From: Natronosalvus halobius
GTDB lineage: Archaea; Halobacteriota; Halobacteria; Halobacteriales; Natrialbaceae
DNA: 64,000 nucleotides
Assembly (NCBI RefSeq): GCF_024138145.1
Contig: NZ_CP099997.1
Location: forward strand, 2,728,001 to 2,792,000
Reading direction: 5' to 3'
Below are positions 1-64,000 of this stretch, in pieces. Position 1 is the first letter of the stretch, and every line of letters starts with the position of its first letter. The position numbers and the translations under genes are program-made. The notes under the pieces were generated by a model, which was not told the DNA's origin, made no database searches, and saw only the letters and a program-made list of their open reading frames with translations.

Positions 1-124
1 GCTCATTCCACCAGACGTTATCGGCTGTTGTAAAGACGATCCACCCGCGCTGAAAGTGAAAGTGCTCGGGTGTGAGACTCGGGCTGGCAGTAACGTGACG
101 GAGCGGAAACGGAGTGTACGCGAT

Positions 125-253
125 TCACGCCCGCCGTGAACGTGGGACTCTCTCGCTGTTAAAAGGTAGCCGTTCGCCGTGTACAGAGCTGTGGTGAACG
201 CGGAGTCCACGTCTCGTTTCGAACTGTTTCCCACACGTCGGACACTCAGACAT
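125..253 (-). CDS. C2H2 zinc-finger mini-protein (42 aa), probable truncated HNH-type protein
   Basis: A 42-residue frame starts with ATG and ends in TGA. It begins MSECPTCGKQFETRRG and continues with HH and VHGERLP, so it holds one C-x2-C...H-x5-H zinc knuckle. From family knowledge, this is how many halobacterial HNH-endonuclease-like proteins begin; those continue with a second Cys pair and a catalytic core, and neither is visible here. It is therefore either a stand-alone zinc-finger mini-protein or the N-terminal stub of a broken HNH gene. It lies on the same strand as tRNA-His, about 85 bp beyond the tRNA 3' end, which is a common place for integrated elements. Function unknown. Confidence 0.45.
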   Translation of the reverse strand: MSECPTCGKQFETRRGLRVHHSSVHGERLPFNSERVPRSRRA

Positions 254-338
254 CGCCCGTTCTGGGCCTGTTTTCCTATATAAATTAGCGGGTTGCACCA
301 GTCGTGACTACATGAGGTCCTGTCAATAATTTGATGTA

Positions 339-411
339 GTCCGGGTGCGAAAATCGAATCCGCGTCTCAGCCTCCACAAGGCTGAAGGATAACCACTACC
401 CCAACCCGGAC
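339..411 (-). tRNA. tRNA-His (GTG anticodon)
   Basis: Read on the minus strand, a 7-bp acceptor stem (TCCGGGT with ACCCGGA) encloses a D-arm, an anticodon stem CAGCC/GGCTG with loop TTGTGGA (anticodon GTG), and a T-arm GCGGA/TTCGC. The base before the acceptor stem is G and the base after it is C. These match the histidine-specific G-1 and discriminator C73 recognised by HisRS. No intron is visible. The CCA end is not encoded. Confidence 0.95.
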
Positions 412-608
412 ACGCTTGCAAGCGCTTCTAGCCCGGTCAACTTCAAATACGTTACGACTCTCGAGGCACCGTGGGGATCTCTAGCGCGTTCTTACTTCGA
501 CAGTCGGCTGAATACTATATTATCTATAGCGTGATCGAATTTCCTTCTCTCCTCGCCGCGAACCATCCGAGCCGTTTTTGCCCGTGCCGCGAGTACTCCC
601 ACTAACGC

Positions 609-1064
609 GTGGCCATCACCGACAAGATCTACGTCAAGAACCACCGCCAGCTCAGCTCCCAGCTCGAGACAAACATCCCGAAGGGGGCGTTCAAGGGAGC
701 GACGTTAGACGTGCTCTTCCAGGGCCAGGGACTCGAGAAACTCGACGACGCTACCCGCGACCGGGTGCTCGACTTCGCGACGGACTTCCTGGACTGCGAC
801 TGTGACAACAATCCCTACTGTGGCTGTCCCGAGCGGAAGTTCGTCCGCTACCTGCTCGAGTTGCGCGCTCAGGGGCTCGGTCCGGACGCCATCGTGGACG
901 TGATGAGCGACGACTACATGGTCTACGCTTACTCCGGTGACGTCCTCTCATTTCTCGACAGCGGGGTACGGACGCTCGAGGCCGCGGAGGGGCTGGCTCG
1001 CGTCGAGGGCGACGACGAAGCCGAAGAAGAAATTCGGCGCGTGAAGCGGGAGTTATCACGGTAA
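609..1064 (+). CDS. DUF5814-like conserved halobacterial protein
   Basis: The 151-aa protein starts at a GTG. Its N-terminal half contains KIYVKNHRQLSSQLE. A Cys cluster (CDCDNNPYCGCPERKF, residues about 63-78) probably binds a metal, and an acidic/basic helix ends the protein. I associate this pattern with DUF5814, a small domain found alone or fused to DEAD-box-type helicases in Halobacteria. No enzymatic motif is visible, so a nucleic-acid role is only inference. An AT-rich TATA-like stretch lies about 80 bp upstream. Confidence 0.7.
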   Translation: MAITDKIYVKNHRQLSSQLETNIPKGAFKGATLDVLFQGQGLEKLDDATRDRVLDFATDFLDCDCDNNPYCGCPERKFVRYLLELRAQGLGPDAIVDVMSDDYMVYAYSGDVLSFLDSGVRTLEAAEGLARVEGDDEAEEEIRRVKRELSR

Positions 1065-1118
1065 CTGCACGACCCCGTTCGCCGGGTTCGACGCTGGCTT
1101 CGGTGCTCGTCCGACGAG

Positions 1119-1517
1119 CTATCGAACCGTCGGCGAGTCGCCCGAGTCGTCGAGGTCGTCCAGCAGGAGGACCTCGTCTTCCTCGTCCTCGAGGCGGTCG
1201 CGCAGGTCGGTGACGTAGGACTTGTGCTCTTCGAGCTGTTCACGCAGGTGCTCGGCCTCGAGTTCGAGTCTCTCGTGCTCGCGAACGAAGCTCTTTGGCA
1301 CCTCGACGGTGGGCGGGAACGACTGTTCGTTCTCACTTCGGGCCTCGAGTTCGTCCTCGGGGATGACGGCCACCTGCCCGTCGTGGTCGACCAGGAGATC
1401 GACGTAGTCCCGGAAGACGGCGGACAACGAGATGTCGCGCTCCTCGGCGATCTCCTGGAGGGCCGCGAAGGCGTCCTCGTTCACCCGGAACGAGATGGTC
1501 TTGTTCTTGTTGCCCAT
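1119..1517 (-). CDS. Ribbon-helix-helix (CopG-type) DNA-binding protein with coiled coil
   Basis: The 132-aa protein begins MGNKNKTISFRVNEDAFAAL and continues with two short helices (residues about 10-45). This is the beta-strand plus helix-helix pattern of the CopG/MetJ fold, whose Ser/Thr-Arg strand contacts DNA as a dimer. Residues about 80-125 are a Glu/Arg/Leu-rich heptad region (ERLELEAEHLREQLEEH) predicted to form a coiled coil. There is no toxin partner next to it, so it is more likely a stand-alone regulator than an antitoxin. It converges with the DUF5814-like gene. Confidence 0.75.
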   Translation of the reverse strand: MGNKNKTISFRVNEDAFAALQEIAEERDISLSAVFRDYVDLLVDHDGQVAVIPEDELEARSENEQSFPPTVEVPKSFVREHERLELEAEHLREQLEEHKSYVTDLRDRLEDEEDEVLLLDDLDDSGDSPTVR

Positions 1518-1720
1518 GTCGGTATCGGTGACCTATCGTCGCGCGAGGCACTTAACCGTTTGTCAGACGACCGGTTACGGCACGTAATCGCCGCCCCATT
1601 CCGCTTCGTCGGCGATGGGGTGACGATTTCCAGCGTAGGCTCTCGCTCGAGGCGCTGTCAGCAGACCGATCTTCGTCCACAAAAAGGGAATACGACAGGG
1701 TGGTGCGATTCGGTCCCGAT

Positions 1721-2347
1721 TCAGGCCGAGGCCTCGACCTCTTCGAGGCTCTCGAGCGCCTGAATCACGTCGCGGCGGTAGTTCTCGACGGGCGAGTCGT
1801 ACTGCTCGCGGGCCATCTGAGCGTACTCGTTGGTGGGTACCGTCGAGCCGCTCTCGGGAGCCTCCTGCTCGGCTTCCCAGTCCTGGAACGCCTCGACGCG
1901 GTCGATGGTCCGTTCGGCGGTTTCGACGACCCAGCGGTCGCGAGTTGCCTCGTCGACGACCGCGATGGACTCGGGTCGGACGGAGACGTTGACGGTGCCG
2001 TCGTCGGTCTCGTAGGTGCGCGGCTTGCCGACGATGGCCACGTACGCCGGCGGTTCCGCGTCCCGGAGGGCTGCGGCGGCCTCGGGCTGGTACTGGCCGG
2101 CGTAGACGAAGAACGTTCCCGTGGGATCGACGACGCGCCCGCGCCAGTACTCGCTCTCGTCGCCCACGTCCTCGGTTTCGGTGAGCGTACCGACGAAGAA
2201 CACGCGGTTGGCGCGGTCACCGGTCGGCAACAGGGCGTAGTTCGGGGCGCGCTCGTCGTCGGATTCCTTGAACGCGTACGTCGAGTCGTTGAATTCGGAG
2301 GCGAAGACGCGCTTGGCGACCTCGCGGGTGAGTTGTGTCTGAGACAT
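1721..2347 (-). CDS. rpap3: RPA3-associated protein (COG3390 family)
   Basis: This 208-aa protein starts at the base after the rpa3 stop, so the two are translationally coupled. It begins MSQTQLTREVAKRVFASEFN, followed by an OB-fold-like beta region with phrases such as FFVGTLTETEDVG and GTFFVYAGQYQPEA. That is typical of the RPA-associated proteins encoded beside halobacterial RPA genes. In Haloferax the RPA3 and RPAP3 products work together in ssDNA binding and DNA repair. The assignment rests on sequence pattern plus operon context. Confidence 0.88.
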   Translation of the reverse strand: MSQTQLTREVAKRVFASEFNDSTYAFKESDDERAPNYALLPTGDRANRVFFVGTLTETEDVGDESEYWRGRVVDPTGTFFVYAGQYQPEAAAALRDAEPPAYVAIVGKPRTYETDDGTVNVSVRPESIAVVDEATRDRWVVETAERTIDRVEAFQDWEAEQEAPESGSTVPTNEYAQMAREQYDSPVENYRRDVIQALESLEEVEASA

Positions 2348-3277
2348 TTACATCGACCTCGCTTTGATCAGCAGTTCCTCGGCGTCGACCGGCCCGTCGA
2401 GTTCCTCGACCTCGTCGGCCAGGACGTAGCGGCCGAAGGTCGGCCCCTCGATGCGGTAATAGGTGCCGACGATCCGATCTCGGATCTCGTCGGCGACGAC
2501 GGTCGTGTCGAGGGCGTCCATTGCCATGTCCTTGGCCTCCTCGAGGCTGATCCCCGTCAGTCCCTCGGTGGCCTCGGCGTCGAAGATGACCTCGTGAGCG
2601 TCGAGGCCGTCGTCGACGACCCCCTTGATGCGGAGGTCGAAGTCGCCCTCGACCTCGCCGTGGTCGGGACAGCGCCCGTTCTGGAGGACGTAGGTGCAGT
2701 CCTCCTCGGGGCAGCGCTTGATGAGGCCGCTGCCGCTCTGCATATCCACCAGCGCTCCCTCGATTTCGCTGGTGTCGTCGCCGACTTCGATGTCCTCCTC
2801 GAGTTCTTCGACGACAGTCGTCGAGTTGAGCTTGACCGAGTACCGGCCCTGGTACTCGTCGGTGACGACGTTGCGGAGGTCGTAGACGCCGCCCTCATCG
2901 AGGCTCGGGAGGTCGGATTTGGCCCACTTGGTGAACTTGATGGTGCCCGTCGGGTCGCCCAGGAGGCCGACCTGCGCGACGGAGTCGCTGCGGGGCTCCC
3001 AGAGTTCGATGACCTTGGCGGTGAGGTCGATCCACTCTTCGGGTTCGTCGACGTCCTCGATCTGGGCGCGTTCGCTGCCGCCGCTCGAGATGTCCTCGCG
3101 CTCGAGGCCGGCCTCGTCGAGGTAGTGCGTCGTCACGGATCGGCGAGCCTCGTCCATGGGGACTTTGTACTCGTCGACCAGCGTGGTGAGTCGCTTCTCG
3201 ACGTCCTCGACCTCGAGGTCGATGTGGTCTGAAAACTGCGCGTGTATGTCTTCTGCGTGTTGGCGTACGTCGCTCAT
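2348..3277 (-). CDS. rpa3: Replication factor A-type single-stranded DNA-binding protein RPA3
   Basis: The 309-aa protein starts at ATG 3277 (MSDVRQHAEDIHAQFSDH); the frame is open further upstream, but that part is Arg-rich and lacks family similarity. The N-terminal helical part is followed by OB folds (WIDLTAKVIELWEP, GTIKFTKW, YSVKLNSTTVVEE). A zinc-finger motif of the form C-x4-C-x7-C-x2-H (CPEEDC...CPDH) lies near residue 185. RPA coats ssDNA in replication and repair. It is the first gene of the rpa3-rpap3 operon, and its length matches halobacterial RPA3 rather than the longer RPA1 and RPA2. Confidence 0.9.
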   Translation of the reverse strand: MSDVRQHAEDIHAQFSDHIDLEVEDVEKRLTTLVDEYKVPMDEARRSVTTHYLDEAGLEREDISSGGSERAQIEDVDEPEEWIDLTAKVIELWEPRSDSVAQVGLLGDPTGTIKFTKWAKSDLPSLDEGGVYDLRNVVTDEYQGRYSVKLNSTTVVEELEEDIEVGDDTSEIEGALVDMQSGSGLIKRCPEEDCTYVLQNGRCPDHGEVEGDFDLRIKGVVDDGLDAHEVIFDAEATEGLTGISLEEAKDMAMDALDTTVVADEIRDRIVGTYYRIEGPTFGRYVLADEVEELDGPVDAEELLIKARSM

Positions 3278-3488
3278 CGGATCACGCCTCCTCTTGTGTA
3301 TCCATGGGAGGCATACCGGTGTTCGCGCCCGATCGTATTTAAACTGCCGCCACCGGAGTGAAAGTGGTCCTCGACCGTGTTTGATGCGTCGCGTCGACCG
3401 TCTTCGTCCCTTCCCCGGTCGATAAGGAGGCTCGAGTTTCTGTCTCCGGCCAACAGTATATGTGTCCGGCCCACGAACGCTACCCACA

Positions 3489-3800
3489 ATGGCAGATCGG
3501 CGTCGACTCGAGCGGTTTCTGCGCTCGAAACTCGAGCAGGCGGGAACCCAGTACGCGGAGGTTCGCCGGTCGGCAGACGGTCAGCTCGAGGAGGCACGGG
3601 AGGCCTACCGCGTGGCGCGAAACGCCCGGAGCCTGCCGACGGACGACGCGGGGCGGGCGAAAATCGTCTGTCGCCGATTTGCGGAGAAGCGAGCCGCGAA
3701 ACTGGACGAGGAGTTCCGACCGGCGTGTTACGAGGCGGACCACCCAGACTGCGAGGGCTGTGTCGAGGACGTTCACGAGGGGCGTATCGAGACGTGGTGA
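3489..3800 (+). CDS. Small basic conserved halobacterial protein (DUF7091-like)
   Basis: A 103-aa protein starts at ATG 3489 with MADRRRLERFLRSKLEQAG. It is rich in Arg and Glu, has a helical N-terminal two thirds, and ends with DCEGCVEDVHEGRIETW. The conserved Cys pairs (CRRFAEKR, CYEAD...DCEGC) may bind a metal. I recall this pattern as DUF7091, of unknown function. It diverges from rpa3, leaving about 210 bp for two promoters. An in-frame ATG nine codons upstream is possible, but the residues there do not look conserved. Confidence 0.72.
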   Translation: MADRRRLERFLRSKLEQAGTQYAEVRRSADGQLEEAREAYRVARNARSLPTDDAGRAKIVCRRFAEKRAAKLDEEFRPACYEADHPDCEGCVEDVHEGRIETW

Positions 3801-3818
3801 CTCCTCGAATTCCAACTT

Positions 3819-4409
3819 TTAGTCGCCCTCGAGCCGTCCATACACCCACTCGCCCAGCCGCGGGAACGCGAGGGCGGCGAGGGCGCCCGACCCGACAGCC
3901 ACGACGAACGAGGTAGGCGGGAATCCGACCGCGGTCCCGACTGCGGGGCTCCCAAACGCAATCGCACCGAGCACGAGGTTGTAGTAGCCGATCCGGAGCA
4001 CGACGAGCCACGGCGTGAGCGAGAGCCAGCCCCGAACGTCGGTTCCCAGTGGCCGGATCCACCCACCGCGAACCCCGGCGGCGACCGCCGTCATCGTCAG
4101 CCAGGCGACGAGCATCGCGCTCGAGACGCCGTAGACGCGCGGATCGGGCGAGAGGAAGGCCAGGGTGATCGCCGGCAGTCCCAGCACGGCGAGTTCCGCG
4201 AAGACGGTGGTCACGTCGTGGAGGTAGCGCCGAACCGGCGGCTTCTCGGCTCGAGCCAGGGTTCCGTGACCGTACCAGGTACGACGCTCGCTCGAGTAGG
4301 CGGGGCGGGTGGCCCGTCCGGGCGCCCGGTTCGGCTCCGATGGTCGATTGCTCGACGCCCGGTCGTGATCCGACGTCCGGCCCCGTCCGGGCTCTGAATC
4401 GCCCGTCAT
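3819..4409 (-). CDS. Hypothetical membrane protein (about 4 TM)
   Basis: The 196-aa product has a long hydrophilic Arg/Pro/Ser-rich N-terminus (residues 1-60). After it come hydrophobic segments near 68-88 (TTVFAELAVLGLPAITLAFL), 95-113, 130-150 and 160-182, then a short charged tail. No motif or family is recognised. Its 3' end converges with the DUF7091-like gene, 18 bp away. The disordered N-terminus may mean the true start is further downstream. Confidence 0.55.
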   Translation of the reverse strand: MTGDSEPGRGRTSDHDRASSNRPSEPNRAPGRATRPAYSSERRTWYGHGTLARAEKPPVRRYLHDVTTVFAELAVLGLPAITLAFLSPDPRVYGVSSAMLVAWLTMTAVAAGVRGGWIRPLGTDVRGWLSLTPWLVVLRIGYYNLVLGAIAFGSPAVGTAVGFPPTSFVVAVGSGALAALAFPRLGEWVYGRLEGD

Positions 4410-4501
4410 CGTTGGCGGCTACCACGACGAGACACAAATGCTGGTGGGGGCGTCCGCACGAACTGCGACCGGCGTTTACGAGTCGCCCCCCGCGAGGCGC
4501 T

Positions 4502-5287
4502 CTAACTCCGCAACAGCCCGCCGTCGATGGGCACCTCGACGCCGGTAACGAAACTCGCGTGCGAACTCGAGAGGAAGGCCACCACTTCACCCAGCTCCTC
4601 GGGATCGCCGATCCGCCCCATCGGGATGTCGTTGGCCATCGCCTCCAGACCCGACTCGTAGTCCTCGTAGGTACCGTTCTCGACGCGAGCATCGATCAGT
4701 TCCTCGATGCGGGGCGTCTCGATGGTTCCCGGCAGAACCGCGTTCGCCCGAATCTCGGGCGCGAACTCCCGCGAGACGGTCTTGACGAGGCCGATGACTG
4801 CCCGGCGGACCGCGTTCGAGAGCAGGAGGCCGTCGGCGACCTCCTGGACAGTCCGGGAGGTGACACAGACGATCGATCCCTCGTCGGACTCGAGCAGGTG
4901 GGGGTGGGCCTCCTCGACCGTCCAGACGACGCTCATCACCAGCAGATCGTAAGCCTGGTACCACTCGCGCTCGCTCGTCTCCAGGAAGGTCGTGCTCGGC
5001 GGGCCGCCCGCGGAGGTGACGAGATGGTCGATGCCGCCGAATGCCTCCGCGGTGGTCGCGACCAGGTCCGACACCTGGTCGGGGTCCGTGAGGTCGGTCT
5101 GCTTCGCGAGCACCTCGCCGTCTCCCTGCGAATCGACGTGCTCGCGAGCCGTCTCGAGTCGGTCCGCGTCGCGCCCGCAGATGGCGACGTTCGCGTCCTG
5201 GCGGGCGAGCACCGCCGCGCTCGCCAGACCGAGGCCGCTTGAAGATGCCGTTACCAGTGCCGTGTTACCGTCGACGTCGAGGTCCAT
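4502..5287 (-). CDS. SDR-family oxidoreductase-like protein lacking the YxxxK pair
   Basis: The 261-aa Rossmann protein begins MDLDVDGNTALVTASSSGLG. Its nucleotide-binding loop is TASSSGLGLA rather than the classical TGxxxGIG. It has a DLTDPDQ segment and a SAGG segment in place of NNAG, and a catalytic-type Ser in VTSRTV. Where classical SDRs have YxxxK, it reads LLLSNAVRRAVIG, so Tyr and Lys are replaced by Ser and Arg. From family knowledge a beta-ketoacyl-reductase-like SDR subgroup with a degenerate tetrad exists. It may bind a nucleotide without classical dehydrogenase chemistry. The C-terminus (VTGVEVPIDGGLLRS) is normal. Confidence 0.85.
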   Translation of the reverse strand: MDLDVDGNTALVTASSSGLGLASAAVLARQDANVAICGRDADRLETAREHVDSQGDGEVLAKQTDLTDPDQVSDLVATTAEAFGGIDHLVTSAGGPPSTTFLETSEREWYQAYDLLVMSVVWTVEEAHPHLLESDEGSIVCVTSRTVQEVADGLLLSNAVRRAVIGLVKTVSREFAPEIRANAVLPGTIETPRIEELIDARVENGTYEDYESGLEAMANDIPMGRIGDPEELGEVVAFLSSSHASFVTGVEVPIDGGLLRS

Positions 5288-6272
5288 GGGTTGACTACGC
5301 TCGCCGAGGACAAATCTCTCGGGGCCGTGGCAAGTCGGTCTGTAAGCCGGCGGTCGGGTACGGACTCGGGTCGATCGCGACCGATCGTGATTCGATCTCG
5401 GAGAATCCCTCTACTTGCGCTTCAGGTGGTTCATAATCGGGTTCTCTGTCCGGAAGAGTAGGTCTGGTCTCTACTCTGAGGGCCGATTATGAAGATAGTC
5501 TAGGGAAGATTATACGATGGCGATTTCACTCAAGAGTATGATTCAATTCACAATCGACGAATACGAGACCTCTCGAGGCGATTCGTGGCCATTCACGTAT
5601 GCTTTGATGATTGCCGACACTGGTGGCCGAGCGGGCCGGTTTCGTGGTTGAGGCTTACAGAGTGAATCCCGGTCTCGAGGCGTCAAACGCGCACAACCGG
5701 TTCGAGATGTCCTCTATAGCCCGATTTCCTCTCAAACGATGTCTCAATCTCTACAGCAAGTTCAGTAGTTTATAGGGCCTCAAAACCGATAGCAGAGAAC
5801 CGATTATGAACTTTTGAATTGTGTACTGGAAGACCACACACTCGACACGAGAAGAAAGTAAAATCCCTGTAGAGAAGGCTCTAGACCGCCGAATCCAATT
5901 TCGTGGAACGGATCTGAGACGCTCTTCGTAACGTTTCTCTTCCTGGTGACCGCTAACCCGGAAAACGCAAGACGGAAACCGATTATGAACTTTTTGAGAG
6001 CGTGATTTCTCCTCGTTTCGGTCCGCTCATATTCTTTTCCTTCCTCTTGCTCACGCCTGCCGCTGCTTTTTTGAAGCCATCTCGAGCGATAACCACCCAA
6101 CTCCAGGACCTCTTCCTAGATTAGTTCATAGGCCACCTCTGCACATATCTTCCGGACCATTCTCGTGGTTATGGGACGAACAGGCGCAAAACCTCGTCGT
6201 TCATAGTCGTTGAACAGGGCTGTCGTACAAGCATGGCCGTCGTGGGTGTCGATCCGCTCGACGGCCCCTTGC
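5288..6272. other. AT-rich intergenic stretch with repeated motif; no convincing gene
   Basis: Nearly 1 kb of lower-GC sequence separates the SDR from the Tfx-type gene. It holds four copies of a CCGATTATGAA core (see the inverted-repeat entry). A frame on the minus strand (6116-6337) ends VRKICAEVAYELI but overlaps the 3' end of the tfx gene and has no recognisable start or family. The composition and repeats suggest a decayed insertion or MITE-like remnants rather than a regulatory region. Confidence 0.5.
5428..5813. repeat. Inverted-repeat-bounded 0.38-kb element plus further copies of the core motif
   Basis: GGTTCATAATCGGGTTCTCT starts at 5428. Its near-exact reverse complement (AGAGAACCGATTATGAACTT) ends at 5813, giving arms of about 20 bp with one indel. 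Extra direct copies of the core lie at 5483-5493 (CCGATTATGAA) and about 5979-5990 (ACCGATTATGAAC followed by TTTTTGAGAG). No transposase is encoded between the arms. This looks like a MITE or the ends of a decayed IS, but the family was not identified. Confidence 0.55.
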
Positions 6273-6731
6273 TCAGTCGGATTGGCGAACCCGAACCGAT
6301 CCGTCGCTCGTGACCCCGACGACGAGGTCCGTCGCAACCTGCCGGCCTGTCACCGCGTCGCCGGCGGCGTCCGAAACGACCTTCATCAGGTCGGGCGCGG
6401 TGTACTCGACCTTGACGCCTGCCTCATCGCAGGCCGCGTAGACCGCCTCGGGCACGTCGTAGAGGTCCGTTCCCGCATCGACCTGCACGCGAACCGGGGC
6501 TCGCAGCGCCTCGGCGAACGCGATTGTCTCGCGGGCGCGCTCGAGGTTGTCGCGGGCGCTCCCCTCGACCGAGGAGACGTTAGCGCGGGAGGTTCCGAGT
6601 GCGTCGGCGATCGCCGCCTGGGAGAAGCCGCGCTCGCGGAGTGCCAGCACCTGCGCCTGGCGGTGGGTGAGGACGCTCGCCTCGGGGTCGAAGCCGACCT
6701 CCTCGAGGATTTCCTCGGCGTCCTCGATCAC
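6273..6731 (-). CDS. tfx: Tfx family DNA-binding protein
   Basis: The 152-aa protein starts at a GTG. It has an N-terminal helix-turn-helix (SVLTHRQAQVLALRERGFSQ then AAIADALGTSRANVSSVE, residues about 19-55). The C-terminal domain contains DLYDVPEAVYAACDEAGVKV and SDAAGDAVTGR. This two-part layout is that of Tfx, an archaeal regulator first described as binding downstream of the formylmethanofuran dehydrogenase promoter in methanogens. Halobacterial members have unknown targets. It diverges from the membrane-protein gene at 6954. Confidence 0.9.
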   Translation of the reverse strand: MIEDAEEILEEVGFDPEASVLTHRQAQVLALRERGFSQAAIADALGTSRANVSSVEGSARDNLERARETIAFAEALRAPVRVQVDAGTDLYDVPEAVYAACDEAGVKVEYTAPDLMKVVSDAAGDAVTGRQVATDLVVGVTSDGSVRVRQSD

Positions 6732-6847
6732 GGTCGATACCCCCTCGACTCGACGGCGGCCGTCGCGGCCGTGATCGCGTCCATACCTAACCTAGGCGAG
6801 GGGACCCCCAAAGTGTCTCCGGTCGTTGGGCGGTCTGTGGGCCCCGG

Positions 6848-6934
6848 TCGCCGGACTCATCACCTTCAAGCGCCGTCGCCGTACTCCCCATATTGAACCC
6901 CCATCACCGGACTCGCAACCTTCAACCGTCCCCT
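6848..6934. repeat. Two imperfect direct repeats between divergent genes
   Basis: CGCCGGACTCATCACCTTCAAG near 6850 and CACCGGACTCGCAACCTTCAAC near 6905 are about 54 bp apart and agree at most positions. They lie between the divergent starts of tfx and the gene at 6954, so they could be regulator-binding sites (possibly Tfx autoregulation) or a chance small duplication. Confidence 0.35.
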
Positions 6935-6953
6935 CCAGAAACTCGAGGTGAGG

Positions 6954-7487
6954 ATGAACCGTCCGCTCGGCTTCGACCCATTCGCTACCCAGTCACAATC
7001 CGCACACGCGTTGACCGTCCTCGGCGGGATTGCGGTCTGTCTTTTCGCGTACTTCGGGGCCGTCGCTGCCGTCTACGGCGACCTCTCGGTGCTCGCTCTC
7101 GAGTCGAATATCGGCGCGCAACGGGTGGGCGGCGCGGCCGGGGGCGTCGCCGTCTGGACGTACTTCTCGCTCGCGTTCGTCCGCGGCTACGGCGGGCCGG
7201 TGTTGAACGTGCTCCCGTACCCGGTCGCCATCGTCGTCCTCGCGCCGTTTCCGGCGCGGTGGTTCCTGTTCGGCCCGGATCTCTCCGGTCTTCGATCCAG
7301 GTTCGTCGGCTTCTTCGTATTCGAGCCGCTGATCACGACCGGAATCGCAGTTCTTCCGGGACTGGCCTCCTGCACCGTCGTACTCACGGTCTGGGCGTCG
7401 CTAATCGGGGACGAGGCTCGAGAACAGTGGGAACGGCGCCACCTCACGGTCGAGTTCTACGACGCGTTCGTTGACGTCGAGGAGTGA
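6954..7487 (+). CDS. Hypothetical membrane protein (4-5 TM)
   Basis: A 177-aa protein starts at ATG 6954 behind a GAGGTGAGG Shine-Dalgarno-like run; the in-frame GTG at 6948 is part of that run and so is a less likely start. Hydrophobic segments lie near residues 20-45, 60-80, 90-108, 120-140 and 142-158. The C-terminus (EAREQWERRHLTVEFYDAF) is charged and probably cytoplasmic. No known family is recognised. The layout resembles small conserved halobacterial membrane proteins. Confidence 0.65.
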   Translation: MNRPLGFDPFATQSQSAHALTVLGGIAVCLFAYFGAVAAVYGDLSVLALESNIGAQRVGGAAGGVAVWTYFSLAFVRGYGGPVLNVLPYPVAIVVLAPFPARWFLFGPDLSGLRSRFVGFFVFEPLITTGIAVLPGLASCTVVLTVWASLIGDEAREQWERRHLTVEFYDAFVDVEE

Positions 7488-7632
7488 GGAACGGCTCGAC
7501 TCGAGGCGAGTGCCCGAGGAGGAAATACATTCGCGCCAAAGGACTCGGGGGACGACCCTCGCGGAGGGGCACTCGCGGTAGAAGTTTCGAAAACACAACT
7601 CGAGGAGACGGAGAACCGGCCTGTTCAGCCGT

Positions 7633-7998
7633 TCAGGGCCGTGTCGTCGCCCACACCGCCGTCAGCGCCAGCATCGTCGCCGGCAAGAGCGGGAGGATCA
7701 ACAGCGCGAACCAGTAGTCCATGTCCGGCGGCGTCAATAGGATGAGGCCGGGAGCGACGATGAACGCGAGGACGATCATTCCGACGAGTACCCAGCCTCG
7801 GCGGCCGAATTCCCGGTCGCCCGCCTCGGGGTGAACCGGTCGCTCGAGCCAGGCGTCGTCGTTCGAGTCGTCCTCGGCGTCCGCGCTCGCCTTCCGGTTG
7901 TCCGCGGGACGCCCCTCCCCGTCGAACGCGCTCGGGTCGTGGACGTAGCCGCCGTCGTCGCTCGAGGTCACGTCCGAGTGTTTCGAGCGCGTCCGCAT
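7633..7998 (-). CDS. Conserved halobacterial two-TM membrane protein
   Basis: The 121-aa product starts at ATG 7998; an upstream in-frame start would add 8 residues. The first 70 residues are hydrophilic and acidic (SSDDGGYVHDPSAF, LERPVHPEAGDREFGRRG). Two TM helices follow, about residues 72-92 and 98-117. The sequence around the first helix (GWVLVGMIVLAFIVAPG) recurs in halobacterial proteins that I have seen unnamed. Function unknown. Confidence 0.65.
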   Translation of the reverse strand: MRTRSKHSDVTSSDDGGYVHDPSAFDGEGRPADNRKASADAEDDSNDDAWLERPVHPEAGDREFGRRGWVLVGMIVLAFIVAPGLILLTPPDMDYWFALLILPLLPATMLALTAVWATTRP

Positions 7999-8073
7999 AG
8001 CCCTCACGGTTCTCGTTTGCACGTCAGGGCCCGTCTTCGACGTTCTCGACCGTCCATCACGGCCCGTCTTCGA

Positions 8074-9117
8074 TTATTCGACTTCGCTGTCCGGCCGGAC
8101 GACGACCTTCCCGAACCCCTCGCGGTTCTCGAGGAGGGCGTGGGCACGGTCGGTCTCGCTCATCGGGAGCACCTCGCGGACGGCGGGTTCGAACGTGCCG
8201 TCCCAGACGAGTTCCATCACGTCGTCGACCTGGCCAGGGGTCGCCATTGTCGACCCCAGGATCGTGAGCTGGTTCCAGAAGATGCGGGGGATGTCGGTCT
8301 CGGGATTCGGTCCCGCGGTGCCGCCGCAGGTGACCAGGCGGCCACCCTTCGCGAGACTCCGGATGGAATCGCGCCAGGTGCCGGCGCCGATGTAGTCGAC
8401 GACGACATCGACGCCGCGCTTGCCGGTCTCGGCGCGCACCCAGTCGGCGAAGTTCTCCTCCTCGTAGTCGACGACGTGGTCGGCGCCGTGGGCCTCGGCG
8501 TAGCGCAGTTTCTCCTCGCTACTGCCCGTGGCATACACCTCCGCACCCGCGTGGGCGGCGATCTGGAGGGCCGCGTGGCCGACGCCGCCGCTGGCTCCCA
8601 GGACGAGGACGGACTCGCCCGCCGAGAGGTCCGCGCGGTCGATCAACATGCGCCAGGCGGTCTGGAAGACGAGGGTGGTCGACCCCGCGGTCACCCAGTC
8701 GACGCCTTCAGGAACCGGGATCAGGTTGTCCTGGGGGACGGCGGCGTACTCGGCGTGGACGCCGGGGACGTGCTCGCCGATGACGTGGTAGGAGACACAG
8801 AGCGGGTACTCCCCGCGGCGACAGAACTCGCACTCGCCACAGGAGACGCCCGCGGAGAGGGCGACGCGATCGCCCTCCTCGAACCGGGTGACGGCCTCGC
8901 CGGTGTCGACGACGACGCCCGCCGCGTCGCTGCCGGGGACGTGTGGCATCTCGAGGTCGAGTCCGGGAAGCCCGCGTCGCGTCCAGACGTCGAGGTGGTT
9001 GAGCGCGCCCGCCTTCACGTCGACGAGCACGTCCTCGGGGCCGACCTCGGGGTCGGGAACCTCGGCGTACTCGATCACGTCGGTGTCTCCGTGGCCGGTG
9101 AAGGTGACAGCCTGCAT
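8074..9117 (-). CDS. Zinc-binding alcohol dehydrogenase/quinone oxidoreductase (MDR family)
   Basis: The 347-aa protein starts at ATG 9117 (MQAVTFTGHGDTDVIEYAEV). The GroES-like domain carries HLDVWTRRGLPG and a structural-zinc Cys set (CGECEFCRRGEYPLC, about residues 94-108). The NAD(P)-binding domain has VLVLGASGGVGHAALQ, the AxGGVG loop typical of NADP-dependent members. It reduces or oxidises alcohols, enals or quinones; the substrate cannot be read from sequence. The gene ends 50 bp before nothing but non-coding sequence and is not obviously in an operon. Confidence 0.9.
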   Translation of the reverse strand: MQAVTFTGHGDTDVIEYAEVPDPEVGPEDVLVDVKAGALNHLDVWTRRGLPGLDLEMPHVPGSDAAGVVVDTGEAVTRFEEGDRVALSAGVSCGECEFCRRGEYPLCVSYHVIGEHVPGVHAEYAAVPQDNLIPVPEGVDWVTAGSTTLVFQTAWRMLIDRADLSAGESVLVLGASGGVGHAALQIAAHAGAEVYATGSSEEKLRYAEAHGADHVVDYEEENFADWVRAETGKRGVDVVVDYIGAGTWRDSIRSLAKGGRLVTCGGTAGPNPETDIPRIFWNQLTILGSTMATPGQVDDVMELVWDGTFEPAVREVLPMSETDRAHALLENREGFGKVVVRPDSEVE

Positions 9118-9179
9118 ACCGGGGCCAACGCGAGAATCCGTGAAAAGTTGTTCGTCACCGGCGGCGCTCGCTTCCTCTC

Positions 9180-9626
9180 TCAACGGCCGCCGCCGGGACG
9201 CTCCGTTCCACGATGTGAGACGAACAGCGTCTCTCGAGGCAGCGACACTCGTTCGACGGGCACCAGCGGCGGGTCGCCGCCCAGCGTCGTAAACAGGAAG
9301 TCGGCGTCGACCGTGCGGGCGACCTCGAGCGCCGGCCGGTGCAGTTCCGGTGGGAGGTTCAGCGCGTAGATGGCGTCGGCGTCGGCGTAGGTCTCGAGGT
9401 CGGGATCAGTGACGTCGTCGATCACGAACTGCACTCCCTCTGGGGTCTCGCGCGGGTGAACGTCCGTCGTGACGACCGCACACCCGGCCTCGACGAGCGC
9501 CTCGGCGACCGCCGTGCGCCGTCCGATGCCGACCTCGAGCAGGCGCTCGTATGCCTGGAGTTCCCCCACGAGCGCGTCCCGATTCTGGGACCGGTCTTCG
9601 TCACGGTCCCGGTGAAAGCGTACCAC
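9180..9626 (-). CDS. UPF0146 family protein (Rossmann-like)
   Basis: The core is LLEVGIGRRTAVAEALVEAG, DADAIYALNLPPELHRP and LFTTLGGDPPLVPVE, which matches UPF0146, a small archaeal family with a methyltransferase-like fold but no proven activity. The start is chosen at GTG 9626 (about 148 aa), which gives the family's usual length; GTG 9569 would give 129 aa. The 5' end lies 39 bp from the divergent archaemetzincin start, so promoters must overlap. The protein ends with GTERPGGGR. Confidence 0.8.
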   Translation of the reverse strand: MVRFHRDRDEDRSQNRDALVGELQAYERLLEVGIGRRTAVAEALVEAGCAVVTTDVHPRETPEGVQFVIDDVTDPDLETYADADAIYALNLPPELHRPALEVARTVDADFLFTTLGGDPPLVPVERVSLPRETLFVSHRGTERPGGGR

Positions 9627-9665
9627 GGCGGGACGTTTATGCTGGGGGGCGCCATAGACGTTGCC

Positions 9666-10187
9666 ATGCTCGTCGACATCGTGCCGGTCGGGTCCGTTCC
9701 CGCGAACGTCAAGCGGGAGGCCTCCGCGGCGCTCCGGTCGGTCTACGACTGCGACGTCACGGTCAACGATGCCCAGTCGATCCCGAACGGTGCGTACGAC
9801 TCCGGGCGCAACCAGTACTGCGCCGAGACGTTCATCCAGCTGGCCGAGCGCGTCGGCCGAGGCGACAAGAACATCGCCGTCACCCCCCACGACCTCTTCT
9901 ACCGCCGGCGCAACTACGTCTTCGGCCTCGCCTACCTCGACGGGAGCGGCAGCGTCGTCTCGACCTATCGTCTGCAGACCTCGAGCGACGGCGGCTTCTC
10001 GAACAAGAGCGCGAGCGACATCTTCCAGGACCGCATCCGCAAGGAGATCGTCCACGAAATCGGCCACACCTACGGGCTCGAGCACTGTGACAACCAGCGC
10101 TGTGTGATGAATTTCTCGCCCACAGTTCGGGAGGTCGACATCAAGGAAGAACACCTCTGTGGGAGCTGTCAGCGGCTGATCGGCTGA
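9666..10187 (+). CDS. amzA: Archaemetzincin metalloprotease
   Basis: The 173-aa protein starts at ATG 9666 (MLVDIVPVGSVPANVKREA). It carries the full archaemetzincin signature HEIGHTYGLEHC-x4-CVMNF near residues 131-150, followed by a second Cys pair (CGSCQRLIG). The three His and Glu form the catalytic zinc site, and the four Cys form the second structural zinc site that separates archaemetzincins from other metzincins. It is predicted to be a cytosolic aminopeptidase-like zinc protease. It is divergent from UPF0146. Confidence 0.95.
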   Translation: MLVDIVPVGSVPANVKREASAALRSVYDCDVTVNDAQSIPNGAYDSGRNQYCAETFIQLAERVGRGDKNIAVTPHDLFYRRRNYVFGLAYLDGSGSVVSTYRLQTSSDGGFSNKSASDIFQDRIRKEIVHEIGHTYGLEHCDNQRCVMNFSPTVREVDIKEEHLCGSCQRLIG

Positions 10188-10200
10188 TTCCGTCTCGCCC

Positions 10201-10255
10201 ACGAGTGTGCCTTCAGCGTAACCGGTGAATCCCCGGCGTAACCAGTGAATCAGTA
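10201..10255. repeat. Short tandem direct repeat downstream of amzA
   Basis: GCGTAACCGGTGAATC is followed within 21 bp by GCGTAACCAGTGAATC, between the amzA stop and the next promoter. One base differs. It may be replication slippage; no function is evident. Confidence 0.4.
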
Positions 10256-10313
10256 CACCCGCAGGGCAACAGCCAGGAACAGGCTTATCTTTCTCTCGAC
10301 CGTACACTCACGC

Positions 10314-10565
10314 ATGGTGAAAGATAGACTCGTCCGTGCCATGAGCCGCGCACGCTACGCCGCGATGGGCGCCGCCGTTGGCGCCTTCCTGGGTGGACTA
10401 CTGGGCAAACAGACCGCGAGCACCGGGGCCGCCCTTGGTGCCCTCGTAGGCGCGACCTTCGGCGAACACCGCCCGACCGTCCAGTCGCGCTTCGACGACC
10501 TGAAATCCGGCAGTGGGCCCAACGTTAGCGGACTGCGGTCTCGAGGCAGCGACGCCGAAGAGTAG
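10314..10565 (+). CDS. Small glycine-zipper-type hypothetical protein
   Basis: The 83-aa protein starts at ATG 10314; a TATA-like GCTTATCTT about 29 bp upstream fits a leaderless start. Residues about 15-50 (AAMGAAVGAFLGGLLG and TGAALGALVGATFGE) form a Gly/Ala zipper of the kind that packs helices in membranes or oligomers. The C-terminus is hydrophilic and acidic. Function unknown. Confidence 0.6.
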   Translation: MVKDRLVRAMSRARYAAMGAAVGAFLGGLLGKQTASTGAALGALVGATFGEHRPTVQSRFDDLKSGSGPNVSGLRSRGSDAEE

Positions 10566-10603
10566 CGAGACGAACGAGAGACGGACGTACGATCGGAGAC
10601 GGC

Positions 10604-10609
10604 TTTTTT
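10604..10609 (+). terminator. T-run terminator
   Basis: Six T residues follow a GC-rich segment 38 bp after the stop of the small glycine-zipper gene. That is the usual form of an archaeal intrinsic terminator. Confidence 0.5.
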
Positions 10610-10704
10610 GGTTGACCCTCGTCGCGAGCCAACGCAATAGCGACTGCTGAGTGCCTCGACCTCGAGCGTGAAATTCGAATCGCGAAGAAACCAGACGGCG
10701 CAGA

Positions 10705-12519
10705 TCAGGGTGCGTAGTAGTACTCGCCCTCGCGCTTCTGTTGCCTGTCGAGCTGGGAGTCCGGCTTGTTGATCCGCGGACGCGAGGTCCGCTCGTCCCG
10801 GCGGAACGTCACCTCGAGGTTCGCCAGGAACTCGTTCATGCCGCCGCGCATCGACTGAGGCGTCCCAGCGCGGCCGTGGACGGCCGGTTCGCCGTCGAAG
10901 ACCATCAGGCGGTCGGCCAGCAGGTCGATCATGTAGATGTCGTGGTCGATGACCAGGACGGTGGCGTCTTGCTGTTCGGCGTAGCGACGGATCGCTCGCG
11001 TGGCCTGGACTCGCTGCTCGACGTCGAGGTGGGCCGAGGGCTCGTCCAGCAGGTACAGATCCGCCGAATCCGAGAGGCAGGCCGCGATGGCCACCCGCTG
11101 GCGCTCCCCGCCGGAGAGGTCCGAGAGGCTCTGTTCCATGATCCGCTCGAGCTGGAGCGGCCCCGCGATTTCGGTGTTCCAGTACGAGGAACCGAACTGG
11201 TCGGTGATCGAGGCGAGGAACGCGTCGACGCGCATCGGCTGGTCGATGGTAACGTACTGCGGTTTGTAGGAGATTTCGAGGTCCAGGTCGGCCTCACCTT
11301 CGTCGGTCTCGAGCGCACCGGTCAACAGCTTCGCGAAGGTCGACTTCCCGATGCCGTTCGGCCCGACGACGCCGAGCACCTCGTTCTTCCGAATTTCGCC
11401 GCCCTCGACCTCGAGGGAGAACTCGCCGTCGCCGTAGGACTTGACGAGGTCGGGATACTCGACGAGTGTATCCCCGCGGGTGGCGCTCCGGGGGGCGTGT
11501 TCCTCGAACTCGATCGGGTTCGGCCGGATCCGCATGTTCTCGTTCTCGAGGTAGCCTGCGAGGTACTCGTTGATGCCGTTGCGGACCGACTTGGGCGTTG
11601 TGATGACACCGTAGGCGCCGGGCTCACCGTAGGCGACGTGGAGGGTGTCGGCGAGCAAGTCGAGGACGGCGAGGTCGTGTTCGACCACGAGCATCGACTT
11701 TCCTTCCTCCTCCGCGAGTTCGCGGATCAGACGGGCCGCGGTGACCCGCTGACCGATGTCCAGGTAGGGCGTAATCTCGTCGAGGAAGTAGAAGTCCGTG
11801 TCGCGGGCGAGCGTCGCTGCGAGCGCCACGCGCTGGAGTTCCCCGCCGGAGAGGTCGTCGATCGACTGGTCCATCACCGGACCGATCGACAGCCGTTCGA
11901 CGAGGTACTCGAGGGCGTCGCGCTCGTTCGTCCGCTCGAGCAGTTCGCGGGTGTTGCCGTCGAACTGGTTCGGAATCTGGTCGACGTACTGGGGTTTTCG
12001 CGCGACCGAGAGGTCGCCGTCGCGGACGGCCTCGAGGTAGTCCTGGATCTCGGTGCCGCGGTAAGCCTCGAGTACGTCGTCCCAGTTCGGCGGGTCCTCG
12101 AAGCGCCCGAGGTTGGGTTCGAGTTCGCCCGCCAGGATGCGGACGGCAGTGGTCTTCCCGATGCCGTTCGGTCCGAGGATACCCGTTACCCTCCCCTCTT
12201 GTGGCGCCGGGAGGCCGTACAGCGAGAAGGCGTTCTCGCCGTAGCGGTGGGCGGGGTCGTCCTGGAGTTCCTGTGGCAGGTTGATGATCTCGATGGCGTC
12301 GAAGGGGCACTTCTCGACGCAGATGCCGCAGGTTTCGCCCAGACAGATCTCTTCGGAGATGCGGATCTGTTCGGGCTGGCCTTCGTCAGCGTCTTCGCCG
12401 CGGAGCGTGATACACTCCTTGCCGGTGCGGTTGGGCGGGCAGTAGTTTTTACACTCGTAGTTACACCGGTCGGGCTGGCACCGATCGAGGTCGACGACGG
12501 CGATACTGTCTTTGGCCAT
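10705..12519 (-). CDS. abce1: ABCE1/RLI ribosome-recycling ATPase
   Basis: The 604-aa protein has all ABCE1 parts. The N-terminal Fe-S domain has two 4Cys clusters (CQPDRCNYECKNYC and CGICVEKCPFDAI). Two ABC domains follow, each with GPNGIGKT/ST as Walker A, the signatures LSGGELQRVALAA and LSGGERQRVAIAA, and YFLDEI and YLLDEP as Walker B. It splits post-termination ribosomes into subunits using ATP. It is the second gene of a tight pair: the EMC6-like gene stops one base before its start codon. No key residue is missing. Confidence 0.97.
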   Translation of the reverse strand: MAKDSIAVVDLDRCQPDRCNYECKNYCPPNRTGKECITLRGEDADEGQPEQIRISEEICLGETCGICVEKCPFDAIEIINLPQELQDDPAHRYGENAFSLYGLPAPQEGRVTGILGPNGIGKTTAVRILAGELEPNLGRFEDPPNWDDVLEAYRGTEIQDYLEAVRDGDLSVARKPQYVDQIPNQFDGNTRELLERTNERDALEYLVERLSIGPVMDQSIDDLSGGELQRVALAATLARDTDFYFLDEITPYLDIGQRVTAARLIRELAEEEGKSMLVVEHDLAVLDLLADTLHVAYGEPGAYGVITTPKSVRNGINEYLAGYLENENMRIRPNPIEFEEHAPRSATRGDTLVEYPDLVKSYGDGEFSLEVEGGEIRKNEVLGVVGPNGIGKSTFAKLLTGALETDEGEADLDLEISYKPQYVTIDQPMRVDAFLASITDQFGSSYWNTEIAGPLQLERIMEQSLSDLSGGERQRVAIAACLSDSADLYLLDEPSAHLDVEQRVQATRAIRRYAEQQDATVLVIDHDIYMIDLLADRLMVFDGEPAVHGRAGTPQSMRGGMNEFLANLEVTFRRDERTSRPRINKPDSQLDRQQKREGEYYYAP

Positions 12520-12520
12520 G

Positions 12521-12844
12521 TTAGAAGCTCGCGCCGGTGCTCAGGACGATTCCCCAGGTGATGTACCAGAACGAGAAGGTCATCAGCCCGATGAACAGGA
12601 CGTGCTTGGGTCCGAACTCCTCGCTGTCGTAGAGACCGGTCGCGGGCAGGGCGATGATCTGCAGGGCGATGAGCCCGAAGACGAGGAGGTAGGTGAGCGG
12701 TTCGGTCGCCGCGGCGTTGACGGTTTCCCCGGCAGTGAGTATCGAGGAGCCGATGGCGGCGCCAACCCCGGCGAGACAGGCGACGGCTGTCACGCCGATC
12801 GAGCGAATGTGCTCGCGTCGATCGCTCATTGTTGCGGTTGACAT
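12521..12844 (-). CDS. EMC6-like small membrane protein
   Basis: The 107-aa protein starts at ATG 12844 (MSTATMSDRREHIRSIGVTA) and has three TM helices (about 16-38, 48-66 and 80-102). Phrases such as IGVTAVACLAGVGAAIGSS and FSFWYITWGIVLSTG match the archaeal EMC6-like family, proposed partners of Oxa1-type insertases. It immediately precedes the ABCE1 gene in one transcription unit, which places a possible insertase subunit beside ribosome recycling. The family call comes from pattern memory. Confidence 0.65.
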   Translation of the reverse strand: MSTATMSDRREHIRSIGVTAVACLAGVGAAIGSSILTAGETVNAAATEPLTYLLVFGLIALQIIALPATGLYDSEEFGPKHVLFIGLMTFSFWYITWGIVLSTGASF

Positions 12845-12958
12845 ACTACTGAGTCTGTTTTGGGCGTTCAAAAGCCGTTCGCATTGTTCGGCCCTGCATG
12901 AGCAAGCACAACCGCTCACGTATTTTAATTCTCTTTCCGCAGTGACGGTCAGTCCAGA

Positions 12959-13900
12959 TTACGGCTCGCAGTTCGTCAATCCATCGTCACAGGAGATGGT
13001 GACGGTTACGCTATCGGACTCGCCGCTCTTGTCGTAAAACGTCATATCGATCTCTGCGCCATCCATTGAAACCTCTTCGTCGCTCTCGTTGACGAACGCG
13101 TCGATCGTCACGGTGGCAAGATCCCCCTTCTCGAGGGTAACTCGTTTCCCATTTCCGTTGCCAAACTCGACGATCTGATCTCTAATCTCCCAGGGACTAG
13201 CGGATGCCGCTTCGGTATTCCCGACTCCGCCATTGACGATTACTTCTCCTGCTTGCCCTTCTTGCGAAATCTCGGTTGCTGCTGTAGATGTCCTGGTAAC
13301 CGAGACTTCTGTAATGTCGATTTTACCGCCGGTGTTGTTGATCGAAAATTCGACGACGCCTCCCTGAACGAAGTCGACGCTGGTAACCTCCAGCCCCGGT
13401 GGACCGTTCTTTCCGCCTCCGCCGCCAGGACAGTTCACGTCGATTTCTGCACTTGTAGTCCGCTCGAGTTCGATTTTCACGCTGCTTGAGGCCGTCAGTT
13501 GTACGGTGACCGTTCCTTGTCCTTTGAATTCTGACGTTCCGCACGTCACGACGACGGTGTAGTCACTGTTGGTGCCGTCGGTTTTGACGTGGGCCTCGAG
13601 ATCTGTATTTTGTCCGTTGAAGCTGACGATATCGGCGTTGACGTCGGCGTCGGACGCACTGAACAGCCCTGTGCTGTCGTTAACGTAAAAAATCTCGCCG
13701 CGCTGATTACCGGAGGGAGACACGTTTGCGCTTCTGTTTCCCGAGTTATCGATGATACCGAGTAATCCGTTGGGATCCGATGCCGTACTTACGGAGACCC
13801 CACGGTCAGCGCTGAGTGTGGAAAACCCGAACACTGGCCCGGCCAGTAATATCACCCCGACGACGACGAAGAGGACTGCGAGTTTGCTAACGGCGTTCAT
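12959..13900 (-). CDS. Secreted DUF1102-type surface protein
   Basis: The 313-aa product starts with a Sec-type signal (MNAVSKLAVLFVVVGVILL then AGPVFGFSTLSADRG). The mature protein is beta-rich, with Thr/Ser/Asn-rich segments, a DPNGLLGI motif and a FINN/FSINNTGG section. A Gly/Lys segment (CPGGGGGKNGPPG) splits it in two. It resembles the DUF1102 family often encoded next to SipW-like signal peptidases, as at 18427 here. The DUF7344 gene ends two bases before it in the same operon. It is probably a cell-surface or matrix component. Confidence 0.7.
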   Translation of the reverse strand: MNAVSKLAVLFVVVGVILLAGPVFGFSTLSADRGVSVSTASDPNGLLGIIDNSGNRSANVSPSGNQRGEIFYVNDSTGLFSASDADVNADIVSFNGQNTDLEAHVKTDGTNSDYTVVVTCGTSEFKGQGTVTVQLTASSSVKIELERTTSAEIDVNCPGGGGGKNGPPGLEVTSVDFVQGGVVEFSINNTGGKIDITEVSVTRTSTAATEISQEGQAGEVIVNGGVGNTEAASASPWEIRDQIVEFGNGNGKRVTLEKGDLATVTIDAFVNESDEEVSMDGAEIDMTFYDKSGESDSVTVTISCDDGLTNCEP

Positions 13901-13902
13901 GG

Positions 13903-14487
13903 CTATTGCGGGCGTTCCCCTTCACCTAGGCGGTTCCGCCGGTTCTCGAGTACGTGCACCACCGCCGACACGGCGAACAGACCGACGACGGCGGTCGACC
14001 AACCCAGCGTCGGCACTGCCTCGGTTGGGATGATCTCGAGCCAGAGCCCGGCCATCACCGCAGCAGCGACTGCCGAGAGACCGAGGTAGTAGACGCCCCA
14101 GGGGATCGAATCGCCGGGAACGATGTCCAGGTACACCTCGAGCTGCTCGGCTTCCTCCGTGAGTTCGATCGCTCGAGCGTCGAACTTGACCATTCCCGCG
14201 CGCTCGAGTGCTGGGAGGTGCGTTTGTTGAAGCGACGTGTACACTCGCTTACGTTCGGCGGAGGTGAGTCCCTGTATCTCTTTCTCGAGTTCCCAGGCGG
14301 CGACCTGTTCGGCCAGCGCACCGAGTTCGACGGTTTTGTCAGTCTGCTTGAGGTGGTGGATCGCGTACCGTCGACGGTGATTGCTTAGGAGGTCGAAAAT
14401 CTCGCCTCGACTGGGGCCGGTGGCGTTCCCGCCGCTCTCAGCCGTTTTAGCGTCGTTCTCGCCTACCTGCTCGGTAATCGTCGACAT
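13903..14487 (-). CDS. DUF7344 winged-helix protein with two TM helices
   Basis: The 194-aa protein has a winged-helix domain at about residues 27-110 (EIFDLLSNHRRRYAIHHLKQ and RKRVYTSLQQTHLPALERAG). This is the DUF7344 arrangement, common in halobacterial regulators. Two TM helices follow near 128-150 and 157-178, with a short charged tail. It heads an operon with the DUF1102 gene, so a membrane-tethered regulator of this surface module is the simplest reading. Confidence 0.8.
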   Translation of the reverse strand: MSTITEQVGENDAKTAESGGNATGPSRGEIFDLLSNHRRRYAIHHLKQTDKTVELGALAEQVAAWELEKEIQGLTSAERKRVYTSLQQTHLPALERAGMVKFDARAIELTEEAEQLEVYLDIVPGDSIPWGVYYLGLSAVAAAVMAGLWLEIIPTEAVPTLGWSTAVVGLFAVSAVVHVLENRRNRLGEGERPQ

Positions 14488-14581
14488 TGGCCCCCCGAAA
14501 TCTATCTAGAATTACTGAACTAAGGCTACATAACGTTTGTTGCCGTTGCACGTAGATCTAAACTGGTTTCAAGGGCGAGTT

Positions 14582-14603
14582 CCCCGCGTCACCGGACGCG
14601 GGG
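14582..14603. other. Left-end hairpin of the IS element
   Basis: CCCCGCGTC and GACGCGGGG pair perfectly around the loop ACCG, about 20 bp beyond the tnpA 3' end. This is the expected subterminal hairpin for TnpA recognition. Confidence 0.75.
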
Positions 14604-14622
14604 GTGAAGTCCGACACTCCGC

Positions 14623-15021
14623 TTAATGTTCAGTCTGTTCGATGTACCGCTGAACAACTTCCTCCGATACTGCCCCGGTAGTCCCAACATAGTATCCTAC
14701 TTTCCAGAATCCGCCACCCCAGAAATACGACTCGCGGATTTCAGGACGCCGTTCGAGAATGTGCTTCCCAGAGTACGACTTGAATTGCCGAGCAACATCA
14801 GCCGGGCTGTGTTTTGGGTCGGTCTGGACAAACAAGTGTATGTGGTCGTCCGCAATTTCCAACGCGAGTATCTCGTGTCCGAAGTGGTCGGCTGTCTCCG
14901 TGAACAACTCTGTCACCTCGTCATTGACAAGTCCAAGAACGGGGTGTCGGTACTTCGGACACCACACGAAGTGATGCTTACACGAACTAATCGAATATGC
15001 ATGACTCCTGTAGTCTCCCAT
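14623..15021 (-). CDS. tnpA: IS200/IS605 transposase TnpA (HUH Y1)
   Basis: The 132-aa protein starts at ATG 15021 (MGDYRSHAYSISSCKHHFVW). It carries the HUH pair in DDHIHLFVQ and the catalytic Tyr near the C-terminus (KVGYYVGTTG), so both active-site parts are intact. Tnp-A of this type excises and integrates single-stranded DNA at a short target. It is divergent from tnpB, 43 bp away. Confidence 0.95.
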   Translation of the reverse strand: MGDYRSHAYSISSCKHHFVWCPKYRHPVLGLVNDEVTELFTETADHFGHEILALEIADDHIHLFVQTDPKHSPADVARQFKSYSGKHILERRPEIRESYFWGGGFWKVGYYVGTTGAVSEEVVQRYIEQTEH

Positions 15022-15064
15022 CCTAATCCCTACTTTTATTATCATTTGATTCGATAGTCAAGGA

Positions 15065-16381
15065 ATGGGTATCGAACCAGTCACGAAGACCGCACGCACT
15101 CGGCTCTGCATAGAGTCTGGTGAGCGGTCGTGGCTCAAAGATGCCCGATTCACTGCACGAGATATCGCCAACGACACACTTCGTCTCAAGCAAGACGGCT
15201 ACAACAAGACCGAGATTCAACGGGAAGTTGACCGCGATGACTTCCTTCGGAACAACAAGTGTGCGGTCGTCGGGAAAGCCCTGCAAGCGTGGGACTCCTA
15301 CAAAGAACTCCTCAACTGGTGGTACAACCAAGACGACACAAACGTCGGGAAACCGTCGCCACCAGCCACGGACAAGAAAGGAGCCTACCCGCTCGTCATG
15401 GCGCACACCGAAGGCTACCGACTCACCTACAACGACGAGACTGACCGCATTCGGTTCCGTGTAAGTCCGAAACCGTACAAGAAGGTGAAAGGACACCTTC
15501 GAGGACGACCGGAAGACCTCAGCCTCATCGAGTCTGCCATAACGGAAGACGAGTGGTCGTTGGGACAGGCCGAACTTCTGTACCGAGATGGCGTGTACTA
15601 CCTACACGCCACGGTCAAAACAGAGGTCGAAGTGCCTGAACCCGAAAACGCTGACACACTCGTCGGCGTCGATATTAACGAGCGCAACATCGCCCTCACC
15701 GCTCTTAACCGTGAGACGATGGAGACGCTCGGAACACTCGTGCATGACTATGGCTCTGTGAAAGCCGAACGCCAACGCTACCACACCATCACGAAGCGCT
15801 GTCAAGAACACGGCCAACACTCCATCCATCACCAGCTCGGGGAGAAAGAAGAACGCTACACTGAGTGGGTTCTTCACCGAATGTCTCGGGTTGTGGTGGA
15901 GTTCGCCTAACAGTTCCCGAACCCAGTTATCGTATTCGAGGACTTGAGTGGGATTCGAGACGCCATCAAGTACGGTACGTACATGAATCGGCGTCTGCAC
16001 AAACTCCCGTTCCACAAGTTCGAACAACAGGTTCGCTACAAGGCAATGTGGAATCAGATTCCGTGTGAGACGGTCGAGTTGCCGTACAACTCGAAGTCGT
16101 GTTCGTGCTGTGGTCATCGTGGCTACCGCCAAAGTCGGCGGTTCCGCTGCACTAACGATGAGTGTGAGGTTCAGCAAGACCATGCTGACCGGAACGCGAG
16201 TGTGAATGTGGCGTGGCGAGCGTGGGCGAAACACGTTGGCGTAGATGTTAAATCGGTTAATTACCGGACTCGCAAAACCCAACCGTTTGTTCGGAAGGTG
16301 AGCCTGTCTGGGTCGGGGCGCTCTGTAAACCGCCCATCCTCATCCCGCGAAATCGCTTCGCGTGGAGTGCTTACGACATAG
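15065..16381 (+). pseudogene. tnpB: TnpB RNA-guided nuclease gene with in-frame ochre codon
   Basis: From ATG 15065 the frame reads a typical TnpB until TAA at 15908-15910 (VVEFA, stop, QFPNPVIVFEDL). The same frame then continues unbroken to 16381. The RuvC residues are all present: Asp in GVDINERN (about residue 203), Glu in VIVFEDL (codon 15938) and Asp in HADRNASVN (codon 16187). So is the zinc ribbon CSCCG...CTNDEC. The stop lies just before RuvC-II, so the truncated 281-aa product cannot cut DNA. This is one point change from function; readthrough or sequencing error are the alternatives. Confidence 0.9.
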
Positions 16382-16400
16382 GCTGAGGGAACAAGAAAAG

Positions 16401-16422
16401 CCACGGGCCACCGCGCCCGTGG
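16401..16422 (+). ncRNA. Right-end hairpin, likely 3' part of the TnpB guide RNA scaffold
   Basis: CCACGGGC pairs with GCCCGTGG just after the tnpB stop. In this family the right end encodes the omegaRNA (reRNA), whose 3' guide is copied from flanking DNA. The RNA's 5' boundary, probably within the tnpB 3' region, cannot be read from sequence. Confidence 0.5.
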
Positions 16423-16631
16423 TCGTTTACCACAAGTGTGTCTTTGACTCACATGGCGCTCTCTCAGACTGCCGATTTCGGCCGATCAAGGCCGTCTTGA
16501 AGCTGCGATTGGTGGCCCAGAACTGCTTCTGGCGACCTAATACAATGGGGGTGGCCTCGAGTGGGTGATGTAATGATCACGTCGGTATCCAGCGACTACG
16601 ATGCCGGCGCGGATCGAACGGAGACCATACA

Positions 16632-17183
16632 ATGAGACTCAACAGACGCAACGTGCTTGTCGGACTGGGAACGATCGTAGCTGGTGGCGGCGGCGCACTC
16701 GCGACGGGTGCGTTTAGTAGTGTGGAAGCGACGCGTGAGGTATCAATCGAGACTGCAGGGGACACGGATGGCGCCTTGATAGGAATCAACGTCACGGGTG
16801 ACCTCGCAGGAACCACCAATGATACAATCTCATTCGATCTCACCAATGACATCAACCTTGATGCAGTCACTAGGTTCAATGGTGCACTCACTATCACCAA
16901 CAACCGCGAGATTGAGGGTGGTGAGATCGATATCGAGATACACATTGATGAAACAGATGCAGTGACTGATGTTGCCACCGACGATGGTGGGATGCAATTC
17001 GAAGTTACTACCGATGGAGACCAAAATAATGTGTCCAGTAATGGCGGATCTGTAACCTTTGATGTCGTCTTTGGACTTGATGGATTCACGTCAAAAGAAG
17101 GTGTCGATGGTGCCAATGGTGCCGATGATGAAATCCCCGAAACGATCACCATTATCGCCAACGACTCTGACTCGACCGTATAG
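16632..17183 (+). CDS. Secreted DUF1102-type protein with Tat-like signal
   Basis: The 183-aa protein begins MRLNRRNVLVGLGTIVAGGG, a twin-Arg signal followed by a hydrophobic stretch ending near ALATGAFSSVEATR. The mature part is an acidic, Thr/Asp/Asn-rich beta protein (DGALIGINVTGDLAG). It is the first gene of the right arm and resembles the left-arm DUF1102 protein in type. It is probably the structural subunit of a surface fibre or matrix made with the downstream signal peptidase; that role is inference. Confidence 0.72.
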   Translation: MRLNRRNVLVGLGTIVAGGGGALATGAFSSVEATREVSIETAGDTDGALIGINVTGDLAGTTNDTISFDLTNDINLDAVTRFNGALTITNNREIEGGEIDIEIHIDETDAVTDVATDDGGMQFEVTTDGDQNNVSSNGGSVTFDVVFGLDGFTSKEGVDGANGADDEIPETITIIANDSDSTV

Positions 17184-17222
17184 TGGTTCCCTTTCGATAG
17201 AATAACTGAGTTGAATAGCTGA

Positions 17223-18347
17223 ATGTATCTGAAATTCGGGGCCGCGTTCGTGCTTGTACTCCTGTTAGCGGTACCTACGGCGGCTATCTCCCTCGAGCCC
17301 ACAGACACAACCGCTTCCATCGAACTCGAGGCGTCGAGCCCCTACGCTACCACCGAAAACGGCCAGCTAGAGCTCGACTTCGAGCGACTTAACGCCGATT
17401 CAGTGACGACGGTCGATGAAGCGTTCACCGTACGCGCGACAGACGAGAACGTCGACCGCATCTGGCTCTCGGGCACCGACGGCGTCACCTTCTACCGAAA
17501 CGGCGATCCTGGAGACGAAATAACCAAGAAATCGCCGCTAGAGCCTACCACTGGCCAGCCCATCACAGTGGGCGTCTCCATCGACACGCACCAGGCGAGG
17601 GAGGGAACGGAGTCGTTCACGATCCACGTGGGATACGACGACGATGACGAGGACGACGAAACCGACCCCGACCCGCCGACGCTCGAGCGTGTCATCGTCT
17701 CGGACACCGAGGTGACCGTCGGCGAGACGATCACGGTCACGGGTATCTACCGGGGCGGGTCCCAGTCGATGGCGACGATGGCTGGGCTGACCGTCGACGA
17801 CATCGTCGTCAGCCAGAAACGGGTGTTCGTCTTCGGCGGCGAGAATCGATCCGTCTCCTTCGAGCGGACGATGGACGGACCCGGGACGTACGAGGTTGGC
17901 ATCGACGGCCGGACGCACACGGTGACGGTCACCGAACCCGAACCCAAACCGGGCGAATCGGTGCCGAATATGACAGTGACGGGGGTCGACCTCGACCGGA
18001 CCGAGGTCGCAATCGGGGAGCCCATTACGGTCACGGCGACCGTCGAGAACACGGGCAACGCGACGGGGGTACGAACCCTCGAGTTCGCCGTCGGCGGGTT
18101 CGTCGTCGAGACGGAGCGGGTGGAACTCGCGCCCGGCGAGACTCGACAGGTCGAGTTCGAGCGATCGTTCGCCGACTCCGGACGCTACGCGCTGGCGCTC
18201 GAGGGCGAGGCGGTGGGTACCGTCACGGTCGTCGGACTACCGTCGATTGCGGCGATCACGGCGCAATTACCGTCGGAATCGGCGGCGGCGCTCGCCGTTC
18301 CGGCCGCGCTCGGCATCGGGTTCGTCGTCCGGCGGCGGCGAGCGTGA
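17223..18347 (+). CDS. CARDB-like secreted, membrane-anchored surface protein
   Basis: The 374-aa protein has a Sec signal (MYLKFGAAFVLVLLLAVPTA). An Asp-rich linker (YDDDDEDDETDPDPP, near residue 139) separates its parts, and two Ig/CARDB-type repeats follow (VTVGETITVTG and IAIGEPITVTATVENTG-like). A C-terminal hydrophobic helix (AAALAVPAALGIGFVV) ends in RRRRA, which anchors it to the membrane. It lies 39 bp after the DUF1102 gene, in one likely operon with the signal peptidase. A role in anchoring or capping the surface protein is inference. Confidence 0.68.
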   Translation: MYLKFGAAFVLVLLLAVPTAAISLEPTDTTASIELEASSPYATTENGQLELDFERLNADSVTTVDEAFTVRATDENVDRIWLSGTDGVTFYRNGDPGDEITKKSPLEPTTGQPITVGVSIDTHQAREGTESFTIHVGYDDDDEDDETDPDPPTLERVIVSDTEVTVGETITVTGIYRGGSQSMATMAGLTVDDIVVSQKRVFVFGGENRSVSFERTMDGPGTYEVGIDGRTHTVTVTEPEPKPGESVPNMTVTGVDLDRTEVAIGEPITVTATVENTGNATGVRTLEFAVGGFVVETERVELAPGETRQVEFERSFADSGRYALALEGEAVGTVTVVGLPSIAAITAQLPSESAAALAVPAALGIGFVVRRRRA

Positions 18348-18426
18348 GACGAGCAGTTAAGACGATTCGAATGCGAGACAGGGAAAACACGACCGTGCCA
18401 GGAGCGAACTCGAGGGAGCGACGACG

Positions 18427-19596
18427 ATGAACGGGACGTCGATAGCCAAACAGGTCGCGATGGGGCTGGTGGGCCTCGTCGTGGTACTGCTGGTGCTCGG
18501 CCAGGTGCTGGGCCAGCCGATACTGCTCGGCTACGTCGCGACGGGGAGTATGGAGCCAACGCTTTCGGCCGGCGACGGGTTCGTCGCGGTCCCGAGCGCG
18601 GTGACCGACGCACCCGAACCCGGCGATGTCGTCGTCTTCGAGGCCGAGACGTTACACGGGGGCGGACTCACGACCCATCGAATCGTCGCCGAGACCGACG
18701 AGGGGTACGTGACGCGGGGCGACGCCAACCCGTTCACCGACCAGGACGGGGGCGAGCCACCGGTCACCGAGGGGAAGATCGTCGCCGAAGCCTGGCAGAT
18801 CGGGGGGTCGGTCGTCCGGGTCCCGCACCTGGGAACCGTTATCATGAGCGTCCAGGGGCTCGTCGGGGCCGTCTTCGGTCTCCTGGCGGCGCCGCTCGGG
18901 ATCACGGCCGCCTTCGACGCCGAAGGGACCGGTGCTCTGCTGGTGGCCCTCGGGGTCGGCCTGCTCGGGGTCGGCTTGCTGCTCGAGCGTGTCGGCGTGG
19001 CCGAACGGCGGACGGCGCGACGAACCAGCCGCGAGAACGTGATCGGCCTCTGGTCGGCGCTGTCGGCCGTCGTCGTCGTGCTCGCCCTGTTCGCGACCGC
19101 GGCGATGGTGATCCCGGCAGGCGGAACCGCGTACGAACTCGTGAGTACCGACTCGCCGACCGACGACCCACAGATCGTCGCCCCCGGGGAGACGACGACG
19201 CTTACGCGAACGATCGACAACAGCGGCTACGTTCCGGTCGTCGTCGTACTCGATGCGCCACACCCCGCCGTCGATGCCGAGCCGCGGTCGACGACGGTCG
19301 GCAGTCGCGACACTGCCGAGGTAGCGCTCTCGATGACGGCACCGGAGACGACGGGGAGCTACACCCGCGACGTCGTCGAGAGTCGGTACCTCCTCGTCTT
19401 GCCACCGACGCTCCTCGTCTGGCTCCACGACGTCCACCCCTTCGTGGCCATCGGCGCGGTCAACGTCGTGATCGTCGCCGTGGCCGTTGGTCTCGTGTTC
19501 GCCCTCTTTGGCACCGGAGACCTCCGGATCCGGACGCCTGGATCGCACCTCCCGCTTTCCAGGCGACTCGAACGCTTGCTCGAGAAGTGGCTGTGA
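18427..19596 (+). CDS. Archaeal signal peptidase I (S26B, SipW-like) with extra membrane domain
   Basis: The 389-aa protein has an N-terminal TM helix, then the catalytic Ser in TGSMEPTL (Ser41), the catalytic His in LTTHRIV (His84), and TRGDANPFTDQ. This is the Ser-His type of archaeal and ER signal peptidases, also found in SipW. Three or more TM helices and an Ig-like region fill the C-terminal half, so it is longer than the core enzyme. Its neighbours are secreted proteins, so it probably processes them specifically. Confidence 0.88.
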   Translation: MNGTSIAKQVAMGLVGLVVVLLVLGQVLGQPILLGYVATGSMEPTLSAGDGFVAVPSAVTDAPEPGDVVVFEAETLHGGGLTTHRIVAETDEGYVTRGDANPFTDQDGGEPPVTEGKIVAEAWQIGGSVVRVPHLGTVIMSVQGLVGAVFGLLAAPLGITAAFDAEGTGALLVALGVGLLGVGLLLERVGVAERRTARRTSRENVIGLWSALSAVVVVLALFATAAMVIPAGGTAYELVSTDSPTDDPQIVAPGETTTLTRTIDNSGYVPVVVVLDAPHPAVDAEPRSTTVGSRDTAEVALSMTAPETTGSYTRDVVESRYLLVLPPTLLVWLHDVHPFVAIGAVNVVIVAVAVGLVFALFGTGDLRIRTPGSHLPLSRRLERLLEKWL

Positions 19597-19759
19597 TCGC
19601 CCCTCGCGCGCCCAGCCCGCTCGATCGATGGCCGCTACTGTTATAATCGATGAACGACGACCTATCGTATCGCGTGACTTTCCGCACTGTGCTACATGGG
19701 GAATTGGCCGACGGCGAGTCACAGCCAGCGACGGGGTCCGACGGGAGGGAGGGGACGCC

Positions 19760-20920
19760 GTGACGAACACGCCGCGGCTCGACTTACTGATCGCCAGGTC
19801 CGGTCGACCGATCCTAATCGCGCTGCTCGTGATCGGCACGATTGCCCTGCTCGCGACCGGCTGGGTCGTCGCGAACCCGTCGACGACCACGACTACCCAG
19901 GAGGTCGATCGCCAGACGGTTTCGACGCAGGTCGGCACGGAAGCCGTGGTCGTCCAGGACGGTCTCTGGGAGGCGGGAACGGTGCTCGAGGACAATCCTG
20001 CGTACGTGATCAACGCCTCCCCGGAACTCGAGGTCGTCGCAGAGACGGCGGTTCCGAGCGACGAGACGAGCCTCGAACACGAGATCGTCCTCAGGTACGC
20101 GGCCTCGCGCAACGGCGAGGTGTTCTGGGAGTCAGAACGGGTGCTGGCGGCCGAGGAACCGACGGTCACGGACGGACAGGGCGTCACCAGGGCGTCGGTC
20201 GACGTCCGAGAGGTCCAGGACAGACGTGAGGAACTCAGGGCCCGCCTCGACGGGGTCGGCACGGTCGACCTCTCGCTGATCGTCCGCACGAGTTACGATA
20301 CGGGGACGCACGTCGGCGAGCACGCCCCGTCGACCTCGTTCGTCGTCACCGAGCGGAGTTACTATCTCGAAGACCATCCCGAAGAGTCGGACCCGAACCC
20401 GGTCACCCAGACCGTCGAGACGACGGACCCACCCAGTTCCGCGCTGATCGGCGCCCTCCTGATCCTCACGGTGGGTTCGTTCGGTGGGGCCGCGTTCGTC
20501 AACTCCCGCTCCGACGTCGACGTCGACCGAGCACGGCAGGCGATTCACGAGAATCGCTACGCGGAGTGGATTTCGCGGGGCTCGCTGCCGATGTGGATTG
20601 GCGACGAACACGTCTCGCTCGACACGCTCGAGGACGTCGTTGACGTCGCTATCGACACGAACGAGCGCGTGATCCACGATCGGAGCCGCGGCCTGTTCGC
20701 GGTCGTCAGCGACGGCGTCGTCTACTACTACAGCGACCGCGGGCTCTGGGAGGAGACGGCGTGGCCGGACTTCGACCTGGAGGAGCGGCCGACTCCGGGC
20801 GACGTGGTCTCACCCGGTGACGGCGACGAATCGTCGGCTCGACCGGGCGATAGCGGACCGAAGCCGCCGTTCGAGGACTTGCCGGACCCCGAGGACGACG
20901 ACGCCTGGAACAATCTGTGA
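19760..20920 (+). CDS. DUF5305 membrane protein
   Basis: The 386-aa protein starts at GTG 19760 (VTNTPRLDLLIARSG). One TM helix lies near residues 17-38, a large extracytoplasmic beta domain follows (VVVQDGLWEAGTVLEDNP, EHEIVLRYAASRNG), and a second TM near 235-252 precedes a cytoplasmic domain with RYAEWISRGSLP and VVYYYSDRGLWEE. The layout matches DUF5305, usually found next to SipW-like peptidases and DUF1102 proteins. It may serve as assembly partner; function is unproven. Confidence 0.8.
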   Translation: MTNTPRLDLLIARSGRPILIALLVIGTIALLATGWVVANPSTTTTTQEVDRQTVSTQVGTEAVVVQDGLWEAGTVLEDNPAYVINASPELEVVAETAVPSDETSLEHEIVLRYAASRNGEVFWESERVLAAEEPTVTDGQGVTRASVDVREVQDRREELRARLDGVGTVDLSLIVRTSYDTGTHVGEHAPSTSFVVTERSYYLEDHPEESDPNPVTQTVETTDPPSSALIGALLILTVGSFGGAAFVNSRSDVDVDRARQAIHENRYAEWISRGSLPMWIGDEHVSLDTLEDVVDVAIDTNERVIHDRSRGLFAVVSDGVVYYYSDRGLWEETAWPDFDLEERPTPGDVVSPGDGDESSARPGDSGPKPPFEDLPDPEDDDAWNNL

Positions 20921-20998
20921 TCGGTCGTCGTACACCTGTGGTCGGTCGCGTTCTTCTGTGGTCGGTCGCGTAGCCTGTAGTTGGTCGTCGTACTCCCG
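20915..20998. repeat. Four imperfect tandem repeats of about 20 bp
   Basis: Units beginning CTGTGATCGGTCGTCG, CTGTGGTCGGTCGCG, CTGTGGTCGGTCGCG and CTGTAGTTGGTCGTCG follow each other from 20915, with the first unit overlapping the DUF5305 stop codon. Unit length varies from 19 to 21 bp. Confidence 0.75.
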
Positions 20999-21184
20999 CG
21001 TGTGCTTGTTTCTGTTCAGCACACGAATCTATCACGCCGACTGACTGACTGGTCAAATTGTCGCGAATGTCCCGTTTTACGGGCTGCTGTGCCCAGTATT
21101 CATTGACATAGGCGTGAACGAATCGTCCGTTCTGTCATCCGAAAAGGCTCAACTTTATACTCCTGGAGCATTTCGATTCGTAAT

Positions 21185-21481
21185 ATGAGTGAGACTGACG
21201 GGGAGGACATTACGGATTTGCCACCGAGTGCGAAACTGGTCTACAAAGTCCTCGAGTACGACGGCCCGTTGACCCAGAAGCAGATCGTCGAGGAGTCGAT
21301 GCTGTCGGCGCGCACGGTCAGGTACGCCCTCGAGCGCCTCAGCGACATCGGCACCGTCGACGAGAACATCTACTTCGCGGACGCACGCCAGAGCCTCTAC
21401 CGGATCACGGAAGCCGAACCAGTTGCGGCCGACGGTAGCGGCGGCGAGCCAGCCAGCAAGGACGCCTGCTGTGCGGAGTGA
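21185..21481 (+). CDS. Small winged-helix (MarR-like) protein with C-terminal Cys pair
   Basis: The 98-aa protein has a winged helix across residues 12-75 (LPPSAKLVYKVLEYDGPLTQ and LSARTVRYALERLSDIGTVD) and ends with DACCAE. Such short MarR-like proteins are widespread in Halobacteria. The terminal Cys pair could sense metal or redox state, but this is inference. A TATA-like TTTATACTCC lies about 30 bp before the start. It precedes the gene at 21531 by 49 bp. Confidence 0.8.
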   Translation: MSETDGEDITDLPPSAKLVYKVLEYDGPLTQKQIVEESMLSARTVRYALERLSDIGTVDENIYFADARQSLYRITEAEPVAADGSGGEPASKDACCAE

Positions 21482-21530
21482 CCGGTCGCGAGTCGATAGA
21501 ATATTCGTCCTCGAGTGACCGACTCGAGAC

Positions 21531-21938
21531 ATGGACAAGGAGACGCTGCCGGAGTGGGCGTGGCTGTTTTTCGGATTGATGGTCGCCGCGGTCGCCGCCA
21601 ACGGAATTAGCATGGCCCTACAGATTTCGACCGACTGGCGGATGGCCATCATCGTCACCGTGATGGCACCAGTCCTGGTCTACGTCGGCGTCTGGTACGA
21701 CCCGGACAGACAGTACTACTGGGAGCAGTCACGAGCGAAGATCTTCGGCGATGTGGGCTTCCTGGTCGTGGGAACGGCCGTGGGTGCCGGCATCGCCATC
21801 GCCCTGACGATCGACCTGATCGACTCGCAGTTCCTGCGGGACCTGCTCGCCATGCTCGTGGGCTTTCTCACCGGCTGGGCCCTCTTCTGGTGGCGCAACC
21901 CAGACCTCTACCGTCCCGACGACGCCAGCTCGAGGTAA
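21531..21938 (+). CDS. Hypothetical membrane protein (4 TM)
   Basis: The 135-aa protein has helices at about 10-28, 36-55, 72-92 and 100-120 (LPEWAWLFFGLMVAAVAANG, RDLLAMLVGFLTGWALFWW). The soluble loop YDPDRQYYWEQSRAK is conserved-looking. No named family is recognised. The yigZ gene follows 4 bp later, so the two are probably cotranscribed. Confidence 0.65.
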   Translation: MDKETLPEWAWLFFGLMVAAVAANGISMALQISTDWRMAIIVTVMAPVLVYVGVWYDPDRQYYWEQSRAKIFGDVGFLVVGTAVGAGIAIALTIDLIDSQFLRDLLAMLVGFLTGWALFWWRNPDLYRPDDASSR

Positions 21939-21942
21939 CGCC

Positions 21943-22551
21943 ATGGACGCCGAGGCCTACCGAACCGTTGCCGAGGCCGCGACCGCGAGCTTCGTCGTCC
22001 AGGGCTCGGAGTTTCTCGGGCACGCTCGCCCCGTCGACGACCTCGAATCGGCCGAGGCGTTCATCGAGAACGTACACGAGGAGTACGCCGACGCGACCCA
22101 CAACGTTCCGGCCTATCGAATCAGGGTCGACGCCGATGGCCGGCTCCGGGAGTACTCGAGCGACGACGGCGAGCCGAGCGGTTCCGCCGGTAAGCCTGCC
22201 CTGAATGTACTCTCTCAGCGCGACCTCGAGAACGTCGCGGTCGTCGTCACGCGTTACTACGGCGGGACGAACCTCGGCGTCGGCGGCCTCGTTCGGGCGT
22301 ACTCCCGAGCGGTCAAGGAGGCGGTCGACGCCGCGGGCGTGATCGAGGAGCGGCCCCACGAGACGGTCTCGATCACCCTCGAGTACGACGATTCGGGCAC
22401 CGTTCGTGGCATCCTCGAGAGCGAGGGGCTCGAGTTCGAGGCGGAGTACGAAGCGGACGTACGCTTCGAGGTTCGAGTGCCGATCGCCGACGCCGACGCT
22501 CTCCGTGACCGAATTCGCAGTGCGACGAGTGGGCGGGCACGTCTCGAGTGA
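21943..22551 (+). CDS. yigZ: YigZ/IMPACT family protein (UPF0029)
   Basis: The 202-aa protein has the UPF0029 domain with FVVQGSEFLGHARPVDD, DDGEPSGSAGKPALNVL and VTRYYGGTNLGVGGLVRAYS, the family's central motif. The C-terminal alpha-beta part (RPHETVSITLEYDDSG) is the DUF1949-type domain. IMPACT/YigZ proteins act on translation control in eukaryotes and have unproven function in prokaryotes. ATG 21943 is unambiguous. Confidence 0.92.
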   Translation: MDAEAYRTVAEAATASFVVQGSEFLGHARPVDDLESAEAFIENVHEEYADATHNVPAYRIRVDADGRLREYSSDDGEPSGSAGKPALNVLSQRDLENVAVVVTRYYGGTNLGVGGLVRAYSRAVKEAVDAAGVIEERPHETVSITLEYDDSGTVRGILESEGLEFEAEYEADVRFEVRVPIADADALRDRIRSATSGRARLE

Positions 22552-22575
22552 GGTGTTCGGTGGTCGCCAGCGCGG

Positions 22576-23433
22576 TTATCGTTCCGTCCGAAGACCCTCG
22601 AGCGTCGCGGCGACCGATTCGGAATCGTCGATCGCGTCCCGACGACAGCGGAGCGAGCGCCAGTCTCGTTCGATCACAAGTTCGTCCGCGGTAATCTCGA
22701 CGCCGGTGATCGCCTCCCAGGGAAGCAGCCGTTTCGTGAAGCCGCGATCGACGACGAGCCCGGCCTCGTGGGCCGCGAGGGTGGGCGTCGACACCGAATC
22801 GGCGTCGAAGAGCGAACTCGAGTAGCCGGCGACGAGCCAGAACAGGCCGTGGCCGCCCCAGAGGACGGTGAAGGTGCGGTCGCCGCTGTAGAACGAGCCG
22901 AGGCCGACGAGCAGGAAGCCGACGCCGATGACCAGTTCCCGCCGGAGCACGCCGGCTTTGGCCCACGTCCAGGCGACTGCGGGCTCGTCGCTCGTGACCG
23001 CGTCGACGTAGCGATTGGTGGCCATCGCGGCGACGAGGAGACCCGCCAGAACGATTCCGATCACGCCCAGGATGGCGACTCCGGCGACACTCGCTCCGAC
23101 GTTGGTCACGAACGGGGTGAGCGCCAGTCCGACGAACGGGAGGGCGGGGAGCGAGCACTGCACGCCGAGCCAGCGGCGGCGACCGAGTCGTTCAGCTAAC
23201 CCGTGATATTGGCCGGCGAGAATGCCGCCGCCGATCACACCGACGGTAACCGTTCCGGGCGCGAGCGCGAGGACGGTGGTGCCGGTGACGCCGGCGAGGC
23301 CGGCGGCCGCCGTCACCGTGGCGGTGAGTATCGCGGCGACGTACGCACCGAAACCGAACCGGAAACCGATATCGGGGACCTCGAGGCCGGAGCGCTCGAG
23401 GCGGGGCGCACACTGCTGTCGATTCGGGAACAC
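22576..23433 (-). CDS. Membrane protein with C-terminal PH-like domain
   Basis: The 285-aa protein starts at a GTG. Six or so TM helices fill residues 28-185. The last 85 residues (TPTLAAHEAGLVVDRG, LLPWEAITGVEITAD, WRSLRCRRDAIDD) have the beta-strand pattern of bacterial PH-like domains. No catalytic motif is visible. It converges with yigZ. Its own start region lies 50 bp from the end of the TRAP permease gene, in the same direction. Confidence 0.6.
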   Translation of the reverse strand: MFPNRQQCAPRLERSGLEVPDIGFRFGFGAYVAAILTATVTAAAGLAGVTGTTVLALAPGTVTVGVIGGGILAGQYHGLAERLGRRRWLGVQCSLPALPFVGLALTPFVTNVGASVAGVAILGVIGIVLAGLLVAAMATNRYVDAVTSDEPAVAWTWAKAGVLRRELVIGVGFLLVGLGSFYSGDRTFTVLWGGHGLFWLVAGYSSSLFDADSVSTPTLAAHEAGLVVDRGFTKRLLPWEAITGVEITADELVIERDWRSLRCRRDAIDDSESVAATLEGLRTER

Positions 23434-23482
23434 GTTGTTCGATTCTCCACAGGGAGATATGAATGTAACGACGATCCGGCGA

Positions 23483-26182
23483 TCAGGCCGTCTCCGCCGT
23501 CTCGGCTGCCTCCGTCGTCCGTCCGCGGGTTCGGTTTCGAGTCGAGAGCACCACCAGTGTGACGAGGCCGATGAGTCGCAGGGAGGCGGTCAACTCGAAG
23601 ATGGCGAGGTACGCCGGAATGCCGACCGCCTCGAGGGTGCCCTCGAGAACCAGGAGCGGAATCTCGGGGACCATCAGGAAGATGGAGGCGATGGCGTACA
23701 GCGCTCGCTTGACCCGGCCGACGCCGGTGTACTGGTAGCCGATGATCGTGACCCCGAGGGCGTAGACGCCGAGGAACATGCCGAGGATCGGGACGACGAC
23801 ATCGGGGACGAAGAAGCCGAGGTCGGCCACGTCGGCGGCGGTGAGAATCGTCCACTCGTCGCCGCGTTCTCGCAGGAGCAGGATGCCCGGCGAGAAGACG
23901 AACGCGAATGGGACGAGGATCTTGTTGAGCGAGAGCAGGAAGGCGATCAACGCCGTCCCGAGTTCGTCGGCCTTCGCGACGCCGGCCCCGGCGAAGGCGG
24001 CGACGGCGACCGGGGGCGTCACGTCGGCCATCAGGCCGAAGTAGAGCACGAACAGGTGGGCAGCCAGCAGGGCGGTCCCCGCCTGTTCCATCGGCCCGCC
24101 GAGCATCGCGATCAGGATGATGTACATTGCCGTCGTCGGCATTCCCATCCCGAAGATGATGGAGGCGATGCCCGTCAGGATGAGCAAGATCAACAGCGAG
24201 CCGCCGCTGACGGCGTCGATCAGCGCGGCCAGGTTCGGGCCGAGGCCGGAGACGCTGATGACCCCCGGGATGACACCCGCAGCCGCGACCGCGATCACGA
24301 CCGTCGTCGCCGTTCGCGCCCCCGAGTCCATCGACTTGAGGACGAACGCACCGAACCGGTAGGCCCGGTTCCGGGCGAGTTGTGGCCGACGGATCTTCGA
24401 CGCCACTCGCTCCGCCGACTCGTCGACGGCGTCGTCGAGTTCGAGCAGCGTCGGGACCGTTCCCGGCCTGGCGAGCATGACGGCGGCGCTCACGAGGACC
24501 ACGATGGTTCCCAGTCCGCTCGCCGCGGCGTTCGCGGCCGCCTCGAGCCCCAGCCCCGTCCCGGCGGCCTCGAGTCCCGCCAGCACCTGCACGGCGTCGA
24601 CGAAGTTCCCGCCGACGGTGGCGTAGCTGAGCAGTTGCAGGGCGTAGAGGGCGGCGATGGTGCCGACTAGGGGAACGCGCGAGCGCTCGTCGTAGGCCGC
24701 GACGAACGCGATGAGGGCGATCACCGAGACGATGGTGAACCAGCCCGCGCGGTTGATCGAGAGTTCGAGTCTGATGAGGAAGTAGAGCAGGAGGACGATT
24801 GGGACCAGGTAGAACCAGCCGGAACGCAGGCGCGAGCGGACGTCCGGCAACTCGTCTCGAGGTAGCCCGCCGATGTGGTGCTGGACGGCCTCGAAGTGCA
24901 CCATGACCCACATGCCGAAGAAGAAGGCGAGGGCAGGTAAGGTCGCGGCGATGATCACGGTCGCGTAGGGGATGCCGGTGTACTCGACGATGAGGAACGC
25001 CGCGGCGCCCATCACGGGCGGGAGGATCTGGCCGCCAGAGGACGAGGAGGACTCGACGGCCCCGGAGAACTCGGGGGAGTAGCCCGACCGTTTCATCAGC
25101 GGAATCGTGAACGCACCCGTCGTGACCGTGTTCGCGATGGACGACCCCGATAGCATCCCCATGAAGCCGCTCGAGACGACGCTCGCCTTCGCGGGACCAC
25201 CCCGTCGGGTGCCGGTGAGGGCGTAGGCGAGGTCGATGAACCACTTGCCGGCGCCGCTCATCTCGAGGAATGCGCCGAAGAGGATGAAGATGTAGATGTA
25301 CCGGACGCTTACGATGACGGGCGTGCTGAAGACGCCCGCCTGGACGGTGTACCACAGGTTGTAGACGATATTTGCCCAGTTCTCGGGCTGGATGGCGAGG
25401 GCTCCGATGACGGAGTCTCGCGGAACGAGGTAGCCCCAGCGCGCGTAGACGATGAACGATCCGACGAGGCTCATCAGGATGAAGCCGAGCGTGCGTCGGG
25501 TCGCCTCGAGCACGAGCAGGAGTCCGAGAACCCCCATCCAGAACGCGTAGGAGGCCTCATCGATGGGTATTCCGAGCGCCGCTATTCCGGTGACGATCGG
25601 CTCGAGGAACCAGAGCACGTCCCCGACGCCCTGCGTATTGTCGAATCGCCTGATGGCGATCGATTGAATCTCGTCGTAGTTGGTGACGGTATAGTGTACG
25701 GGGAGCAACGAGAGGACGATCATGAGCCCGTCGAGCGGGGTCACCCGGTTCATCTGCGGATCGATGGCGGCCCAGCGGACGAAATCGCCCGCCCGGGAGA
25801 CCCTTCGAGTGACCGGGTGCTCGTCGCCGAATTGTCCTCTCGCGGCCGGCTCGAGACGACCGAGTCGCCGGGCGACGAAACCGTCGCCCCGGCTGGCCGG
25901 AAAGAGCAAGAACGCGAGCACCAGCGCGAACGTGACGTGGATCGCACCGACCTGCAGAAGTTGCAGGGAGCCGATATCGATCGTACCGTAGAGCGGCAGG
26001 GTAATCTCGAAGATGTAGGATCTCGCGGCGATCCACATCTGGAAGGCCGAGAAGGTGATCCCGATTAGTGAGACGAGAACGGCGGCTCCGCCCTGGAGCG
26101 TCCGGCGTCGTTCGACCTCCTGGAGAATCTGTTCCTGTTCGGCTTCGGACAATTCATCCGACCCGCCGGTGTCGACGCTCAT
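23483..26182 (-). CDS. TRAP transporter fused permease (4TM/12TM, TAXI type)
   Basis: The 899-aa protein carries the small DctQ-like and large DctM-like subunits in one chain. The core has PVIVSVRYIYIFILFGAFLE, AKASVVSSGFMGMLSGSSIA and GMGMPTTAMYIILIAMLGGP, which are typical DctM segments lining the transport path. TRAP systems move organic acids across the membrane using the Na+ gradient, which suits a halophile. It is the third gene of an operon with the DUF1850 protein and the TAXI binding protein. Substrate unknown. Confidence 0.93.
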   Translation of the reverse strand: MSVDTGGSDELSEAEQEQILQEVERRRTLQGGAAVLVSLIGITFSAFQMWIAARSYIFEITLPLYGTIDIGSLQLLQVGAIHVTFALVLAFLLFPASRGDGFVARRLGRLEPAARGQFGDEHPVTRRVSRAGDFVRWAAIDPQMNRVTPLDGLMIVLSLLPVHYTVTNYDEIQSIAIRRFDNTQGVGDVLWFLEPIVTGIAALGIPIDEASYAFWMGVLGLLLVLEATRRTLGFILMSLVGSFIVYARWGYLVPRDSVIGALAIQPENWANIVYNLWYTVQAGVFSTPVIVSVRYIYIFILFGAFLEMSGAGKWFIDLAYALTGTRRGGPAKASVVSSGFMGMLSGSSIANTVTTGAFTIPLMKRSGYSPEFSGAVESSSSSGGQILPPVMGAAAFLIVEYTGIPYATVIIAATLPALAFFFGMWVMVHFEAVQHHIGGLPRDELPDVRSRLRSGWFYLVPIVLLLYFLIRLELSINRAGWFTIVSVIALIAFVAAYDERSRVPLVGTIAALYALQLLSYATVGGNFVDAVQVLAGLEAAGTGLGLEAAANAAASGLGTIVVLVSAAVMLARPGTVPTLLELDDAVDESAERVASKIRRPQLARNRAYRFGAFVLKSMDSGARTATTVVIAVAAAGVIPGVISVSGLGPNLAALIDAVSGGSLLILLILTGIASIIFGMGMPTTAMYIILIAMLGGPMEQAGTALLAAHLFVLYFGLMADVTPPVAVAAFAGAGVAKADELGTALIAFLLSLNKILVPFAFVFSPGILLLRERGDEWTILTAADVADLGFFVPDVVVPILGMFLGVYALGVTIIGYQYTGVGRVKRALYAIASIFLMVPEIPLLVLEGTLEAVGIPAYLAIFELTASLRLIGLVTLVVLSTRNRTRGRTTEAAETAETA

Positions 26183-26192
26183 TGGTACGGTA

Positions 26193-26798
26193 TCAGTGGG
26201 TGAGTTTCATAGGTATGTGGGTCTCGACAGTACCGCTCGAGCGGTGTTCACCGCCGAATATTCTGTCCTGTGACATCTCTGACGCCGACAGCGCCAGCAG
26301 TCTCTCGAGCGCTCCCGGTTCGTCCTCGTCGACGACGATGACGACCGGCCCGTCCGACATCGCCACGAGGTCGTACCGATCCTCGCCAACGAGTAGTTCG
26401 TGACCGGCGATGGAGCCGGGGGCGACCCGCAGCTGACTGTACGTCGAGGTTCGCTCGACGACGAACCAGCCGTCGATTCGTTCCATCGACTCGTCAGCGG
26501 GGAGTCCGGCCCCGTGGGACTTGAATCGCATCTCCGTCATCCGCAACTGGTCGCCGTCGACGACGTAGATGTCCTCGACCGGCGTCTTCTCGACGCTGTG
26601 GGTGTACGCCAGCGTTACCCGCTTGCCGTCTTCGACCGGTCGCTCGAGAAGCGTCTCGCCCGAGTCGGCGTCCCGGACGACGAGGGTTCGTTCGGGGTCC
26701 GAATCGAGACTCGAGGCGGCCGCGACGCTCCCGACGACGAGGGCGACGACGACGGCGATACCGACGAACGTTCGGCGACGGCGGTGACCAGTGAACAC
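26193..26798 (-). CDS. DUF1850 protein of a TRAP-TAXI system
   Basis: The 201-aa protein starts at a GTG. It has an N-terminal TM helix (VGIAVVVALVVGSVAAAS) and an extracytoplasmic domain with LAYTHSVEKTPVEDIYVVDG and MRFKSHGAGLPAD. HSVEKTPV is the DUF1850 hallmark, and DUF1850 genes occur beside fused TRAP permeases. It lies 10 bp before the permease gene and 22 bp after the binding-protein gene. It may be an accessory subunit. Confidence 0.85.
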   Translation of the reverse strand: MFTGHRRRRTFVGIAVVVALVVGSVAAASSLDSDPERTLVVRDADSGETLLERPVEDGKRVTLAYTHSVEKTPVEDIYVVDGDQLRMTEMRFKSHGAGLPADESMERIDGWFVVERTSTYSQLRVAPGSIAGHELLVGEDRYDLVAMSDGPVVIVVDEDEPGALERLLALSASEMSQDRIFGGEHRSSGTVETHIPMKLTH

Positions 26799-26820
26799 GG
26801 TGAGAGGCGTCGTGGACGCG

Positions 26821-27927
26821 TTACTCGCCGAAGTACGCGGACGCGCCGGGATGGAGGTCGATCGGCATCCCGTCCTGGGCGGTGTCGGCGCTGATGAAGT
26901 CAGCCTTGATCGTAAAGGAGTCCGTATTGTCGAAGATGGCGGTCGTTACCTCCTCGACGATGCCCTCGTCGACGCCTTCGTGGGTGGCGATCATCGCCTG
27001 GACCGAGACGGTCTCGGTGTCCTCGTCGACGCCGTCGTAGGTGCCACCGGGGATGGTGTCGTCGGCCATCCACTCCGCGTCTTCCTTGACCTGTTCGCGC
27101 ACATCGCCGTCGACGGACACGAGCGAGATGTCGCTCGAGGAGGCGAGTTCCTCGACCGATCCGACGGGCCATCCGCCGACGATGACGGCCGCGTCGACGT
27201 CGCCGTCACGGATCTGGTCGGTCGCCGTCGCGAAGTCGGTGTTCTGCTCGCTGAAGTCCGAGATACCCGCCGACTCGAGGATCTGGTTCGCGTTGACCTG
27301 CGTCCCACTGCCGGCGTCGCCGGTGTTGATCGTCGCCCCCTCGAGGTCCTCGACGGACTCGATCCCCGAGTCGGCCTGGGTGAGGATGTGGATCGTTTCG
27401 GGGTAGAGCGTCGCGACCCCGCGAATGCTCTCGACGGGTTCGCCCTCGAACTCCTCGATGCCAGTCCCGTTGAACGCGAAGTAGGCGACGTCGTTCTGGA
27501 TCAGCGCGAACTCGGCCTCCTCGCGGGCGAGGCTGCCGACGTTCTCGACGCTGGCGCCGGTCGACTGGACCTGGAGGCCGTGGGGCGTGTTCTCCTCGAC
27601 GATGGACTTGACCTCGCCGGAGAGCGGGTAGTACGTGCCGCCGGTGCCGCCGGCGTGCCAGGAGAGGACTTCTCCGCCCTCGTCCGGTTCGGCCTCGCCG
27701 ATTTCTTCTTCGTCCTCGCCGTTGCCGTTTCCATTCCCGTTGCCGTTTCCGTCCTCCGTTTCGTTATCGTCGCCGTTGCCGTTTCCAGTTTCGTTGTCGT
27801 CGCCGTTACCGTTTCCATTGCCGTTCCCGGGATCTTCAGCGTCCTCGCCGATGCACCCGGCGATGCCCGCAATTCCCGTTGCACCAGTTACTGCGATGAA
27901 GTCGCGTCGATTGAACTTTCGCGCCAT
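26821..27927 (-). CDS. TAXI family TRAP transporter substrate-binding lipoprotein
   Basis: The 368-aa protein has a Tat signal (RRDFIAVTGATGIAG) and a lipobox Cys (AGCIGED), so it is predicted to be a lipid-anchored external protein. A Gly/Asn-rich acidic linker of about 50 residues separates anchor from the binding domain. The domain has LSWHAGGTGGTYYPLSGEV, QNDVAYFAFNGT and GDAGSGTQVNANQILE, typical of TAXI proteins. It captures the ligand for the permease encoded two genes downstream. Glutamate or dicarboxylate binding is common in the family, but the ligand here is unknown. Confidence 0.93.
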   Translation of the reverse strand: MARKFNRRDFIAVTGATGIAGIAGCIGEDAEDPGNGNGNGNGDDNETGNGNGDDNETEDGNGNGNGNGNGEDEEEIGEAEPDEGGEVLSWHAGGTGGTYYPLSGEVKSIVEENTPHGLQVQSTGASVENVGSLAREEAEFALIQNDVAYFAFNGTGIEEFEGEPVESIRGVATLYPETIHILTQADSGIESVEDLEGATINTGDAGSGTQVNANQILESAGISDFSEQNTDFATATDQIRDGDVDAAVIVGGWPVGSVEELASSSDISLVSVDGDVREQVKEDAEWMADDTIPGGTYDGVDEDTETVSVQAMIATHEGVDEGIVEEVTTAIFDNTDSFTIKADFISADTAQDGMPIDLHPGASAYFGE

Positions 27928-28114
27928 GGGGGCAGTCTATGCGTTTTCGGCTGATTACTATGCCGAGCATAACCGATTGCGTCTGCTGAAAATACTGGAA
28001 TTTGTACATTCACGACTCGTTGAACGTCCGGTAATGAACCTGTGACACACGTCGTCAACGTCCTCGTTTCCTACGAACCGAAACGTATACTCCCGACCGC
28101 CCGGAGTGGGAACT

Positions 28115-30280
28115 ATGCACACGGTCAACCCCGCCGACTACCACGACCTCGTCCAGGTAGCCGACCCCCAGCTCTCGCCCGACTGCGAGCGCGTCGCGTT
28201 CGTCCGGAAGGCACCGAAGGACGACGAGTCCTACGAGGCGACCATCTACGTCGTTCCACTGGGGGGCGACGAGCCGACCCAGTTCACCGTCAGCGAGGGC
28301 GTCGACAGCCAGCCACGCTGGAGCCCCGACGGGTCACACCTCGCGTTCGTCAGCACTCGCGGCGCCGACGACGACCGGCCACAGCTCTGGCTCCTCCCGA
28401 CCGACGGCGGCGAGGCCCGTCAGGTCACGAGCGTCGTCGGCGGCGTCTCCGGCCTCGAGTGGAGTCCCGACGGCTCCCGCGTTCTCTTCACCCAGGCCTC
28501 GACGGCCGACGACCGCGCGGAGGGGCGCGATTTCGCCGTCGAGCCCGACTACGAACCGGAGACGCCCGACCCGCGAGTGATCGACCGACTCGTCTACCGG
28601 GCCCACCAGCGCTACGCGGACGGTCGCCGGAACCACGTCTACACGCTCGATGTCGAGTCGGCGCTCGAGCAAGGGGCCGTTACCGCAGGCGACAACGACG
28701 CCCTCGAGCGACTCACCGACGGCGACGTCGACCACACGGGGGCGACCTGGGGCGACGACGAAACGGTCTACTACGCCCGAAAGCTCGGCGAGGAACCCGA
28801 CGATTCCATCGAGTCCGAGATCCTCGCACACGACCTCGAGACGGGCGAGGTCGAGCAGGTAACCGAAACGATCGGCTGGGCGACGATGCTCGCGGCGACG
28901 ACCGATGGCCGGGTCGCCTACCCGTGGGTGCCGAAAGACGGGTTTACCCTTCGCCAGACCGAACTGAAGGTGTACGACCGGACGGCCGGAAGGGAGACGA
29001 CCGTCACCGACTCCATCGATAGGACTCTGAGCTTCGACGGCGGGATCGAGTGGGGACCCAACGAAGAGAGCCTCTACTTCGCCACGCCGGACGAGGGGGC
29101 GAGCGCGCTCTGGTCGGCCCCCGGCGACGGGAGCGAGGCTCCAACCACCGTCTACGGCGAGGGCGTCACCCTCGAGGGCTTCTCCGTCGGCGACGACGCC
29201 ATCGCCTACGTCCAGAGCGAGTGGGACCACCCGGGAGACGTCTTCGCGTCCACGCGCGGGGGCAACGAGGTCACCCGGCTGACCCGCGTCAATGCTGACT
29301 ACCTCGAGAATCGGGCCGTCGCTCAGCCGGAGGAACTGCGATACGAGAGCGACCAGGGGCCGGTCCAGGGGTGGCTTCTGACGCCGCCGGACTTCGACCC
29401 GGACGAAACGTACCCGCTCGTCGTCGAGATCCACGGCGGCCCCCACGCCCGGTGGACTACCAGCGGGACGATGTGGCACGAGTTTCAGAGCCTTGCCGCC
29501 GCTGGCTACGTCGTCTTCTGGTCGAACCCCCGAGGATCGACCGGGTACGGGGAGGCCCACGCCGCTGCCATCGAGCGCGACTGGGGCGACGTGACGCTCA
29601 CCGACGTGCTGGCCGGAGTCGACCTCGCCTGCGAGCGCGAGTACGTCGACGCCGACGAGCAGTACGTCACCGGCGGTAGCTTCGGCGGGTTCATGACCGC
29701 CTGGACGGTCGGACGGACCGACCGCTTCCGGGCCGCCGTCAGCCAGCGCGGCGTCTACGACTTCACGAGCTTCTACGGCTCGACGGACGCGTTCAAACTC
29801 GTCGAGGGCGACTACGGCGTCACGCCCTGGGAGGACCCCGAGCACCTCTGGGAGCACTCCCCGGTCGCCCACGTCCCGAACGTGACCACGCCGACGCTCC
29901 TGATCCACGCCGACCAGGACTACCGCACGCCCGCGAACACGGCCGAACTGTTCTACCTCGGCCTGAAGAAACACGGCGTCGACACCCGGATGGTTCGCTA
30001 CCCGCGAGAGGGTCACGAACTCTCCCGCTCGGGCGAACCCGCCCACGTCGTCGATCGCCTCGAGCGGATCGTCCGCTGGTTCGACGGCTACAGCGACTAC
30101 ACCGACGCGCCGCCGGCACTCGAGCGAGACCCGAACGAGGCGCTCACGGGGGTCCAGGAGGGGGATGCGAGCGAGGGCGAGAGCGACACGACTGAGAACG
30201 GGGGCGATTCGAACGAGGGCGAGGACGAGAACGGGGGCGACGATGCGCCAGCCAAGAATAACGAGGAAACGAGCACCTGA
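28115..30280 (+). CDS. S9 family peptidase (acylaminoacyl-peptidase type)
   Basis: The 721-aa protein starts at ATG 28115; a TATA-like AACGTATACTC about 28 bp upstream supports a leaderless transcript. A beta-propeller with WSPDGSHLAFVS-type blades fills residues 1-370. The alpha/beta hydrolase domain has the nucleophile in GGSFGGFMT (about Ser522), Asp in HADQDYRTP (about 602) and His in EGHELSRSG (about 633). It probably trims N-acylated or short peptides. The C-terminal 50 residues are an acidic Glu/Asp/Gly/Asn tail. Confidence 0.93.
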   Translation: MHTVNPADYHDLVQVADPQLSPDCERVAFVRKAPKDDESYEATIYVVPLGGDEPTQFTVSEGVDSQPRWSPDGSHLAFVSTRGADDDRPQLWLLPTDGGEARQVTSVVGGVSGLEWSPDGSRVLFTQASTADDRAEGRDFAVEPDYEPETPDPRVIDRLVYRAHQRYADGRRNHVYTLDVESALEQGAVTAGDNDALERLTDGDVDHTGATWGDDETVYYARKLGEEPDDSIESEILAHDLETGEVEQVTETIGWATMLAATTDGRVAYPWVPKDGFTLRQTELKVYDRTAGRETTVTDSIDRTLSFDGGIEWGPNEESLYFATPDEGASALWSAPGDGSEAPTTVYGEGVTLEGFSVGDDAIAYVQSEWDHPGDVFASTRGGNEVTRLTRVNADYLENRAVAQPEELRYESDQGPVQGWLLTPPDFDPDETYPLVVEIHGGPHARWTTSGTMWHEFQSLAAAGYVVFWSNPRGSTGYGEAHAAAIERDWGDVTLTDVLAGVDLACEREYVDADEQYVTGGSFGGFMTAWTVGRTDRFRAAVSQRGVYDFTSFYGSTDAFKLVEGDYGVTPWEDPEHLWEHSPVAHVPNVTTPTLLIHADQDYRTPANTAELFYLGLKKHGVDTRMVRYPREGHELSRSGEPAHVVDRLERIVRWFDGYSDYTDAPPALERDPNEALTGVQEGDASEGESDTTENGGDSNEGEDENGGDDAPAKNNEETST

Positions 30281-30437
30281 TACCGCGTCGGCCCGGATTT
30301 CTCGACTCGAACCGTCTGTCACCGCCGTCGCGCCACCCTCGAGCCGTCTGCCACCGCCGTCATCTCTTCCTCGAGCACTTCCGATCACCGAGAGTACGCG
30401 AGTCGCTTAAGCCGACGCGTTCCTTACCCGATATATC

Positions 30438-31478
30438 GTGTTCGTCGGTCACGCACTCTTCGCGTTCGCCATTGCGGCGCTCGTCGCCGAGTGGCGAGGC
30501 TGGGAGTCACGCCGCGCGCTGACGATCGGGGTCGTCGCCGGACTCTTCGCCGCGGTTCCCGATGTCGACGTCGCCTACGCGCTCGTCGGCCTCGCCGAGT
30601 GGAGTCTCGGCGACGGTGCCCTCGGCGCCTCGACCGCGTTCTGGGACGCAAGCCGAACCGTCCACCGCTCGGCCACCCACTCGTTAGTCGTCGGCGTCGT
30701 CGCCGCGTCCGCGTTCGGCCTACTTTCGATTCGTCGCACGCGAACGCACCCGAGTTCGAGTTCGAGTTCGGGGTCGGGGTCGGGGTCGAGTACGGCGTGG
30801 ACTCGACTCGCTCGAACGATCGCCACCGGGTTGCTCGCCGCGCTCGTGGTCGTCGCGTTCGCCGCGTCCGGTCCGGTTGCGGCGTTCGTGATGGCCCTCT
30901 TCGCGATCACCGGTGCCGTCGTCGCGCTCGGAACTGCCCGGGCGACCACCTTCTCGCCCGCGACGGTCGCCCTCGCGGCGCTCTGGGGCCTGTGCTCGCA
31001 TCCGTGGGGCGACCTGTTCACCGGCGAACCGCCGGCTTGGCTGTTCCCGTTCGCCACACCCGCCCTCGAGTCTCGCGTCCTGCTCCACCCGGATCCGACG
31101 CTGAACCTGCTCGGCGCGTTCGCGATCGAACTCGGCGTCATCTGGCTCGCCCTGCTCACCTACGCGCACCTGGCCGATCGAGACCTCCTCGCGGCGCTGG
31201 ACCGTCGCGCCGCCGCCGGGGCCGCCTACGGCGCCGTCGCCCTGGTCAGCACGCCTCCGACGCTCGATATGTCCTACCACTTCGTCTTCTCCATCCTGGG
31301 CGCCGGCCTGCTCTGTGGCGTCGTCCGAGAGGGAACCGTGCCGGGGATTCACGGCGTAATTCCGCGGCGCTGGCGCACCTCGAGCGGCGTGTTCGATATC
31401 GTCCTCACGGCGCTGACCGGCGTGACCATCGCGCTCCTGGCTTACGTGGCAGTGTACGTGCTCGCGGGCTCTCTATAG
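30438..31478 (+). CDS. YdjM-type membrane-bound metal-dependent hydrolase
   Basis: The 346-aa protein starts at a GTG (MFVGHALFAFAIAALVAE). It has conserved H and D residues in AAVPDVDVAYAL and TVHRSATHSLVV, the YdjM/DUF457 pattern. Eight or more TM helices are visible. A Ser/Gly-rich loop near residue 110 is encoded by a simple DNA repeat at 30752-30790. YdjM proteins are predicted zinc-dependent hydrolases of unknown substrate. The neighbours are other membrane proteins. Confidence 0.8.
   Translation: MFVGHALFAFAIAALVAEWRGWESRRALTIGVVAGLFAAVPDVDVAYALVGLAEWSLGDGALGASTAFWDASRTVHRSATHSLVVGVVAASAFGLLSIRRTRTHPSSSSSSGSGSGSSTAWTRLARTIATGLLAALVVVAFAASGPVAAFVMALFAITGAVVALGTARATTFSPATVALAALWGLCSHPWGDLFTGEPPAWLFPFATPALESRVLLHPDPTLNLLGAFAIELGVIWLALLTYAHLADRDLLAALDRRAAAGAAYGAVALVSTPPTLDMSYHFVFSILGAGLLCGVVREGTVPGIHGVIPRRWRTSSGVFDIVLTALTGVTIALLAYVAVYVLAGSL
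30752..30790 (+). repeat. Hexanucleotide repeat inside the YdjM-like gene
   Basis: Three copies of GAGTTC are followed by three of GGGGTC, in frame, coding for a run of Ser and then alternating Gly-Ser in a loop. A change of copy number would keep the frame, so it gives length variation of the loop rather than phase switching. Confidence 0.7.
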
Positions 31479-31547
31479 CTTCAACAATATCGTTGTCAAA
31501 CGCACCTTCCAAGAGCCCGCTCCTTTTTAACGATCCAATCGGTATCA

Positions 31548-32168
31548 GTGACCGTGTCTCAAACGCGACTCGAGCAATTGATCGGCGACGACCGGACGAA
31601 CGCCGTCGCCGCCTGGGCGATCGTGATCGCCCTGGTAGGAATCGCCATCGGCGGGCTGGCGACCCGCGAGATCCTGTGGGCGACGTTCGCGCTGGTCCTG
31701 GTCGGACTCGCCGTCTTGCCCCCCGTCGCCTTTCGCTCGCCGCTGGTCATGCTCCCCTGGGAGGTGCTATTGCTCGCCGCAGCCCCGGCTCTCGGCATCG
31801 TCCTGGGGGCCGACCTTTTGACGGGTCACGTCGCCTCCTACCTCTCGGTGGCCGCGATCGCGCTCGTGCTCGCGGTCGAACTCCAGACGTTCACGACCGT
31901 CCGCATGACCTCCTCCTTCGCCGTCGTCTTCGTCGTCGTCACGACGATGGCCGCCGCCGCCCTCTGGGCGGTGTTCCGCTGGGGGGTCGCCACCGTCTTC
32001 GGCGTCCCGTTCGAGGCCGACCACGACGCCGTCATGTGGGAGTTCGTCTTCTCCACGCTCGCCGGACTTGGTGCGGGCGTCGTCTTCGAACTGTACTTCA
32101 GGCGCCTCGGCCGCATCGACCCGCTCTCCGACCTCGAGAACCTCGTTCCGGGGGTGGACGATGATTGA
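31548..32168 (+). CDS. Hypothetical membrane protein (5-6 TM)
   Basis: The 206-aa protein starts at GTG 31548 or GTG 31554 (VSQTRLEQLIGDDRTN). TM helices cover most of residues 20-170; a conserved-looking acidic motif HDAVMWEFVFSTLAGLGAG precedes the last one. It overlaps the next gene by 8 bp (stop TGA 32166, next ATG 32161), which indicates coupled translation and a shared function. No named family is recognised. Confidence 0.65.
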   Translation: MTVSQTRLEQLIGDDRTNAVAAWAIVIALVGIAIGGLATREILWATFALVLVGLAVLPPVAFRSPLVMLPWEVLLLAAAPALGIVLGADLLTGHVASYLSVAAIALVLAVELQTFTTVRMTSSFAVVFVVVTTMAAAALWAVFRWGVATVFGVPFEADHDAVMWEFVFSTLAGLGAGVVFELYFRRLGRIDPLSDLENLVPGVDDD

Positions 32169-32868
32169 CCTCGCCGCGTTCAAACTCTCGACCGAGCGCC
32201 AGCGACAGCTCTCGTACCTGATGGAACTGTCGCTCGTCGGCATGCTCTTCGTCGGCATCGACCGCGGCAACGGCGGCGTCGTCGTCAACACCGCCGTCGC
32301 CCTCGCCGTGACCCAGCTCCCGCCGCTCCTGGAGCGCGACTATGGGATCCCGATGGACCCGCGGCTCACCCTCTGGATCACGTCCGCCGTCTTCCTCCAC
32401 GCCTTCGGTACCGTCGGGCTACCAGGGGCCACGAGCACGCTCTACAGCCAGATCTGGTGGTGGGACCACCTGACCCACGCGCTCTCGGCGTCGGTCGTCG
32501 CCGCCGCCGGCTACGCTACCGTTCGCGCCCTGGACGAACACGCCGAGGGGATCCACTTTCCGGGCCGATTCATTGCGCTGTTCATCCTGCTGTTCGTCCT
32601 CGCGTTCGGCGTCCTCTGGGAGATTCTCGAGTTCGCCATCGCTCTCGCGGCCGAGTCGCTGGGGATGCAGCCCGTGCTCACCCAGTACGGCCTCGAGGAC
32701 ACGATGCTCGACTTCGTCTTCAACTCGATCGGGGCGCTCGTCGTCGCCATCTGGGGTGGGGCCTACCTCGGTGACGTGAGCGGGGCGATTCACGAGCGAC
32801 TCGAGGCTCGGTCGGCCGGGGGACCGGGGCACCTCGAGCGACAGGAAGCAAACGAACGGGAAAAGTGA
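32161..32868 (+). CDS. YjdF/DUF2238-like membrane protein
   Basis: The 235-aa protein starts at ATG 32161. It has six or more TM helices. Motifs include WWWDHLTHALSASVV, LWEILEFAIALAAE and EDTMLDFVFNSIGALV, which resemble the H/D/E residues of the DUF2238 (YjdF) family. It is coupled to the preceding membrane-protein gene by an 8-bp overlap. Function unknown. Confidence 0.65.
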   Translation: MIDLAAFKLSTERQRQLSYLMELSLVGMLFVGIDRGNGGVVVNTAVALAVTQLPPLLERDYGIPMDPRLTLWITSAVFLHAFGTVGLPGATSTLYSQIWWWDHLTHALSASVVAAAGYATVRALDEHAEGIHFPGRFIALFILLFVLAFGVLWEILEFAIALAAESLGMQPVLTQYGLEDTMLDFVFNSIGALVVAIWGGAYLGDVSGAIHERLEARSAGGPGHLERQEANEREK

Positions 32869-32888
32869 GCGATGTCGATTCGAATCGA

Positions 32889-33632
32889 TTAGTCGCTCTG
32901 GATACGCGGCGCCAGCATGTACGTGACCTGGCCCTGCCCCTCCGCAAAGCCGAAGTAACACTTGATGGGGAACTCCTCGCCCAGGTCCATCGTAACTTCC
33001 GTGTCTTTCGGGATCGCCTTGTTCATGTCTTTGAGGTAATCCAGCGAGAACAGGGAGTGTGCCGGGCCGACCTGAAGGTCGATGAGGTCGTCCTGGGTCA
33101 ACTCGAGGTGGACATCGTCGGTGTCGCCCTCCGCGTTGACGTAGAAGAACTCCTCGGCGTCGTCGACGCCCAGCGCGATGTGATCGGAGACCATGTCCGC
33201 CGCCTTGACCGACCGGTTGACGTCCTTGCCCTCCAGGACGACCCGGGCGGGCAGGTCCAGATCCGGAATGTCCGGCTCCTGGCGGATCGAATCGGGATCG
33301 ATCAGCGCGAGGGTGTACTCCAGGCCGTCGATCTGGATGTGCAGTTTACGGGTCTCTTCGTCGAGTTCGAGCTGGATCAGCTGGCCGGATTCGGCCATGC
33401 CGGCGATGTCCTCGAGTCGAGAGAGGTCGACGCCGATCAGGCCGCCATCGGCCTCGTACGATTCGAACGCGGCCGCCTCGAGCGAGAGGTCGACCATGCC
33501 GACGTTGGCGGGGTCGACGGCCCGGATTGAGAGCCCCTCTTCCTCGAGGTGGATCTTGCACTCGTCGACCAGGACGCTCACCGAATCGAGCGCGCTGGTG
33601 AGCGTTTCCGCGCTCACGATGGCCTTGAACAT
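32889..33632 (-). CDS. pcn: DNA polymerase sliding clamp PCNA
   Basis: The 247-aa protein starts at ATG 33632 ([19 protein letters not shown]) and has two clamp domains. Segments such as [20 protein letters not shown] and a C-terminal [12 protein letters not shown] are typical of archaeal PCNA. The acidic surface (many Asp and Glu) matches the halophilic clamp described in Haloferax. It encircles DNA and holds polymerase, ligase and FEN1. The gene stands alone, with a divergent histidine-kinase gene 364 bp away. Confidence 0.97.
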
Positions 33633-33996
33633 ATGGATCGGGCTACGGACGGTCGGTACAAAAAGGCACCCTTTGGCGCCGACCCCGTTCGCGTCCACCG
33701 CCTGGCGTCCATTGCTCGTGGCCGTCGACGGTGTTCCGGTAGGCAGCACTTCGAGTCGCACGGCGGATCCCGAGTCGCACGTCGAACGTATCTCTACGAG
33801 TTCGCCGTCCTCGAGAAACGAGTCGGTGAACCCTGCGAATCGAGGAGACTCGAGGGGGTGGAGAGGGGAGGGTGCGATCCCGTGAACTGTCGTCGCACGC
33901 CCGGTCGTGACACACCGAAGAGGCAGCAAGGCCGTAACGCACCGTCGAGACGGCAACGGTGAACGTTTATCTGATAGAACTCTCAATAGCGAACGA
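33633..33996. other. Intergenic region between pcn and a histidine kinase
   Basis: This 364-bp gap holds both divergent promoters. A TATA-like GTTTATCTG lies at about 33963, some 30 bp before the kinase start. No RNA gene, repeat or coding frame is convincing in the rest. Confidence 0.6.
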
Positions 33997-35871
33997 ATGG
34001 GTGAGCGTGGGTTGACAACGAAAAATTCCTTTCTCGACTCTACAGACATCGACACGTCACTGCGACGGTATCGAACGATCCTGGACACGATCGACGACGG
34101 ACTGTTTCACCTCGACGCCGAGGGCCGCGTCGTCGACGGCGACGACGACTTCATCGAGACGATCGGTTGCGACCGTGCCGACATCCGCGACGAGCACGTC
34201 TCGACGCTCTTCGACGAGGGCGCGTCGACGCTCGAACGAGAGATCGAACGGCTCCGGACAGCGCCGCCGTCTGGCCCACAGAGCGATCTTCTCGAGTGTA
34301 CCGTCGAGACCGATTCCGGAAACCAGCTGTTGTGTGAAGTGCGAGTCGACCCGATCGTCGAGGACGACACCGTAGAGGGCATCGTCGGAATCGTTCGCGA
34401 CGTGACCGAACAGCGGGAACGCGAGCGCTTCCTCGACGACGCGAAATCGCAACTCGAGGCTGCGACCGAGGCCGGGGCCGTCGGCACGTGGGAGTGGAAC
34501 ATCCCCGAAGACGAGTTCACCACGAGTTCCTGGTTCGCTGAGAAGTTTGGCGCCGACCCCGACGCCGTCCAGGAGGGAGTCTCCCTCGACGACATCGTTG
34601 CGGGGATCCACGAGGACGATCGCGAGCGAGTCGAGAACGCGATCGAAGCGGCTATCGAGGACCGTGGCGAGTACGAAGAAGAGTACCGCGTCTGGAACGC
34701 CGACGGCGAACTCCGGTGGGTCGTCGCTCGCGGACACGTCGAATCCGACGAGGAGGGAAATCCCACGACATTCCCTGGTGCTCTCATCGACATCACCGAG
34801 CGTCGAGCGGCCCAGCGTGAACTCCGCGAGAGCGAGGCAAAACTCAGAGTCCTCGCGGAGAACGTCGACGAGGTCGTCTGGATGGCCAGCGCGGACGGCT
34901 CCGAGTTCGTCTACATCAACCCAGCCTACGAGGACGTGTGGGGGCGCGATCGGGAGTCGCTGTACGACGATCCTATGTCGTTCCTCGAAGCAATCCATCC
35001 CGACGACCGCGAGCGCGTCCGCGAGGCGTTCGCGGCCCTCCCGGAGGAAGCGTACGACGAGGAGTACCGGGTCGTACAGCCGGACGGCGAGGTTCGCTGG
35101 GTTCACGCACAGGGCGGCAGCGTCCGCACCGCTGACGACGACCTGAACAGGATCGTCGGCACTGCCAAAGACGTCACCGCCCTCAAAGAGCGCGAACGAA
35201 AGCTCGAGGAGACGGTCGAAAAGCTCGAGCAATCCAACGACCGTCTCGAGAGTCTGGCCAGCATGATCGCCCACGAACTGCGCAATCCGGTCGCGATCGG
35301 CCAGATCTACGCGAACCAGTTACCGGCCGAGGCGGACTCGGACGCGGTGGAGTACGTAGACGAGGCGTTCGACCGCATCGAAACCATGATCGACGTCCTG
35401 CTGGTCCTGACCCACGGACGAACGTCGGTCGGCGACCGGGAGCCGGTCTCGCTCGCGACCGCGGCACGAGACGCCTGGGACGAGGTGAACGCTCCCGACG
35501 CGACGACCCGCATCTCTCTCGAAGGCGAGATCAGGGGCGACGAGACGTACATCCAACACCTGTTCAGAAACCTCTTCGAAAACGCCGTCCTTCACGGTGG
35601 GCCGGACGTCACCGTCCAGGTCGAGCGAGCGCCGGAGGGCTTTTTCGTCGCCGACGACGGACCGGGGTTTTCGGTGGACGATCCGGAGACTGCGTTCGAG
35701 GCCGGCTTTACGACCGCCGAGGAACACGGCGGAACCGGACTGGGCCTGGCGTTCGTCCGGGAACTGGCCGAGGTGTACGGGTGGACGTGTGAGATCGGCG
35801 AGAGCGACGAAGGCGGCGCGCGGATCGACTTTCTGGACGTCGACTTCTCGAGTTCAGAATCTGACCCGTAA
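33997..35871 (+). CDS. Multi-PAS sensor histidine kinase
   Basis: The 624-aa protein starts at ATG 33997 ([12 protein letters not shown]), placed by the upstream TATA-like box. Three PAS domains follow each other (about residues 20-140, 145-270 and 275-395; phrases [40 protein letters not shown]). The HisKA H-box is [13 protein letters not shown]. The HATPase domain has [18 protein letters not shown] and [11 protein letters not shown]. No TM helix is seen, so it is probably a cytosolic sensor of redox or light. No response-regulator gene is adjacent. Confidence 0.92.
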
Positions 35872-36077
35872 TTCTGCGTGCTGTGTTCGGATGCCGATCC
35901 GTAAGCGCCGTCCGTCACGCTCCAGACCATCGGTGTCTCCATCGCCGCCACCGGGGTCTTCGTCCACGTCCTCCACTGTAATCCGCCTGCTGGCCTCGAT
36001 GAGTTGCTCACTACGCAGGGCTGGACCGGCCGGAGACACCGACACTTTTGTCGATAACCAGATTCACATCCGGATAG

Positions 36078-36716
36078 ATGACCGCCGATACGCACGCGAG
36101 CGGTGCCTCGAGCGACGACGTTTCGGACCCGGACATCGAGGATCTGCTGGACAAACTGGACGAGTTGAAAGACGCTGTTGACGATCCAGGAGAGCGTCGA
36201 CGAGTCGAAGAGACGATTCATCTCGTTAATCGAATGCCTGGGAGCCAGGCATTCACGAAACGGATCACGAAGTACACGACGAAGGACATCGCGCAGGCGT
36301 TCGTGGGGTCCGTCATCTTCGCGCTCCCGTTACTCGTCGAGGACGGCGTCTTCGACATCGCGGAGTGGTTTCTGTCGATCACCCTTGGCGGCGTCCCCGT
36401 GTTCTTCGTCGCCAACCTCGGCTTTCTCCTGGCGATGACCGCAGGGCTGCTCTACTACGCCGACTTCAGGCAAGTCGAGGTTCGAAAGCCAATCCTCGGC
36501 GTGATCCCGCGACGGTACGCGGGAGTCCTCCTCGTTTCGCTTCTGGCGTCCACTGGGATGTTGTTCATGTGGGGGCAACTCACCGCGGGGAATCCGACGA
36601 CGATGGAGCAGGTGAGTCGTGTGACGGTGATCTGGACGGTCGCCGCGTTCGGCGCCGCGCTGGGCGACATCCTGCCGGGGGAATCGACGGACGAGGACAT
36701 CAACGACCGCCTCTGA
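36078..36716 (+). CDS. DUF2391 family membrane protein
   Basis: The 212-aa protein has a hydrophilic N-terminus rich in Asp (EDLLDKLDELKDAVDDPGER). Four to five TM helices fill residues 75-200. The motif RKPILGVIPRRYAGVLL and the C-terminal GAALGDILPG match DUF2391, a putative integral membrane protein of unknown function. No operon partner is seen. Confidence 0.7.
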   Translation: MTADTHASGASSDDVSDPDIEDLLDKLDELKDAVDDPGERRRVEETIHLVNRMPGSQAFTKRITKYTTKDIAQAFVGSVIFALPLLVEDGVFDIAEWFLSITLGGVPVFFVANLGFLLAMTAGLLYYADFRQVEVRKPILGVIPRRYAGVLLVSLLASTGMLFMWGQLTAGNPTTMEQVSRVTVIWTVAAFGAALGDILPGESTDEDINDRL

Positions 36717-37309
36717 TCGACGTCTCCTCCGTTCCGTGGCTCTCACTCGATCACAACCCGCGTTCCTTCGAGACCTGGATTTCGTCCCCCGTGGCTCACC
36801 GTCGCAGTGAAGAGGCACCCGTCTCCCGCCGGCCTGCAGTTTTACCGTGGTTGCCGTCGACGAGATGACGACGTGGCTCGAGGAGCGAAACTGCCGCAGC
36901 GCAGACGGTGTTCGTGCCGATCACCTCGAGCGAAACGGCTTGTCCCGTTCGGACCTTTCTGGAAGCAAACCGAGGTCGAGGGGACCGGCAGATTTATTTG
37001 ACGTATCGTCGATATGTATGACGAACCGTTCTATGACTCGCCGGCTCACGTGCCGTCCGGTGTTCGATCCCCTTTCGCCACCCGCCGCGATCCGGGCCCG
37101 ATAGCTACAGCATTCGGGTTCGTTTCGCTACGTCCTGTAGCCGCAGTGCACTGACCGAACATACGCACGTATATGCAGTCATCCGTCGAGCCGGCCGCGT
37201 ACGGTCCAGGCTCATCCGATCACGCATCGCTTCGTAACCAACAGACGTATCGCCAACGGTCTCGCCGACCGCTCTCAGCCCGTTCGACAACCCTCGGAGG
37301 GGGTCGCTA
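36717..37309. other. Intergenic region with decayed gene fragment
   Basis: This 593-bp stretch has no convincing gene. It contains the decayed ATPase fragment listed separately (36769-36876). The last 200 bp should carry the promoter of the MFS gene; an ATATGCAGTC stretch near 37160 is AT-rich but too far away to be certain. Confidence 0.55.
36769..36876 (-). pseudogene. Decayed partial copy of the PIN-KH ATPase 3' end
   Basis: On the plus strand, CCTGGATTTCG, GGCTCACCGTCGC, GTGAAGAGG and CCGTGGTTGCCGTCGACG occur in the same order and spacing as at 38808-38912, which is the 3' coding part of the intact ATPase gene. Indels and substitutions break the frame. It is roughly 80% identical by eye and ends abruptly on both sides. 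It is a small duplicated remnant 2 kb from its source. Confidence 0.7.
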
Positions 37310-38614
37310 ATGGCCGTCGCTACCGAGGCCAGAGAGGCATCGTCGCTATGGCAGAACGCCAACTTTCGACGGTTCTTCGCCGGACAGTTCGTGACGAACG
37401 CTGGCGATAGCCTCTACACCGTGGCCGTCCTGTGGCTCGTCTTCGAACTCAGCGGCTCGACGTTCCTCACGGGAGTCGCGAACTCGATCCTGTTGCTCCC
37501 CTGGCTTCTTCAGATACTCGCCGGGCCGATCGTAGATCGGCTTCCGCTCAGGGCCGTGCTCGTAGGATCGCAGGTCCTGCAGGGCGTCGTCATGCTTGCC
37601 CTCCCGTTAGCCGCGGCGATGGGGCACCTGAGCGTCGGTGTCCTGCTCGCGGTGGTCCCGGTACTGACGCTCGCGACGCTGCTAATGGCCCCGATGCAGG
37701 CTGCGCTTCTCCCTCGAATCGTGACCGATACGCGGCTCTCCCGGGCCAATTCGGCGCTCGCAACGGTCACGCTCGGACTCGACATGGTGTTCGACGCGCT
37801 CGGCGGCCTGTTCATCGCCGTCTTCGGCGTGACGACCCTGTTCCTGTTCGACTCGGTCACGTTTGCCGTCGCCGGGCTCCTGTTCGCGGGAATCGCCGTA
37901 CCAACGCCCGGCACTGCAGACGAACCGACGGCGGAAAACGGCGAGCCCGAGTCGGTGCTGGGCTCGTACGTCGACGACCTGCGGGAAGGGATCGACGTGC
38001 TCCGCGGGACCGTCTTCGTCGAACTGGTGTTCCTGACGGCGGTGGCGAACTTCGCGACCGGTGTGACGCTCGCGATCCTCCCGGCGGTTGGCGACGGTCT
38101 CGGGGGCCCCGCCGTCTACGGCCTGTTACTCGGCGCGCTCGGCATCGGTCGGCTCGTCGGCTCGCTCGTCGCCCCGTCCCTTGAGCGCGTCGGGTACGGA
38201 CGACTGCTGCTCGTCGGCCACTCGCTGGGCGCGTGTTGCTGGCTCGCCGCGGTGTACGCGCCGTCGCCAGCGCTCACGGTCGTCCTCTTCGGTCTCGCGT
38301 GGGTCCCCGCGGGCGTCAGCGGTGTGCTTACGTCGACCCTGAACCAGACCGTGTTCCCGGCCGACCTCCTCGCCCGTGTGTCGTCGACCAAGGGAACTGC
38401 CTCGGGTGCCACGCTGCCGCTCGGATCGCTGGTCGGCGGACTCATCGCGACGGTGCTCGGCCCAACGACGACGATGGGGCTGGCCGCGTTCGGCTTCGGC
38501 TTCACCGGCTTGTACGTCCTCGTGCGCCCGCGGCTTCGGCGACTTCCCGCGGTTGTGAACGCGGATCCGGCGGCCTTCGACGTGACGACACCCTCGAGCC
38601 CCAACGAAGAATAG
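37310..38614 (+). CDS. MFS transporter (MFS_3-like exporter)
   Basis: The 434-aa protein has about 12 TM helices. The N-terminus (NANFRRFFAGQFVTNAGDSL) and the helix-3 segment LLPWLLQILAGPIVDRLPLR are the usual MFS signature region, of the type found in enterobactin- or drug-exporter-like proteins. It probably exports a small molecule by proton or sodium antiport. ATG 37310 is preceded by no strong RBS. Two GC-rich hairpins follow it. Confidence 0.85.
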   Translation: MAVATEAREASSLWQNANFRRFFAGQFVTNAGDSLYTVAVLWLVFELSGSTFLTGVANSILLLPWLLQILAGPIVDRLPLRAVLVGSQVLQGVVMLALPLAAAMGHLSVGVLLAVVPVLTLATLLMAPMQAALLPRIVTDTRLSRANSALATVTLGLDMVFDALGGLFIAVFGVTTLFLFDSVTFAVAGLLFAGIAVPTPGTADEPTAENGEPESVLGSYVDDLREGIDVLRGTVFVELVFLTAVANFATGVTLAILPAVGDGLGGPAVYGLLLGALGIGRLVGSLVAPSLERVGYGRLLLVGHSLGACCWLAAVYAPSPALTVVLFGLAWVPAGVSGVLTSTLNQTVFPADLLARVSSTKGTASGATLPLGSLVGGLIATVLGPTTTMGLAAFGFGFTGLYVLVRPRLRRLPAVVNADPAAFDVTTPSSPNEE

Positions 38615-38636
38615 CGGGCTGATCGCGGTTCCCACC

Positions 38637-38718
38637 TTTTTCCGCGTCGGGTTCACTTCGTTCACCCTCGCGCAAAAATCTCCACCAAAAAGCCGCGACT
38701 CGCTTCGCTCGCCGCGGT
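38637..38718 (+). terminator. T-run and hairpins between MFS and ATPase genes
   Basis: A T5 run at 38637-38641 follows the MFS stop. Near-palindromes GGGTTCACTTCGTTCACCC (38649-38667) and GCGACTCGCTTCGCTCGCCG (about 38695-38714) follow. Such CACTTCGTTC- and CGCTTCGCTC-type palindromes are common between convergent genes in Halobacteria. They can terminate transcription from both sides. Confidence 0.5.
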
Positions 38719-38726
38719 AGGACTCG

Positions 38727-40628
38727 CTACGACGGGACGACCGTAATCGGCCGCTTGCGATCGATCGCATCCTCGAGGTCGTCCGCAATTGCGCTCCCCC
38801 GCGAAACCTGGATTTCGCCCCCGCGGCTCACCGTCGCCGTGAAGAGGTACTCGCCGCCAGCTTGCACCTCGACCGTTTCGCCGTGGTTGCCGTCGACGGG
38901 GACGATGACGTGTCTTGAGGTGATTTCGGGAGTGACGATCTGACCGGCTGGCTGTGCGTTGCTGCTGTTTCCGCCCGCACCGCCGTGGCCGCCACGGCCA
39001 TTACCTCCACCGCCGCTACCGCCGCCACTCGAGCCCGACCCGTGGGGATTCTCGTCGTGCGTTCGCACGTCGATGTCGATCCCAAGACGGTTCTCGACGT
39101 CGGTGATCCGCCCGCCGCCCTTGCCAATCACCGTCGAGATGTCGTCCTCCTCGACGTAGACGACGGCGCGGTTCTGGCTCTTCAACTGGACATCGACGTA
39201 GCCGCGGGCGATCGACCTGATCTCGCGTTCAATCTCGGACTTGGCGATCCGATCGACGCCGCTCTCCGCGGTTTCGCCGCCGTCCTCGAGCGGGACGGTG
39301 ACGACCTGGCGATTAAAGGTATAAATCTCGTAGGCGGGTTTGCCCGTCTGAAAGTCCGTCACCTGGATCACGGGGCGAGCGAGGTCCTCCTCGGTGAGCC
39401 CCGCGGGGACCTTGACCTCCGTCTTGACGTCGTAGACGGTCGAGACCTCGCCGGCGTCGATGTAGACGACGGTGTCGACGACCTGCGGGATCATGCCGAG
39501 TTCGACGCGGCCCACGAGGCGCTGGAGGGCGTCGATCGGACGGGTCGCGTGGACGACGCCGATCATGCCGACGCCGGCCAGGCGCATGTCCGCGAAGACC
39601 TCGAAGTCGTCGGTCTTGCGGACTTCGTCGTAGATCGTGTAGTCGGGCCGGACCATCAACAGGGCGTCGGCGGTCTTGTCCATGCGGCCACCGAGTTCGG
39701 TGTACTGGGTGATCTCGGGGCCGACCTGGAGGTCCCGTGGCTTCTCCATCGTCTTGACCGCGTAGTCGTGATCGTTCAGGTACCGCGCGACCGACTGGGC
39801 GAACGTCGACTTTCCGGCCCCGGGCGATCCGGAGATGAGGACGCCGCGCTGGCGCTCGAGCAATCGGTCCTTCAGTTCGTCGGCGTGCTCGTAGTCCTCG
39901 ATGTCGGTCTGGACGATCGGCCTGACGGCGGTAATCTCGATGCCGTCGGCGAAGGGGGGTCGGGCGATGGCGATCCGGTAGTCCCGGAACTGGACGATTT
40001 TCATGCCCGGCTCCGACAGTTCGATGAAGCCGCCGGTGGCCTCGCGGGCGCCATCGACGACTTCGCGGGCGTACTCGTCCATCGTGTCTTCGTCGAGGGG
40101 CTCGTCGGCGATATCCTGGTAGTGCATGTCGCCGATCTCCCCGCGTTTGGCCTTGGGCCGCGTGTCCGTCTTGAGGTGGACGCTCATCGTCTGGTCGTCG
40201 AAGTACTCCTCGATGGCCAGGGTGCCGACTCGCCGTACTTCGGGGGAGAGGTAATCCACCTCGAGGCCCTTCGCCTGGGCCACCTCGGCCTGGACGATGT
40301 CGCTCGTGACGAAGGTGGCCTCGAGGTCCTCGGCCAGGTCGCGGATGACGGCGTCGATCTCGCCCTCGGCGGCGTGGCCGCGCTCGATGGCGGAGGGACG
40401 CTCGCCGACGTACTCGAGGTCGATGCGGCCCTCGTCGGCGAACTCGGCCAGTCGCTTGAGTTCGCCGAGGCCGTCCCAGCCGCTGTCGAGGCCGTCGTTG
40501 GCCTGCGCCTCGAGTTCGGCGACCACGGCTTCCGGTACCGAGACCGTCGCTCCCTCGAACTGCCCGTCCTCGATTGCAGCGGAGACGCGGCCGTCGATGA
40601 CCACGCTCGTGTCCGGCACGACGTGCAT
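38727..40628 (-). CDS. PIN domain and KH domain ATPase (COG1855 family)
   Basis: The 633-aa protein starts at ATG 40628. The N-terminal PIN domain has VVPDTSVVIDGRVSAAIED and FVTSDIVQAEVAQ, the acidic residues expected of an RNase. An ATPase of the VirB11/PilT type follows (P-loop ISGSPGAGKSTFAQ; YDEVRKTDDFEVFADMRLAG). A KH domain (ISTVIGKGGGRITDVENRLG), a Gly/Asn/Ser-rich linker and a final beta domain complete it. An RNA-linked ATPase is suggested by the PIN and KH parts. A decayed copy of its 3' end lies at 36769. Confidence 0.9.
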   Translation of the reverse strand: MHVVPDTSVVIDGRVSAAIEDGQFEGATVSVPEAVVAELEAQANDGLDSGWDGLGELKRLAEFADEGRIDLEYVGERPSAIERGHAAEGEIDAVIRDLAEDLEATFVTSDIVQAEVAQAKGLEVDYLSPEVRRVGTLAIEEYFDDQTMSVHLKTDTRPKAKRGEIGDMHYQDIADEPLDEDTMDEYAREVVDGAREATGGFIELSEPGMKIVQFRDYRIAIARPPFADGIEITAVRPIVQTDIEDYEHADELKDRLLERQRGVLISGSPGAGKSTFAQSVARYLNDHDYAVKTMEKPRDLQVGPEITQYTELGGRMDKTADALLMVRPDYTIYDEVRKTDDFEVFADMRLAGVGMIGVVHATRPIDALQRLVGRVELGMIPQVVDTVVYIDAGEVSTVYDVKTEVKVPAGLTEEDLARPVIQVTDFQTGKPAYEIYTFNRQVVTVPLEDGGETAESGVDRIAKSEIEREIRSIARGYVDVQLKSQNRAVVYVEEDDISTVIGKGGGRITDVENRLGIDIDVRTHDENPHGSGSSGGGSGGGGNGRGGHGGAGGNSSNAQPAGQIVTPEITSRHVIVPVDGNHGETVEVQAGGEYLFTATVSRGGEIQVSRGSAIADDLEDAIDRKRPITVVPS

Positions 40629-40818
40629 AACGGTAACTGCTGGACGGAGGCGTATAAGCGTGTCCACCGGCGATACCAGGTGTGCGGCTGCCGGACGCGT
40701 GCTGGTTGCCGGACGGGCGAGTACGCGGAAATCGTCCAGTCGCGAACAGTCAGCGAGACGGGACGCACCGGGAGTGTGGCCGTTCGACCCGTACCTGGCA
40801 GATTGTCGATTGGAACAG

Positions 40819-40825
40819 CTATTTA
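40819..40825 (+). promoter_or_regulatory. TATA-like box of the O-antigen-ligase-type gene
   Basis: TATTTAT lies 25 bp before the GTG at 40850, the usual spacing for a leaderless halobacterial transcript. It decides the choice of 40850 over the in-frame GTG at 40835. Confidence 0.5.
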
Positions 40826-40849
40826 TCACTCGTCGTGATTGCCACGGCT

Positions 40850-42268
40850 GTGGCTACGATCGACCAGCGACCGGCGTCGCCGCTCGTCTTCGACCGGAGC
40901 GACGGCTGGCTCGTGACCGGCGCGACCGGCCTCCTGTTCGCGTGCTACCTGGGACTGGTCGTCGTCGCAAACGCGACCGACTCGGTACATGCGTGGCACC
41001 TCGCCGCCGTCGCGGTCGTCCCCGGGGCAGTCCTCGGCTGTCGACTCGCCGTGGCCTCGTCTCGAGAGGCCGTCCGCCGTGGACTTGGTCTCGTCGTCAT
41101 TTTCGCCGCGGCTGCCGCCGTTCTCGCCGTCGTCTACCGCAGCCGCTCGCCGGGATTCGGATTCGGATCGATCCGCCCACTCTCGGTCGTCGTCGTCTTC
41201 GTCGCCATCGTCTCGTTCTTCCTCCTCGTCACCGACGCGAGGCAGTATTCGGCCGGTGAGTGGGTCGCGGTGGGTTGTTTCGCGGCACTCGCCGCCGTCT
41301 CGCTTGCACACACGCTGGCGTTCGTCCCCTCGAGTTCGCAGTCTCGGTGGCCCGTGTGGGCCCTGGTCGTGATGGGGAGCAGCCTCGTCGTGATTCCGCG
41401 CCTCGTTCCCGAACGGGTGTTCCTCTGGATCCTCGCTCGCCTGGCCGCGGCCGTCGTCCTGCTGGGGCTGTTCACGTATCTCGTCGGCGACTACTCGCTG
41501 TGGATTTTCGATGTTCGCCAATGGTCTGGCTCGCCGTCGGTCCCGGGAATCGAGACCGACGTCACGATCATGCGATCGATCTTTGTGAACCCGAACTCCC
41601 TCGGCGTGGTCTCGTTCGCCGGATTCGTCGCCGCCGCGGTGGAGTTCCACCGGGCAGTCGCCGCCAGGCGTCCTATCGGTGGGGCGGTCACCGCCGCTCT
41701 CGCCGGAATCTGCGGCCTCGGGCTGTTTCTGTCGAACGCCCGGGCGTCGATGCTCGCCGCGGCGACCGCCGTCGTGATCTACGCCGGGTACGTCGTCTTC
41801 GGTCGACGCGCCGTCCCTGCGGTACTCGCCGCGACCGCCCTCACGATCGGCGGATTTCTCCTCGGAATGTACGTCGACGCCGTCGACATCTCCGACTCGA
41901 ACCGCTTCGACCTCTGGGCCGGGAGCCTGGCGGCGATTCGGGACGGCCCGCTCCTGTTCGGCTACGGCGCTCCCGCGGGACACGTCATCGAACCCTACCT
42001 GGACGGTGGGCTATCCGCGTCGCCGCACAACTCGTACCTCTCGGTGTTCGTCCGGTTCGGACTGGTCGGCGGACTCGCGTACCTCGGTCTCGTCGTTGGC
42101 AGCGTCGTCGCCGGGGCGGTCGAGTACCGCGAGGTCGACGTCGCGATGCTCGCGTTCGCCGCCGGCTGGGCCGTCCACCAGCTGTTCGAGTCCTACACCC
42201 TGTTCTGGTGGTCGCCCGGTGCAGTGATCGGGTCGCTCGTCATCGGGTACCTCCTGTTCGGGGACTGA
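40850..42268 (+). CDS. O-antigen ligase-type membrane protein
   Basis: The 472-aa protein has about 11 TM helices. The region FVNPNSLGVVSFAGFVAA, the SNARASMLAA turn and the loop SASPHNSYLSVFVRFGLVGG form the O-antigen ligase/polymerase (Wzy_C) signature. Such proteins join or polymerise glycan chains on the outer face of the membrane. No glycosyltransferases are next to it, so its glycan is unknown. The gene begins divergently from the ATPase gene. Confidence 0.8.
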   Translation: MATIDQRPASPLVFDRSDGWLVTGATGLLFACYLGLVVVANATDSVHAWHLAAVAVVPGAVLGCRLAVASSREAVRRGLGLVVIFAAAAAVLAVVYRSRSPGFGFGSIRPLSVVVVFVAIVSFFLLVTDARQYSAGEWVAVGCFAALAAVSLAHTLAFVPSSSQSRWPVWALVVMGSSLVVIPRLVPERVFLWILARLAAAVVLLGLFTYLVGDYSLWIFDVRQWSGSPSVPGIETDVTIMRSIFVNPNSLGVVSFAGFVAAAVEFHRAVAARRPIGGAVTAALAGICGLGLFLSNARASMLAAATAVVIYAGYVVFGRRAVPAVLAATALTIGGFLLGMYVDAVDISDSNRFDLWAGSLAAIRDGPLLFGYGAPAGHVIEPYLDGGLSASPHNSYLSVFVRFGLVGGLAYLGLVVGSVVAGAVEYREVDVAMLAFAAGWAVHQLFESYTLFWWSPGAVIGSLVIGYLLFGD

Positions 42269-42286
42269 GCGCTCGAGCCTGTGGCG

Positions 42287-42357
42287 GTCAGACCCACGTT
42301 CGATCCGGAGGTGATCGGTTCCACGCTCGATCTGGATGTGGTCAGATCCACGCTCGA
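42287..42357. repeat. Imperfect tandem repeats (about 27 bp) before the M20 gene
   Basis: GTCAGACCCACGTTCGATC, GATCGGTTCCACGCTCGATC and GTCAGATCCACGCTCGAG follow each other between the O-antigen-ligase stop and the M20 start, about 26-28 bp apart. Function unknown. Confidence 0.55.
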
Positions 42358-42405
42358 GAACCGAACCCGGTGGATCCAACACCTCTGCCGTCGTACATCG
42401 CCGCC

Positions 42406-43497
42406 ATGAGCGTTCGCGAACTGACCCGCGACCTCGTCTCGATTCCCAGCCACCAGGACGAGGGGGCCGCGGGCGACTACGTCGAGGACTGGCTGCGACG
42501 TGAAACCGATGCCAACGTCACGCGAGACGAAGTGGGGAACGTGATCGCTCGCCGGGGAGAAGGCGGAGCGTCGCTGGCACTCGTCGGTCACCACGACGTC
42601 GTCGCCCCGGCGCCCTCACAGCTCGAGGGCGGCGGGTACGTCGTCGACGAACGCGACGGGCGTCTCTACGGACGCGGCGCGGCCGACATGAAGGGGGCCG
42701 TCGCGGCGGCGATGCTCGCGTTTCAGGCTGCCGACCCCGCTGGCGAACTCGTCTTCGCGAGCTTCGTCGGCGAGGAGGTCGGCGGCGTCGGCGCCCGCCA
42801 CGCCATCGAGCACGACTTCGCCCCCGACTACGCGGTCGTCGGGGAGGGGTCGACGAACTACTCCCGCCTGGACGTGACCGACGTCGCGGTGGCCCACCGG
42901 GGTCGTCGCGGGAGCACGATCACCGCCCGCGGGACGGCGGCTCACGCCAGCGAACCCGACGCGGGCGAGAACGCCATCTATCGCGCGGTCGACGCCGTCG
43001 ACGCAATCCGAAATCTCGAGCCGCCAACGGTCGAGGTCGCGGGCGAACCGCTCGAAGGCCACGTCACCGCCACCGAAATCGACGGCGGATCGGGGATCAA
43101 CGTCGTCCCCGACTCGTGTACCCTGACGGTCGACGAGCGAACCGTCCCCGGCGAGCGTGTTGACCTCGAATCCGTTGCGGCTCTTCCAGGAGTCGAGTGG
43201 ACCGTGGACCAGGACTTGCCGCCGATGCGCTGTGAGGACGACGGATTCGCCGAACGAGTGCTCGAGGTGGCTCGAGCGGTCCAATTGGACGCGTCGAACC
43301 CGCCGGAACTCGTGACGAAACCCCACGCCACCGACGCCGGCTGGCTCGCCCAGGCCGGCACCGAGTGCGTCGTCTACGGCCCGTCTGAACCCGGCGAGGC
43401 GCACACGGCGACCGAGAGCGTCTCGATTCGGGTGCTCGAGCGCTGCCTCGAGACGTACCAACGGCTCGCGTCTACGGGGTGGAAGCGAGGCGGGTGA
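42406..43497 (+). CDS. M20 family metallopeptidase (deacetylase/desuccinylase-like)
   Basis: The 363-aa protein starts at ATG 42406 (MSVRELTRDLVSIPSHQDEG). Metal ligands lie in GHHDVVAP, GRGAADMKG and FVGEEVGG, the M20 pattern of paired zinc ions. The dimerisation domain carries RGRRGSTITARGTAAHASEP. It hydrolyses an N-acyl amino acid or small peptide; the exact substrate (acetylornithine-type or other) cannot be read. Confidence 0.9.
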   Translation: MSVRELTRDLVSIPSHQDEGAAGDYVEDWLRRETDANVTRDEVGNVIARRGEGGASLALVGHHDVVAPAPSQLEGGGYVVDERDGRLYGRGAADMKGAVAAAMLAFQAADPAGELVFASFVGEEVGGVGARHAIEHDFAPDYAVVGEGSTNYSRLDVTDVAVAHRGRRGSTITARGTAAHASEPDAGENAIYRAVDAVDAIRNLEPPTVEVAGEPLEGHVTATEIDGGSGINVVPDSCTLTVDERTVPGERVDLESVAALPGVEWTVDQDLPPMRCEDDGFAERVLEVARAVQLDASNPPELVTKPHATDAGWLAQAGTECVVYGPSEPGEAHTATESVSIRVLERCLETYQRLASTGWKRGG

Positions 43498-43549
43498 ATT
43501 ACTGGCCGATGCGACAACTGACAGGAGGAAAGATATCGAGTGTGTTCGC

Positions 43550-44104
43550 CTATCCGAGGAAGTACCGCGTCCACGGATAGCGCTCGACGAGCGGCTGGCC
43601 GTCGACCTCGTACTGCTCGATGTAGGCGTCGAGTCCGAGGATGCGGCCGGCACCGAAGGCGGCAACCGACAGGAAGACGAGCATGTACGCGAAGTCACCG
43701 TTGATGTAGCCGTGAGCGATGTCCCAGTTACCCAGGTAGAACATGAGCATCATGAACGCGCCCCAGAAGGCCGCCAGGCGCGTCAGGACGCCGAAGATGA
43801 GCCCGAGGCCGATGAGAACCTCTCCCCACGGGACAGCGACGTTCACGAAGTCGACGAACCAGCCAGTCTCGCCCATCGCGACGAACAGGTCCGCGGCAGG
43901 GCTCCCATTGTTCGGTGCCGCTCCCGTGAGATAGCCCGCCGCGCTGAACTCTCCGGAGAGGACCTTGTCGAATCCGCTCTGGAAGAAGGCGAGCCCCATC
44001 ATCAGTCGCAGCGCGAGGATGAACCAGACGCTGAGAGTGTGAAGCTTTCCGGTCGCCGTGTATCCTGCAACTGTGCTTTGCAGTCGTACTTCTTCTGTTG
44101 CCAT
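43550..44104 (-). CDS. DoxX family membrane protein
   Basis: The 184-aa protein starts at ATG 44104 (MATEEVRLQSTVAGYTATG). Four TM helices are visible with ALRLMMGLAFFQSGFDKVLSG and PWGEVLIGLGLIFGVLTRLA, the DoxX family pattern (relatives of thiosulphate:quinone oxidoreductase subunits). The gene converges with the M20 gene and diverges from the M32 gene. Role in this organism unknown. Confidence 0.85.
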   Translation of the reverse strand: MATEEVRLQSTVAGYTATGKLHTLSVWFILALRLMMGLAFFQSGFDKVLSGEFSAAGYLTGAAPNNGSPAADLFVAMGETGWFVDFVNVAVPWGEVLIGLGLIFGVLTRLAAFWGAFMMLMFYLGNWDIAHGYINGDFAYMLVFLSVAAFGAGRILGLDAYIEQYEVDGQPLVERYPWTRYFLG

Positions 44105-44267
44105 GGTTGAACAGTCGTCTGCTGAACCATTAAACGAGGGGACCAATTCCCAATACGTGGTATTCGTCTCCTAGGCTCGTTTCCTCTGCTCGAGACGTCG
44201 CCAGCGCCGCCTCGAGGCTGGTGCCGAAACCACGAGGTTGATAGCCCGCCGCAAGTATTGCAGTGAC

Positions 44268-45800
44268 ATGGCGACAGTCTCGGATTCGGAGACGGAGACG
44301 GAAACGGACGCGTACGACGAACTTCTCACGCGTACCGAACGCATTACGAACGTCGGCAACGCCGCCGGCGTTCTCCGGTGGGACCAGGAGGTCGTGATGC
44401 CCGAAGGTGGCACGCCAGCGCGAGCGAAACAGCTCTCGACGCTCTCAGCGCTCGGCCACGAACTGCTGACCGACGAGCGAACCGGCGAACTGCTCGAGGA
44501 ACTCGAGGATACCGAACTCGACGAGGAGGGAGAAGCCGTCGTCCGCGAAATCCGACGGCGGTACGACCGGGCGACGAGCGTTCCCCAGGACCTCGTCGAG
44601 GAGATCTCGGAGACGACCGCGAACGCCCATCCGACGTGGGTCGAGGCCAAAGAAGAAGACGACTTCTCGATCTTCGAACCGACGCTCGAGAAACTGGTCG
44701 ACCTGCAGAAGCAGTACGCAAACCACATCGACCCGGACGCCGACCCCTACGCGGTGCTGTTCGCGGAGTACGAACCCTACCTCGAACTCGAAACCGCCGA
44801 ACGCGTCCTGGAGCGCCTGCGCGACGAACTCGTGCCGCTGCTCGAGGCCATCGACGACTCCGATACCGAAATCGAGACCGACGCCTTTGCGGGAACGTTC
44901 GACGACGAGGACCAGGAGGCGCTGGCGCGCGACGTCCTGGACTCCCTGGGCTACGACTGGGGCCGCGGTCGTCTCGACACCGCCCCGCACCCGTTCTCGA
45001 CGGGCACTCAGTTCGACGCGCGCGTGACGACTCGCTTCGACGAGAACGACCTGCTGGGGTCGATCACGTCGACCATCCACGAGTTCGGCCACGCCAACTA
45101 CACCCTCGGGCTTCCCGACGAGGGGTACGGCACCCCGCTCGGTGAAGCGCGGGACCTGACCGTCCACGAGTCCCAGTCTCGACTCTGGGAGAACCACGTC
45201 GGTCGCTCGCGCCCATTCTGGGAACACTTCCTGCCGATCGCTCGCGAGCGCTTCCCAGAACTCGAGGAGGTCTCCCCGGAGGCGGCCTACGAGGCGGCCA
45301 ACCAGGTCTACGACGACAATCTCATCCGGGTCGAGGCGGACGAACTCACCTATCACCTCCACATCGTCGTCCGCTTCGAGATCGAACGCGACCTGATCTC
45401 GGGCGACCTCGAGGTGTCGGACGTGCCCGAGGCCTGGAACGACAAGTACGAGGAGTACCTCGGGGTCCGCCCCGAAACCGACGCCGAGGGCTGTCTCCAG
45501 GACATCCACTGGAGCCACGGTTCGTTCGGGTACTTCCCGACGTACTCGCTGGGGTCGGTGCTCGCCGCGCAACTGTACGCCGCCGCCCAGGACGAATTGG
45601 GCGACCTCGACGACCGCGTCCACGAGGGCGATTTCGCCGACCTCAACGGCTGGCTCCGCGAGGAGATCCACGCCCACGGCAAGCGCTACACCACGCCCGA
45701 TCTGGTCGAGGAAGCCACGGGTGAGGACTACACGGCGGATTACTTCCTCGAGTACGCGAAAGACAAGTACGGCGACCTGTACGATCTCGAGGACTACTGA
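44268..45800 (+). CDS. M32 family carboxypeptidase (copy 1)
   Basis: The 510-aa protein starts at ATG 44268 (MATVSDSETETETDAYDELL). It has the zinc site HEFGH near residue 271 (ITSTIHEFGHANYTLGLPDE), the substrate loop HESQSRLWENHVGRS and RPETDAEGCLQDIHWSHG, all typical of M32. The enzyme trims residues from the C-terminus of peptides. A second copy of the same family lies at 58605, on the other side of the toxin locus. Confidence 0.94.
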   Translation: MATVSDSETETETDAYDELLTRTERITNVGNAAGVLRWDQEVVMPEGGTPARAKQLSTLSALGHELLTDERTGELLEELEDTELDEEGEAVVREIRRRYDRATSVPQDLVEEISETTANAHPTWVEAKEEDDFSIFEPTLEKLVDLQKQYANHIDPDADPYAVLFAEYEPYLELETAERVLERLRDELVPLLEAIDDSDTEIETDAFAGTFDDEDQEALARDVLDSLGYDWGRGRLDTAPHPFSTGTQFDARVTTRFDENDLLGSITSTIHEFGHANYTLGLPDEGYGTPLGEARDLTVHESQSRLWENHVGRSRPFWEHFLPIARERFPELEEVSPEAAYEAANQVYDDNLIRVEADELTYHLHIVVRFEIERDLISGDLEVSDVPEAWNDKYEEYLGVRPETDAEGCLQDIHWSHGSFGYFPTYSLGSVLAAQLYAAAQDELGDLDDRVHEGDFADLNGWLREEIHAHGKRYTTPDLVEEATGEDYTADYFLEYAKDKYGDLYDLEDY

Positions 45801-45950
45801 GGCTGAACCGCTCTCGAGGCCGGCTGAACGGACGCCAGTAATCCCGTATTGTGCCCGACGTAAGGCGATTTTTCGTCCTCGTAAGCCGGGGCTACTATAC
45901 CCCTTTTCCAATAGAAGCGCTTTAGGGGACGTAACTCCTTGTACGTCTGT

Positions 45951-46553
45951 ATGTCCCAGCGACAGGGCGCAGACCTCTCCTACGAGGACGGGGCGCGTGC
46001 GGTCGAACTCGCACGCGAATCCGTCGAATCCTACGTACGGCACGGCCAACGAGAACACCCGGGAAGCATGCGCGAGACCTTCTACGAGCGCACCGGTGCG
46101 TTCGTCCGGCTCGAATCCACCCGCGGTCGGGGCAGCCTCCGGGGCTGTGCCGGCGGCTATCGTTCGGGCGAACAGCTCGGTCACGTCATCGTCGACGCGG
46201 CGATCGAAGCCGCGAGCGGCGACTCCTGTGGCTCGGAGGTGACGCCCTCGGAACTCTCGAACCTGACCGTCTCGGTCTGTACAGTTCGGAACATCCTGCT
46301 CACCGACGACCCGCTCGAGGACCTCGAACTCGGTACTCACGGCGTCGCCATCGACGGCGGCGGCAACGCGGGGTGGCTCTACCCGACGATTCCGGTCGAG
46401 AACGGCTGGAGTGCCCGCGAGTACCTCGACCGAACGTGCCGCAAGGCCGGACTCCCCCCAACGGCCTGGCAGGACGACGACGTCGTCGTCACCCTCTTCG
46501 AGGGACAGGTCTTCCGCGAGCGCTCGAGCGACGGGAGCATCGAAGAACTGTAA
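45951..46553 (+). CDS. AMMECR1 domain protein
   Basis: The 200-aa protein starts at ATG 45951 (MSQRQGADLSYEDGARAVEL). It has the AMMECR1 motif LRGCAGGYRSGEQL (consensus LRGCIG) and LYPTIPVENGWSAREYLDRT. These proteins occur in all archaea and have no proven reaction; their fold suggests nucleic-acid or protein binding. Confidence 0.93.
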   Translation: MSQRQGADLSYEDGARAVELARESVESYVRHGQREHPGSMRETFYERTGAFVRLESTRGRGSLRGCAGGYRSGEQLGHVIVDAAIEAASGDSCGSEVTPSELSNLTVSVCTVRNILLTDDPLEDLELGTHGVAIDGGGNAGWLYPTIPVENGWSAREYLDRTCRKAGLPPTAWQDDDVVVTLFEGQVFRERSSDGSIEEL

Positions 46554-47164
46554 CCTCTCCCGTCGCGTCCGTCCTGGCTCGATGTGGCCCGCGCTCGGTG
46601 GCCAATCGCCGGACAGACGCGCGTGGGAGGTGGCGCCTTCGGGAGGCGTCCACCAGGGGAGGGGGACACTACACTTTTTATAGCGAGCGGCGCATCGAAG
46701 AATCCATCGACGAACAGCATTTGACGCGTCGCCTGGCGCCTCGAGTCGGCAGTGAGGATGGACGGCTGACGGGTGAGACGAAGCGGATTTCGACTGGTAA
46801 AGTGTCGAATGCTCGCGGAAGGCTGTTGGAAGCCTTCGTCGTCCGTCGGAACTCGCGTAATCACATACGACGGCTGTCCCGAGGAGCTGTCGTTCTCGTG
46901 CACGCACGCCTCTGTCGCTGGTCGAGCCACTCTCGAGTTCACGAACGCGGTCTCACTATCGGCGACCAGCGACCAGCACTCGCCGTGGAACGGTACGACA
47001 TCGGGGTTTCCGATTCTCGAGTCGTGAAATTCGATACGAGTTGCTAGGCTGAGGTCACCCAGCCGACGTATGGCGGTTACAGCCGCTTAGCTGCGACGTA
47101 TGACAATGTTCAAACCCCATATAGTTAGATATAAATACTGTTTAGATAACCGTAATCTAATACT
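46554..47164. other. Intergenic region before the toxin locus
   Basis: This 611-bp stretch has several short overlapping frames on both strands, none with a recognisable family or start. The last 40 bp are AT-rich, with a TATA-like GATATAAATACTG about 30 bp before the ATG at 47165. That is the likely promoter of the toxin gene. Confidence 0.55.
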
Positions 47165-50100
47165 ATGAAAAGGGATTGGGATAGAAAATTACTCGCGATC
47201 GTTTTCTCGGTCCTGTTGATAACTGGTACTGTCGCGCCGACGGTGATGGCATCATCGGCGACCGAACCGCCCAGTGGGCCGGCCCCCACAGCACACCTTG
47301 CCGATACGGACAGAACAGTAGGGGAAGAACCGATCGCTCAGGATGGCGACTACGAAACGGCACTCACGTACCGGAATATTGCCAAGGAAACGTTACAGGG
47401 GAGCGATCTGCGTGGAAAGAGCAAGGAACGGCTCCTGGACGATCTCAATGGGACGTACGCGTTCGTTCTCGACGAAAACCGTGTCGACTCGAGCGCCGTC
47501 TTTCACGCCGATCGCACGCTCGTCGCACGGACCCAGCAACGTCACCCGGAGGTCGCGGCATATGTAGCGACCGCCGACGCACACCTCGCGACGACGGCGA
47601 TCGCCGACGCAGAGCGCGTCGCCGATCAACTGGTGGCGCGAAACGTGTCGTTCGACGAGGCGATCGTTCGGGCGAACATCACGGCGGCGCGAACCGCGTA
47701 CGAGAACGGACTCGACCATCAAGAAAACGGGCGGCTCGTCGCGGCGGTTGTCGAGTACGAACGGGCGTGGACGAACGCCCAGTACGCCCTGGCACGGATG
47801 GACCGCGCAGTCGACCCGATCGTCGAGATCACCCACCGCGAGGATCCGCCACACGACGGCAACCTCACGTACTCGGTCGACGGAACCGTGTACGACGTGC
47901 ACACGGCGAACGTGAACGCGACGGTCGCCATCGGCGGCGAGGAGCGCGAACTGGTGTTGAACGGCAGTACCGTTCCCGGAACCGTGGCCACGTTTAACGA
48001 CACTCTCTTGCTCGAAGAACAGGTGAACACCGTCACCGTCACGGCGGAAAATCCCGCGGGAACGTTCGTTTCCGTCGACGCCACGCCTGCAACGGATGCC
48101 CGATCGACTGAGGAACGGTCGGACAAGAAGGGGCGTGGGAACGGCGATGAGAACAGGGGCGGAAACGGCAACACCAACGATGACAAAAAGGGTAACGCGA
48201 AAAATACCGGGGGCCACAACACTGACCACGAGGTCGCAACCGATTCCGCGCCCGCTATCGAGATCGAACGGCCACAGCGAGGCGCTGACGAACTCTTCCT
48301 CGATGCCGACGGGCTGCCCGACTGGTACGAACTCGAGGTGACGGGAACGGCCCCGCTCGACCCGGACAGCAACTCGACGTTCACGGACGCAAACGAGTCC
48401 GACCGGGGACTGCTCGACGGGCAGAAGGACCTCGACGGCGATGGGCTGATCACCTACGAGGAGTACTGGATCGGCACCGATCCCCTGGACCCGGACACGA
48501 GCGGCGACGGTCTCGAGGACGGCTGGCAAGTCTACGTGTCGGGAACCGACCCGCTGGTGAACGACTCGTTCGACGACGGCGTTCTCGACCGCGACCGCGA
48601 CCTCAGCGGTGACGGGTTGACGCTGCTCGAGGAGCAAGCCCACGGAACGAATCCGCACGTTCCGGATACGGACGGGGACGGGCTGACGGATTACGCGGAG
48701 ATACACGTCCACGGAACCGATCCACTGGTTCGGGACACGAGCGGCGACGGACTCACGGACGGCGAAAAGGTTCGCCTCGAGCTCGATCCGCTGGCCAACG
48801 ACACGGCCCCGGACGGGACGCCCGCGAGCGAGCAGACGTTCACGACGGAGACGACCGACGAGGACAGCGGGGTGACCGTTGCAGCGACTGGTCAGGGTGT
48901 CGTTGCCGACGAAATTAGAGTGACGAACGTCAGTGACGGATTGGACGCGGCCGATCCAGTCGCGGGACCGATGGTTCGGATTACGAACGATACCGCCTTT
49001 GAAAGTGCGACGGTCGAACTCCCGATCGAGGAATCGATCACCGACGCTGAAAATATCACGGTCATCAAGTGGGATCCGTCGACTGACGATGGATGGAGGC
49101 CCGTCGACACGACGGTCGACGAAACGAATCGAACCGCGACAGCAACCGTTGGCTCGTTCTCGTACATCGTGCCAATTTACGGGGGCGGTACCGGGATTGG
49201 CAGTTGGCGGGTCACCGAATCGCCGGGCTGGCCGGTTCTCGAGGATTTCCAGACACTCGAGGGGTGGACGGCCGACGGCGACGTCGATCAGGTTGACGGC
49301 GTCGCCAAGGTGGGAAGCGGGTACGAGGTCTACGTTAGTGACCACAGCTCATCGGAAAACGTCGGCATCCTGGAGATCCCGACGTGTGATAAGTACCCCG
49401 ACCTGGAGAATTGTGTGCCGACCGGTGGGGACGATGACGACGACAGCGACGGTGATAGTGGTGGCGACGATGATGGCAGCGACGACGGTGATAGTGGCGA
49501 TGATAGTGGAGACGGCAGTGATGACGAGGATAACGATGGTGACGATGATGGTGGAGACGGCAGTGATGACGACGATAACGACGGCGACGATGATAGTGGA
49601 GATGGCAGTGATGACGACGACCACGAGCCTGTTCCGACAATATCGACCCTCGAGCGAACGGTATCGCTGTCCGAGGCGGAAACGATCCACTTCGACACGC
49701 GGTTGCGCGGAACCGGAGACGCCGAACTCAGGCTGATCGGTGACGACCGGACGAGAACGGTCTCTGCTCATTCGGACTGGCACAACACATCGCTCAGAGT
49801 CTCTGATTTCGCCGGTCAGGAGGTGACCGTCCAGCTCCGGGCCGAGAACGACGACGAACTCGAGGTCGACTACGTGAGCTTCCTCGAGGACACTGCGGAC
49901 ACCGGTATCCCCGACGAAGTCCAGACGATGCCCCTCAGGATGCGTCATGGCCCACCGGGCGTTTTCTGGTCCCCTCTCGACCTCGATCCGACAGTTGCGG
50001 ACACGAGCGGCGACGGGCTGACCGACGCCGAGGTCATCGACCTCGAGTGGGATTTCGTCAGGTCCGACCGAGGCGACGGTGCCTGGGACCTCAAAGCCGT

Positions 50101-51403
50101 GGTTAACGGTGCTACTGCCCACCCCGCTCGCACCGACACCGATGGCGACGGCCTCTCGGATTACGAAGAACTCGAGATCTGGGGGACAAATGCGTTCCTG
50201 GAGGACACGTCGGGTGATGGTTTCAACGACCTCGTGGATCCGGCCCCGCTCGAGGTGACGACGCCACCGGAGGTGCGCTACGAGACGGAGTCGCTCGCGT
50301 GGGTGTACGAGAACGAGCTACGCGTCGAGGCTCGAGGGGACGATGGCGCGAGTGAGATCGCCGAAATCGAGATGGAGAAGTTCGTCGATCCGTGGGGGCG
50401 AAGCTCCGACTGGCAGACGGCGTCGATCGAAGAGATCGACGATACCGGCGAGTGGTACACGACGCGCTTTGACTTCCGTGACGAACGGTATCGATCGAAC
50501 GTGAAACCGGATACGGTCATCGTGACCGTCACCGACATTGACGGTAACCAGCTGGTGATCGAAGACGATAGAAAAAGCGGGACGACCAAGCTGTACGCTG
50601 GCTTCGCGGCTGCCGGTACCGCAGGTGCAAAGACGGTCAGAGCCACCAGACCGGTCGCGTCTCTGGGCCTCCATGGGAGAGTCGCGGTCGCGGTTTCTGT
50701 CGGCGCAGTGGCGGGTGGCACCTTCGCGCATTCGCTGGCGACGTCGACGACCTACAGCGGCGAGGAGGTTCACGAGACCTATCCGATGCCCGTGCCGCCG
50801 ACGCCAACCGAAGGTACCTGGGAGACGCCAGAGGGGCTCGAGATCACGCTCCCAAGCGGGGCAGTCTACGAACACGAGATCCACGACCACGAGCGCCGCC
50901 ACGGCTGGGAGCAGGTCAAACAGCTGCCGGGCATCGAGCAACCTGGCGACGTCGGTCAGATCATCGAAGCGCCCAACGCGATCGTACAGGACGGCCGGTA
51001 TACGCTAGTGATCGGGGACAATCTCGGCGGTGATGGACAGGTCGTGGTACGAGTGCTCGAGGGGCTGATCGTCTCAGCTGCAGAAATTGTCGAAGATCCC
51101 ACCGGAAAACACGTCGAAATCGACCGTACGGACAATCATCCAGTACGGGACGATGGAAACCACATTCGCGATTACGAGGTTGTCAAGCAGGTTATTCGAA
51201 ACCCGGATCAGATCTATCAGAACGGGCAAAATCGGCTCTACGCCAAACAGATCGACGGACGTTGGTATACGGTCAGAGCGTACGAGCACCCAAGCGGAAT
51301 CATCACAATCGGCACATCTGTTATTTACGATAGCCGTAAGATGCTTGACCAATTCCTTGAGGATAAGGGCTATCCCGAGGAGCCAGTATACGAGTCAGAT
51401 TAA
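47165..51403 (+). CDS. Full-length secreted polymorphic toxin (toxin A)
   Basis: The 1412-aa protein has a Sec signal (KLLAIVFSVLLITGTVAPTV, cleaved near residue 29), a helical N-terminal domain, a Lys/Asn/Gly linker (about 320-365), and Ca-binding-type repeats (DTDGDGLTDYAEIH and similar, about 377-547 and 942-1025). An Asp-rich linker (about 752-823) and a lectin-like beta domain separate the two repeat sets. A domain with TPPEVRYETESLAWVYE and hydrophobic helices (VASLGLHGRVAVAVSVGAVA) follows, ending at PSGAVYE (about 1235). The last 175 residues are a variable tip with two related segments (IIEAPNAIVQDG, VIRNPDQIYQNG). The immunity gene follows 26 bp later. Layout is that of a contact-type polymorphic toxin; the activity of the tip is not proven. 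Confidence 0.8.
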   Translation: MKRDWDRKLLAIVFSVLLITGTVAPTVMASSATEPPSGPAPTAHLADTDRTVGEEPIAQDGDYETALTYRNIAKETLQGSDLRGKSKERLLDDLNGTYAFVLDENRVDSSAVFHADRTLVARTQQRHPEVAAYVATADAHLATTAIADAERVADQLVARNVSFDEAIVRANITAARTAYENGLDHQENGRLVAAVVEYERAWTNAQYALARMDRAVDPIVEITHREDPPHDGNLTYSVDGTVYDVHTANVNATVAIGGEERELVLNGSTVPGTVATFNDTLLLEEQVNTVTVTAENPAGTFVSVDATPATDARSTEERSDKKGRGNGDENRGGNGNTNDDKKGNAKNTGGHNTDHEVATDSAPAIEIERPQRGADELFLDADGLPDWYELEVTGTAPLDPDSNSTFTDANESDRGLLDGQKDLDGDGLITYEEYWIGTDPLDPDTSGDGLEDGWQVYVSGTDPLVNDSFDDGVLDRDRDLSGDGLTLLEEQAHGTNPHVPDTDGDGLTDYAEIHVHGTDPLVRDTSGDGLTDGEKVRLELDPLANDTAPDGTPASEQTFTTETTDEDSGVTVAATGQGVVADEIRVTNVSDGLDAADPVAGPMVRITNDTAFESATVELPIEESITDAENITVIKWDPSTDDGWRPVDTTVDETNRTATATVGSFSYIVPIYGGGTGIGSWRVTESPGWPVLEDFQTLEGWTADGDVDQVDGVAKVGSGYEVYVSDHSSSENVGILEIPTCDKYPDLENCVPTGGDDDDDSDGDSGGDDDGSDDGDSGDDSGDGSDDEDNDGDDDGGDGSDDDDNDGDDDSGDGSDDDDHEPVPTISTLERTVSLSEAETIHFDTRLRGTGDAELRLIGDDRTRTVSAHSDWHNTSLRVSDFAGQEVTVQLRAENDDELEVDYVSFLEDTADTGIPDEVQTMPLRMRHGPPGVFWSPLDLDPTVADTSGDGLTDAEVIDLEWDFVRSDRGDGAWDLKAVVNGATAHPARTDTDGDGLSDYEELEIWGTNAFLEDTSGDGFNDLVDPAPLEVTTPPEVRYETESLAWVYENELRVEARGDDGASEIAEIEMEKFVDPWGRSSDWQTASIEEIDDTGEWYTTRFDFRDERYRSNVKPDTVIVTVTDIDGNQLVIEDDRKSGTTKLYAGFAAAGTAGAKTVRATRPVASLGLHGRVAVAVSVGAVAGGTFAHSLATSTTYSGEEVHETYPMPVPPTPTEGTWETPEGLEITLPSGAVYEHEIHDHERRHGWEQVKQLPGIEQPGDVGQIIEAPNAIVQDGRYTLVIGDNLGGDGQVVVRVLEGLIVSAAEIVEDPTGKHVEIDRTDNHPVRDDGNHIRDYEVVKQVIRNPDQIYQNGQNRLYAKQIDGRWYTVRAYEHPSGIITIGTSVIYDSRKMLDQFLEDKGYPEEPVYESD
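49502..49625 (+). repeat. 45-bp in-frame tandem repeat coding an Asp-rich linker
   Basis: Units starting GATAGTGGAGACGGCAGTG, GATGGTGGAGACGGCAGTG and GATAGTGGAGATGGCAGTG begin at 49502, 49547 and 49592. Each codes DxGDGSDDxDNDGDD. Change of copy number stays in frame, so the linker length can vary. Confidence 0.85.
50256..50872 (+). repeat. Recombination segment in toxin A (copy 1 of 617-bp duplication)
   Basis: This stretch of toxin A, from the TPPEV codons to the GAVYE codons, recurs almost base for base at 56635-57252 in the same orientation. The copies diverge immediately after the GTCTACGA bases, exactly where the toxin tips begin. Confidence 0.93.
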
Positions 51404-51428
51404 TGGGAAGCACAATGGTAGGATTATT

Positions 51429-52118
51429 ATGAGTGATGGGAACGAAACTGAACAAGTTGATAAAATCGGGGCAGTCACTCAAACCATTAGTGACTGCAAA
51501 GTATATGCACGAACGAAACGTCGGGCGGGCGAACTCGAGACTGCAGGGATGTACTATGTGGCTGGGGGCCATGGCTCGTTGATGCAGTTCCGGAGATTGC
51601 CCAGCGATTTGACTGATCCCAATACAGTTCCTTCACCGAGACCGTATGCGTTCGGGTCTGCAATCAGATATCTGTTACTCGGTACGCTGTGTTTCCGCCT
51701 CGCGGGAGCACTCGATCGCTGTCGCTATCACTGCGAGCAAGGGGAGGCAATCGTTTCGGGCGTGCTTGAGGAGCCGGTATTCACGACGGAGGCACAGATC
51801 GGGCTCTGTCACGAGCTACGGGGTGACTTTCGGCTGATAGGCGGTACCGGGAACCACGACGACGAGTACGCGCTGGCCGCCGAGAGATACGAGAAAGTGG
51901 AAAACGATCTCGGCTGGTCGATGGAAAGCGAGTTCGAAGACGTCATCCAAATCCCGCTCGAGCTGGCCGACTCGGTCGGCATGGGCGTCGACGATGATCG
52001 CCGAAACGAACTCATGTATCTCTCGCTCGAGGAGCGAATCGCGTACAAACGCCATACGTACCCCGAAATCATTGATGCCGTGGTGGAAGCAGGTAACTGG
52101 AAATCCGACGTGTTGTAA
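51429..52118 (+). CDS. Immunity protein A (same family as immunity D)
   Basis: The 229-aa protein starts at ATG 51429, 26 bp after toxin A. It shares a family with the protein at 57833: RYLLLGTLCFRLAGALDRCR matches NLLRAAICYRVGGRMDRCRN, GDFRLIGGTGNHDDEYALA matches GDFRCIGNFGDPTSAYDQA, and EERIAYKRHTYPEIIDAVVE matches SFKEDAYPSLLDDLTE. No signal or TM is visible, so it acts in the cytoplasm, presumably by binding the toxin A tip. Base composition is less GC-rich than flanking housekeeping genes. Confidence 0.7.
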   Translation: MSDGNETEQVDKIGAVTQTISDCKVYARTKRRAGELETAGMYYVAGGHGSLMQFRRLPSDLTDPNTVPSPRPYAFGSAIRYLLLGTLCFRLAGALDRCRYHCEQGEAIVSGVLEEPVFTTEAQIGLCHELRGDFRLIGGTGNHDDEYALAAERYEKVENDLGWSMESEFEDVIQIPLELADSVGMGVDDDRRNELMYLSLEERIAYKRHTYPEIIDAVVEAGNWKSDVL

Positions 52119-52250
52119 TCGCCATCGATACTCGAGGACTGGACTCGGATCCCTTTTGTGGTGATCCTTGTTTCGGCCCTCGATTCGGCTATCATGTCTT
52201 CGGCCGTTCCCCGCTGTTGTTGCTCTTTTCTCCTCCGCTCGCATCCACTC

Positions 52251-52656
52251 CGCCGTCGACGGCCTGACCGATCGCCAGCAACTCGAGGGCTGGAAGATCC
52301 ACGTCGTCGACGAGCACCGCCACGCCGAAGCGATGATGGAGGCGCTCGCCGACCCGGACGACGACCGCGACCTGGGGCAGTTCTTCACCGAACGACCGGT
52401 GAAGGCGAACCCGCTGATCGACGACACCGACGGCGACGGATTGAGCGATGCCGAGGAGTTCGAGTTGGGGACCGATCCCGAGCTTCGGGATACGACTGGT
52501 GACGGAATTTCGGACCGAGACGCTCTCGAACTCGACAGGGAGGATCCGACAGTGTTCACGGTAACGCCACCGGAAGCAAAATTATTAAAAATAAACCAAG
52601 AGCTGGAATACGGAGAATACTATATTCCAGAATATCAGGTAGAGTATCAATATTAG
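52251..52656 (+). pseudogene. 5'-truncated stalk fragment of toxin B
   Basis: Without a signal peptide or start of the family, the frame begins inside a Ca-binding-type repeat (DGLTDRQQLEGWKIHVVDEH, then DDTDGDGLSDAEEFELGTDP and DTTGDGISDRDALELD). It runs into FTVTPPEAKLL and stops at TAG 52654-52656. The same frame continues at once into toxin B. So it is the inner part of a lost full-length gene, joined to its tip but interrupted by an amber codon. Confidence 0.75.
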
Positions 52657-52674
52657 ATCAGTGATCCCGCTGGC

Positions 52675-54258
52675 GTGGCAAGTGCTGAACTCAGGCGTGA
52701 TGGTGCGAGATTTGACGAGAAAACGTATTCTGGTAAGAAGTCGGAAATCGACACCTCGACGTTCAAGTCGACCCTCGAGATCGCTCTCACTCCGTGGCGA
52801 GGCTCGCTGACGACGATCACCGTCGAAGACGTCCACGAGAACATAGGAACCGAGACGCTGTACTACAAACACCCGTACGCGGTCAAATTAGCGACCGAAC
52901 TCAACTCGCCCGAGGAAGCAGGGGTTCTGACCGGTGTTACGATGGGTGCGGCCGAGTTGCCTGATTTCTTTCGCCTGGTTCGGGAGGAGCCCCATGAGAT
53001 GGCGATGGTGATGGCCGAGTTCATCGGGGAGATGAATCGGGCCGCTGTGGATCCGAGGCGGAATCCCTGGGTCGAGATCGCGAAGGATCTGCCACCGAGC
53101 ATCTATCACGATCAACAGCAGGCGAATCCGTATCCAGCTCCCTCGAGCGATCCACTCGAGTCGTTCTCGACGTGTCTGGGAACGCTCGGCTACTCTGACG
53201 GCGACCACCTGGGGCTCAGCGAGGATGAGTTTACCCACTGCCAGTTCGCCAACGGCTGGTATTCGGGCTACAGCGCGTTCCTCGTCATCGAGACGGTCGT
53301 CGGCGACAAAGGGCTCTCGAAAGGGGCGACGAGTGCGAGCGACGTGGCCACCCAGCTGCGGCGGGCCTCGGACGACCTCGAGAGCGTCCTGCCGGCGGTT
53401 CGGTCGGGGCAGTCGATGCGGACGACCCAGATCAGTCATCGACTGCTCACCGACGGTGGCCGGCAGCTAGACGATCTGTCGCCACAGTTCCGGACGGCCG
53501 GGAAAACCGCCCAGGGGGTCAAGCGATTCGAGGCGGTCGATCAGCGAACTCTGAATCGACTCGATAGCTCCCAGCGAACGGAGCTCCTCCACCATTTGGC
53601 CGATGCGCCGAACGGCCACCGCGTAATCAACGACCTGGGGCTACACCGAACCGAGCAATTGTTCAGACTCTCCTACGATGGCGTCGACACCGTCCAGTTC
53701 CGGGCGAACATCCTCCAACACGGTGATGCTATTAGTCAGCCGCGCCTCAACCAGTATATTGACGACGCGACGACGGCACGTTCACACGCCACCATCCGGA
53801 ACCCCGAGGGGCCCGTTGTTGAGGCCGCTCGCGAGGGGATTGCCCCAAGCCAGATCAGAGGGCAAGCCGGCGAGGCCAAGAGTGCCGTCCGGTACGCTGA
53901 CGAGGGTGCAGATGTAACTGTCGAACCTGGAAAGGGTGACTACGATTTGGCCGTTATTCGAGATGGACGAACGGAGTACGTGGAGGTGAAAACCCCGGCA
54001 GTCGGTACATCAATCAACCGTAACTACTGGCTACGGCAAACAGAGTCGATGAACAAGAAGTTTGACAATACTGACGATCTCGCTCGCAAGGATGCTGTCC
54101 TTGAAGTCCAAACTACGAGAGGAATCTCACAACTAGACGATGCAGTGTCAGAACTAAACGAATTGGTAGAGACTCCTGGGATCACGACGAACTTCGGGGA
54201 AATACGCATCCATTCGACGAACGCGGACACGAGGATTGTCAAAATAGACTCCGTATGA
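52675..54258 (+). CDS. Orphan toxin B with PD-(D/E)XK-like nuclease tip
   Basis: The 527-aa frame can start at GTG 52675 and is in frame with the stalk fragment before it. Residues 1-60 look like the end of the beta domain seen in toxin A (DPAGVASAELRRDG). A long pretoxin follows, including ATQLRRASDDLESVLPAVRS, which recurs in cassette C. The C-terminus has GDYDLAVIRDGRTEYVEVKT, an Asp ... Glu-x-Lys arrangement typical of PD-(D/E)XK nucleases, preceded by a helix with GQAGEAKSAVRYADEG. It overlaps the immunity gene by 4 bp. It lacks its own secretion signal, so it is a silent cassette or an intracellular toxin. Confidence 0.72.
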   Translation: MASAELRRDGARFDEKTYSGKKSEIDTSTFKSTLEIALTPWRGSLTTITVEDVHENIGTETLYYKHPYAVKLATELNSPEEAGVLTGVTMGAAELPDFFRLVREEPHEMAMVMAEFIGEMNRAAVDPRRNPWVEIAKDLPPSIYHDQQQANPYPAPSSDPLESFSTCLGTLGYSDGDHLGLSEDEFTHCQFANGWYSGYSAFLVIETVVGDKGLSKGATSASDVATQLRRASDDLESVLPAVRSGQSMRTTQISHRLLTDGGRQLDDLSPQFRTAGKTAQGVKRFEAVDQRTLNRLDSSQRTELLHHLADAPNGHRVINDLGLHRTEQLFRLSYDGVDTVQFRANILQHGDAISQPRLNQYIDDATTARSHATIRNPEGPVVEAAREGIAPSQIRGQAGEAKSAVRYADEGADVTVEPGKGDYDLAVIRDGRTEYVEVKTPAVGTSINRNYWLRQTESMNKKFDNTDDLARKDAVLEVQTTRGISQLDDAVSELNELVETPGITTNFGEIRIHSTNADTRIVKIDSV

Positions 54259-54965
54259 GTGAACCTAACAAGAATCACGTCGCCGTACATAGGGATCGAG
54301 AGGTAATGTACTGGGCGTTCATCATGCCATCGAGAGTGGAAACTTGCGAAGCACAGGCCAACGAGATGGTAGCCCGGTGCGAGACGCTCTTCGAAACCTT
54401 CGAAGACTTCATCGTCCCCACGGAGATCAACTATGCCATTGGCAGGTTTCCACCGGGCCAGCGCCTCCTAGTCGGAGTGAGTATGAATGAGTATCTCGAA
54501 ACTATCGAGCGAGAACTGCGAAACGAATCCGGGATCACTGTCGAAGCATTTCGAGATTCGACACACGTGGACGAATCGGGATCACGATGGATCCCCCGCG
54601 TCGCGTTCGACGGGACTGAGGTGAAGGTGCGGCTGAACGACGGTGACGTGGCCGCCTCAAGACGCAGTAACACAGTTGAGTACCGTAAGGACGAGCCGCT
54701 CAATAACGATCCAACGCAAGATCCACTTGAACTGTCGGTACTGCATGGTTCGAATACCGACAATTACGATACCGATGCGGGGTACGTTACGAGCATTATC
54801 GTGGCACCAATGAGTGACATTTGGTTCGAAGAGTCGGATATCGGAACGATGAATCGGCGACATCTCACTGCATTCCTCGAACGGATCGAAAACACGTTCC
54901 CCGTCGTGGATGTCGAACGGACGTCCGAGTGGTTGCCCCTCACTGCCCTTGAGGCGGTGTACTAA
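54255..54965 (+). CDS. Immunity protein B
   Basis: The 236-aa protein starts at ATG 54255 in an ATGA overlap with the toxin B stop, so it is translationally coupled. It is acidic, soluble and unlike immunity A/D. Phrases include FETFEDFIVPTEINYAIGRF and DAGYVTSIIVAPMSDIWFEE. Position and coupling point to an inhibitor of the nuclease domain. No family is recognised. Its GC content is below that of surrounding genes. Confidence 0.65.
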   Translation: MSEPNKNHVAVHRDREVMYWAFIMPSRVETCEAQANEMVARCETLFETFEDFIVPTEINYAIGRFPPGQRLLVGVSMNEYLETIERELRNESGITVEAFRDSTHVDESGSRWIPRVAFDGTEVKVRLNDGDVAASRRSNTVEYRKDEPLNNDPTQDPLELSVLHGSNTDNYDTDAGYVTSIIVAPMSDIWFEESDIGTMNRRHLTAFLERIENTFPVVDVERTSEWLPLTALEAVY

Positions 54966-55192
54966 ACAGAACCCAGTGGCGCTGTTATATCGCTACTCAA
55001 TAGTAATGGCGTCAAATATCCGTATTGAGTTCCAATAGAAGCCATCTCCTCGCATGCTGACAAATTTTCGAAAGTTCATTTTTTGTCACTTTCTAGTTCA
55101 GCGTCTCCGCCGCAGGCGTTCGTCTATCTAACACTGGATTCGGTTTTTCATCCGGGTTCGTTCTTACGCTATTGAGTTCAAGGCTGTGAATC

Positions 55193-55724
55193 ACCTGCTG
55201 TCGCCACTCAGTTACGACAGGCCTCGGACGCCCTCGAGAGTGTCCTGCCGGCGGTCCGGTCGGGGCAGTCGATGCGGACGACCCAGGTCAGTCACCGGCT
55301 CGTCCCTGACGAAGGGAACCCGCACATCGATACACCGGCGGTCAGGACCGGGTTACAGGAGCGGGGCTTCTCGCCCGGGAAACAGAAAGTAGCGGTCACG
55401 AGGCTCGACGAACTCTCGGGCACCCACCTTAGCCACCTCTCCTCGAGCGAGCAGACCGCACTGGCAGCCCGGCTGGCGAACAGCGCCGACGGGGACGCCG
55501 CGGTCCGGTTCGTCAACGACCTCGAGCACGCGAGTGACGTGCGGTATTTCCTCGACGAGGAACTGGCGACGACGAACCGGCTGGTCGACTTCCACGCGAA
55601 CAAGCATCGCACGACGGGTCAGACTCGAGGCGTCTCGAACCGTCATCTCAATCCAGAGCTCGAGGCGAACGACTTTGTCCACGTCGCGCGAAACGGCGAC
55701 GTGAACGAGGTTCATGTGATGTGA
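55193..55724 (+). pseudogene. Truncated pretoxin fragment of cassette C
   Basis: The frame starts abruptly with ATQLRQASDALESVLPAVRS, which matches toxin B (53345-53452 against 55193-55300, about 83% identical by eye), then diverges into LDELSGTHLSHLSSSEQTAL and ends with DVNEVHVM and TGA at 55722. The 5' part of the gene is missing. An in-frame ATG at 55272 exists but would give an odd start. The next toxin domain begins in another frame at 55721, so a frameshift or coupled reinitiation joins them. Confidence 0.7.
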
Positions 55725-56038
55725 AAGGATCCGACGAATTCCAGGATCGGGGTAGTGTTCAGTGGCTCGAGGAAGGTGATGCCTCGCGCGGCCTTGAACA
55801 CATTAACCAGAGACATGTCACTGAAGATCAATTTTTAGCGATCGAAGGTATCGACACGCTAGACGACGTGACAAATTCTATATACGTTACGATCAAGAGC
55901 GGAAAATCACAGAGAATTCCGAGTAGTGACGGCGGTGGAACAGCGTACGTGCATCGATATACACTAAACGACGAAATCACTGTGATCGTGGGGGACAATG
56001 GTTACGTTGTGACCGCACGCCCTGGTGCGTACCCATGA
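55721..56038 (+). CDS. Orphan toxin domain C (HIxxRH, RNase-like)
   Basis: The 105-aa frame starts at GTG 55721, overlapping the stop of the pretoxin fragment by 3 bp. It carries LEHINQRHVTEDQF, then a beta-rich stretch (SIYVTIKSGKSQRIPSS, EITVIVGDNGYVVTARP). The HIxxRH helix followed by strands and a terminal VVTAxP motif resembles the BECR fold of barnase/EndoU/colicin-D-like RNases. This is pattern-based inference. It overlaps the next gene by 4 bp, as expected of a toxin-immunity pair. Confidence 0.6.
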   Translation: MKGSDEFQDRGSVQWLEEGDASRGLEHINQRHVTEDQFLAIEGIDTLDDVTNSIYVTIKSGKSQRIPSSDGGGTAYVHRYTLNDEITVIVGDNGYVVTARPGAYP

Positions 56039-56505
56039 GAGCATCAGTCGACGCGGAGATTATCGGCACGGAGATCGAGGCGGAATACCAGGGAAGCATC
56101 TACGAGCGAACGGTGAAAATCAACGCAGGTAGCACGATTCTCGAAGTATTCGAAGGAACGAACATCATCACCGACGACGATACCGGATCGACTGTCGGAT
56201 TGGAGTTGTGCGCTCGATTGATTCGAGATGTCGAACGAGTATCGACGACCGAACTCGGCATCTACCAAGCGCCGAACCGAGATTCGAAGTGGTCCGTGAC
56301 GATCATCTGCCGAATCGTAGAAACTGGTGTCCACCCAGCGTTCGAAGATCGAGATACACCGATGGTTTTCACCGACATCGGTACCGGATCGATTCTGCTT
56401 GAATCAACCCCGGAACTGCTCGAACGGGTTGACCGAGATTGGAACGTAAATGAAGACGTGATTCGAGTCCATTGCGGAAGAATTGACGTCATCGGCAGAC
56501 ACTGA
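56035..56505 (+). CDS. Immunity protein C
   Basis: The 156-aa protein starts at ATG 56035 in an ATGA overlap with toxin domain C. It is a beta-rich, soluble, acidic protein (IIGTEIEAEYQGSIYERTVK, STPELLERVDRDWNVNEDVI). No family is recognised. Position and coupling make it the probable inhibitor of domain C. Confidence 0.65.
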   Translation: MRASVDAEIIGTEIEAEYQGSIYERTVKINAGSTILEVFEGTNIITDDDTGSTVGLELCARLIRDVERVSTTELGIYQAPNRDSKWSVTIICRIVETGVHPAFEDRDTPMVFTDIGTGSILLESTPELLERVDRDWNVNEDVIRVHCGRIDVIGRH

Positions 56506-56634
56506 CGGCTAGTGGATGTTGATGATGACAGTCGTGGATTGAAAGGAGACAGCAAACCAAACAGTACGCCGCTATCTCGTAATTACCATCAATATCGAAC
56601 GTCGTAGATGGCTCGGAAATGCGCGTGGTGACTG

Positions 56635-57252
56635 GTAACGACGCCACCGGAGGTGCGCTACGAGACGGAGTCGCTCGCGTGGGTGTACGAGAACGAGCTA
56701 CGCGTCGAGGCTCGAGGGGACGATGGCGCGAGTGAGATCGCCGAAATCGAGATGGAGAAGTTCGTCGATCCGTGGGGGCGAAGCTCCGACTGGCAGACGG
56801 CATCGATCGAAGAGATCGACGATACCGGCGAGTGGTACACGACGCGCTTTGACTTCCGTGACGAACGGTATCAATCGAACGTGAAACCGGATACGGTCAT
56901 CGTGACCGTCACCGACATTGACGGTAACCAGCTGGTGATCGAAGACGATAGAAAAAGCGGAACGACCAAGCTGTACGCTGGCTTCGCGGCTGCCGGTACC
57001 GCAGGTGCAAAGACGGTCAGAGCCACCAGACCGGTCGCGTCTCTGGGCCTCCATGGGAGAGTCGCGGTCGCGGTTTCTGTCGGCGCAGTGGCGGGTGGCA
57101 CCTTTGCGCATTCGCTGGCGACGTCGACGACCTACAGCGGCGAGGAGGTTCACGACACCTATCCGATGCCCGTTCCGCCGACGCCATCCGAGGGTACCTG
57201 GGAGACGCCAGAGGGACTCGAGATCACGCTCCCGAGCGGGGCGGTCTACGAG
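56635..57252 (+). repeat. Recombination segment in cassette D (copy 2 of 617-bp duplication)
   Basis: Nearly identical to 50256-50872 in the full-length toxin A gene. Differences are scattered single bases, such as CAATCG for CGATCG near 56871. The abrupt start of homology just inside the TPPEV codons marks the recombination border. Confidence 0.93.
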
Positions 57253-57831
57253 GATCCGATGGGCCAGGGACACGACCGTGGCTTCGGCTGGGAGTACATC
57301 GAGGAAACGACCGATCTGACCGTCGGCGAAATCGGTCACGCCGTCGAGAACGCGGAGAAAGTCGTCGACGACGGTGAGGTACGGTACATCATCGGTGACG
57401 GGTATTCGGAAACTGATCGAGTGATTCTCTCAATCATCGGTGGGACAATCGTTACGGCGAGTGCCTCGAGCGCGTACAACGAGGATTGTGGAGCGACGGT
57501 CAGGTTTGACGAAAGTGGTAATCCCGAGCACGCACTTCGTGACGGGAAACCGATCGACGAAGTCACGACCCTCATCGAGGTTATCGAAAACCCGACGCGA
57601 ATCGTGGACGCTGGGTCGAAGCGCTACTATATTCTAAAATTGGGGACGAATAGAGTAATTATGGTGTCTACCCGACTCTACGACCAGGCGTATCAAGCGT
57701 TGAGAACAACATTAACCGGAAAGGGGCCTGATAATGCGTTCAGGACTGTGGACGAAGCGATGGAGGAGATCGAACGAAAACATAGTGATTACAAGATTGT
57801 TCACGATCCAGAAAATGGTATCGAGTGTTAA
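56653..57831 (+). CDS. Orphan toxin cassette D (toxin A-type pretoxin, different tip)
   Basis: The 392-aa frame can start at GTG 56653 (codons VRYETESLAW), which is an internal codon of the homologous toxin A. The first 200 residues are nearly identical to toxin A. After GAVYE the tip differs, but it belongs to the same family: VIENPTRIVDAGSKRYYI is like VIRNPDQIYQNGQNRLYA in A, and an earlier half has AVENAEKVVDDGEVRYII. There is no signal peptide or stalk. It is a silent tip that could replace the tip of toxin A by recombination in the 617-bp segment. An immunity gene of the A family follows by 1 bp. Confidence 0.75.
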   Translation: MRYETESLAWVYENELRVEARGDDGASEIAEIEMEKFVDPWGRSSDWQTASIEEIDDTGEWYTTRFDFRDERYQSNVKPDTVIVTVTDIDGNQLVIEDDRKSGTTKLYAGFAAAGTAGAKTVRATRPVASLGLHGRVAVAVSVGAVAGGTFAHSLATSTTYSGEEVHDTYPMPVPPTPSEGTWETPEGLEITLPSGAVYEDPMGQGHDRGFGWEYIEETTDLTVGEIGHAVENAEKVVDDGEVRYIIGDGYSETDRVILSIIGGTIVTASASSAYNEDCGATVRFDESGNPEHALRDGKPIDEVTTLIEVIENPTRIVDAGSKRYYILKLGTNRVIMVSTRLYDQAYQALRTTLTGKGPDNAFRTVDEAMEEIERKHSDYKIVHDPENGIEC

Positions 57832-57832
57832 T

Positions 57833-58450
57833 ATGACCGGATCCAATAATGAATCGTGTATGCGCAAAGCATTTACACTTCGAAAAAATGGGAAGCTAAT
57901 CGACGCGGGTGAGCACTTTACGAGGGACGCGTTCGAACGCTTTGGGGACGGTTTCTCCGGAATGTTTGGCGTCCAGGTTGCTGGCGGTGTTGTCAATCTG
58001 TTACGGGCTGCAATCTGTTATCGGGTCGGTGGCCGAATGGATCGTTGCAGGAACCGCTGTCGCATGGGAATCCTTATCGCCGAGGAAATGATTGACCGCG
58101 TGTTCGCTGCAGATCCCCTCGAATACTTCTACGACCAGGCGCGAAGAGGCGTCTGGTACGAGTACATCGGTGACTTCCGGTGTATCGGTAACTTCGGAGA
58201 TCCGACATCAGCGTACGACCAGGCGAGGGAGGTCTACGAAGCGGCGGACGATCCTGATACATGGTATAGTGAGCAGGAGCACGGCTATACGATGGCGGTG
58301 TTTCGAGAAGTGGCAAGGGGAGTCAATCGCGATCCTGGTCCAATAGATGATATGGAGAACGATATGACGCTCACTGATTGGGTTTCCTTCAAGGAAGATG
58401 CCTATCCGTCACTCCTCGACGACCTCACCGAGCGCGGAGACTGGTCTTGA
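57833..58450 (+). CDS. Immunity protein D (same family as immunity A)
   Basis: The 205-aa protein starts at ATG 57833, 1 bp after the cassette D stop. It shares conserved blocks with immunity A (CYRVGGRMDRCRNRC, YEYIGDFRCIGNFGD, WVSFKEDAYPSLLDDLT). The parallel divergence of toxin tips A/D and immunity A/D suggests that each protects only against its own tip. Soluble, cytoplasmic. Confidence 0.72.
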   Translation: MTGSNNESCMRKAFTLRKNGKLIDAGEHFTRDAFERFGDGFSGMFGVQVAGGVVNLLRAAICYRVGGRMDRCRNRCRMGILIAEEMIDRVFAADPLEYFYDQARRGVWYEYIGDFRCIGNFGDPTSAYDQAREVYEAADDPDTWYSEQEHGYTMAVFREVARGVNRDPGPIDDMENDMTLTDWVSFKEDAYPSLLDDLTERGDWS

Positions 58451-58604
58451 CCAGCGCTACAAAAATATAGTGAGGCTCTCCGATCCAGAGTCCGCCGAAA
58501 CGTGTCTGTAAGCCTTCGCCGACCGAAGAACTCGCTTTTCTACACACGACAGTCAAATCAACCCGAGGATTTACGATCACGCACTCAACATTTCGAGACG
58601 AAAT

Positions 58605-60158
58605 ATGGCAACTGTTGACGAGACTGCCATCGACGCATCAGACGCCTACGATCGGCTTCTCGAGCGATCCGAGAAGCTGACGAACGTCCGGATGGCGTCG
58701 ATGGCGCTGGGGTGGGATCAACGGGTGATGATGCCCGAAGGGGGAACGCCGGCGCGAGCGGGGCAACTGTCGACGCTCTCGTCGCTCGGACACGAACTAC
58801 TGACCGCTGACGAGGTGGCGACGTGGCTCGAGGCGCTCGAGTCCGATGGGGTGACGCGGGATACGGGTAACGCCGAATCTGTGGACGGCCTCACCGACGA
58901 GCAGGCGGCAGTCGTCCGCGAACTCCGCCGGGAGCACGACCGGGCGGTCGACGTCCCGGCCGACCTGATCGAGCGGCTGACGGCCCACCAGGCCGAGACT
59001 CAGCAGGTCTGGCAGGAGGCGAAGGCGGCCGACGACTTCGAGCGGTTCGCGCCGGCGCTCGAGGAACTCATCGCCCTCCACCGCGAGCGCGCGGCGGCGA
59101 TCGACCCCGCGGAGAACCCCTATCGGGTGCTCTACGAGGATAGTCTGCCGTACCTGCCGCTCGAGACGGTCGAGCGTATCTTCGACGAGTTGCGCGAGCA
59201 CCTCGTTCCATTGATCGACGAGATTCAAGAGCGAGGTCGTGAGTTGCCGACGCCGTTCGCGGGCCACACCTACGACGAGGAGACCCAGATGGCGCTCTCG
59301 GAGGCCGTCCTGGACGTGCTGGGCTACGACCGAACCCACGGCCGTCTCGACACGGCTCCCCACCCGTTCATGTCCGGCAATCAGTTCGACGCCCGGATCA
59401 CGACTCGCTTCCGGGAGGACGACCCGCTCGACGCGCTGACGGCGACGATTCACGAGTTCGGTCACGCGACCTACCAGCTCGGGCTGCCGAAAGAGCAGTA
59501 CGGGAACCCGCTCGGCTCCTCACTCTCCTCGGGCGTCCACGAGTCCCAGTCTCGCTTCTGGGAAAATCACGTGGGCCGGACGAAGGCGTTCTGGGAGCTG
59601 ATTCTCCCAACCGTCAAAGAGCGCTTTCCCCACCTCGAGGACGTGACCGTCGACGAGGCCTACGCGGCGGTCAACCGGATCTACCCCGAGAACCTGATCC
59701 GGGTCGAGGCGGACGAACTCACCTACCACCTGCACGTCATCCTCCGGTGTGAGATCGACCGGGCGTTCGTCGAGGGGGACCTCGAGGTCGTCGACGTCCC
59801 GCAGGTCTGGAACGACAAGATGGACGACTACCTCGGGGTCCGACCCGAGACCGACGCCGAGGGCTGTCTCCAGGACACCCACTGGTCGTACGGCTTCGCC
59901 GGCTTCCAGGGGTACACGATCGGGAGCGTGCTCGCGGCCCAGCTCGACGCCGCGATGCGCGAGGACCTCGAGGTAGACGCGCTCGTTCGGGAGGGGGAGT
60001 TCGACCCCCTCCGCGAGTGGATGACCGAGCACGTCCATCGTCACGGCCAGCGCTACCCGACCGAGGAGTTGATCGAGGTGGCGACGGGCGAACCGCTCAC
60101 CGCCGAGTACTTCCTCGAGTACGTCGACGAGAAGTTCCGGACGCTGTACGGTCTGTAG
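58605..60158 (+). CDS. M32 family carboxypeptidase (copy 2)
   Basis: The 517-aa protein has the same motifs as copy 1: HEFGHATYQLGLPKEQYG near residue 283, HESQSRFWENHVGRT, and RPETDAEGCLQDTHWSYG. It starts at ATG 58605 (MATVDETAIDASDAYDRLLE). The two copies are clearly paralogous and lie in the same orientation on the two sides of the 47-58 kb toxin locus. An ancestral tandem duplication later split by insertion of the toxin locus is one explanation. Confidence 0.94.
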   Translation: MATVDETAIDASDAYDRLLERSEKLTNVRMASMALGWDQRVMMPEGGTPARAGQLSTLSSLGHELLTADEVATWLEALESDGVTRDTGNAESVDGLTDEQAAVVRELRREHDRAVDVPADLIERLTAHQAETQQVWQEAKAADDFERFAPALEELIALHRERAAAIDPAENPYRVLYEDSLPYLPLETVERIFDELREHLVPLIDEIQERGRELPTPFAGHTYDEETQMALSEAVLDVLGYDRTHGRLDTAPHPFMSGNQFDARITTRFREDDPLDALTATIHEFGHATYQLGLPKEQYGNPLGSSLSSGVHESQSRFWENHVGRTKAFWELILPTVKERFPHLEDVTVDEAYAAVNRIYPENLIRVEADELTYHLHVILRCEIDRAFVEGDLEVVDVPQVWNDKMDDYLGVRPETDAEGCLQDTHWSYGFAGFQGYTIGSVLAAQLDAAMREDLEVDALVREGEFDPLREWMTEHVHRHGQRYPTEELIEVATGEPLTAEYFLEYVDEKFRTLYGL

Positions 60159-60245
60159 CGCTGGTGCCCTGGTCTGAGCGGGAACCACGAGCGACCCTGT
60201 GTATGCCGGGCGAGTGCTTCTTTCTCCTGGCACCCTGACTCGAGT

Positions 60246-60818
60246 ATGCGCGTCTCGATACCGGGGATGCCGGGCATCTACTACGACACTGACGCCGAAT
60301 CGACGGCGGTCACCCTCGCGCTCACTGCGGCGGGCCGCCGAGCGCCGAAACCACACGGGTACGCCGTGCAGGCGCTTCCGTACCTCTGGGGCTTCGATGT
60401 CGACCTCAACGACGTGCCGCCGGACCATCCGCTGCAGTATCTCCACCCGGACGGCGCCCGGAGCATCCAGGAGTTCGCCCCTGACGAGAACCTCGAGCGG
60501 CTGGCGGGCGACGCCGACCGACTCGGTCGGGTCCTGTGGGCGATCAACGAGGAGACGGAGCGGGGCATCGAGCAGTTGATCGGTAAACGGCGCGAGGAGG
60601 AGACTCGAGGGACGACGATCGAAATCGAGTCCGGTGAGTCCGGGGACCGCGATCGGGACCAGAATCGAGGTCAAGACCGGGGCCAGGATCAGCGTACGAA
60701 ACGACCTCGCGCCGACGAGTTCGGAGAAGACGTCATCGAACCCGGACCCGACGCCGACCCCGACCCCGACGTCGATCCCGACTCCAGCCACGAACCGGAC
60801 TCCGACCCTCGAGCGTAG
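60246..60818 (+). CDS. Conserved hypothetical protein with acidic repeat tail
   Basis: The 190-aa protein has an N-terminal domain (MRVSIPGMPGIYYDTDAES, LPYLWGFDVDLNDVPPDHP). A C-terminal low-complexity tail follows, rich in Arg/Asp/Gln, then in Asp/Pro (DPDPDVDPDSS). I have no family name. It follows the M32 gene by about 90 bp in the same direction. Confidence 0.6.
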   Translation: MRVSIPGMPGIYYDTDAESTAVTLALTAAGRRAPKPHGYAVQALPYLWGFDVDLNDVPPDHPLQYLHPDGARSIQEFAPDENLERLAGDADRLGRVLWAINEETERGIEQLIGKRREEETRGTTIEIESGESGDRDRDQNRGQDRGQDQRTKRPRADEFGEDVIEPGPDADPDPDVDPDSSHEPDSDPRA

Positions 60819-60912
60819 TCATTGTTCGCAGCCACTGTTCGGATGACTTCGCCAGAGAGAATCCACGAGTATCGGCTGCTGTCGAACGTTCTGCCGAGAA
60901 AATCGCCTACAC

Positions 60913-61413
60913 CTACAGCCGCGGCAAGAACGCGTACAACAGCAACCCGAACGCGAGGTGCTGGAGCATCGTTTGCTCGACGGTCGTTCGGACGTAGTCC
61001 TCGTCGGCGATGGCGTACTCCTTCGTGCGGACCTTCGCGTGCATCGAGAGCACACCCTCGTCCTCCAGCTCGTGGAGGCTCGGGTAAACCGTCCCGGGGC
61101 TGAGTTGGGCACCGAAGAGGTGCGTCAGATCCGAGAGGAGTTCTTTGCCGTGGGTTTCGCCGTGGAGCGAGATAAGCATGAGGAGAATCTCGTCGAGGTT
61201 CTCCTTGATGATGGCGTCGTCGAACTGGACATCGTCGGTCGGGAGCGCACTCGTGACCTCCGCCATGAGTTCGTCGAGTTCGCGCTCGACGGCCCGGCTG
61301 TCTTCTTTGGTCGTCCCGATCGTGATATCGTACTGTGCTGACTGCCCTGCCGCAGTCGCCGCGCTCGAGAACTGCTCGAGGACGGACTTCGTATTGGGGG
61401 ATTGCTCACGCAT
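60913..61413 (-). CDS. PadR-like winged-helix regulator
   Basis: The 166-aa protein starts at ATG 61413 (MREQSPNTKSVLEQFSSAAT). It has the PadR-type HTH: EILLMLISLHGETHGKELLS, LFGAQLSPGTVYPSLHELED, EGVLSMHAKVRTKEYAIADE, and a C-terminal hydrophobic helix (LQHLAFGLLLYAFL). An ATG 16 codons upstream is possible. A perfect CATATGC/GCATATG dyad at 61643-61662 lies upstream of it and might be its operator. Confidence 0.78.
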   Translation of the reverse strand: MREQSPNTKSVLEQFSSAATAAGQSAQYDITIGTTKEDSRAVERELDELMAEVTSALPTDDVQFDDAIIKENLDEILLMLISLHGETHGKELLSDLTHLFGAQLSPGTVYPSLHELEDEGVLSMHAKVRTKEYAIADEDYVRTTVEQTMLQHLAFGLLLYAFLPRL

Positions 61414-61723
61414 TTTCGAACACCTGGGGGGTTCACGAGCGAACGCACCACCCTTCCCCACGCACGGGAGAACGGTTGGATTGATTCCATTTTCGATCGT
61501 GAATTACTCAAGCAGATGAACTACCACGTAATAAAGAAAGTGGCCGATTCTTGCCGGTATGAAAACCGATTGTCCGAGATCGAACGTTGCGTTACCAGCG
61601 CTCAGGCACCGGCTGAGGGGGCTTACGGGCGAATTTCAAACTCATATGCGAAATAGCATATGTCGTCCATCTCGACGGTCGAATCTAGACGGTCAGCGTC
61701 GTCGAGAAAATAACTATTCGCCG
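61414..61723. other. Intergenic region with a palindrome
   Basis: This 310-bp gap between the PadR-like and FlaD/E-like genes carries the CATATGC palindrome (separate entry). An AT-rich stretch near 61530-61545 (ACGTAATAAAGAAAG) may hold the PadR promoter. No gene or RNA is seen. Confidence 0.55.
61643..61662. promoter_or_regulatory. Palindrome, possible regulator site
   Basis: CATATGC and GCATATG face each other across 6 bp (GAAATA). It lies in the gap between the PadR-like gene and the FlaD/E-like gene and is AT-rich in a GC-rich genome. Regulatory role is inference. Confidence 0.35.
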
Positions 61724-62275
61724 TCAGGAAAGGCTCGTCGCCTCGTCCTGGATGATGCTCACCATCTCGCTCGGCTGACTGGAGTCTTCCTCCTCGTCGT
61801 CCAGTCTGCGCTCGACGCGACGTTCGGCCATCCGCGCGATCATCACGTGCTCCTCGAGGTCGTCCCCGCTGATCTTCGAGATGTACTCGAGGCTCTGAGC
61901 GTGTGCGCCAAAGAGCGTCCCCGACAGCGATTCGAGGGGGTACTCGAGGCTCGCGGGTTCGTCGTAACGACGGTTGTGGATCTCGCCGAGTGAGAGGCCG
62001 CGCAGGTAGGAGGTCATCTGCTTGCGGACCAGCGGGCTGATCCACCCGAGGGTTTCGTAGTATCGCAGGCAGTTGAGCGCGCCGGTGGTGCCGAATGTCT
62101 CGCCGAGGTAGCGGGCCCACTTGATCGTCGCGTCGGCGTGGGCCGAGGACTGTTCGAGCGATTCGAGGTACGGGGTGGGGGTGGGGGATGACATGATGGG
62201 GGTGTGGGGTGCCTGGCCGCCTGGCTGCGTGTCTGTTGGGTTCTTCGCCGGAGCAGGCATGAACATTCCCGTCAT
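61724..62275 (-). CDS. FlaD/FlaE-domain archaellum-type protein
   Basis: The protein contains a FlaD/E domain: ATIKWARYLGETFGTTGALN, LRYYETLGWISPLVRKQMTS and YLRGLSLGE. In halobacterial archaella FlaD/E proteins link the motor to the taxis system. Here it stands alone, with no other fla gene in the window. The start is uncertain: ATG 62275 (183 aa) is used; ATG 62194 would give 156 aa. The N-terminal Pro/Thr-rich stretch before MSSPTPTPYLESLEQ is not conserved-looking, so the shorter form is credible. Confidence 0.75.
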   Translation of the reverse strand: MTGMFMPAPAKNPTDTQPGGQAPHTPIMSSPTPTPYLESLEQSSAHADATIKWARYLGETFGTTGALNCLRYYETLGWISPLVRKQMTSYLRGLSLGEIHNRRYDEPASLEYPLESLSGTLFGAHAQSLEYISKISGDDLEEHVMIARMAERRVERRLDDEEEDSSQPSEMVSIIQDEATSLS

Positions 62276-62412
62276 TTCGAGCGGTGAGTCGAGCGATGAG
62301 TCGCGGACGGCGGTGCTCGGCTTCGCGTCTCGGGTGTGAGCCTCGCTCACACGACGTCCCAACATCTGCAGGGTTCGGAAGGGTTTACCCGTTGCACGCG
62401 ATTGACTCGCGT

Positions 62413-63993
62413 ATGAAGATTCTGGTCACAGACCCCATCGACGACGCGGGTCTGGACGTACTTCGCGACGCCGGCCACGAGGTCGAGACGGCCTACGAAC
62501 TCGAGGGCGAGGCGCTCCTCGAGGCGGTTTCGACGGCACACGGATTGATCGTGCGCTCCGGGACGGAGGTCACACGCGGGGTCCTGGAAGCGGGCGAGAA
62601 CCTCGTGATCGTCGGGCGGGCGGGTATTGGGGTCGACAACATCGACATCGAGGCAGCCACCGACGAGGGGGTCATCGTCGCCAACGCGCCGGAGGGGAAC
62701 GTTCGCGCGGCGGCCGAGCACACGGTCGCGATGACGTTCGCCGCCGCCCGCTCGATCCCGCAGGCCCACGCCCGCCTGAAGGACGGCGAGTGGGCCAAGA
62801 GCGAGTTTCTCGGGACCGAACTCAACGGTAAGACCCTCGGCATCGTTGGCCTCGGTCGCGTCGGCCAGGAGGTCGCGAAGAAACTCGACGCCCTCGGCAT
62901 GGACCTCGTCGCCTACGATCCCTACATCTCCGAGGAGCGCGCCGACCGCCTCGGCGCCGAACTCGTCGACCTCGAGACCTGCCTCGAGCGCGGCGACTTC
63001 CTGACGATCCACACCCCGCTGACCCCGGAGACGGAAGGGTTGATCGGCGACGCCGAACTCGAGCGTTTCGGCCACGGCTACCTCGTGAACGTCGGTCGCG
63101 GGGGCATCGTCGACGAGGACGCCCTCGCGGCGAAGGTCGAGCAGGGAGTGGTGGCGGGTGCGGCGCTCGACGTCTTCCGCGAGGAACCGCTCCCCGAAGA
63201 CTCGCCGTTGCTGTTCGTCGAGGACGTCATCGTCACGCCCCACCTCGGCGCGTCGACCGAGGCCGCCCAGGAGAACGTGGCGACATCGACGGCCGAACAG
63301 GTCGTCGCCGCCCTCGCGGAGGAACCCGTCGCGAACGCGCTCAACGCCCCCTCGATCGACGAGAGCGCGTTCCCGCGCCTCGAGCCCTACATCAACATCG
63401 CCGAGACGGCGGGCAAGATCGCCGCCCAGGTGCTCGACGCTCGCATCGAATCCATCGAGGTGCGCTACGAGGGCGACATCGCCGAGGAGGACGTCGAGTT
63501 CGTCACCGCCTCGGCGCTGAAGGGCGTCTTCGAACCGCTCGAGTGGCAGGTCAACGCCGTGAACGCCCCCCAGATCGCCGAGGACCGGGGCGTCGACGTG
63601 ACCGAGTCCAAGAGCCGCCAGAGCGAGGACTTCCAGAGCCTGATATCGGTGACGGTCTCGAGCGGCGACGACGCGATCACGGTCGACGGCACCCTGTTCG
63701 CCGGCGACGACCCGCGGATCGTTCGCATCGACGACTACCGCGTCGACGCCATCCCCCACGGGAAGATGGTCGTCACCCGAAACACGGACGAGCCCGGCGT
63801 CATCGGCCTCATCGGGACGGTGATGGGTGCCCACGGCGTCAACATCGCGGGGATGTTCAACGCCCGGGAGGCTCACGGCGGGGAGGCCCTCACCGTCTAC
63901 AACGTCGACGGCGAGGTGCCTGGGGAGGCGAGGCAGGAACTCGAGGCCGACGAGCGGATAATCAGGGTTCGGTACATCACGCTGAACGGGTAG
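62413..63993 (+). CDS. serA: D-3-phosphoglycerate dehydrogenase
   Basis: The 526-aa protein starts at ATG 62413 (MKILVTDPIDDAGLDVLRDA). The NAD domain has LGIVGLGRVGQEVAKKLDA, the catalytic Arg in VGRGGIVDED and His in TPHLGASTEAA. An intervening (ASB-like) domain and a C-terminal ACT domain (TRNTDEPGVIGLIGTVMGAH) complete it. It catalyses the first step of serine synthesis from 3-phosphoglycerate; the ACT domain should bind serine for feedback control. The stop lies 7 bp from the window edge. Confidence 0.97.
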   Translation: MKILVTDPIDDAGLDVLRDAGHEVETAYELEGEALLEAVSTAHGLIVRSGTEVTRGVLEAGENLVIVGRAGIGVDNIDIEAATDEGVIVANAPEGNVRAAAEHTVAMTFAAARSIPQAHARLKDGEWAKSEFLGTELNGKTLGIVGLGRVGQEVAKKLDALGMDLVAYDPYISEERADRLGAELVDLETCLERGDFLTIHTPLTPETEGLIGDAELERFGHGYLVNVGRGGIVDEDALAAKVEQGVVAGAALDVFREEPLPEDSPLLFVEDVIVTPHLGASTEAAQENVATSTAEQVVAALAEEPVANALNAPSIDESAFPRLEPYINIAETAGKIAAQVLDARIESIEVRYEGDIAEEDVEFVTASALKGVFEPLEWQVNAVNAPQIAEDRGVDVTESKSRQSEDFQSLISVTVSSGDDAITVDGTLFAGDDPRIVRIDDYRVDAIPHGKMVVTRNTDEPGVIGLIGTVMGAHGVNIAGMFNAREAHGGEALTVYNVDGEVPGEARQELEADERIIRVRYITLNG

Positions 63994-64000
63994 TCGTTCG

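Follow-up and report, generated by a model that had tools for sequence, protein, structure and literature searches.

The window analysed here, a 64-kb stretch of the 3.85-Mb genome of Natronosalvus halobius, carries a locus whose genes are arranged in two divergent groups. On the minus strand lie the gene for a secreted TafC-like subunit of 313 amino acids (12959-13900), which possesses a Sec-type signal peptide, a two-Cys domain and a variable C-terminal domain, and the gene for a DUF7344 winged-helix protein, a putative regulator whose C-terminal part holds membrane helices (13903-14487; PF24035, E = 4.1e-28). The plus strand encodes a rod pilin of 183 amino acids with a Tat signal (16632-17183; phmmer match to PDB 9p0a, E = 5.3e-14), a TafF-like membrane anchor of 374 amino acids, the CARDB protein (17223-18347; PF07705, E = 2.4e-8), a dedicated S26B/SipW-like signal peptidase (18427-19596; TIGR02228, 50.6 bits, below its cut-off of 51.85; SipW model, E = 2.4e-8) and a DUF5305 membrane protein of about 386 amino acids with a GTG start (about 19760-20920; PF17231, E = 1.3e-48). 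An IS200/IS605 element (about 14562-16427) occupies the divergent promoter region.

All six genes named in the initial annotation were found, with unchanged coordinates, from the open reading frames and the Pfam and NCBIfam profile matches. The assignments of a CARDB-type anchored protein, which also has a C-terminal membrane helix, of a SipW-like S26B peptidase, in which the S26B residues are invariant, and of a DUF5305 membrane protein were each upheld by their profile matches. The membrane tether of the DUF7344 protein was likewise recovered, its role as a regulator being putative. That the genes lie together is true in so far as their grouping across loci is far above chance, but here they are not contiguous, as the IS200/IS605 element lies between them. 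This element, the link to tafi pili and the apparent exchange of the rod described below are additions to the initial annotation.

Conversely, the description of the 183-aa and 313-aa products as two DUF1102 proteins did not survive. In a Pfam scan, neither matched DUF1102 (PF06510) at E<1, which rules out their membership of this family, and the only match to it within the locus covers residues 27-58 of the CARDB protein, at 21.7 bits against a gathering cut-off of 22.2. Seven of the 78 aligned pilin sequences do match DUF1102 (best E = 3.6e-9), and the profiles thus indicate that the label is right only at the superfamily level. Moreover, the two proteins do not appear to be equivalent secreted proteins, but rather a rod subunit (183 aa) and a TafC-like end piece (313 aa).

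The rod pilin begins with the Tat signal MRLNRRNVLVGLG, which opens with MRLNRRNVLV and ends between GA and FSS, combining a twin-arginine signal with an AF cleavage site. Cleavage is predicted between A27 and F28, and the signal is followed by the donor strand and then by the groove domain. Across 78 pilin sequences, R5, R6, A27, F28, A33 and R35 are invariant. The NCBIfam models of the Taf proteins remain below their cut-offs on this protein, with 67.6 against 155 bits for TafE (NF052522) and 45.4 against 190 bits for TafA (NF052520), and the TafC model reaches 16 bits on the locus against a cut-off of 410. The solved Natrinema pilin likewise falls under the Taf cut-offs, and these scores therefore refuse only the equivalog names (TafA/TafC/TafE, of the Haloarcula type).

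The link to that solved pilus is direct. In Natrinema gari, the locus has a single pilin gene and the same gene order as in the window, and the product of this syntenic gene is 100% identical to PDB 9p0a, entitled 'Structure of Natrinema sp. J7-2 Tafi pilus'. This identity shows that the locus type makes a real fibre. Furthermore, the 9p0a chain comprises 188 residues and ends at 215, which implies that the mature protein starts at F28, that is, at the invariant AF site. The proposal that a fibre is built with the help of a dedicated peptidase is thus well supported, and it is very likely that a fibre is made by the locus in the window. When the genome was searched for a TafA-type gene elsewhere, the TafA and pilin profiles matched this locus only. 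A type IV pilus was considered and is ruled out by the signals, which belong to the Tat or Sec type and have AF or GF sites; among the locus genes, neither an assembly ATPase nor a platform gene was recognised.

Further surface-protein genes were observed. Many taf loci of the Natrialbaceae (L047, L057, L059, L062, L073, L087 and others) additionally encode a protein of roughly 1000 amino acids whose start resembles archaeal pilin-type signals, for example VSPIVGLVLLIGMVIAATALLFLIG; the window has no such gene. The taf loci of Haloferax (L130, L131, L133 and L137) contain two or three pilin-like genes, and one Haloferax pilin-like group (c32, about 206 aa) has no AF site. Within the window, the genes at about 47165-58450 are for the most part absent from the syntenic DNA of the sibling genomes, have a GC content mostly of 0.52-0.60, and include those for proteins of 1412 and 162 amino acids with TSP3 repeats; this run is possibly a strain-specific surface-protein island.

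Conservation within the fibre locus was assessed against the two nearest genomes. Protein identity amounts to 97-99% for the signal peptidase, 94-95% for the DUF5305 protein, 90-92% for the DUF7344 protein, 85-88% for the anchor and 74-77% for the TafC-like protein, and to 29-33% for the mature pilin. When the nucleotide sequences are compared with those of the siblings, identity is 88-90% in the promoter region, 95-99% in the sequence coding for the pilin signal peptide and 93-94% in the peptidase gene. Directly after the signal peptide there is a sharp break: the segment encoding the mature pilin (16713-17183, plus strand) is 57-58% identical, and identity returns to 89-92% inside the anchor gene. 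Among the 36-40 genes of the 64-kb window that are shared with the siblings, median identity is 92-94%, with the pilin lowest and the TafC-like protein second lowest. The hypervariable segment that encodes the mature pilin has a GC content of 0.48 and a GC3 of 0.48; the GC3 of the peptidase gene is 0.86.

The pilins nearest to that of the window are those of Natronosalvus hydrolyticus and Natronoglomus, the peptidases of which are merely 62-71% identical to the one described here. The sibling pilins, by contrast, whose accompanying peptidases are 97-99% identical, come 38th and 75th of 159 when ordered by their similarity to the window pilin. Conserved machinery with a divergent pilin is also found in pairs from Haloferax, Natrinema, Natronococcus and Natronorubrum, and other close pairs retain one pilin (89-96% identical), which implies that any exchange happens in episodes. 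Where a locus holds several pilin genes, it is less certain which of them are to be paired for this comparison.

These differences between siblings could in principle have arisen by fast divergence under diversifying selection, with no replacement of the gene. Pilins are in general variable and low in GC3, and functional constraint on the signal peptide would be compatible with such a course. Yet a mature part with a DNA identity of about 50-57% and indels stands next to upstream non-coding DNA and a signal sequence at 88-99%, the pilins of more distant species are closer to the window pilin than those of the siblings are, and the sibling pairs at 89-96% identity indicate that the rate of pilin change is not uniformly high. 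We consider divergence without replacement unlikely. From these sequence comparisons, it appears that the rod was replaced by recombination, which fits the data best, a purely fast clock fitting less well. In the open-access literature, nothing to the point was found on known pilin exchange in haloarchaea. In a DNA comparison with one sibling, the N-terminal domain of the TafC-like protein is 73% identical (the rest 90%) and the first part of the anchor 84% (the rest 89%); that these two regions vary is as expected should they touch the rod, although this is a suggestion only.

Searching the whole genome with the pilin profile yields exactly three matches, all within this locus. Profile columns 1-176 are matched by the pilin itself, 43-177 by the CARDB protein and 28-153 by the 313-aa protein (E = 1.1e-4); the CARDB protein match omits the signal and donor-strand columns, and that of the 313-aa protein begins at the mature end. 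Cleavage of the TafC-like protein is predicted between G25 and F26, and the site is followed by the donor-strand motif FSTLSADRGVSV and by the two-Cys domain, which extends to about residue 160. The donor-strand motif is common to the TafC-like family and the pilin, and C120 and C157 are present in 37 of 37 TafC-like sequences. By hhalign, this family is related to the Haloarcula-type TafC with a probability of 98.6 (E = 1.2e-15, 143 columns). The C-termini of the TafC-like relatives are unrelated domains, among them a bactofilin-type solenoid (9/40), LamG (1/40) and others.

The anchor, in turn, consists of a Sec signal, a pilin-like domain without the donor strand, a CARDB domain and a C-terminal membrane helix. 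Its family aligns with the pilin profile (hhalign probability 98.2, E = 5.8e-14) with a deletion of 10 residues at the donor strand, and the anchor also aligns with TafF (probability 96.6, E = 5e-10), which itself has a similar gap at the donor-strand site. Directly after the predicted cut (P1'), all 78 of 78 pilins have Phe and 36 of 37 TafC-like proteins have Phe or Tyr, as against one of 26 anchors. For TasA, the requirement for SipW has been linked to an aromatic residue close to the cleavage site (PMC10269814).

Together, these profiles suggest that the anchor is the base, having a groove but no donor strand, that the pilin, having both, is the rod, and that the TafC-like protein, having the donor strand, is an end piece. 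The groove, the donor strand and the polarity of the fibre are inferred from sequence profiles and the published mechanism of TasA. In Bacillus, the N terminus of TapA is donated and its Ig fold is complete (PMC10151520), raising the possibility that the TafC-like protein is an initiator, instead of or besides being a tip. By analogy, it may thus serve either as a cap or tip or as an initiator of the fibre.

The fold of the pilin was compared with known structures by means of a predicted model of moderate confidence (pLDDT 72, pTM 0.67). The first-ranked Foldseek match was the Pyrobaculum bundling pilus 7ueg, with a weak E-value of 0.056, and no match had an E-value under 0.001. In a second structural comparison, 7ueg gave a Z of 6.5 (117 residues, 8% identity), 9p0a a Z of 6.1 and the Sulfolobus thread 7pnb a Z of 5.2, values which are similar to those of unrelated Ig-like folds. 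TasA itself is absent among the structural matches listed for the pilin model, which excludes nothing. In the 313-aa protein, an Ig-like domain was modelled with confidence; the fold search with this model returned generic Ig-like and PapD-like matches and was unusable for identification. Against Pfam, the 183-aa protein has no match to any family at E<1 and the 313-aa protein has unrelated weak matches only, so that neither matches the TasA/camelysin family. Since the Pyrobaculum bundling pilus has been described as TasA-like (PMC9674648), the analogy with TasA that the initial annotation drew appears to hold at the level of donor-strand fibres, though not as membership of the TasA/camelysin sequence family.

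A stricter form of this analogy would make the locus a TasA-type biofilm-matrix system, which releases its fibres, employs the TafC-like protein as a TapA-like initiator and builds no cell-anchored pilus. The SipW-like peptidase would suit such a system, as would the donor strand and confidently modelled Ig-like domain of the TafC-like protein, which recall TapA (PMC10151520), and a fold nearest to that of a TasA-related bundling pilus. However, one protein of the operon combines a pilin domain with a C-terminal membrane anchor, as suits a cell-anchored pilus, the Pfam match to the camelysin/TasA family is absent, and the solved homologue 9p0a is named a pilus. A released matrix is therefore quite improbable as the product of this locus, and a cell-anchored tafi pilus is preferred. 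For the role in a biofilm matrix that the initial annotation suggested, the analysis yielded no support, and it is kept as a hypothesis.

In the peptidase, S41, H84, D99 and D105 are invariant across 17 sequences, the motifs GSMxP, TTHR and GDxNPFxDQ are present, and its profile matches human SEC11A/C (E = 2e-4). Between its membrane helices lies a C-terminal, Ig-like extracytoplasmic domain. The genome has a single full-length copy of this dedicated peptidase (605 bits). A second, shorter S26B-type peptidase is encoded on another contig of the same genome (G000:C3:30115-30432, minus strand) and is presumably a general signal peptidase.

Among 63 peptidase-anchored loci with full flanks, DUF5305 was found in 62, the pilin in 62, DUF7344 in 58, the TafC-like protein in 55 and a CARDB/TafF-type anchor in 42-43; the grouping of these genes is far beyond chance. 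The DUF5305 gene is the only copy in the genome of the window, and across 59 genomes 64 of 67 copies sit at most 10 kb away from the dedicated peptidase, the random expectation being roughly 0.7%. Co-occurrence, which the initial annotation had proposed to test, is observed: the pilin, the peptidase and DUF5305 are all present in 45 of the 59 genomes and all absent from 11, leaving three exceptions. For DUF5305 and the peptidase, the co-occurrence has a Fisher p of 8e-11 with phylogeny ignored; shared ancestry inflates these counts, but the exceptions are nevertheless few. DUF5305, to which no Taf model of the NCBIfam scan corresponds, is thus an overlooked, near-universal partner of the system and its most constant neighbour, and a candidate for the assembly platform. 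A relationship between DUF5305 and the additional domain of the peptidase received no support (hhalign probability 4%), and a sequence search for solved relatives of DUF5305 gave weak, implausible matches only.

As regards the IS200/IS605 element, its TnpA gene (14623-15045, minus strand; NF033573, E = 1.8e-42) is intact, and its TnpB gene (15065-16381, plus strand; guided_TnpB matches) is broken by a single in-frame TAA at 15908-15910. Two sibling genomes have no such element at the homologous site, and their empty sites set its borders. Between these borders and the flanking genes lie 74 bp on the DUF7344 side and 204 bp on the pilin side, in each case upstream of the gene. Although the element sits in the divergent intergenic region, it is highly doubtful that its insertion severed the divergent promoters and that the locus is decaying and silent in this strain, for both remaining upstream stretches are 88-100% like those of the siblings and the fibre genes are all intact. 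The element might, however, weaken expression of the fibre genes.

Our preferred reading, which we regard as likely, is that the product of the locus is a Tat-fimbria (tafi pilus) of the Natrialbaceae type, a donor-strand fibre resembling TasA and AbpA, the rod gene of which is periodically replaced. In this mechanism, the pilin would be exported via Tat, and the TafC-like protein and the anchor via Sec. The dedicated peptidase would cut before Phe or Tyr, thereby freeing the N-terminal strands of the pilin and the TafC-like protein. The strand of the first pilin would enter the open groove of the anchor, and that of every further pilin the groove of the preceding one. As a strand donor, the TafC-like protein would either cap the distal end as a tip adhesin or start polymerisation as TapA does. 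DUF5305 and the Ig-like domain of the peptidase would hold the subunits at the membrane, and the DUF7344 protein would control both divergent operons. Replacement of the rod gene would proceed by recombination between the conserved promoter and signal-peptide region and the anchor gene, and the pressure behind it probably comes from viruses or other recognition.

A bolder extension, to which we would give slightly less than an even chance, is that tafi pili vary in a serotype-like manner. Machine, base and promoter would be fixed, the rod cassette would be swapped between species at the near-invariant signal peptide, and the TafC-like protein would be swapped more slowly, providing new identities towards pilus-binding viruses or in kin recognition; DUF5305 would be a hitherto unrecognised core assembly component. 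If true, the exchange of rods would clearly parallel, in archaea, the variation of serotypes or antigens, and the forces behind the diversity of haloarchaeal surfaces could be tested on it directly. The analysis also ties the DUF1102-like, DUF7344, DUF5305 and CARDB anchor proteins to one recently recognised archaeal pilus and gives each part a testable place as base, rod, end, scissors, platform or switch. DUF5305, in particular, offers a concrete starting point for studying how donor-strand fibres with neither chaperone nor usher are assembled.

Of the known systems, the Sulfolobus threads (PDB 7pnb; Z 5.2) are archaeal donor-strand filaments for which no sequence relation to the pilin was found, and the Pyrobaculum bundling pilus (7ueg) is the best Foldseek match of the pilin model, yet shares 8% identity with it and comes from another phylum. 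The TasA/TapA/SipW system of Bacillus subtilis similarly has a dedicated archaeal-type peptidase in its operon, the logic of an N-terminal donor strand and, in TapA, an accessory protein acting as a strand donor (PMC9674648, PMC10151520); the aromatic residue adjoining the cleavage site, described for TasA (PMC10269814), is a further likeness. Unlike that system, the locus in the window has a Tat-exported rod, a TafF-like membrane-anchored base, DUF5305 and DUF7344, and no sequence match to TasA/camelysin.

The closest counterparts are the haloarchaeal tafi pili, for which the name and the Tat dependence are attributed to Galeva et al., iScience 2025 (doi 10.1016/j.isci.2025.111793), as cited in PMC12687288. 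With these, the locus shares a Tat-signal pilin, homologues of TafC and TafF, an S26B peptidase and DUF7344, all in one locus. In genomes with TafA, TafC, TafE and TafF above the cut-offs, the gene order is peptidase, TafC, DUF7344, TafA and, divergently, TafE and TafF, with DUF5305 adjoining, and from this order we infer that the DUF7344 protein takes the TafB position and the peptidase the TafD position. In contrast to the Haloarcula type, the locus in the window has no TafA-type gene and scores under the NCBIfam Taf cut-offs. It departs from known tafi loci also in its TafC-like protein, which is of the Sec type and has no LamG domain, in its TafF-like protein, which has a CARDB domain and one C-terminal helix, in the position of the peptidase and DUF5305 genes in line after the pilin gene, and in a rod that appears to be replaced relative to the siblings. 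The locus is thus a known kind of system, tafi, in a variant make-up, and what is new is the apparent exchange of the rod and DUF5305 as a candidate component.
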